A DNA stretch of 28,404 nt from positions 1 through 28,404 of IMG/VR virus record IMGVR_UViG_3300044675_007919; one strand, given 5' to 3'. The position numbers and the translations under genes were made by a program. This DNA is from a virus. The notes beneath the pieces were generated by a model, which had not been told where the DNA came from, ran no database searches, and was given only the letters and a program-made list of their open reading frames with translations. Position 1 is the stretch's first letter; the number at the start of each line of letters is the position of its first letter. Of the stretch, positions 1-28,404 are shown in pieces.

Positions 1-107
1 TTAATTTTAAAATTAAAAAGCCAGTTTTTTTGGATAGAATCTTCGATATCTACTAATTCATCCAAACCTGCATTTTTACGCTTACGCGTAGGGGACTTGT
101 GAGTCAT
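1..107 (-). CDS. Unknown protein, N-terminal part (runs off the window)
   Basis: A minus-strand reading frame starts at an ATG at 107 and stays open for 35 codons to the left edge, where it is cut. The visible part is basic at first (SPTRKRKN, residues 5-12), then acidic (DELVDIED, residues 16-23). It starts 10 nt after the stop of the GIY-YIG gene on the same strand. A TAAATA box (115-120, minus), overlapping that stop, lies 7 nt before the ATG, as seen before many other genes here. No family recognised. The short visible length keeps confidence moderate. Confidence 0.5.
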   Translation of the reverse strand, partial: MTHKSPTRKRKNAGLDELVDIEDSIQKNWLFNFKI

Positions 108-117
108 GCACTAGTAT

Positions 118-771
118 TTATTCAAAAGTGATTATATCACCTACATTGAAAGGATGTCTTCTCTTTTGCTTAACTATCCACTTACCTACAGCTATATGTT
201 TTGTTAAGGTTGATCGGTCTACACCAATATCTTTAACTAAAGCTGATATACTACGATACGTCTTATATAACTGACCATTAACAATTACACTTGTTTGTTT
301 TTCCTGGTAAAATTTATAACCTACAGAATTATATTTTTTGTGTAAGGAAACTATACGGCGCTCTTTTTGTAATTTCTTTTGATCGTCAGTTCTATTTAAG
401 CATGCTCGTTTAATAGCATCACTATGCTTTTTACCATACCGCTTTTTAATAATTAAGTCTTTATCTTTATGATATTCAATAGTATTACCACCTGCAGCAA
501 ACCGCTTAACATTATAATATTTAGAAGAATTATAATATAATTCAGAAGATTTAATCATATTTAGCCAATATTGCTCCCTTTCTAGAAGATTGTCCGACGA
601 GCATGACTCTAACACTCTGCGCTTAAAATCGTTAGGTCTCATTCTATACTGCTTAAGCATATGTCTTGAAGAACATACGTAGCTATCCGTAATTAATCCT
701 TTATGTGATCCAACATAAAACATTTTTCGCTTTTTATCAAACCATAAATATATAAAACCACTACACGTCAT
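118..771 (-). CDS. GIY-YIG homing-type endonuclease
   Basis: 217 aa. The N-terminus has the two sequence elements of GIY-YIG nucleases: GFIY at residues 5-8 and YVG at 19-21, followed by basic residues and a glutamate-rich helix (LLEREQYW, 62-69) where the metal-binding Glu of the family lies. The C-terminal part (about 169-195, KTYRSISALVKDIGVDRSTL) looks like the NUMOD-type helix-turn-helix DNA-binding modules of phage homing endonucleases. The family nicks or cuts specific DNA sites and spreads by recombination; T4 Seg proteins are free-standing examples. It is on the minus strand, opposite to the queE operon, with the start of a second minus-strand gene after it. No intron boundary is evident, so it is probably free-standing. 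Cleavage site unknown. Confidence 0.75.
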   Translation of the reverse strand: MTCSGFIYLWFDKKRKMFYVGSHKGLITDSYVCSSRHMLKQYRMRPNDFKRRVLESCSSDNLLEREQYWLNMIKSSELYYNSSKYYNVKRFAAGGNTIEYHKDKDLIIKKRYGKKHSDAIKRACLNRTDDQKKLQKERRIVSLHKKYNSVGYKFYQEKQTSVIVNGQLYKTYRSISALVKDIGVDRSTLTKHIAVGKWIVKQKRRHPFNVGDIITFE

Positions 772-778
772 ATAAATA
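771..778 (+). promoter_or_regulatory. TATAAATA, possible late promoter for the queE operon
   Basis: An exact TATAAATA on the plus strand, about 70 nt upstream of the queE start, in the divergent gap between the GIY-YIG gene and queE. This is the full T4 late-promoter -10 consensus. In such AT-rich DNA a chance match is possible. Confidence 0.35.
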
Positions 779-786
779 TTTATTTA
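777..786 (-). promoter_or_regulatory. TAAATA-type box before the GIY-YIG gene
   Basis: Read on the minus strand, 786-777 is TAAATAAATA, ending 5 nt before the ATG at 771. It matches the TAAATA core of T4 late promoters and the element placed just before many other starts in this window. Whether it is a promoter or an AT-rich translation signal is open. Confidence 0.3.
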
Positions 787-849
787 AGTTAATGTGTTTT
801 ACTAAAAAAATAGTTGTTTTAAAATTTTTATCATATATTATATTAATAT

Positions 850-1620
850 ATGATTGATATTGATAATGAATTTTTGCTTTTTGCAGGTGAGAATAATGAG
901 CCGGAAATCTTCTTCACCTTAGAAGGAGAAGGTGAATTTATCGGTCAACCGTCTGTATTTATGAGATTTTTCGGATGTAATCTTCGCTGCCCAGGTTTTA
1001 TTTCAGAAGCAGCACCATATGGTTGCGATTCCTTTATCTCATGGTCAAAGAAGAATAAGCGCAGCTTTAGAGAGACGTTTGAAATTTTAGAAAAGAACAA
1101 CTTTATAGAACATCTTAAAAATAACGCTATATTTAAATACACAGGTGGTGAACCTCTTGTGAGACAAGATCAACTACTAAAATTTACATATGCGTTTAGA
1201 GATCGATATAATTTTACACCGCGGATCGACTTCGAAACTAATGCTACGTTAATGCCAGATGAGCGTTGGGTTACAGAGTTTAACGCTACATTCACCACCT
1301 CTCCTAAGCTTACAACAAATGGCGATCCTGAAGAAAAGACATATAAGCCTGAAGTGCTTAAATGGCACAAAGAACATAATTCAGGATTTAAGTTTGTTAT
1401 TAGCAGCTCAGAAGATATCGAAGAAATTTGGCGTAAGTATGTAAAGGATAAAGAAGGTATTAATGTACCTCTCAACCGTGTATGGTTTATGCCATGCTGT
1501 GGCTCACGTGAAGAACATATTGTAAAAGCTCCAGCTGTAGCTGAATATGCTAAAGCAATGCACGTTAATTTTAGTCCGAGATTACATCTCCTGCTCTGGA
1601 ATATGGCTCTTAAAGTGTAA
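850..1620 (+). CDS. queE: 7-carboxy-7-deazaguanine synthase (QueE), radical SAM enzyme
   Basis: 256 aa. QueE converts 6-carboxy-tetrahydropterin to 7-carboxy-7-deazaguanine, a precursor of queuosine in tRNA and of 7-deazaguanine bases in some phage DNAs. Visible motifs: FTLEGEGEFIGQPSVF (22-37), typical of the QueE N-terminus; the radical-SAM cysteines C43, C47 and C59 (CNLRC, then an 11-residue loop, then GCDS); TGGEP near residue 100; FETNAT near 128; and SPK after it. The spacing C-x3-C-x11-C is longer than the standard C-x3-C-x2-C, so the cluster-binding loop is enlarged. It starts a plus-strand run and is followed 8 nt later by a small helical protein. No queC, queD, folE or dpdA is in this window, so the other steps must be elsewhere in the phage or in the host. 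The assignment is firm; the role (DNA modification or tRNA) is inferred. Confidence 0.88.
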   Translation: MIDIDNEFLLFAGENNEPEIFFTLEGEGEFIGQPSVFMRFFGCNLRCPGFISEAAPYGCDSFISWSKKNKRSFRETFEILEKNNFIEHLKNNAIFKYTGGEPLVRQDQLLKFTYAFRDRYNFTPRIDFETNATLMPDERWVTEFNATFTTSPKLTTNGDPEEKTYKPEVLKWHKEHNSGFKFVISSSEDIEEIWRKYVKDKEGINVPLNRVWFMPCCGSREEHIVKAPAVAEYAKAMHVNFSPRLHLLLWNMALKV

Positions 1621-1624
1621 ATAA
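1618..1624 (+). promoter_or_regulatory. TAAATAA box overlapping the queE stop
   Basis: TAAATAA overlaps the queE stop codon and lies 4 nt before the next ATG. It is one of a recurrent set of such boxes just before starts in this window. No Shine-Dalgarno is visible between box and start. Confidence 0.3.
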
Positions 1625-1628
1625 CATT

Positions 1629-1982
1629 ATGAAACTTAGCGTCGTTTTTACCGTTTTAAACCAATTAAAAATTGATCATTGGCAAACAAAGAGTTATGCT
1701 GAACATAAGGCTCTAGGCGCGGCATATGAAGCGCTTGATGAATTATTTGATAAGTTTGTTGAGGTATTTTACGGTAGAGCTACTATACCAACAGGTAAAA
1801 TTACATATTCTGTAAAGTCTGATTCATACAACGGTGATATGATCTCTACATATACTTCTATAAGAAATAATGTTATTTCATATCTCTCAACAATTACTGA
1901 AGGTAGTGGTGATCTTAAAAATATACAGGATGAAATAGAGAGTGAATTCAATCACCTTTTATACCGCTTACAGCAAAGATAA
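1629..1982 (+). CDS. Small helical protein, DUF5856/ferritin-like
   Basis: 117 aa, predicted all-helical with no signal peptide or membrane segment. The N-terminal part has HWQT (17-20) and an H26...E35..D37E38 pattern within a long amphipathic helix (about 21-48), which recalls ferritin/Dps-like four-helix proteins and the phage family DUF5856. I recognise the pattern only by eye, so metal binding is an inference. It lies 8 nt after queE and shares one base with the next gene (TAATG at 1980-1984), so the three genes are translationally coupled. Function unknown. Confidence 0.55.
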   Translation: MKLSVVFTVLNQLKIDHWQTKSYAEHKALGAAYEALDELFDKFVEVFYGRATIPTGKITYSVKSDSYNGDMISTYTSIRNNVISYLSTITEGSGDLKNIQDEIESEFNHLLYRLQQR

Positions 1983-2689
1983 TGGCATATCTTAATCATA
2001 ATATACCGACACAGAGATGTTTTATCCGCAATGAGTATCTCTATAACCATGAAAGCGGTGAAGGAGATTTTACGTCTTGCGATGTTCACTCAGTTACCTC
2101 TATGGAAGGTATAACGCCTTTATTTGAAGCATTTTTAGAAAATGGTGTTAATTGGACAAGAAGACCTATAAATGCTTTTTGTTGGAAAAGAGATGCACCT
2201 AAGAGATATTTAGAAGATCATGTATATTGGGATTGTTTCTCAAGTTACGCTGATGTATCTATACGCAATAGGCTTTCAGGACTAAGAGCTCAACTAATTA
2301 CTCCGTCAGGAGATAAGGTAGAAGGTGAGTATCTCTTTACTTTAGACTGGGGATTTGAGAATAAAGGAGGAATGCTTAACGTGTCGTTTTCAGAAACCTT
2401 TGAACATAAATGCGCACATATGTTCAAAATGGATGAAGGCAATTATTTTGCCTATCCTAATAATAGGATAGTATGGTATGATAAAGCCTGGACGTTTAAT
2501 CGGTTAAAAGAAAATCCTGGATATAAGATTGATCAGAATATATACTCTGTTGAAGGAAAACAAAAATATGAAACCGATAATTTATATTTTACAAACTTTA
2601 CACTGTTAAATGAAAGCTTACAAGATATTAGTACTAAACAAATATTACTTTCCAGTAGCAGTAGAAGGCGTTCAAAAAACATTCGGTAA
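1982..2689 (+). CDS. Conserved-looking phage protein of unknown function
   Basis: 235 aa, soluble, rich in aromatic residues (many Trp, Tyr and Phe), with no signal peptide or membrane segment. No family recognised. It starts at the ATG of a TAATG junction with the preceding gene. Its last 80 nt are read in another frame as the start of the HNH nuclease gene. The C-terminal residues there (about 209-235, including a SSSSRRR run) are low in complexity compared with the rest, as if the reading frame was extended or altered by the overlap. The original C-terminus may have been shorter or different. Confidence 0.7.
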   Translation: MAYLNHNIPTQRCFIRNEYLYNHESGEGDFTSCDVHSVTSMEGITPLFEAFLENGVNWTRRPINAFCWKRDAPKRYLEDHVYWDCFSSYADVSIRNRLSGLRAQLITPSGDKVEGEYLFTLDWGFENKGGMLNVSFSETFEHKCAHMFKMDEGNYFAYPNNRIVWYDKAWTFNRLKENPGYKIDQNIYSVEGKQKYETDNLYFTNFTLLNESLQDISTKQILLSSSSRRRSKNIR

Positions 2690-3212
2690 TATTTTCTCTG
2701 GCGCAGTAATACCTCTCGATATATCATATGAGGAAGATAAAGATGCGCGAGTAAATCTTGAAAATGTAGAGTACTTTACCACTGTATCTAAAGTACAAGA
2801 TTGGCTTTCTCTGCCTATTAGACCATATGATGAATATTTACAGACATCTAGAGGCCCTGTAAGGATACCGCAGGTTGTAATATGTACTAACTTTGATAGA
2901 GTTATATTTAATAGAGTTCAGTTTCCTACAAAACACAATATTTATAAGAGAGATAACTATACGTGTTTATATACAGGTAAGAAGCTATCTAAGGAAGAGC
3001 TTAGCGTTGATCATGTTGTTCCTAAAAGCAAGGGTGGTAAAGATACATGGGAAAATCTTGTAACTTGCGACAGACTTTTAAACTCTAAAAAAAGTAATAA
3101 ATATTTAAGCGAGGTAGGTCTTAAATTGAGATATAGACCGTATAAACCAAACAACGGACTTACCTTTGATATTTATAAAGATGAGTGGTCTTCGTTCTTG
3201 AAAAACTTATAA
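2610..3212 (+). CDS. HNH endonuclease
   Basis: 200 aa. Residues 6-10 (ILVLN), YYFPVAV (12-18) and GVQKTFGNIFSGAV (20-33) match the characteristic N-terminus of a common HNH subfamily, which fixes the start at 2610 despite an 80-nt overlap with the upstream gene. The nuclease core follows: RDNYTCLYTGK (114-124), VDHVVPKSKGG (133-143) with the catalytic D134-H135 pair, WENLV (147-151) with N149, and N158 before SKKSN. Only one Cys of each expected zinc-binding pair is present (C119, C153); the YTG form is usual in this subfamily. It could be a free-standing homing nuclease or act in phage DNA metabolism. Confidence 0.85.
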   Translation: MKAYKILVLNKYYFPVAVEGVQKTFGNIFSGAVIPLDISYEEDKDARVNLENVEYFTTVSKVQDWLSLPIRPYDEYLQTSRGPVRIPQVVICTNFDRVIFNRVQFPTKHNIYKRDNYTCLYTGKKLSKEELSVDHVVPKSKGGKDTWENLVTCDRLLNSKKSNKYLSEVGLKLRYRPYKPNNGLTFDIYKDEWSSFLKNL

Positions 3213-3216
3213 TTAT

Positions 3217-3921
3217 ATGTATATAACAAAAAATGCAGTTTATTTACATGTCCCAAAAACAGCTGGTACATGGATGGAGCAGGTAATATTACCTAAAGTA
3301 ATAGAGCAGCACGATACAAATCTAGACTGTCTTCCACAAAAAATTAATAATTGTTTTGCTGTTGTGAGAAATCCCTGGTCGTGGTATGTTTCTCTATATA
3401 AATTTTGTACAGTAGGTTCTGAAATGGAAATGCCATTATGGCCTACGAGTATAATGCGCACTATTGGCAGGCTAGTTGATTTTGAAGAATTTTTAAAAAT
3501 TATGTTATCACCTGGGAATGAGTTTAAGTTAAACCTCATTAAAAATAATAGAGTGGTTTTTTTACAAGACTATTTTATAGAAGATGACGATTGGGTACTA
3601 AAGTGGAGATTAAAAAATACTTTTAGACCTATAGCGCGTGAATGGGTAAATAATAATGATAACTTTTATAAACATATTGTTAACCTATATACAAAACACG
3701 CTACAGATATTGGTAAATACGATACATTAAAGGAAGACTTACGTAATTTTATTATTAAGGTAGGTGATATGACTCCTGAGATTGAAGATAATCTTCATAC
3801 TATAACACCTATAAACTATACACCATATTGTAATTATAGAGATTACTATACTGCAAAAATGGAAGCTCTAGTATATGAGAGTAATAAAGATATTATAAAT
3901 AAATATAAGTTTGTATATTGA
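3217..3921 (+). CDS. Sulfotransferase family protein
   Basis: 234 aa. It has the two PAPS-binding signatures of the sulfotransferase fold: HVPKTAGTWMEQ (11-22), the 5'-phosphosulfate loop, and VVRNPWSWYVSLYKF (49-63), the 3'-phosphate-binding segment with the conserved Arg-Asn-Pro and a downstream Ser. Such enzymes move sulfate from PAPS to hydroxyl groups, often on sugars. The length fits the carbohydrate sulfotransferase-like proteins of bacteria and marine phages. It starts 4 nt after the HNH gene, in the operon that ends just before the fibre-like gene and the sugar island. Sulfation of a phage-made glycan is a reasonable guess, not shown. Confidence 0.8.
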   Translation: MYITKNAVYLHVPKTAGTWMEQVILPKVIEQHDTNLDCLPQKINNCFAVVRNPWSWYVSLYKFCTVGSEMEMPLWPTSIMRTIGRLVDFEEFLKIMLSPGNEFKLNLIKNNRVVFLQDYFIEDDDWVLKWRLKNTFRPIAREWVNNNDNFYKHIVNLYTKHATDIGKYDTLKEDLRNFIIKVGDMTPEIEDNLHTITPINYTPYCNYRDYYTAKMEALVYESNKDIINKYKFVY

Positions 3922-3951
3922 AAATTTGAATTAATTACATAATTAAACTAT

Positions 3952-4683
3952 ATGCGAATTGCTTTTTCAGGTACAGCTAACACAGGTAAGACTACATTAA
4001 TTAAAAACTTTCTAGCAGTTTGGTCTCAATATACCACTCCAGAAAAAACATATAGAGATCTTCTTAAAGAGAAAGAATTACCTCACTCATCTATCACTAC
4101 AACAGTTACACAGTGGGAGATTCTTAACTTTATGATTGATCAACTTCAATCACAAGATAAGAAGTCAAAGGTTATATTTGATAGATGTCCATTAGATAAT
4201 TTAGCTTATACCTTATGGGCTTATGAAAAGGGATTAGAAGGATTTGATAAAAAGTTTGTAGATAAGTGTATCACCTTAACTAAAGAGTCGATGAGACATT
4301 TAGATATTATTTTTCTTCTTAGACATGACCCTTCTATTAAAATAGAAGACGATGGTACAAGAGATATTAATGCTGCATATATTCAAGAGATAGATAATAT
4401 TTTTAATGCTTTGTTTGAGCAATACAAACAGAATTATGATGCAGATATCTTCTTTCCTAAGGATGATTCTCCTGGAATTATTGAGCTACCTACTAATCCA
4501 CAGCGACGTATTGATATTATTTCAGAGTATGTAACGCCAGAAGGCGAACTATACGGCGATGAGCACTCTTTGTTTAACCCTGAAAAGTTAGATGAGCTGG
4601 AGGCTCTAGTAAAGCAGCAAAAAGCAGCTCTAGAAGCAGAACAGAAAGAAAAAGAGCTGTTTAAAAAGTTCGGATTAGACTAA
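3952..4683 (+). CDS. P-loop nucleotide/nucleoside kinase-like ATPase (AAA_28-like)
   Basis: 243 aa. A Walker A loop is at residues 7-14 (GTANTGKT), directly after a first beta strand, and a DRCPLDN segment near 76-82 resembles the DR(S/C)P(L/I)D motif of deoxynucleoside kinases and NadR-type kinases. A predicted helix rich in Glu, Lys and Ala (about 210-240, LEALVKQQKAALEAEQKEKE) forms a C-terminal coiled-coil extension. The substrate cannot be read from the sequence; thymidylate-like, nicotinamide riboside-like or a general AAA_28 ATPase are all possible. Its last 9 nt overlap the end of the convergent fibre-like gene. Confidence 0.65.
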   Translation: MRIAFSGTANTGKTTLIKNFLAVWSQYTTPEKTYRDLLKEKELPHSSITTTVTQWEILNFMIDQLQSQDKKSKVIFDRCPLDNLAYTLWAYEKGLEGFDKKFVDKCITLTKESMRHLDIIFLLRHDPSIKIEDDGTRDINAAYIQEIDNIFNALFEQYKQNYDADIFFPKDDSPGIIELPTNPQRRIDIISEYVTPEGELYGDEHSLFNPEKLDELEALVKQQKAALEAEQKEKELFKKFGLD

Positions 4684-5538
4684 CTCCGTAAGAGTGATAG
4701 TAGATATAGCGTTAAATCCATACGACGCTGTATTAACTAAATTTGGTACGTTGATATAAGCTCCTGTACTACTACGCACCTGTACTTTATAAGTTAAATT
4801 TGAAGTAGTAATATTTTTTAAGGTATCTATTATTTCAAATGTAGTAGTCTCTAGAGCAAAAGGCTGTCCAGTCGTAGCACCGTTTATATTATTTGTACGA
4901 GTTGCTGTAGCAGGAAGACGAACACCTCCAACATCATCTGGTACGCCTATAGGCGTACTACCGCGACAAACTCTAAATCCAGCGCTGTAACCATTTTGAT
5001 ATATAGCATTACTTACTGAGCATTGGACTCTAACATAACTACTGAGTGTTGAGCGAGTTATATTACCGCATAAAGATACAATATCCGTCCATAATCCATT
5101 TAATGGTTGTGCAGCAATAACCTGTGAATCTGTTTTAACTGTCTGTAATGTTCTCCATGGAAAAGACGGTGTAGTTGATGACATTGCTTGTAATATACTG
5201 TTGCGTGATGTGGATCCACCGCTACCTCCACCGTTATTACTAACAGGTGTAACATTGTTAACGTCAATAGTTGTAATATTTGAAACATTATAAGATAGCT
5301 GAGCTACTTCACTGCATAATGCTGCAATGTTTGTGGTATTTGTATCTATTTGAGCACTATGTGAACTTATTGTACCTGCAAAAGTTGTATTTTCTAAAGG
5401 TATTAAAAAGTCCTCGAAATCTATTGTTGTAGTTAGATCATCTGATTGTACAATCATAAGATCGCCATTACTAATATTGCTAATGCGAGGCAGATCGAGA
5501 ATATTAGTATAGGTTGATGTATTACTGCAAGTAGCCAT
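4675..5538 (-). CDS. Ser/Thr/Asn-rich tail-fibre-like virion protein
   Basis: 287 aa on the minus strand. The N-terminus (about 16-46, LPRISNISNGDLMIVQ and a following TIDFEDFLI) resembles the particle-attachment domain of T4-like tail fibre and other virion proteins. A heptad-like stretch (about 56-90) follows, then a glycine-rich linker NNGGGSGGS (101-109), and a beta-rich, Ser/Thr/Asn-rich C-terminal domain to the end. It converges with the kinase-like gene, overlapping 9 nt, and diverges from the glycosyltransferase operon across 52 nt. A TAAATA box lies 6 nt before its ATG. The composition suits a surface-exposed, possibly glycosylated protein, but no glycosylation sequon can be assigned. 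Fibre, whisker or decoration protein are all possible. Confidence 0.55.
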   Translation of the reverse strand: MATCSNTSTYTNILDLPRISNISNGDLMIVQSDDLTTTIDFEDFLIPLENTTFAGTISSHSAQIDTNTTNIAALCSEVAQLSYNVSNITTIDVNNVTPVSNNGGGSGGSTSRNSILQAMSSTTPSFPWRTLQTVKTDSQVIAAQPLNGLWTDIVSLCGNITRSTLSSYVRVQCSVSNAIYQNGYSAGFRVCRGSTPIGVPDDVGGVRLPATATRTNNINGATTGQPFALETTTFEIIDTLKNITTSNLTYKVQVRSSTGAYINVPNLVNTASYGFNAISTITLTELV

Positions 5539-5544
5539 TTTAAT

Positions 5545-5550
5545 TATTTA
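5545..5550 (-). promoter_or_regulatory. TAAATA box before the fibre-like gene
   Basis: On the minus strand the bases before the ATG at 5538 read AATAAATAATTAAA. The TAAATA core lies 6 nt upstream of the start, as for many other genes here, and supports late-type expression of this structural gene. Confidence 0.35.
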
Positions 5551-5590
5551 TTGCAGTTGATTTTTTTCACGCTAATATTAATTAAATTAG

Positions 5591-6442
5591 ATGTCTAAAA
5601 AGAAAGATAAGATAGGTGTCGGTATTATTACATGCAATAGACCCGATTATTTACAAAATTTATTAGAAACATTAGTACCATGCATGGATAATATTGATAA
5701 TCTAGTGGTAATAAATGATGGAGTAGCGATCGATAATATACCTATAGGCGTTCTTTCTAATAATGATACTAATATAGGTGTTGGTAAATCTAAAAATAAA
5801 GCAATGCAATATCTACTGGATAAAGACTGCGACTATATTTTTATTATTGAGGATGATCTTTTAATAAAAAATCCAGATGTATTTAGTGCTTATATTAATG
5901 CTTCAAAAGAGACTGGTATTCAGCACTTTAATTACGGTCCTGGTACTCCCTTTAATAGAAAGCAAGATATCGTTAATTACGACTTACATAATAGACATCT
6001 TCTTAGTACTGAGTCGAAACCTAATCCAAAAATTACAATAGATTATAGTAATAATGTAAAGATTGATCTTTATGAGCATATAGCAGGGTTATTTAGTTTC
6101 TTCACACGTAAAATATTAGAAGAAGTAGGTTTAAATGATGAAAAGTTTTATAACGCATGGGAGCATGTAGACCACACTCATAGAATTATTAATCATAAAG
6201 GACACCCACCATTTTGGTGGTTTGCTGATATACATAATAGTGTTGATTATTTAACAATACCTACAGATTCTATAGATAGAAGTTCTACGTCGAACGATAA
6301 AGATAAGTGGTTTGCAAGTATTAGAGCTGGTAGAGAGCTGTATAAAATCAAACATGGAGCTTATCCTAATATGACACCTCTGTTATCAAAGGATAGTATG
6401 ATCCAGAGTTTAAAAGAAATAAGAGCAAAATGGAAAATTTGA
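5591..6442 (+). CDS. Family 2-like glycosyltransferase (GT-A fold)
   Basis: 283 aa. It begins with the GT2 nucleotide-binding strand (KIGVGIITCNRPDYLQNLL, about 7-25), IND at 41-43 and a metal-binding acidic motif EDD at 87-89 after the hydrophobic strand YIFII. Near 202-216 are an AWEHVDHTHR segment, where catalytic acidic residues of GT2 enzymes lie, and the aromatic PPFWWF. No membrane segment is present, so it is probably a soluble transferase. It is the first gene of the sugar island and overlaps the next by 13 nt. Donor and acceptor unknown. Confidence 0.8.
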   Translation: MSKKKDKIGVGIITCNRPDYLQNLLETLVPCMDNIDNLVVINDGVAIDNIPIGVLSNNDTNIGVGKSKNKAMQYLLDKDCDYIFIIEDDLLIKNPDVFSAYINASKETGIQHFNYGPGTPFNRKQDIVNYDLHNRHLLSTESKPNPKITIDYSNNVKIDLYEHIAGLFSFFTRKILEEVGLNDEKFYNAWEHVDHTHRIINHKGHPPFWWFADIHNSVDYLTIPTDSIDRSSTSNDKDKWFASIRAGRELYKIKHGAYPNMTPLLSKDSMIQSLKEIRAKWKI

Positions 6443-7155
6443 CGCTTATTTCTTGCTCTTATAATACCCCTGACGTAACAATAACAATGCTACGTTCGTT
6501 TTTTACCTATCACGAAAAGACAGAAGTTTTAATTATAGATAACTCTACTAATAACGACACAGAAGAGTTATTAGAGTCTTATAATATACCTTTTATTAGA
6601 AATAAAGGAGGATTGCATATACAGAGCGTTGATACATTATTATCAAATGTAAAGACAAAGTATGCGCTTTTAGTCGATACAGATATTATTTTTTATAAAG
6701 ATCATACTCCTATCTTTAACAAATTTAAAGAAATGAAATTAACTATGTTGGGTGAAATATGCGGAGATCGAGGAGGTAAAAAAATACATAATCGTGTTCA
6801 TCCTTGGCATTGTTTTCTAGATGTAGAGACAATAAAACAACATAAAATTAAATTTTACAACCCCGAAAAACAATTTTCTAAAAGCGAAAAAATTTATGAT
6901 GTTGGATGTACATTTTTTGAAGATATAAAAAATTGCAATCTTAAAATAGGTGATATAAAATTAGAAGGGTTATACTACAAGCATTATGAAGGAATGTCTT
7001 GGCGAACAAAGAGATATGGATCTAGCGATGGTGATATAGATCATTGTAGTGATGCAGTACATAATAACGAAGCAATGTATAATTATGGTCGCTATATAGA
7101 ACAATTATATAGTGAAGAAATTAAAAAATTTAAAAACAGTTTAATAAAATGCTAA
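6430..7155 (+). CDS. GT-A fold glycosyltransferase
   Basis: 241 aa. The N-terminus LTLISCSYNTPDVTITMLRSF (4-24) and LIIDNST (34-40) are GT2-type strands for binding the sugar nucleotide. A DTD at 83-85 (ALLVDTDIIFY) is the metal-binding DxD motif. The C-terminal half has GEICGDRGG and a Cys/His-containing region (HPWHCFLD). It overlaps the previous gene by 13 nt and the next by 7 nt, so translation is coupled. The sugar specificity cannot be told. Confidence 0.75.
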   Translation: MENLTLISCSYNTPDVTITMLRSFFTYHEKTEVLIIDNSTNNDTEELLESYNIPFIRNKGGLHIQSVDTLLSNVKTKYALLVDTDIIFYKDHTPIFNKFKEMKLTMLGEICGDRGGKKIHNRVHPWHCFLDVETIKQHKIKFYNPEKQFSKSEKIYDVGCTFFEDIKNCNLKIGDIKLEGLYYKHYEGMSWRTKRYGSSDGDIDHCSDAVHNNEAMYNYGRYIEQLYSEEIKKFKNSLIKC

Positions 7156-7889
7156 TAGACTTCTATATTGTAGTACATAGTATAAATTTAATTAATTTTT
7201 TCGAAGAAACGAAAAAATATAAAGATCTTATAAATTATAAGTATCTCCTAGTAGGTAAACACGAGACTGATTATAGCAGTGAAAGTATTATTCAATGTGA
7301 TAGATTACCTGACAATATAGAAGATAAAAATTACTACTTAGCATATACTGGGTGGTACGCCTTAGCTAGAAATATTAATATAAATTCGAATTATATATGC
7401 TTACTAGAGTATGATACTGATATAATGGAAGATTTTAATTTAAATAATTTTAAAGATTATATTAAAAATACAAATAGTGAATGTTATGGACTAACTTGCG
7501 GTGATATTAAATCAGATATATTTAATAGAACTCAGTTTACAGATAAAATGTTAGACTATTTAAAAAGTATAGATATACGTGAAATAAAACCTAATACAAC
7601 AAAATGGATAACTACTAATAATATAATATGTAAGCCTGAGTTTTTTAAAGCATATATTAACGATAGTTTAATTTTAGGATTTTTAGAATATCTAGATAAC
7701 CACATTATGTCAGGTCATTTTCTAGAGCGAGTTTTAACTGTATATTGTTTTTTAAAGCAAATAACATTTAATATATTTGAGCAAAGTGGTCTTCAGCATC
7801 GCGGCTTAGATAGTCACAAAACTCAAAACATACATAGCAGCCATAGAGGTTATGAACAATTTAAAGCTATTAATAAAATTTCCGACTAG
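7149..7889 (+). CDS. Putative glycosyltransferase (GT-A like, divergent)
   Basis: 246 aa. The first half follows the plan of a GT-A protein: an initial strand (IDFYIVVHS, 3-11), a second strand (YKYLLVGKHET), then NYICLLEYDTDI (81-92), where EYDTD would be the metal-binding DxD. Similarity to a named family is not evident by eye, and the N-terminal nucleotide-binding strand is atypical. It sits between clear glycosyltransferases, overlapping by 7 nt upstream and 38 nt downstream. It is probably a transferase; the reaction is unknown. Confidence 0.6.
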   Translation: MLIDFYIVVHSINLINFFEETKKYKDLINYKYLLVGKHETDYSSESIIQCDRLPDNIEDKNYYLAYTGWYALARNININSNYICLLEYDTDIMEDFNLNNFKDYIKNTNSECYGLTCGDIKSDIFNRTQFTDKMLDYLKSIDIREIKPNTTKWITTNNIICKPEFFKAYINDSLILGFLEYLDNHIMSGHFLERVLTVYCFLKQITFNIFEQSGLQHRGLDSHKTQNIHSSHRGYEQFKAINKISD

Positions 7890-8520
7890 ATCGCGCCCAG
7901 ATAAATTTTTTAAAGTCTTAGATTTATATTATCATCTCTTAGAGAGTAATAATTATGAATTTGTAATATCGTGTGATGTAGATGATGTTACAATGAACAA
8001 TAATGAAGTTAAAAATAAATTAGCAGAATATGAAAATTTATCTGTTAGCTATAAGCCTAATACCTGTAAGGTACAAGCTATTAACTCTGATTTAGAAGAT
8101 AAAGAATTTGATATATTAATCTTAGCTTCAGATGATATGATACCTGAAGTAAGAGGGTATGATGTTATTATAAAGGAAAAATTTCATACTGTTTTTCCTG
8201 ATAGAGATGGTGTGCTATGGTTAGACGATGGATTTCAAGGTAATAATTTAAACACCCTATCAATTATGGGTTATAATTACTATAAGAGATTTAATTACAT
8301 ATATCATCCTGACTATAAATCTTTATATTGCGATACAGAGTTTACTATAGTATCGCAAATGTTAAATAAAGTTTATTATCTTAATAAGTGCTTGATAAGG
8401 CATTGCCAGTATTCTATAATTAAGGATTCGCCAGATCAGCTATATGTTCGAAATGATAAGCTACAACATGAAGACCTACAAACATTTAACAATAGACGTA
8501 GTATAAATTTTAATTTATGA
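7852..8520 (+). CDS. Putative glycosyltransferase (GT-A like)
   Basis: 222 aa. It starts with KLLIKFPTRSRPDKFFKVLD (5-24), the TRSRP being typical of small GT2-like proteins, then FVISCDVDD (37-45) and ILILASDDMIPE (88-99), which offers an SDD metal-binding motif. The start at 7852 gives a 38-nt overlap with the previous gene but is needed to include the first beta strand. The stop overlaps the next start (ATGA). Function inferred from motifs and context. Confidence 0.65.
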   Translation: MNNLKLLIKFPTRSRPDKFFKVLDLYYHLLESNNYEFVISCDVDDVTMNNNEVKNKLAEYENLSVSYKPNTCKVQAINSDLEDKEFDILILASDDMIPEVRGYDVIIKEKFHTVFPDRDGVLWLDDGFQGNNLNTLSIMGYNYYKRFNYIYHPDYKSLYCDTEFTIVSQMLNKVYYLNKCLIRHCQYSIIKDSPDQLYVRNDKLQHEDLQTFNNRRSINFNL

Positions 8521-9239
8521 AAAAAATATTAATATCGTTTGCTACTAATCCTAAATGGTATCGCGCTCAATCTCTTTTAAACGAGAGCGCAAAAAAAGGA
8601 GGCTTTGATGGAGTAATTAATTATACTGATAAGGGCCGAGAATGGGAGTTTGCTAGTAAGTATACAGATATATCTACAACTAGAGGATATGGATACTGGC
8701 AATGGAAGCCGATTATCTTATTAGATGCACTTAGTAAGGTAAGTGATGGTGATGTAGTAGCTTACGTCGATAGCGGTAACATTATTACAAACAATTTAAA
8801 TTATATATTCGATAAATGTAATGAAACAGGAATGGTTCTATTTGAAAATCGCGATGGTAACTACGAATGGCGCTCTCATAAAAATAATGAATGGACTAAG
8901 CGTGATTGTTTCGTGTTAATGAATTGTGATTCAGAAGAATACTACAACGCTCCGCAAGTAGACGGATCGTATCAGTTCTATAAAAAGACACCTGAGGTAA
9001 TAAAGTTCTTAGAAGAATATAAAACATATTGTGAAAACGAAAATATAATATCTGATCTCCCTAACATAACAAAAGATAATTTACCTGAATATATAGAACA
9101 TAGACATGATCAATCTATCTTATCTTTAATGGCAGTAAAGTATAACATACCGTTATTACCAGAACCATCAGAGTGGGGCAATTACTTAAAAGATAGACCA
9201 TATCCACAACTATTTTTACATCACAGAGGCACACTATGA
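8517..9239 (+). CDS. Putative glycosyltransferase with DxG motif
   Basis: 240 aa. The N-terminus KKILISFATNPKWYRAQ (2-18), GYGYWQWKP (57-65) and VAYVDSGNII (81-90) match a group of capsule/LPS-type GT-A transferases in which an Asp-rich loop after a hydrophobic strand binds the sugar nucleotide. Later a RHDQSILSLM segment provides the His-Asp pair often found near the active site of this group. The 4-nt ATGA overlaps on both sides place it firmly within the operon. The sugar is unknown. Confidence 0.65.
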   Translation: MKKILISFATNPKWYRAQSLLNESAKKGGFDGVINYTDKGREWEFASKYTDISTTRGYGYWQWKPIILLDALSKVSDGDVVAYVDSGNIITNNLNYIFDKCNETGMVLFENRDGNYEWRSHKNNEWTKRDCFVLMNCDSEEYYNAPQVDGSYQFYKKTPEVIKFLEEYKTYCENENIISDLPNITKDNLPEYIEHRHDQSILSLMAVKYNIPLLPEPSEWGNYLKDRPYPQLFLHHRGTL

Positions 9240-10084
9240 GGTTTTTAATTATACAAGAAAACGGCAGGCATGAGATTAGTAAACATCTCAGAGAGTGTAA
9301 TAGTATGCAACGCGCACTTTTATATAACAACGTAGAGTGTGATGTTTGGGGGCTAGGTCATGATAATTACAATACTTTACCAGATTTTAATAGTTATGAT
9401 GTAATTATAAATCTTGAAAACTATGATACAGGTTGGATGCCATGTTTATCAAAATATTCTAAACCAATGAAGTTTCTTTGGTCTATTGATAGTCATGTCC
9501 GCGGCTATGAGTATTATAAAGATGTGTTTAACAAAGGTAAATATACATTCATTTTACAGGCCACAAAAGACTATTGCGATAAAAATAGTTTATGGTTTCC
9601 AAACTGCTATGATGATGATTACATAACTCCATTGAATTTAGAAAAAAAACACTTCGTAGGATTTTGTGGAAACTTTGTAAATAGAAAACCTTATTTTGAT
9701 TTTATAGGCTCAAAAATGCCTTTTAAATTAGACATAGATGTAAGAGGTGAGGATATGATTAGAGCTATAAACTCCTATTCTATACAATTTAATAAAAATA
9801 TAGCCAACGATATTAACTATAGGAGTTTTGAGACTATGGGATGTAGCACTGCATTGTTAACAGATTATAATTCTCAATATGAAGAACTAGGGTTTTGTAA
9901 TAATAAAAATGTATTTTTTTATCGTAATATAAATGAAGCAATAGATATTTTAAATGATCTTAAAACAAAGCCGGAAATAATTAAAGAAGTCAGTATATCA
10001 GGGTATAAGCTCGCCTCCTCGAAGCATACATTCAAAAATAGAGCAGCTAGTTTATTGAAATTTATTAATAATAGCCTAAACTAA
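9236..10084 (+). CDS. GT-B fold glycosyltransferase (CgeB/group 1-like)
   Basis: 282 aa. The first half shows a Rossmann-like domain (RFLIIQENG, 2-10; DVIINLENYDTGW, 55-67; FLWSIDSH, 80-87). The second half has the donor-binding signature NYRSFETMGCSTALLTD (194-210), closely resembling the C-terminal E-containing motif of GT4/CgeB-like proteins. A FCGNFVNRKPYFDFI segment (143-157) starts the second domain. It overlaps the previous gene by 4 nt and is followed after 5 nt by a methyltransferase. The retaining GT-B assignment is from motif and order only. Confidence 0.7.
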   Translation: MRFLIIQENGRHEISKHLRECNSMQRALLYNNVECDVWGLGHDNYNTLPDFNSYDVIINLENYDTGWMPCLSKYSKPMKFLWSIDSHVRGYEYYKDVFNKGKYTFILQATKDYCDKNSLWFPNCYDDDYITPLNLEKKHFVGFCGNFVNRKPYFDFIGSKMPFKLDIDVRGEDMIRAINSYSIQFNKNIANDINYRSFETMGCSTALLTDYNSQYEELGFCNNKNVFFYRNINEAIDILNDLKTKPEIIKEVSISGYKLASSKHTFKNRAASLLKFINNSLN

Positions 10085-10089
10085 AATAT

Positions 10090-10629
10090 ATGAAACTAGC
10101 TGATATAAAAACAAGAACAGAACTACTATCCTACATTCCTCGCGGTGGTAAGGTTCTTGAGCTTGGTGTGTTTAGAGGTGAGTTTGCAAAAGAAATTATT
10201 AAAAACGTTATACCCGATGAATTGTATTTAGTTGATATATGGGAAGGGGAGATGGGATCGGGAGATAAAGATGGTCATAACTACGCGAAAATTAGCGATA
10301 TGAAAATGGTCTATCTAAGTCTTTTTCATCAAACTAAACATAAAGACAATATTCATATAGTGAGGTGCGATACTACATCGTTTTTAAAGTCCTGCAATGA
10401 AAATTATTTTGATGTAGTTTACGTTGATGCAGATCACTCCGAAGAGGCAGTTTATAACGATATGGTTAATTCTTTCAGAGTAATTAAACCTGGAGGTTAT
10501 ATTATGGGTCACGACTACCATCATCAGATAAAAATTGCTGTTGATAGATTCTGTAATGATTACAATCAAAAAATAATTCACATAACACAAGACGGGTGCC
10601 CAACTTTTATTATTAAGTGTTGCAAGTAG
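10090..10629 (+). CDS. Class I SAM-dependent methyltransferase (Methyltransf_24-like)
   Basis: 179 aa. It has the SAM-binding glycine motif VLELGVFRGEFAKEI (22-36), an acidic strand end LYLVDIWEG (45-53), YVDADHSEEAVYND (about 113-126) and VIKPGGYIMGHDYHH (134-148). This order and the VDADH/GHDY motifs are those of Methyltransf_24, which includes sugar O-methyltransferases of macrolide and glycan pathways. It stands between two glycosyltransferases, so methylation of a sugar residue is the likely role. Acceptor unknown. Confidence 0.8.
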   Translation: MKLADIKTRTELLSYIPRGGKVLELGVFRGEFAKEIIKNVIPDELYLVDIWEGEMGSGDKDGHNYAKISDMKMVYLSLFHQTKHKDNIHIVRCDTTSFLKSCNENYFDVVYVDADHSEEAVYNDMVNSFRVIKPGGYIMGHDYHHQIKIAVDRFCNDYNQKIIHITQDGCPTFIIKCCK

Positions 10630-10630
10630 T

Positions 10631-11365
10631 ATGATACGCGTTATATATAATGGTAGACTAGGCAATAATATGTTTCAATACGCATTAGGACGTATTATTG
10701 CTGAGATAAAAGGATATGAGCTTATTGCTGAACCATTACCTATATTTAAAAATACATCACAGCAAGTTTCAGGTATATATAATGATTCTAATATACTTTA
10801 TATTACCAATAAAAATTATATTGATTTTGAATCAATACGTCAGCATGATGGTGGTATAGTATTAGCTGTCTGGGGACAGAACTATTCATATTATGAACAT
10901 TATATAGATAAAATAAAGTACTGGTTTGACATTACCGACAATACTCAGAATTATAGAAGACCAGAAGACGATGCTCTGGTAATACACCTTAGACTCGAAG
11001 ACTATGTTAGTGAAGGTATAGTATTAGATCCTAAATCAATTATAACACAGGCGCAGAAAATAAATTGTAAGCGAGGTTATATAGTCACACATGATATCAC
11101 ACATCCGCAGGTTGAATATTTTAAAAAGTGCGGATTTAAATTATTTCATAAATCAATAATAGATGATTTTATCTTCTTAAAACATTCAAAAAATTTAATT
11201 ATCTCGCAATCGACATATAGCTGGTGGGCTGGAGTCTTAGGAGATGGTAACGTTTATGTACCATGGTTGGATGTAAACAATAGAGGTAGTCATTGGCCTG
11301 TAGATCCTGGTCCGGATGATATTAACTTAAAAGTTAATAGTAATAGATTCTTTTACTTCAACTAA
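10631..11365 (+). CDS. GT11-like (alpha-1,2-fucosyltransferase family) glycosyltransferase
   Basis: 244 aa. It opens with YNGRLGNNMFQYALGR (6-21), the family 11 N-terminal signature, and ends with SQSTYSWWAGVLG (192-204), equivalent to the NSTFSWWxA motif. The donor-binding HxRRxDY motif is present as IHLRLEDY (118-125): the second Arg is replaced by Leu. The protein is shorter than typical family members. GDP-fucose as donor is likely for the family but uncertain here because of the changed motif. It starts 1 nt after the methyltransferase stop. Confidence 0.75.
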   Translation: MIRVIYNGRLGNNMFQYALGRIIAEIKGYELIAEPLPIFKNTSQQVSGIYNDSNILYITNKNYIDFESIRQHDGGIVLAVWGQNYSYYEHYIDKIKYWFDITDNTQNYRRPEDDALVIHLRLEDYVSEGIVLDPKSIITQAQKINCKRGYIVTHDITHPQVEYFKKCGFKLFHKSIIDDFIFLKHSKNLIISQSTYSWWAGVLGDGNVYVPWLDVNNRGSHWPVDPGPDDINLKVNSNRFFYFN

Positions 11366-11368
11366 CAT

Positions 11369-12130
11369 ATGAATAAGCTACATTTCTTCCTCGTTACATA
11401 TGATAGACTTTATGATAAGGTCGTAGAAAATCTCACACCATCAGAGATTGAGTGCATAACATGTTATAATGTTCAAAAAAAAGTAACTAAACAAATATCA
11501 TCTTTAATAAAGAATGAAATTAATGAATGGGAGTTACCCTGGAATCTATACGACTTTCAAAAAAAGCAGGTATACGAATACGGAACCATGGTACACCTTT
11601 ATAAAAATCCAAACATATTAGACGGGATTACACATGTTGGAATTTTGCACTATGACGTTGTCTTTAATAAAGGTTCTGTAGATGATATACAACGCACGAT
11701 ATCGACGGTGCCAGATACAATATTCTATCAAAAAATTAGAACAAGAGAGCAGCTTTCTCTTTCTTTTTTTGAAGTTTCTAAGCTTTGCGAATTTATGAGT
11801 GAAAGACTAGGGCAGCATATTGATCCGAATATACCTTGGGAGAGCGGATGGATTAGCGAATCACTCAGTGTAACTCCAAAGGAAGTATTTCTAAAATTTG
11901 CAGAATTTCTTCATGATTATATTAATGATATAGAAAACATACTTAGAAATAACATATGGAATATTATGAATCACTGTCCCCATAGAATGTGTGGAATAAT
12001 AGAACGAATGTGGGGGTTCTATCTGGTAAATCAAAATCTACCTTTAAAGCAAATGAATATTATTCATGATTGGGATTCTTACAATCATGAGCATATGAAA
12101 ATGAACGGGACGGGAGTTGCAACTTTATAA
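11369..12130 (+). CDS. Putative glycosyltransferase, DUF4422-like
   Basis: 253 aa. It starts with LHFFLVTYDRLYDKV (4-18). HVGILHYDVVFN (89-100) offers a possible metal-binding YDV position, and CGIIERMWGFYLVNQ near 211-225 resembles the ER.....YL ending of DUF4422 and related capsular transferases. No classical DxD is present. The position in the operon (3 nt after the GT11-like gene) supports a sugar-transfer role, but the activity is inferred. Confidence 0.55.
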   Translation: MNKLHFFLVTYDRLYDKVVENLTPSEIECITCYNVQKKVTKQISSLIKNEINEWELPWNLYDFQKKQVYEYGTMVHLYKNPNILDGITHVGILHYDVVFNKGSVDDIQRTISTVPDTIFYQKIRTREQLSLSFFEVSKLCEFMSERLGQHIDPNIPWESGWISESLSVTPKEVFLKFAEFLHDYINDIENILRNNIWNIMNHCPHRMCGIIERMWGFYLVNQNLPLKQMNIIHDWDSYNHEHMKMNGTGVATL

Positions 12131-12139
12131 AATTTAAAT

Positions 12140-12928
12140 ATGACATTTAACATTAAAAATGTCTTAAATGCTGCTAACTACGATAATCTATGCGATTATT
12201 CTATAGTACCGCCGTACGATAAGAATTTTACTTCAGAAATACTAACGCGAGACGCTACTATTTTCTGCAAAACAGATTTTGTAGAGTATCTTTTTGAAGA
12301 AATAAAAGAGTCTAACTACAGCTATAATTTAATAACTCATCATAGTGATCATCCTATAGATTTACATCGATGGTCATTAAAGCCTAAATGTGTTAAAAAG
12401 TGGTTTGCTATAAATCCTATTATTAATAATCCTAATTTAATTGCTATTCCTTTAGGTTTAAAAACTCACGAGCAACCATACTTAGAGCCACACTATATGA
12501 CAGAGTGGTTTTCATATAATATTGAGAGACTTAGATCAACTAAGAAGGAAAAAAATATCTATTGTAATTGGAATCCAACTAACGATAGTCGTAATAGTAT
12601 AAAGGATATCTTAATATCAAAAAACATATCTATAACCTACGAAAACAATATACCGTTTAACGATTATATTGAAGAGATGTCTAGGCATAGATTCGTTATA
12701 TCGCCTCCTGGCAACGGAATTGATTGTCACAGAACCTGGGAAGCGCTATACGTAGGGTGTATACCTATAGTCATAAAGCATCCTATCTATGATAGTTGGA
12801 ATTTACCTATTATTCAAGTTAGAGATTACTCTGAAATTACACAAAATCTACTTGATAATTACGTAATTAAACAAGCTGATAATAGCATGCTTTATATAGA
12901 CTATTGGCAAAAATTAATAATGTTTTAA
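12140..12928 (+). CDS. Exostosin-like glycosyltransferase
   Basis: 262 aa. The segment RHRFVISPPGNGIDCHRTWEALYVGCIPIV (shown in part; residues 182-211) is the conserved core of exostosin/GT47-like proteins: FxxSPxGNGxDxHRxWEALxxGCIPI. The N-terminal half lacks a recognisable second motif and the protein is much shorter than animal exostosins, as usual in phages and bacteria. It is the last gene of the first plus-strand block of the island and converges, with a 22-nt gap, with the minus-strand FkbM methyltransferase. Confidence 0.72.
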   Translation: MTFNIKNVLNAANYDNLCDYSIVPPYDKNFTSEILTRDATIFCKTDFVEYLFEEIKESNYSYNLITHHSDHPIDLHRWSLKPKCVKKWFAINPIINNPNLIAIPLGLKTHEQPYLEPHYMTEWFSYNIERLRSTKKEKNIYCNWNPTNDSRNSIKDILISKNISITYENNIPFNDYIEEMSRHRFVISPPGNGIDCHRTWEALYVGCIPIVIKHPIYDSWNLPIIQVRDYSEITQNLLDNYVIKQADNSMLYIDYWQKLIMF

Positions 12929-12950
12929 AAAATAACAAGATTAAAAATTA

Positions 12951-13652
12951 TTACGGCTTTATAACAAGCTGATAACAATACTTAATAGTAGGAGCATCTA
13001 AGTCTATTTCATGTAGATGTTTTAAGCAAAAAACACGCCATTTATTATCTTTACAAATTTGTAATACATCTTTAAAATTTGTAGTTTCTTCACCGTGTAC
13101 TTCTACAAAAACATATTTACAATTTTTAATTGTTTTAATTCCGCCTTCTAATACTAGACATTCAGCTCCTTCTACATCGATTTTAATTATATCAAAATTA
13201 GTATTTAGCTTCTCAGATAAACGATCTATAGTTATGGTGTTAACCTCTTGAACTGGTTGCTCGTTATTAAATCTATCTCCTAATATATTAAAAGTTTCGC
13301 AAGTACCATTACCGCTGTATATATTTGACTTGCCGTTATGATTTGATACAGCACATTCTAACAATTTTATTTTATTAATGCAAGAAGCATAACTGACGTT
13401 TCGCTTTAAATTTTGAAAACTTGTTGTAAACGGCTCTACTGCATAAATTTCCGAAACATTCTCACAATCACCTGTACTAAAAACAAATTCACCTATATTA
13501 GCGCCTATATCTAAAACCTTAAGATCGCTGTATTGCGAGGTAAGATTTTTAAATTGCATATCTAATAATCTATGCCAACAGTTATTTGTAATATTATCAG
13601 AAGGGTATATTTTTGTACAGTTATCGTCACATGCCATATACATTATATACAA
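12951..13652 (-). CDS. FkbM-family methyltransferase
   Basis: 233 aa on the minus strand. SAM-binding motif LKVLDIGANIGEFVFSTG (44-61), IYAVEPF (69-75) for the ribose-binding acidic residue, and FDIIKIDVEGAECLVLEGG (153-171), the hallmark IDVEGxE of FkbM, followed by VFVEVHG (181-187). FkbM enzymes O-methylate sugars and polyketides. It is the only minus-strand gene of the sugar island and has its own 67-nt upstream gap. ATG codons also occur at 13643 and 13637; the first is used here, although a later start would lose only a few residues. Confidence 0.85.
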   Translation of the reverse strand: MYIMYMACDDNCTKIYPSDNITNNCWHRLLDMQFKNLTSQYSDLKVLDIGANIGEFVFSTGDCENVSEIYAVEPFTTSFQNLKRNVSYASCINKIKLLECAVSNHNGKSNIYSGNGTCETFNILGDRFNNEQPVQEVNTITIDRLSEKLNTNFDIIKIDVEGAECLVLEGGIKTIKNCKYVFVEVHGEETTNFKDVLQICKDNKWRVFCLKHLHEIDLDAPTIKYCYQLVIKP

Positions 13653-13697
13653 CGGTAATAATATATTTCAACTAGTTGAATTTACTCACTCCTTATC

Positions 13698-13703
13698 TAA
13701 ATA
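13698..13703 (+). promoter_or_regulatory. TAAATA box before the GT4 gene
   Basis: CTAAATAG lies in the 67-nt divergent gap between the FkbM gene and the GT4 gene, 16 nt before the ATG at 13720. Its position in a divergent gap makes a promoter role more likely than for boxes that overlap stop codons. Confidence 0.35.
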
Positions 13704-13719
13704 GTTACGAATATTAAAA

Positions 13720-14826
13720 ATGGCTGATAACCTCTCTAAGAATAAATTAAAAGTTTGCGTGCTAGGAAGCTGCAATTTACAACACTTTCCTATTATCGAC
13801 TATGGTGGCATTGAATCATGCGTTGAGCATCTTTGTACGGGGTTAAGCACGCACTTTAAAGAAGAGATTCAATTTTGTGTTATTGTACCTAAGATATTAG
13901 AAAAGCGCGACATTACTGCTCAGTATAATTTCAATATTATTGAAGCTAATTATGTAGGATGTAGTTATTCAAATTTACATCCTATTAATTTTGCTTTAGA
14001 AGCAAAACGTATAATAGAGAACGCTCCTGTTAAGCCAGATATAATATGGGCACAGGGTGACTGGTCTGCTAAAGGTCTACACGAGCTAGGTATACCTATT
14101 ATTTCTACAATTCATGATAGCGGTCCCTGGGTTGATGGTAAGTACATTTTTAAAGAAAACGTTTATTATCGCTTCGTATCTAAATTTCTTTATGATTTTG
14201 TCTTAAAAGACGCAGAAACTAATAATGAGGTAAAGAATGTAAAAACAAAAAGCTTTTGGTGTCATTCCGGTTTAGATGATTATGAGTATGATTTTGAATC
14301 TAATAAGGAAAATTATATTTTGTGGGTTGCAGGGCTAAACTGGGGACTAGAAAGTAAAGGATTAGATACATTCATAGAACTAGCAAGAAGGCTTCCTACA
14401 GAAAATTTCGTAGCGTATGGTACAGGTAATGATGAAATTGCTGAATATTTAGCTAAAGTGTCAAAAGAGCTACCTAATTTTGACTTTAGAGGTAAGTTAA
14501 ATAGAGATCATACACATCGTGAAGCATTCAAAAAAGCTAAATTATTTGCAATGCTTAGTAGAATTCCAGAGGCGTTTGGTAGAACGGGATTAGAAGCTCT
14601 CTCAAAAGGTACACCTGTCATTGGTTCTAATTATGGTTCAGTACCAGAGCAAGTCAACCATGAAAATATTGGATTTTGTTCAGATAATATTGATGAACTC
14701 GTCAACGCTATAAAAAATAAAAATTTCGATAATGAAAAATGCTATCAATTTACACGTGAAAACTATCATGTTAAAAACGAAATACAAGGCATGCTTAAAC
14801 TTACCAGAGATATTTTATGCAAATAA
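13720..14826 (+). CDS. GT4-family glycosyltransferase (GT-B fold)
   Basis: 368 aa, full length for the family. N-terminal acceptor domain: KVCVLGS (11-17) and DYGGIESCVEHLCTGL (27-42), the GGxE motif of GT4. C-terminal donor domain: LWVAGLNWGLESKGLD (201-216) and the EX7E motif E284-AFGRTGL-E292 followed by LSKGTPVIGSNYGSVPE (294-310). These retaining transferases use nucleotide-activated sugars. The stop overlaps the next gene by 10 nt. Specificity unknown. Confidence 0.88.
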   Translation: MADNLSKNKLKVCVLGSCNLQHFPIIDYGGIESCVEHLCTGLSTHFKEEIQFCVIVPKILEKRDITAQYNFNIIEANYVGCSYSNLHPINFALEAKRIIENAPVKPDIIWAQGDWSAKGLHELGIPIISTIHDSGPWVDGKYIFKENVYYRFVSKFLYDFVLKDAETNNEVKNVKTKSFWCHSGLDDYEYDFESNKENYILWVAGLNWGLESKGLDTFIELARRLPTENFVAYGTGNDEIAEYLAKVSKELPNFDFRGKLNRDHTHREAFKKAKLFAMLSRIPEAFGRTGLEALSKGTPVIGSNYGSVPEQVNHENIGFCSDNIDELVNAIKNKNFDNEKCYQFTRENYHVKNEIQGMLKLTRDILCK

Positions 14827-15467
14827 TAAACGAACTAAAGCTAGTAAATATAACACATAGAGGTTGTGCGGTTCATGAAATAGAGCAACTAAATCTTTTT
14901 GAGCGTCTTATATGTCAGATAGACTCTCAAGCGCCGACGATGGTTGAGTTAGGATCCTGTGATGCTTACTACAGTATTATCTTTAATAAATTCTTTAAAG
15001 ATAGAGATGTAACAAATTATTGTCTGGAAATTAATGAAGAGTTCTTTGAAATAGGTTTACAAAATTGCAACAATAATAATTGCAAGAACGTAGTATCAAT
15101 TAAAGCTGGTATAGGAGATATAAACGAAAGCACTCCACATGTCGTTTACAATAAAGCAAATGTCAATCAAATTACTTTTTCACAATTAGTTAACGAGTAC
15201 CAAATAAACTATATTGATATATTACATATGGATATTCAAGGTACAGAGATATCGGTATTAGAAGACATTGTAAATAACAAACTATATAAAAATATTAACT
15301 ATATGTTTGTTTCTACGCATCATCAAGATAATAAATTTCCCGCTACCCATCATGTATGTAAAAAAATAATTGAGCAATGCAATGTTGAATATTTTTACGA
15401 TGATGAGTACAGTGGTGGTATAGGTGATGGTTTGTTAGTTTTTAAATTTTTACCAAATGAAAAATAA
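14817..15467 (+). CDS. FkbM-like methyltransferase
   Basis: 216 aa. It has a SAM-binding segment MVELGSCDAYYSIIF (42-56), somewhat altered from the usual G-x-G, a second strand ending CLEINEEFF, and DILHMDIQGTEISVLED near 140, matching the IDxxGxE motif of FkbM with Met-Asp-Ile-Gln-Gly-Thr-Glu. It is the second FkbM-type protein in the island and clearly divergent from the minus-strand one, so not a recent duplication. The 10-nt overlap with GT4 suggests coupled translation. Confidence 0.75.
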   Translation: MQIINELKLVNITHRGCAVHEIEQLNLFERLICQIDSQAPTMVELGSCDAYYSIIFNKFFKDRDVTNYCLEINEEFFEIGLQNCNNNNCKNVVSIKAGIGDINESTPHVVYNKANVNQITFSQLVNEYQINYIDILHMDIQGTEISVLEDIVNNKLYKNINYMFVSTHHQDNKFPATHHVCKKIIEQCNVEYFYDDEYSGGIGDGLLVFKFLPNEK

Positions 15468-15515
15468 TAGTATATGCTTATATATAATAATTTCTATAAT
15501 ATATAAAATTATAAT

Positions 15516-16514
15516 ATGAAAGCTATTATCATTGGAAGCGGATTATCAGGAATCACCGCAGCAATCTTATTAAAAAGAAGAGGATATAATGTAGAGATCT
15601 TTGAGACAAGAAATCATATCGGTGGTAATTGTTATGATTCTAATATTAATGGTACAACGGTACATAATTATGGTCCTCATATCTTCCACACAGACGATGA
15701 AGAAGTTTTTAATTTTTTAAGTAATTATACGGAATGGATTCCCTTTAAATTACAACCTAAGGGTAATTCTAGACTAGGTCTAATATCTTTACCTTACAGT
15801 AAAAAGACTATATCTGAGATTGGTAGAGAATTAACACAAGAAGAAATTATTGAGTATATTTTTAAGGACTACTCAGAAAAACAATGGGGAGTGCCTTTTG
15901 AAGAGATTCCAAAGTCTATTACCAATAGAATACCTAAGACAAAAGACTCAGAAGATCCTACATGGTTTGAAGGTCAAAAATATCAATGTGTACCTAAAAA
16001 TGGATATACAGTGATGATGAATAAAATGTTAGAAGGTATTAAAGTTAATACAAACTGCGATAAAGGCGATTGGAAGAAAGAAAAAGTTGACCTAATCGTT
16101 TACACAGGTAAGATTGATGAATACTTTGATTATTGTTATGGTCAATTACCTTACAGATCATTAGAGTTTAAACATTATATTACAAAAGATAAACAAGATA
16201 CATTCATTATTAATCAAAATAATAAAGAAGTAAATTATACTAGAAAATACGATCATAGCTATTTCACAGAAAACCATAAAGGCCTAACAGTAATAACAGA
16301 AGAATATCCTAAACAATACGTCGACGGAGATATTCCTTTTTACTCTATGCCTTTTGGCGAAGGAATAGAACTTTATAACAAATATAAAAAACTAGCTGAT
16401 AACGAGACTAACGTTATTTTTGCAGGTAGATTAGCAACTTACACATATTTAGATATGTGGATGGCTATAAAACAAGTAATGTTAAAGTTGAAAAATGTAA
16501 AACCAATTATATAA
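15516..16514 (+). CDS. glf: UDP-galactopyranose mutase
   Basis: 332 aa, a little shorter than the usual 360-390. It converts UDP-galactopyranose to UDP-galactofuranose using reduced FAD. The FAD-binding motif GSGLSGITAA is at 7-16, followed by ETRNHIGGNCYD (30-41) and HNYGPHIFHT, both characteristic of Glf; GVPFEEIP, GYTVMMNKML and the C-terminal GRLATYTYLDMWMAI complete the pattern. It is the last gene of the sugar island, 48 nt after the FkbM-like gene. Its presence predicts that at least one neighbour transfers Galf. The host must supply UDP-galactose. Confidence 0.93.
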   Translation: MKAIIIGSGLSGITAAILLKRRGYNVEIFETRNHIGGNCYDSNINGTTVHNYGPHIFHTDDEEVFNFLSNYTEWIPFKLQPKGNSRLGLISLPYSKKTISEIGRELTQEEIIEYIFKDYSEKQWGVPFEEIPKSITNRIPKTKDSEDPTWFEGQKYQCVPKNGYTVMMNKMLEGIKVNTNCDKGDWKKEKVDLIVYTGKIDEYFDYCYGQLPYRSLEFKHYITKDKQDTFIINQNNKEVNYTRKYDHSYFTENHKGLTVITEEYPKQYVDGDIPFYSMPFGEGIELYNKYKKLADNETNVIFAGRLATYTYLDMWMAIKQVMLKLKNVKPII

Positions 16515-16522
16515 TATAAAAT

Positions 16523-17104
16523 ATGATTACTGAACAGCCTATCTACAACGGAGATCTAATTCACAAGCGCTTTGCATATCAATTTTTTAAGAAGGAAGTT
16601 TCACCATACGGTAATATTGTAGCTTTTAGAGCTCCTATGTATGTAAGTGACAACCTCATTGATCTTGAAGATTCGCTATCTAAAGATTTTATTTTTAGTG
16701 ATGATGCAATTAACTTTTGTTGGGAGATTCCGAACCTATGCGCATTCGGTGCTGTCGCGTTTCAGAGATATTTTAATACTATTATTGCTAACTTTTTATC
16801 AAGTATAATTAATAAGCCTATTGAAATGAAAGGTGATGACCTGATGGTACATGATAAGTTTATTGGTTCAGATAAAAAGGAATACGAGGTAGGTAAAGTA
16901 AGCGTTTCTATTACCTATTCTAAAGATGGTGTAGCTATCGGACATACAGGCATTAATATCAATGCTGGTAAAAAGGCTCCAGGCTTTGCTTACAGCTCGA
17001 ACATGTCTGATCAACAGGCAGAAAGATTTATGAGTTCGGTGATTGAACACTTCAATAACGAAATTAAAGATATCCAAATCGCGACTACAAAAGTCATAGT
17101 ATGA
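16523..17104 (+). CDS. DUF366-like protein of unknown function
   Basis: 193 aa. The pattern IVAFRAPMYVSDNLIDLED (about 32-50), QRYFNTIIANFLSS near 91-104, KGDDLMV, then VSVSITYSKDGVAIGHTGININAGKKAPG resembles the DUF366 family (AFRGP..V....VDLED...GDDL....KLSVSIA......H.G.NI). Recognised by eye only. No membrane segment. It lies 8 nt after glf and overlaps the gp62-like gene by 4 nt (ATGA). The role is unknown; a link with the sugar island or with replication genes is equally possible. Confidence 0.5.
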   Translation: MITEQPIYNGDLIHKRFAYQFFKKEVSPYGNIVAFRAPMYVSDNLIDLEDSLSKDFIFSDDAINFCWEIPNLCAFGAVAFQRYFNTIIANFLSSIINKPIEMKGDDLMVHDKFIGSDKKEYEVGKVSVSITYSKDGVAIGHTGININAGKKAPGFAYSSNMSDQQAERFMSSVIEHFNNEIKDIQIATTKVIV

Positions 17105-17478
17105 CATTTTTTGATATGCTTCGAAATCTTTTCTTTACTAGAAAAGATTCATCTAATATTCTAGATACAGAGTCGCAGGCTCACTTTATACCGTTTCTCT
17201 TAAATAGATGGCTTTCCTTTTATGATAAAGCTCAATGTATTCTAGCTAATGAGACATTGAATAAGTATACAGGTTTATTTGAAGACAAAAACGACTTGTA
17301 TAAACTTTATTTTAATTTTTTACCGAAGTTAAAATATAAAAAAATAGAGTATATTAAAAAGAAGAAGTCTGAAAAAGAAGAAGAAGCCTTTAATATTTCT
17401 TTAATAGCTAAAAATAATAGCGTCTCAAAAAGAGAGATATCATTATATATTGACTTATACAAAAACATATATAAATAA
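17101..17478 (+). CDS. 62: Clamp-loader small subunit, gp62-like
   Basis: 125 aa. The run FIPFLLNRWLSFYDKAQCILANETLNKY (about 29-56; shown in part as PFLLNRWLSF and LANETLNKY), then YKLYFNFLPKLKYKKIEYIKKKK (68-90) and the C-terminal IAKNNSVSKREISLYIDL resembles the short gp62 of marine T4-like phages (P(Y/F)xxNRxLSxxxDxxLxANEMNxY ... FYLNxLRxxKRF). With gp44, gp62 loads the gp45 sliding clamp onto DNA. T4 gp62 is longer (187 aa). gp44 and gp45 are not in this window. Overlaps DUF366-like by 4 nt and precedes the gp31-like gene by 6 nt. Confidence 0.6.
   Translation: MTFFDMLRNLFFTRKDSSNILDTESQAHFIPFLLNRWLSFYDKAQCILANETLNKYTGLFEDKNDLYKLYFNFLPKLKYKKIEYIKKKKSEKEEEAFNISLIAKNNSVSKREISLYIDLYKNIYK
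17470..17477 (+). promoter_or_regulatory. TATAAATA box before the gp31-like gene
   Basis: Exact TATAAATA overlapping the stop of the gp62-like gene, 7 nt before the next ATG. If used as a late -10 element, transcription would begin almost at the start codon. Confidence 0.35.
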
Positions 17479-17484
17479 CCGAAC

Positions 17485-17922
17485 ATGAGAGCTAGCATTG
17501 ATCAAATCGCACCGACTAGAAGTTTAATAGATTTATCCTCACATTCAGAGGGCGATTTTGGTATACGAGATTACGAGTTAAGTTTTATCTTTGATGATAT
17601 TCTACTAGTAGAATATATTGATACAGCAGATGAAGGTGACGGTGTTATGAGAAATGGCATATATGTACCTACTAATGCATTAACTAAAGCGTGGCGTAAG
17701 GCACGTGTAATTCTAGCAGGTCCTGATGCAAAGTATACTAAGGTTGGCGATATTGTTATCTTTCCAAATAATCTTGGCGTTACAGTCGCGAATATAGATA
17801 TTGAAAATGTTGGGTCAATTAAAAACGGTATTTTCTTAAACGAAAATAGAATATTTGGAATCTGCAAACCTAAAATAACAGATGATATCGAAGGAAGCTC
17901 TAGAGCAGAAACTATTGAATAA
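17485..17922 (+). CDS. 31: GroES-like co-chaperonin, gp31-like
   Basis: 145 aa. SFIFDDILLVEYID (33-46) opens a GroES-type beta barrel, followed by a flexible, Gly-rich segment (about 47-58) where the GroEL-binding mobile loop lies, then NGIYVPTNALTKAWRKARVILAGPD (57-81), KVGDIVIFPNNLGV (86-99) and a final strand near 114-127. The order of segments matches T4 gp31, which replaces GroES so that the host GroEL can fold the large capsid protein. T4 gp31 is 111 aa; the extra residues are a disordered N-terminus and a C-terminal tail. The gene for its expected client, gp23, lies 9 kb downstream. Its last 41 nt overlap the next gene. Confidence 0.68.
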   Translation: MRASIDQIAPTRSLIDLSSHSEGDFGIRDYELSFIFDDILLVEYIDTADEGDGVMRNGIYVPTNALTKAWRKARVILAGPDAKYTKVGDIVIFPNNLGVTVANIDIENVGSIKNGIFLNENRIFGICKPKITDDIEGSSRAETIE

Positions 17923-18256
17923 CGTTGTTGATCTTCGTTTTGTTAGAAGAATACCTGTACCGGGACGTCCAGCTACACGTAGGATGTTATGTACAAAATC
18001 ATCTACCTTATTAAATTCTACTAACGGTAGAATGTCTTTAAACTATAAGCCGCCTCTTGGCGGGAAACAATTTAACGAGTCGGAGCAAAATGCATTAGTG
18101 GTATGGGATATTTTTATGCAGAGTTTTAGAGTGGTATCATTAGAAGGTGCAACAGTAATAAGCGAGATACCTGCTAATGATGAGTTCTGGAAATATTACA
18201 ATCAGGTTTTGCTACCAATGTCAGCTGAACAAAAACTCCAATTTATGAATTCATGA
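17882..18256 (+). CDS. Small SH3-like phage protein, DUF2693-like
   Basis: 124 aa. EALEQKLLNNVVDLRFVRR (5-23), RRMLCTKSSTLLN (33-45) and LVVWDIFMQSFRVVSLEGA match the plan of DUF2693 proteins common in T4-like phages (L...L..GVV.V.F.K......R.M.CT......VWD.....WRSFR.DS). The function of the family is unknown. The start at 17882 overlaps the gp31-like gene by 41 nt; it is needed to include the first helix. The stop overlaps the next gene by 4 nt. Confidence 0.6.
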   Translation: MISKEALEQKLLNNVVDLRFVRRIPVPGRPATRRMLCTKSSTLLNSTNGRMSLNYKPPLGGKQFNESEQNALVVWDIFMQSFRVVSLEGATVISEIPANDEFWKYYNQVLLPMSAEQKLQFMNS

Positions 18257-18591
18257 GTATTGAAAATTATAATAAAGTGCTTCAAAAATTTTTATTGCAA
18301 AAAGTTATTTTTAAATGCGATAATAAAATACTTAAAACAGGTAAAATAAAACTATTTAACACTAAGCAATATTTTATTCGGTTTAACATTGAAAACGATA
18401 AGGGCGAAATAAAACAATTAGAGCTTCCATACCCTTTTGCTATTCACGATAATGGCGATACATGCACTCTAAATTATCATCTGTCAAGCTTTACACATAA
18501 AAATATAGATGTGATTAAAAGAATCAATAATACTAATTCAGAGGATAGTATGAGAATGTATAATCGATTAGTTCAGATAATCCCAGTGTAA
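18253..18591 (+). CDS. Small protein of unknown function
   Basis: 112 aa, basic at the N-terminus, with alternating hydrophobic residues suggesting a beta-rich fold (VIFKCDNKILKTGKIKLF, YFIRFNIEND). No recognised family, signal peptide or membrane segment. ATGA overlap with the preceding gene; 27 nt separate it from the helicase, with an AGAAGGA (18594-18600) in the gap. Confidence 0.6.
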   Translation: MSIENYNKVLQKFLLQKVIFKCDNKILKTGKIKLFNTKQYFIRFNIENDKGEIKQLELPYPFAIHDNGDTCTLNYHLSSFTHKNIDVIKRINNTNSEDSMRMYNRLVQIIPV

Positions 18592-18618
18592 AGAGAAGGA
18601 ACTATAATATAATAAGGT

Positions 18619-20256
18619 ATGTTTAATACCCTCCTTGAAGGATTCCCAGATAAATACACTCCTAACGCACAGCAACTTAAACTACTAAAAAATATAGATC
18701 AAGCTTTTGAAGACGGATATAAGTTTGTAGTATGCGCAGCACCTACAGGATCAGGCAAGTCATTCATATCCAAAACATTAGGTAACGTAAGCGAGTCACC
18801 TTCAAGTAACTATACAGATCTTGTAATGAGTTATCTCGCGTATAAAAGAACGCAGACAGGGTCTTATATGTATGAGGATGAATGTCAAGATGAAAAACCT
18901 TTTGGTGCCTTTGCTCTTACAATAACTAAATCACTTCAAGATCAATATAAAGAATTATTTCCTGACGTTAATGTATTAAAGGGAAAGTCAAACTATCAAT
19001 GCGCAGTAGATCAGAACTTTACTGTAGAGAGTGGTCCTTGCTTGCATTCATCTAAACTAAAAGAAGAGTGCTGGTCAAAAAATAGATGTCCATACTATGA
19101 AGATAGAAATAAAGCTATGGTATCTACATTCTCTACTTTAAACTATAATATGTTTTTTGCGCTTCCTAAGCATCTTAAAAGGCGTAAGTATCTTATTTGT
19201 GACGAAGCCTCTGAGCTAGAAGATCAAATAGTAAAGGAGTTTTCGATTAAGTTAAATTTTGATTTTTTGAAAAAGTGTGAAGTGAGTATAAGTCCGTTTC
19301 CGCAGAATGACTATGGTAAAGTAGGTAGATGGTTATCACACATCTCTGTATCAATTAACGATAGAATAGAAGACTTAAAGAGTATTATTAGCAGTAGTAA
19401 ACATGCATCTCCTATTTTTTTAACTGATAAGAGATCAGAATTAATTTCATTGAAGACAATTAATAATAAAATTGCAGCTATTACAAATACCTGGTGTGAT
19501 AGCGAGTATATATATGAACGCGAAGCAAATGGAATTGCATTTACCCCACTTAAGGTTAATAATCTTGCAAACTATCTTTTTGAAAATGGTGAGAAAATAA
19601 TATTGATGTCTGCTACTATTATTGACCCTACAAATTTTTGCAAGACTCTGGGTATTACAAAATTTAAGTATATTGAAGCAGAATCAACCTTTAATGCATC
19701 AAAGGCTCCAATTTATGTACAAACGAAAATAAAGTTAAATCACGGCAATCTACAAAAGAATCTTAATAAAATAGCTAGCCAAGTAAGCGATATTTGTAAC
19801 TTACACTCACAAGATAAAGGTATTATACATACGCACTCAAACTATATTACAGAATATTTAAAAAATAATATAACAAATAGCAGAATTTTATTTAGAGAGC
19901 CAGGAGTTAATAACGAGCAACTTATAACACAACATACACTGTCTACAGAACCTACTGTATTAGCCTCACCCTCTATGTCGCACGGTATAGATCTTAAAGA
20001 TGATCTAGCTAGGTTTCAAATTATCATTAAAGCACCCTATTTGCCAATGGTCGATAAAAGAGTGGAGAAAATGATGAAAATTGATTTTAGTTGGTACTTA
20101 AACAAAATGTTGAGCTCCTTAATCCAGAGTTGTGGTCGAGGTGTTCGCTCTCATAAAGACCATTGCGTTACGTATATTTTAGATGGAGCTGTAATTGAAC
20201 AGGTTGTTAAAAACAAGCATAAATTACCAAAATACTTTATAGATAGGTTTGTTTAA
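18619..20256 (+). CDS. DinG/XPD-like superfamily 2 DNA helicase with probable Fe-S cluster
   Basis: 545 aa. Walker A APTGSGKS (41-48); motif II DEAS (195-198) in place of DEAH; a motif Ia-like region ALTITKSLQDQYKELFP (99-115); motif III LMSATI; a SMSHGIDLKDDLARFQI motif V region; and motif VI QSCGRGVRSHKDH near 504-516. Between motifs Ia and II are four cysteines, C128, C141, C151 and C157 (the last in NRCPYY), placed like the 4Fe-4S ligands of XPD/DinG helicases. These enzymes unwind DNA 5' to 3' and resolve R-loops or forks. It is followed by the virion module after a short gap. T4 uses Dda, UvsW and gp41, none of which is of this type. Confidence 0.85.
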   Translation: MFNTLLEGFPDKYTPNAQQLKLLKNIDQAFEDGYKFVVCAAPTGSGKSFISKTLGNVSESPSSNYTDLVMSYLAYKRTQTGSYMYEDECQDEKPFGAFALTITKSLQDQYKELFPDVNVLKGKSNYQCAVDQNFTVESGPCLHSSKLKEECWSKNRCPYYEDRNKAMVSTFSTLNYNMFFALPKHLKRRKYLICDEASELEDQIVKEFSIKLNFDFLKKCEVSISPFPQNDYGKVGRWLSHISVSINDRIEDLKSIISSSKHASPIFLTDKRSELISLKTINNKIAAITNTWCDSEYIYEREANGIAFTPLKVNNLANYLFENGEKIILMSATIIDPTNFCKTLGITKFKYIEAESTFNASKAPIYVQTKIKLNHGNLQKNLNKIASQVSDICNLHSQDKGIIHTHSNYITEYLKNNITNSRILFREPGVNNEQLITQHTLSTEPTVLASPSMSHGIDLKDDLARFQIIIKAPYLPMVDKRVEKMMKIDFSWYLNKMLSSLIQSCGRGVRSHKDHCVTYILDGAVIEQVVKNKHKLPKYFIDRFV

Positions 20257-20273
20257 TAAATATGTATAGGAGG
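20256..20273 (+). promoter_or_regulatory. ATAAATA box and perfect Shine-Dalgarno before the gp15-like gene
   Basis: ATAAATA (20256-20262) follows the helicase stop and AGGAGG (20268-20273) lies 5 nt before an ATT codon at 20279, in frame with the gp15-like protein. This is the only perfect AGGAGG seen just upstream of a gene in the window. An ATG at 20262 reads only 15 codons in another frame, and the Shine-Dalgarno lies inside it, so it does not serve that ATG. Confidence 0.55.
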
Positions 20274-20278
20274 CAGCT

Positions 20279-21385
20279 ATTAAAGACTATACTTACAATT
20301 TCGAAATAAAAGATTTAATTACGCAGTTTATAGCTGCGTTTGATGATGTTGTAATTAAAAGGTATGATAATAATCGCGTACCTAAAGAGAATATTGAGGT
20401 TAGATATGTACTCGCGCCTAAGCAGCGAGTTATGTATGATATCGTAAACAAAGCTCAAAACCTAACACTACCAGTTGTAGCGGTAGATATAGCTTCAATA
20501 AGTAGAGCAAATGACAGGGTTTTTAATAAAATCGATAATTTCTATACTCCGTATACTAGAAACAAGACGAGTAATGTTAAAATGCCCATACCGGTAGACA
20601 TAACGGTAAATATGTCAATTCTGGGAAGGTATATGCAAGATATAGATCAAATACTTTCTAATTTTATACCTTATAGTAATCCATATATAATACTTTCATG
20701 GAAAGAGCCTTCAGAGATATCTGATCAAATAGTAGAAATAAGAAGTGAGGTTCTATGGAACGGAAATATTTCTTTTAACTCACCTACCGATATTTCATAC
20801 AGCGAAAAATTTAGAGTAGTTTGTGATACATCTTTCACTATAAAGGGGTGGATATTTAAAAATAAAAATGAAATATCTACACCTATATACTTTATTGATG
20901 TTAATACTTACGCAATGAGTAGAACTGATATACTTTCCTATGACTCCTTATCAGGGCTAGATCTAACAAATGTAGAAGATTCTTACACACTATCAGCTCA
21001 GCCTACTATTACAAATATATTTTATTCTACTACAGGAAGCGGAACTTCGGTATATAATAATACTATTCTTAGTAAAGCTCTACCCTTTAAAAATACTTTT
21101 ATATTCTACGGCAATAATTATAATTTTACAGACGCAGTATTAATAAGCTCTAGCAAGCCACTCTCAACTTCTAATTATACTCTAACAACTATCAATTCTA
21201 ATTATACAGGTAGTGTTACAGGTTATATTTTACCTCTTTCCACCTATACAATATTAACTGATCAGGTTATGTCTGTTAGTATTCCTTATTTAAGTGGCTC
21301 TAATAACGTGAATATTATAATAAACAACCCGTCAGGATGGGTTACTTCTCATAGCTTATCTGGCTTTACTTTTATAGTACCTTGA
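20279..21385 (+). CDS. 15: Tail-sheath stabiliser, gp15-like, with a C-terminal Ig-like domain; probable ATT start
   Basis: 368 aa if it starts at ATT 20279. T4 gp15 caps the tail at the head-tail joint. Shared features: an N-terminal FIAAFDDVVIKR (residues 18-29), LPVVAVDIASIS (about 64-75), VKMPIPVDITVNMSIL (100-115), QDIDQILSNFIPY (120-132) and FTIKGWIF (186-193), in the same order as in T4 gp15. The first ATG of the frame (20432) would remove the first 51 residues, which are clearly conserved. The only plausible start is ATT, 5 nt after AGGAGG; a TAG stop lies three codons upstream. Alternatively there is a one-base error near 20265-20285. From about residue 241 the chain continues beyond the T4 plan with a PTITNIFYSTTGSG-type beta sandwich resembling IPT/TIG Ig-like domains. 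Confidence 0.75.
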   Translation: MKDYTYNFEIKDLITQFIAAFDDVVIKRYDNNRVPKENIEVRYVLAPKQRVMYDIVNKAQNLTLPVVAVDIASISRANDRVFNKIDNFYTPYTRNKTSNVKMPIPVDITVNMSILGRYMQDIDQILSNFIPYSNPYIILSWKEPSEISDQIVEIRSEVLWNGNISFNSPTDISYSEKFRVVCDTSFTIKGWIFKNKNEISTPIYFIDVNTYAMSRTDILSYDSLSGLDLTNVEDSYTLSAQPTITNIFYSTTGSGTSVYNNTILSKALPFKNTFIFYGNNYNFTDAVLISSSKPLSTSNYTLTTINSNYTGSVTGYILPLSTYTILTDQVMSVSIPYLSGSNNVNIIINNPSGWVTSHSLSGFTFIVP

Positions 21386-21386
21386 T

Positions 21387-21392
21387 TAAATA
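21387..21392 (+). promoter_or_regulatory. TAAATA box before the portal gene
   Basis: TAAATA, directly after the stop of the gp15-like gene and 9 nt before the portal ATG at 21402, in a fully AT spacer. Confidence 0.3.
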
Positions 21393-21401
21393 TATAATAA
21401 A

Positions 21402-23225
21402 ATGGCTGATACGACACCAAATAATAATAGCAGTTACGTAACTAATAACGGAAAAACTTCCACATTTGGTAGAAATCTTGTATCTTATATTCAAAATAAA
21501 CTACCTTATTCTAACATAGTTGATCCTAATAATGATCAACTAAATCCAAAATATAAAATATTTGCAAAGACTGGGTTAAGAAGATCAGAAGCATTAGCGC
21601 ATCAGTCGATATCTATTTCGAATGAATATAATAATATACCTATAGGTTCTATGGGTAAGGATACCACGTTTGGCGACGTGATGTATGCTAATATTCAAGA
21701 AAATAAAGATGCAAGATTAAGAGATTATAGAATAATGTCAGCATATTCTGAAGTAGCTGATGCTTTAGATGAGATCTGCGATGAAACAATAAATCCAGAT
21801 GAAAATACAAATATCGCACATTTAAATTTTAGAAATATAGATCTAACACCATCTGAAAAAGATATCCTCGATACAGAGTTTAATAGATATGTAGAATACT
21901 ACGACTTAAAAAATAGAGGATGGCAGTACTTTAGGCAATTAATGATTGAAGGAGAGGTCTTTTTTGAACAAATTATTCATAAAGATTATCTCGAAGAAGG
22001 TGTTTTAGGTGTAATCAACCTACCAGCAGAATTAATCGATCCTGTATATAATAATATACAAAACATGATGGTAAAAGGATTCATTTATAGAAAACCTATT
22101 TTTGATCCAGTACATCCTTCTAAGGTAGTTAAAACAGAGTTAATACCTTTAGATGAAAATCAAGTAGTCTATATTAACTCAGGTGTAATGAACGAAAGCA
22201 AGAATATGGTTGTACCGTTTCTTGAGAATGCTAGAAGAGCTTATAGACAATTATCTTTAATTGAAGATGCAATTGTAATTTATAGATTGGTTAGAGCACC
22301 AGAAAGATTAGTATTTAATGTTGATGTCGGTAATATGCCTGCTCCTAAAGCAGAAGCTTATCTTCGTAAACTAATACAAAATTATTGGTCATCAAAGACT
22401 TTTGATATCGATCAAGCTGACGTAGTTAAGAAATTTAACCCTCAATCAATGCTAGATGCATTTTGGTTTGCAAAACGTCAAGGACAAGAAGGTACAACAG
22501 TAAGTCAATTAGCAGGCGGTCAAAACCTAGGCGAGCTTTCCGATCTAATGTACTTTATAAAGAAGCTTTACAGATCTCTTAAAGTTCCAACATCAAGATT
22601 AGATCCGCAAGATGCATTTAGAGATGGTGCAGAAATTCTAAGAGAAGAGTTAAAATTTGCTAGATTTATTATTAGACAACAACAACGCTTTTCAGTTGGA
22701 ATAAAGAGAGGCTTTATTACACACCTTAAATTTAAAGGACTGTGGGATAAGTATGATCTAAAGGATATCAACATAGATGTTGAGCTTAACGTACCTACTA
22801 ACTTCTATGAGATGCGTGAAAATCAACGATTAGAGCTTAAATCAAGAAACTATACAACTCTCGCAGGTAGTGAATTTATCTCTGCAACATATGCACAGAA
22901 AAAATATCTTGGATGGAAAGATAAAGATATTCTTGCTAATAGAGAGTTTATGCGTAAGGATAAAGAGATGCAGTGGGAGCTAGTACAGATAGAGACTAAC
23001 GGACCTAACTGGAAAGAGATTGCTGTAGCTGGGGCTCTTGGCGGGGGACCTGCAGAGGGTGGTGGGGAAGCTATGGGTGGTGGAGGAGCGGGAGGTATAC
23101 CTGCGTTTGGTGGAGGACCTGCTGAAGTAGGTGGTGAGGGTGCAGGAGTTGGAGCGCCACCTGAAGGTGCTCCAGCTGAGCCTACTGCAACGCCAAGTGA
23201 AGCTACTCCTGTACCGGTACAATAA
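21402..23225 (+). CDS. 20: Portal vertex protein, gp20
   Basis: 607 aa; T4 gp20 is 524. It forms the dodecameric portal through which DNA is packaged and to which the neck binds. Recognisable stretches: YSEVADALDEICDE (115-128) near the start of the core, RQLMIEGEVFFEQIIH, LIEDAIVIYRLVRAPERLVFNVDVGNMP, and the DVVKKFNPQSMLDAFWFAKRQG-type region, followed by LGELSDLMYFIKKLYRSLKVP and RLDPQDAF. The final 60 or so residues are an unusual Gly/Ala/Pro/Glu-rich tail (GGGPAEGGGEAMGGGGAGG and so on) encoded by a locally GC-rich stretch (about 23030-23215). Start fixed by the first ATG after the preceding stop. Confidence 0.93.
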   Translation: MADTTPNNNSSYVTNNGKTSTFGRNLVSYIQNKLPYSNIVDPNNDQLNPKYKIFAKTGLRRSEALAHQSISISNEYNNIPIGSMGKDTTFGDVMYANIQENKDARLRDYRIMSAYSEVADALDEICDETINPDENTNIAHLNFRNIDLTPSEKDILDTEFNRYVEYYDLKNRGWQYFRQLMIEGEVFFEQIIHKDYLEEGVLGVINLPAELIDPVYNNIQNMMVKGFIYRKPIFDPVHPSKVVKTELIPLDENQVVYINSGVMNESKNMVVPFLENARRAYRQLSLIEDAIVIYRLVRAPERLVFNVDVGNMPAPKAEAYLRKLIQNYWSSKTFDIDQADVVKKFNPQSMLDAFWFAKRQGQEGTTVSQLAGGQNLGELSDLMYFIKKLYRSLKVPTSRLDPQDAFRDGAEILREELKFARFIIRQQQRFSVGIKRGFITHLKFKGLWDKYDLKDINIDVELNVPTNFYEMRENQRLELKSRNYTTLAGSEFISATYAQKKYLGWKDKDILANREFMRKDKEMQWELVQIETNGPNWKEIAVAGALGGGPAEGGGEAMGGGGAGGIPAFGGGPAEVGGEGAGVGAPPEGAPAEPTATPSEATPVPVQ

Positions 23226-23229
23226 ATAA
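23222..23229 (+). promoter_or_regulatory. ATAAATAA box overlapping the portal stop
   Basis: ATAAATAA includes the portal stop codon and ends 4 nt before the ATG at 23234. Same arrangement as at other junctions in the window. Confidence 0.3.
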
Positions 23230-23233
23230 TATT

Positions 23234-24379
23234 ATGTCGGACATATGCGAGGTTAAGCCAGTTTCAGCGTTTCAATCTACAAATTTAAATAATAAGATTG
23301 AAACCTTTAATGATCTATCAGATAGAATAACGAGATCGTTAGGTGCACCTCTTATTACATTAGAAATTCATCGCGATCAGCTTTATCAAAACATACAGCT
23401 AGCTATAGAATATTTTACTAAATACGCAGGTTTTACAAAAGAATTTTTAATCTTTGACTCAAAGTTATACGAAAAAAACAAAGGTATTAGAATAGATCAT
23501 TTATATACTTTAGCAAAAACAGATCTTACTGATCCAGAAAAAATTGCTAAAGCATCGCGTTATACCAGCCCTAACTATGTAGTAGAAAATCCCGACACTG
23601 TCTATATATCTATAACATCTTTACCTAACAGCTTCTTTTCTACTTCTTCTTCTCTCTCTACACTATTCACAGAAGGATTATACGAATTAGAAATAGTAGA
23701 CAATACATTATATAATTCCCTTACTACCTATAAGTCAGCTTTAACAGGATCTTTTAAAGAGTCTCGTAAAAAGATACAAACTATTCAAGGTGAACCTACT
23801 ACAGCGTATCAATACGCAAACGTTTTCGACTATGATGCTATGGACTATCGCAAAGTTATAGCGGTAACTGATTTTGAAGAAGGCTCTAATACAGGTATTA
23901 ATACTTTATTTACATTAGAGCAAACTTTAGCCCAGCAGACTTATTTTAGTTATGCGCTAGGTAATTATGGATTTGACTTAGTATCTTGGTATTCTTTAAA
24001 AGAGTGGTTAGATACGCGTGAAAAGGTCTTAGCTACTAGAAAGGACTTTAAATTTGACGAGCGTACACAATATCTTCAAATGTACCCACAGCCAGGGAGT
24101 AGTAGATTTTATGGTGTGATATCGTGTTATGTTGAAAGACCTATTAGAGATGTAATAAAAGAGCAGTGGGTATATGAATATGCTTGTGCACTCACAAAGA
24201 TAATAATAGGCAGAGTACGAGGTAAATTTACAAACGTCAACCTACTCGGAGGTGGAGTTCTAAATGCAGCAATACTTGAAGAGGGTATAAGAGAGAAAAA
24301 AGAACTAGAAGAAAAGCTATTAACAGGTGCTTCCGCAGGTCTGGGAGATGCAGATCCATGCTTATTCTTTATAGGATGA
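23234..24379 (+). CDS. Neck/connector-type virion protein (possibly gp13-like)
   Basis: 381 aa. The N-terminal DRITRSLGAPLITLEIHRDQLYQNIQLAIEYF (31-62; residues L36GAP39 and Q45LYQNI are key) follows the pattern of T4-like neck proteins (RxLGxPxxxxExxxDQxxxxIxxAxxxF). The C-terminal part has EQWVYEYACALTKIIIGRVRGKF, then NLLGGGVLNAAILEEG and a DPCLFFIG ending. It lies between the portal and gp4, which fits a head-tail connector role. Identity with gp13 is a guess from the N-terminal pattern and place; T4 gp13 is 309 aa. Confidence 0.55.
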   Translation: MSDICEVKPVSAFQSTNLNNKIETFNDLSDRITRSLGAPLITLEIHRDQLYQNIQLAIEYFTKYAGFTKEFLIFDSKLYEKNKGIRIDHLYTLAKTDLTDPEKIAKASRYTSPNYVVENPDTVYISITSLPNSFFSTSSSLSTLFTEGLYELEIVDNTLYNSLTTYKSALTGSFKESRKKIQTIQGEPTTAYQYANVFDYDAMDYRKVIAVTDFEEGSNTGINTLFTLEQTLAQQTYFSYALGNYGFDLVSWYSLKEWLDTREKVLATRKDFKFDERTQYLQMYPQPGSSRFYGVISCYVERPIRDVIKEQWVYEYACALTKIIIGRVRGKFTNVNLLGGGVLNAAILEEGIREKKELEEKLLTGASAGLGDADPCLFFIG

Positions 24380-24819
24380 ATATTAAAAAGAACTCTAAAT
24401 ACAGGCAGGGTGTTTTTACGCCGACTAATAGCGATAAATTTGTAGGATCGCACGCTATATATCGTTCAGGTCTCGAGTTAAAATTTATGAGATTTTGTGA
24501 CAATAACCCTAATATTATAAAATGGGGAAGTGAAAATGTAGTAATACCCTATATAAGTCCTGTTGATGGTAGAGCTCACAGATATTTTGTAGATAATTTT
24601 GTTGTTATAAGGGAAGGTTCAAAGATAGGTAAGTATCTAATTGAGATAAAGCCTTTTAAACAAACATTTGCACCTACAACAAAATATAAAAAGCGTGAAC
24701 ATTTAATTTACGAACAATCCATGTATGTTGTTAATCAAGCAAAATGGACAGCTGCAAGAGAGTATTGTAATCGAAAAGGTCTAGAATTTTTGATTTTGAC
24801 AGAAAAGGACTTTAAATAG
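24376..24819 (+). CDS. 4: Head-completion nuclease, gp4-like (TnsA-type PD-(D/E)XK fold)
   Basis: 147 aa; T4 gp4 is 150. gp4 acts at the packaged head to protect or trim the DNA end before tail joining. Matches to gp4: YRSGLELKFMRFCDNNPNIIKWGSE (29-53; E34 is a catalytic candidate), VVIPYISPVDGRAHRYFVDNF (55-75; D73) and YLIEIKP (88-94; E90-x-K92). E...D...ExK is the nuclease core. The start at 24376 overlaps the preceding stop as ATGA and gives the T4-like N-terminus; an earlier ATG at 24358 would add six residues in the overlap and is less likely. Confidence 0.85.
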   Translation: MNIKKNSKYRQGVFTPTNSDKFVGSHAIYRSGLELKFMRFCDNNPNIIKWGSENVVIPYISPVDGRAHRYFVDNFVVIREGSKIGKYLIEIKPFKQTFAPTTKYKKREHLIYEQSMYVVNQAKWTAAREYCNRKGLEFLILTEKDFK

Positions 24820-24830
24820 TATCAGTTTTG

Positions 24831-24838
24831 TATAAATA
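24831..24838 (+). promoter_or_regulatory. TATAAATA box before the prohead protease gene
   Basis: Exact TATAAATA in the 25-nt gap after gp4, 6 nt before the ATG at 24845, with only A and T in between and no Shine-Dalgarno. Confidence 0.4.
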
Positions 24839-24844
24839 TAATAT

Positions 24845-25507
24845 ATGTTAAAGCTTAATCTCTTAGTAGAAAAACCAGCGATAGAAGACCAATTCGAATA
24901 CGTTGTTGAAGAGAGTAATAGAAACTCTCCTGCTACCCTCTTTATTAAAGGCCCATATATGATGGCAGAGGGTGTTAATAAAAATAAGAGAATGTACCCT
25001 ATCGATGAGCTAAGAAGAGAAGTACAGAGATATAATGAAGAAATGGTTATACCAGGTCGTGCAATGGGTGAACTCAATCACCCCGCTACTGCTGATGTTG
25101 ATTTAGAAAGAGCTTGTCACATTGTAACAGATTTATACGAAGATAATAATGTATTCTACGGTAAATCTAAAGTACTTACCACACCATGTGGATTGATAGT
25201 AAGATCACTTATTAACGATGGTGTTAAAGTAGGCATGTCGTCGAGAGCTCTCGGTACTCTTGAAGAGAGTCACGGTCATAATGTAGTTCGTAACCTTAAA
25301 TTAGTAGCAGTAGATTGTGTTGCTGATCCTTCTTTTCCTAAAGCTTTTGTAAATGGAATACTAGAATCAAAACAATGGGTAGTAGCCGAGAATGGAAAAT
25401 ATGAAGAGTTTTATGAGAAATTCGAAAAAGGTATCGCTACTCTACCTAAGAAGAATTTAGACGGTATTTTAAGAGAACATATACTAAAATTCTTACAATC
25501 TATATAA
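24845..25507 (+). CDS. 21: Prohead core protein protease, gp21
   Basis: 220 aa; T4 gp21 is 212. It cleaves the scaffold and the N-terminus of the capsid protein during head maturation. Herpesvirus-protease-like fold: KGPYMMAEGVNKNKRMYP (35-52), GELNHP with the catalytic His79, LTTPCGLIVRSLINDGVKVGMSSRALG with the nucleophilic Ser132 or Ser133, and VDCVADPSFP with an Asp at 157 or 161 as third member. Placed directly before the core and scaffold genes, as in T4. No T4-like internal fusions. Confidence 0.93.
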   Translation: MLKLNLLVEKPAIEDQFEYVVEESNRNSPATLFIKGPYMMAEGVNKNKRMYPIDELRREVQRYNEEMVIPGRAMGELNHPATADVDLERACHIVTDLYEDNNVFYGKSKVLTTPCGLIVRSLINDGVKVGMSSRALGTLEESHGHNVVRNLKLVAVDCVADPSFPKAFVNGILESKQWVVAENGKYEEFYEKFEKGIATLPKKNLDGILREHILKFLQSI

Positions 25508-25510
25508 ATA
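25503..25510 (+). promoter_or_regulatory. TATAAATA box overlapping the protease stop
   Basis: TATAAATA contains the gp21 stop codon and ends 8 nt before the ATG at 25519, followed by ATAATAAT. Confidence 0.38.
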
Positions 25511-25518
25511 ATAATAAT

Positions 25519-25827
25519 ATGCCAGCAAAGACCGAAAAACAAAAAAAATTCTTTGGCGCTGTAATGGGTGCTAAAAAAGGCAAAAAAGGCGTAAAGGGTG
25601 CAGCAAAAAAAACTGCTAAGCAGATGCCTAAAAAAGAGATTAAAAAATTCTTAAAGAAAAAAGGTGATGAAGATGAAGAGACTTTCAATACATCATCTAA
25701 TATATCTAAATTTATAACATCAATTTCTTCAAAAAATTATGCTGATGCTAATAAATATTTAAAGGCAGCCATTGAAACTAAGCTTTCAGCTAGAATTAAT
25801 AAAGCTGCAAATCAACCTCTTTTCTAA
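25519..25827 (+). CDS. 67: Prohead core protein, gp67-like, with a Lys-rich DUF3008-like N-terminus
   Basis: 102 aa in two parts. Residues 1-49 are very Lys-rich and begin PAKTEKQKKFFGAVMGAKKGKK, like the DUF3008 type of small phage proteins. Residues 58-98 (SSNISKFITSISSKNYADA and NKYLKAAIETKLSARI) follow the pattern of T4 gp67 (small core protein: short helix, then a S/N-x-D-x-A-A-R/K-x-x-F-x-x-A-x-x... helix). A ten-residue acidic linker GDEDEE lies between. It stands between gp21 and gp22 exactly where core proteins are expected. It probably joins the scaffold and is removed in maturation. Confidence 0.65.
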   Translation: MPAKTEKQKKFFGAVMGAKKGKKGVKGAAKKTAKQMPKKEIKKFLKKKGDEDEETFNTSSNISKFITSISSKNYADANKYLKAAIETKLSARINKAANQPLF

Positions 25828-25830
25828 CTT

Positions 25831-26679
25831 ATGAAAGTAAACGACTTACTCCCAGAAAATGCAAAGGAAATTCTCACAGAAGAATCACTTACTGCAATTG
25901 AACAAGCTTTTAGCAACAAGCTTAAGCTTACTGTAGAATCAGCATTAGCACAGCAAGATGATCTTTATGCTAAAAAATTAAATCAATTAATAGCAGCCAT
26001 TGATAAAGACCATACTTCTAAGCTTGAAACTGTTATAGAGGCTATCGATCGTGATAATACAAAGAAACTTTATAACGTAGTTAGAAGATATGAGAAATCA
26101 CTTACTAATGAAGCTAGTAAGTTTAAAAATACTCTTGTTGAGTCTATTTCAGACTATTTAGAAGAGTTTATTAATGAAGCAATTCCTTTTGAATCGATTC
26201 AAGAGGCAACTAAAAATAGAACAGCTAGAGAAGTTCTCACTAACCTACGTAAGGTTCTTGCAGTTGATTCTGCTTTAATGAGTGAGTCAGTTCAAGGAGC
26301 AGTCATTGACGGTAAAAATCAAATCGATACTCTCTCACAACAAGTTGAAAGACTTACTAACGAGAACAATGTTCTTAAAGAAAGCTATCTTAAGACTAAG
26401 GCTAACTTACTTATTGAAAGTAAGACCTCTACTTTACCAGAAAAGAAAAAAGAATATATCAAGAGAGTGTTAGGTGATAAGACACCTAAGTTCATCGAAG
26501 AGAACTTTGATTATACACTTAAGCTATTCGAAAAGAAAGAGCAAGAGAGAATTGAAGTCATTAAAGAAGAAGCTTTTAAAAATCGTAAAGTTAAATCTGA
26601 TGCTCCTATATTAAAAGAGCAAGTCAGCGCACCACGTCAAGTTAATCCTTACGTGAGCGAGCTTTCGAAAATGAAATAA
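25831..26679 (+). CDS. 22: Prohead scaffolding core protein, gp22
   Basis: 282 aa; T4 gp22 is 269. Almost entirely charged alpha-helix with heptad-like repeats (about 25-120 and 155-250), no Cys and little Trp, as for scaffolding proteins. The C-terminal PYVSELSKMK is the usual ending of gp22 in marine T4-like phages. Several Glu-ending sites such as ILKE fit cleavage by gp21. It starts 3 nt after the gp67-like stop and precedes the capsid gene. Confidence 0.85.
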   Translation: MKVNDLLPENAKEILTEESLTAIEQAFSNKLKLTVESALAQQDDLYAKKLNQLIAAIDKDHTSKLETVIEAIDRDNTKKLYNVVRRYEKSLTNEASKFKNTLVESISDYLEEFINEAIPFESIQEATKNRTAREVLTNLRKVLAVDSALMSESVQGAVIDGKNQIDTLSQQVERLTNENNVLKESYLKTKANLLIESKTSTLPEKKKEYIKRVLGDKTPKFIEENFDYTLKLFEKKEQERIEVIKEEAFKNRKVKSDAPILKEQVSAPRQVNPYVSELSKMK

Positions 26680-26696
26680 TTTCACCCTGAACAATG

Positions 26697-26723
26697 AGGT
26701 TCTCGTAACCTGAGGTATTTTTT
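26697..26723 (+). promoter_or_regulatory. Hairpin with T-run between scaffold and capsid genes
   Basis: AGGTT (26697-26701) can pair with AACCT (26707-26711) over a five-base loop, followed by GAGGTA and six T (26718-26723). A second pairing, ACCT with AGGT (26708-26716), is possible. It could be a weak terminator or a stabilising leader for capsid mRNA; it is not a convincing terminator. An AAAGGA (26725-26730) Shine-Dalgarno follows at about 11 nt before the capsid ATG. Confidence 0.3.
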
Positions 26724-26741
26724 GAAAGGAAAAAAAGCAAT

Positions 26742-28229
26742 ATGAAAATTCGTCCGACACAAGCATTCGTAGATAAAGGTAGAGCAGAAGCACTTCTTGA
26801 GAAGTGGGCTCCTGTTCTTGATTACTCGTCTGATTCGGTTAAGTCAATCGGTGACGAAAACACACGCTTAAACACCGCTATTCTTCTTGAGAACCAAGAA
26901 CAATGGTGTGTTCAAGAAGCCAATACCGCAGGTACTGGTGGTGTTTTCGGAGGCGGTGGTGGCCAGTACAGCCCAGTTGGTGGAACTATTAATTCCACTG
27001 ACTCGTATGCACCTGGTGATTCACGTCTTCCAAAGATTCTTATCCCGATGATTCGTCGTACATTCCCTGAGCTTATCTCCAACGAAATCGTAGGCGTTCA
27101 ACCAATGTCAGGTCCAGTAGGACTTGCATTCGCTCTTCGTTATACTTACAATTCCCAAAACTTAGGTTACGGAATTGACGGTACTAACACCCCTGGTGGC
27201 ACTACTCCAATCGGTTCAACCACAACTGGTGCAGGTAATCCTGTTAACACTGGTGCTGGTTATAACGGTACAGTAGCTAACAGAGAGCTTGGTTATCAGT
27301 TCCTTGATACTCGCTTCACTGGTTCTAGCTCTGGCAGACTTAGTGGTGCAGATATCTGGTCATTCTCTGACCAAGATCGTGGCGTTGCCCAGATCTTATC
27401 AGCGTTTGAAATCACTGGTAACATTCCACAGGTTGAAGTTAAGTTCGAAAAGACCGCTGTTGAAGCAGGTACTCGTAGACTTGGCGCACGCTGGTCCGTT
27501 GAATTAGAGCAAGACCTTAAGAACATGAACGGTATCGATATCGATGCTGAGATCACTAACGCAATGTCGTATGAGATCCAAGCTGAAATCGACCGTGAAA
27601 TGATCGTCAGAATGATCCAAGCGGCTCTTAACGCAGGTTATGGCCCGGGTTATTCTATCTGGTCTCCAGCTTCTGCAGACGGCAGATGGCTCGTTGAGAG
27701 AAATAGAGACTTCTATCAAAGACTTATCATTGAAGCAAACAGAATCGCAGTTCGTAACAGACGCGGTGCTGCTAACTTCATCGTTGCAACTCCAAGAGTT
27801 TGTGCAATCCTTGAGATGCTCCCTGAATTCCAGTGGGTACCTGTACAAGGTGATGTTTCAACTCAACCAGTTGGTGTTGCAAAGATCGGTTCCGTAGGTG
27901 GAAGATTCTCAGTATACCGTGATACACGTACCGAAGTACAATATGGTTATGGTGCTCCCTATACAAATGGGTACACTTCACCAATTGAGTACGCTCTCCT
28001 TGGTTACAAGGGGTCAGAGTTCTACGATACAGGTATCATCTACTGCCCTTACATTCCTATCATGGTTCAGAGAACAATTGGTCCGAACGACTTCGCACCA
28101 CGCGTAGGCTTGCTTACACGTTATGGTGTCGTTGATAACATCTTCGGTGCTAATCTCTATTACCACGTTATTATTGTTCAGGGTCTAGGTACTGCGTTCT
28201 CACCAGCTCAGCAAAACGTGTACTTCTGA
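26742..28229 (+). CDS. 23: Major capsid protein, gp23
   Basis: 495 aa; T4 gp23 is 521. Matches to gp23: ALLEKWAPVLDY (17-28), ILLENQEQW (47-55), IPMIRRTFPELISNEIVGVQPMSGPVGLAFALRYTYN and VEAGTRRLGARWSVELEQDLKNMNGID; the C-terminal part includes GANLYYHVIIVQGLG. The protease gp21 is expected to remove the N-terminus; VQE/A at 57-60 is the best candidate site, in the position of the T4 cut after residue 65. The DNA is visibly richer in G and C with more C-ending codons than its neighbours (for example 27 of 60 at 27421-27480 against 18 of 60 at 26041-26100 in gp22). A Shine-Dalgarno-like AAAGGA precedes it. Confidence 0.96.
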   Translation: MKIRPTQAFVDKGRAEALLEKWAPVLDYSSDSVKSIGDENTRLNTAILLENQEQWCVQEANTAGTGGVFGGGGGQYSPVGGTINSTDSYAPGDSRLPKILIPMIRRTFPELISNEIVGVQPMSGPVGLAFALRYTYNSQNLGYGIDGTNTPGGTTPIGSTTTGAGNPVNTGAGYNGTVANRELGYQFLDTRFTGSSSGRLSGADIWSFSDQDRGVAQILSAFEITGNIPQVEVKFEKTAVEAGTRRLGARWSVELEQDLKNMNGIDIDAEITNAMSYEIQAEIDREMIVRMIQAALNAGYGPGYSIWSPASADGRWLVERNRDFYQRLIIEANRIAVRNRRGAANFIVATPRVCAILEMLPEFQWVPVQGDVSTQPVGVAKIGSVGGRFSVYRDTRTEVQYGYGAPYTNGYTSPIEYALLGYKGSEFYDTGIIYCPYIPIMVQRTIGPNDFAPRVGLLTRYGVVDNIFGANLYYHVIIVQGLGTAFSPAQQNVYF

Positions 28230-28254
28230 TTTATTCAGAGATAACAACTATTTT

Positions 28255-28289
28255 AAATGGCGGGGGCCGAAGACCTCGCCATTTTTTTT
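28255..28289 (+). terminator. Strong intrinsic terminator after the capsid gene
   Basis: An 11-bp stem, AAATGGCGGGG (28255-28265) with CCTCGCCATTT (28274-28284) including one G-T pair, an 8-nt loop, and a run of eight T from 28282 to 28289. It is the clearest terminator in the window and directly follows gp23. Confidence 0.88.
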
Positions 28290-28310
28290 ATTAAAAATTT
28301 CAGAAAAGGA

Positions 28311-28317
28311 ATAAATA
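28311..28317 (+). promoter_or_regulatory. ATAAATA box before the last gene
   Basis: ATAAATA, after AAAAGGA (28304-28310) and 5 nt before the ATG at 28323 with AATAA-type spacer. As it comes after the terminator, it may be the promoter of a new transcript. Confidence 0.38.
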
Positions 28318-28322
28318 ATAAT

Positions 28323-28404
28323 ATGGCAGTCGTATCCTTTAACAATCAAGCACTCTCAGCATTCGGACTACAACCTACAAATTTAAACTGGTCGCTCTCA
28401 AGCG
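28323..28404 (+). CDS. Start of an unknown protein, probably virion-related (cut at window edge)
   Basis: 27 codons of an open frame: MAVVSFNNQALSAFGLQP, then a short polar stretch. The codons (TTC, AAC, CTC, TCC) resemble those of gp23 rather than the rest of the window, which suggests high expression. The next gene after gp23 differs between T4-like phages. No family recognised from the visible part. Confidence 0.55.
   Translation, partial: MAVVSFNNQALSAFGLQPTNLNWSLSS

Follow-up and report, generated by a model that had tools for sequence, protein, structure and literature searches.

Fourteen open reading frames, g09 to g22, lie between positions 5591 and 16514 of the window (the whole 28.4-kb virus contig analysed here, which is probably a fragment), thirteen of them on the plus strand and one on the minus strand (12951-13652), with mostly short overlaps or gaps between them. 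This layout had been described in an earlier note made from the sequence alone, and all of the reading frames were indeed open at the positions it gave. Nine of the 14 matched Pfam glycosyltransferase, methyltransferase or Glf families and two more (g09 and g12) matched PHROG glycosyltransferases, which supported the proposal of a glycan-building phage island with Glf and three methyltransferases. The profile searches that the note had suggested as a check thus assigned 11 of the 14 reading frames and left g11, g13 and g17 without a Pfam or PHROG match.

Pfam bore out the GT2-like, exostosin-like, GT11-like and both GT-B labels, the GT11-like one marginally. On the plus strand, g10 (6430-7155) matched Glycos_transf_2 (E 5e-8), g14 (9236-10084) is a GT-B glycosyltransferase of the Glyco_trans_1_2 family (E 3e-14), g18 (12140-12928) is an exostosin or GT47-type transferase (Exostosin_GT47, E 2e-10), g20 (13720-14826) is a GT4-type (GT-B) glycosyltransferase (Glycos_transf_1, E 9e-17), and g16 (10631-11365) scored 24.0 bits against a Pfam cut-off of 23.9 and matched phrog_2644 (E 1e-8). 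The plus-strand gene g12 (7852-8520) matched the glycosyltransferase family phrog_14945 (E 3e-16), and g09 (5591-6442, plus strand) was below the Pfam cut-off and matched a PHROG glycosyltransferase at E 9e-24. Structure prediction, also suggested earlier, gave a confident AlphaFold model of g09 (pLDDT 83.7) with hundreds of GT-A matches and Foldseek E values against GT-A enzymes down to 3e-8. Its best VIA matches were polypeptide GalNAc-transferases (Z 16.3), with GlfT2, B4GALNT1 and WrtF within about 1 Z unit; the predicted fold is clearly GT-A.

The three proteins left without a profile match were also encoded on the plus strand. The label DUF4422-like, given earlier to g17 (11369-12130), found no support, as this protein had no family match in Pfam; its medium-confidence model (pLDDT 67) had a best Foldseek E value of 5e-4 and lower-ranked matches that were mostly glycosyltransferases, making g17 a possible, weakly matching GT-A transferase. 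The conserved soluble protein g11 (7149-7889), which has homologues in the related contigs L082, L090 and L106 and had no match in Pfam, PHROG, NCBIfam or PDB sequences, is possibly a transferase. The conserved protein g13 (8517-9239) was 76-83% identical in three relatives; profile searches (Pfam, PHROG and NCBIfam) and a PDB sequence search gave it no useful match, and it is a probable transferase from a DSGN-type motif alone. Searches of PDB sequences with profiles of g09, g11, g13 and g17 returned no meaningful match, and profile-profile comparison found no similarity of g11 to either g17 or g09.

The Methyltransf_24, FkbM and Glf labels likewise agreed with Pfam. The methyltransferases are g15 (10090-10629, plus strand; Methyltransf_24, E 9e-15) and two FkbM proteins, g19 (12951-13652, minus strand; E 5e-22) and g21 (14817-15467, plus strand; E 3e-8), both above the TIGR01444 cut-off; in relatives L088 and L090, g18 adjoins g20 and g19 is missing between them. 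The last gene, g22 (15516-16514, plus strand), encodes a Glf-like UDP-galactopyranose mutase (Pfam GLF, E 1e-53) that scored 267.6 bits against the NCBIfam equivalog TIGR00031, under its cut-off of 303.75, and matched the mutase (UGM) in the PDB at E 6e-63 with an alignment gap near residue 105. It is about 30 residues shorter than the bacterial mutases, and the loop that bears an arginine in those enzymes reads KTK in g22.

Two genes to the left of these boundaries had been missed. One, g08 (4675-5538, minus strand), is a divergent, late tail fibre gene that is part of the locus and has an ATAAATA motif about 13 nt upstream of its start; its C-terminal half matched the P-SSP7 tail fibre (E 3e-5), the homologue in L086 bears a Peptidase_S74 chaperone domain, and across its family the N-terminus is conserved and the C-terminus varies. 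The other, g06 (3217-3921, plus strand), is outside the locus and is sulfotransferase-like from weak matches to Sulfotransfer_2 (E 0.003) and to a PHROG galactose-3-O-sulfotransferase (E 0.0014), and contains the motifs PKTAGT and RNPWSWYVSLYKF by direct inspection. It formed a single-member cluster, an insertion in the window phage only, and is missing between g05 and g07 of L106.

Homologues of gp20, gp21, gp22, gp23 and gp15, gp21 and gp22 being assigned from gene order alone, were found in order in the window, as in T4-like myoviruses. The portal (gp20 homologue, 21402-23225) and the major capsid protein (gp23 homologue, 26742-28229) were about 30% and 33% identical, respectively, to those of cyanophages in tblastn comparisons with cyanophage and T4-like proteins, and a PHROG match placed a tail-sheath stabiliser at 20432-21385. 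Portal relatives were encoded on more than 300 IMG/VR contigs, the best 80 being 68-96% identical. This low identity to T4-like phages, together with the many IMG/VR relatives, places the window in a T4-like lineage distant from cultured phages. A megablast search of phage records with the island returned no matches, a contig from another sample was 100% identical to the window in the left part of the locus, and a scan of genome contigs for Glf led to one MAG contig that was phage-like in appearance.

Comparison with related phage genomes, as had been proposed earlier, showed the same slot to be filled with mostly different gene sets. Its left edge is g07 (3952-4683, plus strand), an AAA_28 P-loop protein (Pfam E 2e-13) whose homologues in relatives were 54-90% identical, and its right edge is the DUF366 protein g23 (16523-17104, plus strand; Pfam E 7e-21), which was found in all 34 related contigs searched at 65-94% identity; a literature search on DUF366 gave no result. 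In the 21 islands compared (the window and 20 relatives) the interval from g07 to g23 held 5.5-15.2 kb of cargo, amounting to 290 genes in 102 BLAST-clustered families, with 7-20 cargo genes per island. The earlier claim that few T4-like phages carry so many transferases fails on these counts, and is also contradicted by published clusters in P-SSM2 (PMC7824862) and pelagimyophages (PMC7029224). The family of g09 (cluster 1, which includes at least one false member, a second copy in L093 with a counterpart in L092) was present in 21 of 21 islands and was nearly always the first transferase; in L094 and L101 one other gene precedes it. Pfam searches with one representative per family identified GT2, exostosin and GT-B transferases, methyltransferases of several families, epimerases, GDP-mannose dehydratase, PfkB, radical SAM, aminotransferase, C-methyltransferase and TPP enzymes. 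Among these cargo genes, the relatives had matches to epimerase, nucleotidyltransferase, DegT aminotransferase, PfkB and C-methyltransferase, and thus to nucleotide-sugar enzymes, in the slot. Hypervariable content at a fixed genomic site was thus found together with several different transferases side by side, as in phage glycosyltransferase or LPS-type clusters, and the island is best explained as what fills, in this phage, a hotspot for glycan tailoring that belongs to an uncultured lineage of T4-like phages.

The closest relative spanning the island, L082 (g07 90% and g23 94% identical), has g08-g15 in common with the window, and L088, with frame genes that are less alike (g07 70% and g23 79% identical), shares g13-g15, g17, g18, g20 and g22. 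Because g20 (84%) and g22 (88%) were more similar to their L088 copies than the frame genes were, cargo has been exchanged between lineages. Ratios of dN/dS in comparisons of cargo with relatives were about 0.05-0.3, or dS was saturated with low dN, indicating that these are real, maintained genes under strong purifying selection in a mosaic locus. The type of g09 tracked the cargo (rho 0.39-0.50), whereas the type of g07 did not.

The distribution of the late-promoter motif set the island apart from the structural genes. ATAAATA was found within 120 bp upstream of 50 of 57 portal genes, 34 of 37 g33 genes and 28 of 28 g35 genes; at g31 and at some of the portals it typically lay 12-15 nt ahead of the start codon. 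It also preceded the divergent fibre gene in 10 of 10 islands having one. However, no copy occurred at 5546-17470 of the window or within 100 bp upstream of the g09-family genes of the 21 islands, suggesting that late promoters of its own do not drive transcription of the island. Within cargo coding sequence ATAAATA occurred 26 times against 86 expected, the strongest depletion among 21 permutations. A depletion specific to the island was ruled out, as the motif was likewise scarce in core genes (0.56) and in the helicase (0.43), and the depletion rather marks residence in this phage. The exact 8-mer TATAAATA was not enriched over the whole window.

To what acceptor, then, might the cargo enzymes transfer sugars? 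A complete Wzx/Wzy O-antigen locus includes an initiating phosphoglycosyl transferase (PF02397 or PF00953), and a gtrABC-type serotype conversion cassette encodes a membrane-embedded bactoprenol glucosyltransferase, a flippase and a transferase. Neither initiating family was found in 11 relatives, whose contigs may be incomplete so that this absence is not absolute, while the positive controls gave matches in 9 and 12 genomes; this argues against a self-sufficient surface polymer. A simple hydropathy scan predicted a transmembrane segment in none of the window's cargo proteins, unlike a gtrABC-type cassette, and in 4 of the 290 cargo proteins of the 21 islands. Such enzymes can only extend or cap a pre-existing glycan or glycosylate a soluble acceptor, in agreement with the short cytoplasmic glycan or added decoration that had been proposed earlier.

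We consider it most likely, with a probability of roughly 0.42, that these soluble enzymes tailor a host envelope glycan, the acceptor being the least certain step. In this model, host nucleotide sugars and UDP-Galf made by g22 would feed the soluble transferases during infection, and the oligosaccharide lengthened or capped by them would be methylated by g15, g19 and g21. The acceptor would be the precursor of an envelope glycan at the inner side of the host membrane, which is favoured because neither PF02397 nor PF00953 was found in the relatives and the cargo encoded almost no membrane proteins, and the outcome would be an altered host surface, for example versus rival phages. The host surface is favoured over virion and DNA because late-promoter motifs are absent from the island and the island is independent of the fibre tested, and also because the enzyme families in the cargo of the relatives are surface-glycan in character and published clusters have been read in this way (PMC7029224, PMC7824862). 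These reasons favour the host surface; none of them is decisive.

The fibre gene itself could point to the virion as the acceptor, since, of the 76 loci whose upstream sequence was long enough, 50 had a divergent g08-type gene next to the g09-family gene, 49 of these 50 with a late-type TAAATA motif. It is nearly as likely as the host-surface reading, though we hold this tentatively, that the soluble transferases decorate a structural protein of the phage, such as the tail fibre, the capsid or another, with a methylated glycan. The near absence of membrane proteins and the failure to find an initiating lipid-linked transferase in relatives would suit such a system as well, as would the polypeptide GalNAc-transferases that tied with other enzymes as best matches of g09, and PMC11256854 and PMC12619734 cite a precedent in mycobacteriophage capsids, which are glycosylated by phage-encoded enzymes. 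However, the g08-type N-terminus was not found anywhere in four large contigs (G013, G016, G026 and G031; 105-155 kb) that possess the island or its right-edge gene, of which G013, G016 and G031 lack such a fibre gene at the island. The g08-type fibre therefore cannot be a required acceptor or partner of the island, because islands persist in large contigs without it, nor can the fibre be a general acceptor. A coupling of fibre type to cargo was also rejected, as the partial Mantel correlation dropped from rho 0.17 to 0.05 (P 0.21) when two clades were cut to one member each. More specifically, and doubtfully, the islands might constitute a self-contained, swappable soluble system in which g09 initiates lineage-specific methylated glycans on the phage's own virion proteins throughout a widespread lineage. 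Large algal viruses glycosylate their virions with virus-encoded enzymes, and such a system, if real, would be their phage counterpart.

The phage DNA had been listed earlier beside virion and host surface as a possible acceptor; transfer of sugars to its modified bases, as a defence against restriction, is now very unlikely. T4-type DNA glucosylation involves a pyrimidine hydroxymethylase of the thymidylate synthase family, and this family was absent from 16 relatives, again on possibly incomplete contigs, while its positive controls gave matches. Nor did Tet/JBP or DpdA match in searches that lacked a positive control. The QueE-like g02 and the QueC found in 7 relatives point to a 7-deazaguanine pathway, and virus-encoded DNA-glycosylating transferases are on record (a reference in PMC12619734). 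We regard it as similarly improbable that the product is a saccharide or small molecule that stays free or is secreted, with neither phage nor envelope acceptor, as the window holds transferases, methyltransferases, Glf and unassigned proteins only and has no export gene, even though the sets of some relatives are unusual (radical SAM, DHQ synthase, TPP enzyme and aminotransferase).

Multi-transferase clusters of T4-like phages, hypervariable islands of fibre and transferase genes, and phage Glf genes are already known. The T4-like cyanophage P-SSM2, from which the window phage is distant by its portal and capsid, also has a large multi-transferase cluster of varied content, read as surface-glycan modification, in which epimerases, kinases and nucleotidyltransferases accompany the transferases (PMC7824862), whereas the window has Glf only. 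No transferase is annotated between gp6 and uvsY in the P-SSM2 record, and its sugar cluster appears to be sited elsewhere. The host-recognition cluster of pelagimyophages, T4-like aquatic phages too, is likewise hypervariable and mixes tail-fibre genes with glycosyltransferases, and has also been read as surface modification; it averages 44.6 kb with several fibre genes (PMC7029224), whereas the islands described here span 5.5-15 kb between two fixed genes, with at most one fibre gene and always a g09-family gene. Homologues of g22, about 35% identical, occurred in 88 phage records, including Aeromonas T4-like and Rhizobium phages; in Aeromonas phage AS-gz, Glf lies near motA-like and topoisomerase genes with no annotated transferase beside it, whereas the window's Glf is in the island. 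Transferases of mycobacteriophages such as Tonenili and Sebata, unrelated phages of actinobacteria that also encode their own transferases, distantly matched g09 (22-23% identity) and have a putative virion role.

To these the present analysis adds a fixed frame, a g09-family member in each of the islands examined, the degree to which cargo is swapped, and negative search results for enzymes of initiation and of DNA modification. One fixed slot filled with different sugar-building sets is a natural experiment on the purpose of phage-encoded glycans, in which a conserved g09 with many variant sets makes acceptor, host and sugar testable. The frame of g07 and DUF366 provides a handle for finding and comparing such islands, and transferases of the g09 family occur on hundreds of phage contigs from the environment.

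In the window and in 20 related phage contigs, each of the islands examined was bounded on its right by a DUF366 gene, which in the window occupies 16523-17104 (Pfam E 7e-21). In the window (850-1620) and in seven relatives, the island has a QueE-like radical SAM gene on its left, and QueC was found in 7 relatives; 7-deazaguanine metabolism may be linked to DUF366 in these phages. In the contig G033 (L101), two DUF366 copies (169-750 and 7295-7876) flanked a small island on either side, and this pair represents either a duplication or an assembly join. A DUF366 homologue was also found in L102 (MW495066.1, named Microcystis phage MaAM05), where it sits amid secDF, murJ, mtgA, glyS and flagellar-type genes, and this record looks like bacterial DNA rather than phage DNA.

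Also to the left of the window's island are a homing-endonuclease-like gene (118-771, phrog_314) and an HNH endonuclease gene (2610-3212), both possible agents of cargo exchange. A sulfotransferase-like gene (g06, 3217-3921), located between g05 and g07 and containing both PAPS-binding motifs, was present only in the window phage among the phages compared. In the L083 island (9232-15723), genes for a DegT aminotransferase and a three-domain TPP enzyme occur alongside a DHQ-synthase-like gene, a gene set that is a sugar or cyclitol pathway unusual for a phage. A transferase cluster that includes a short Glf of 330 aa (50% identical) was observed in the MAG contig JAQBUS010000001.1 (L185 1-12990), which looks like a phage contig that was put in a bacterium's bin.

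The window also encodes a GroES-like co-chaperonin (17485-17922; phrog_3188, E 1e-4). Because the late-type motif ATAAATA is often only 12-15 nt upstream of the start codon, both in the window (23222, 24832, 25504 and 17471) and upstream of the relatives' late genes, the late mRNAs would, judging from this spacing, be nearly leaderless.
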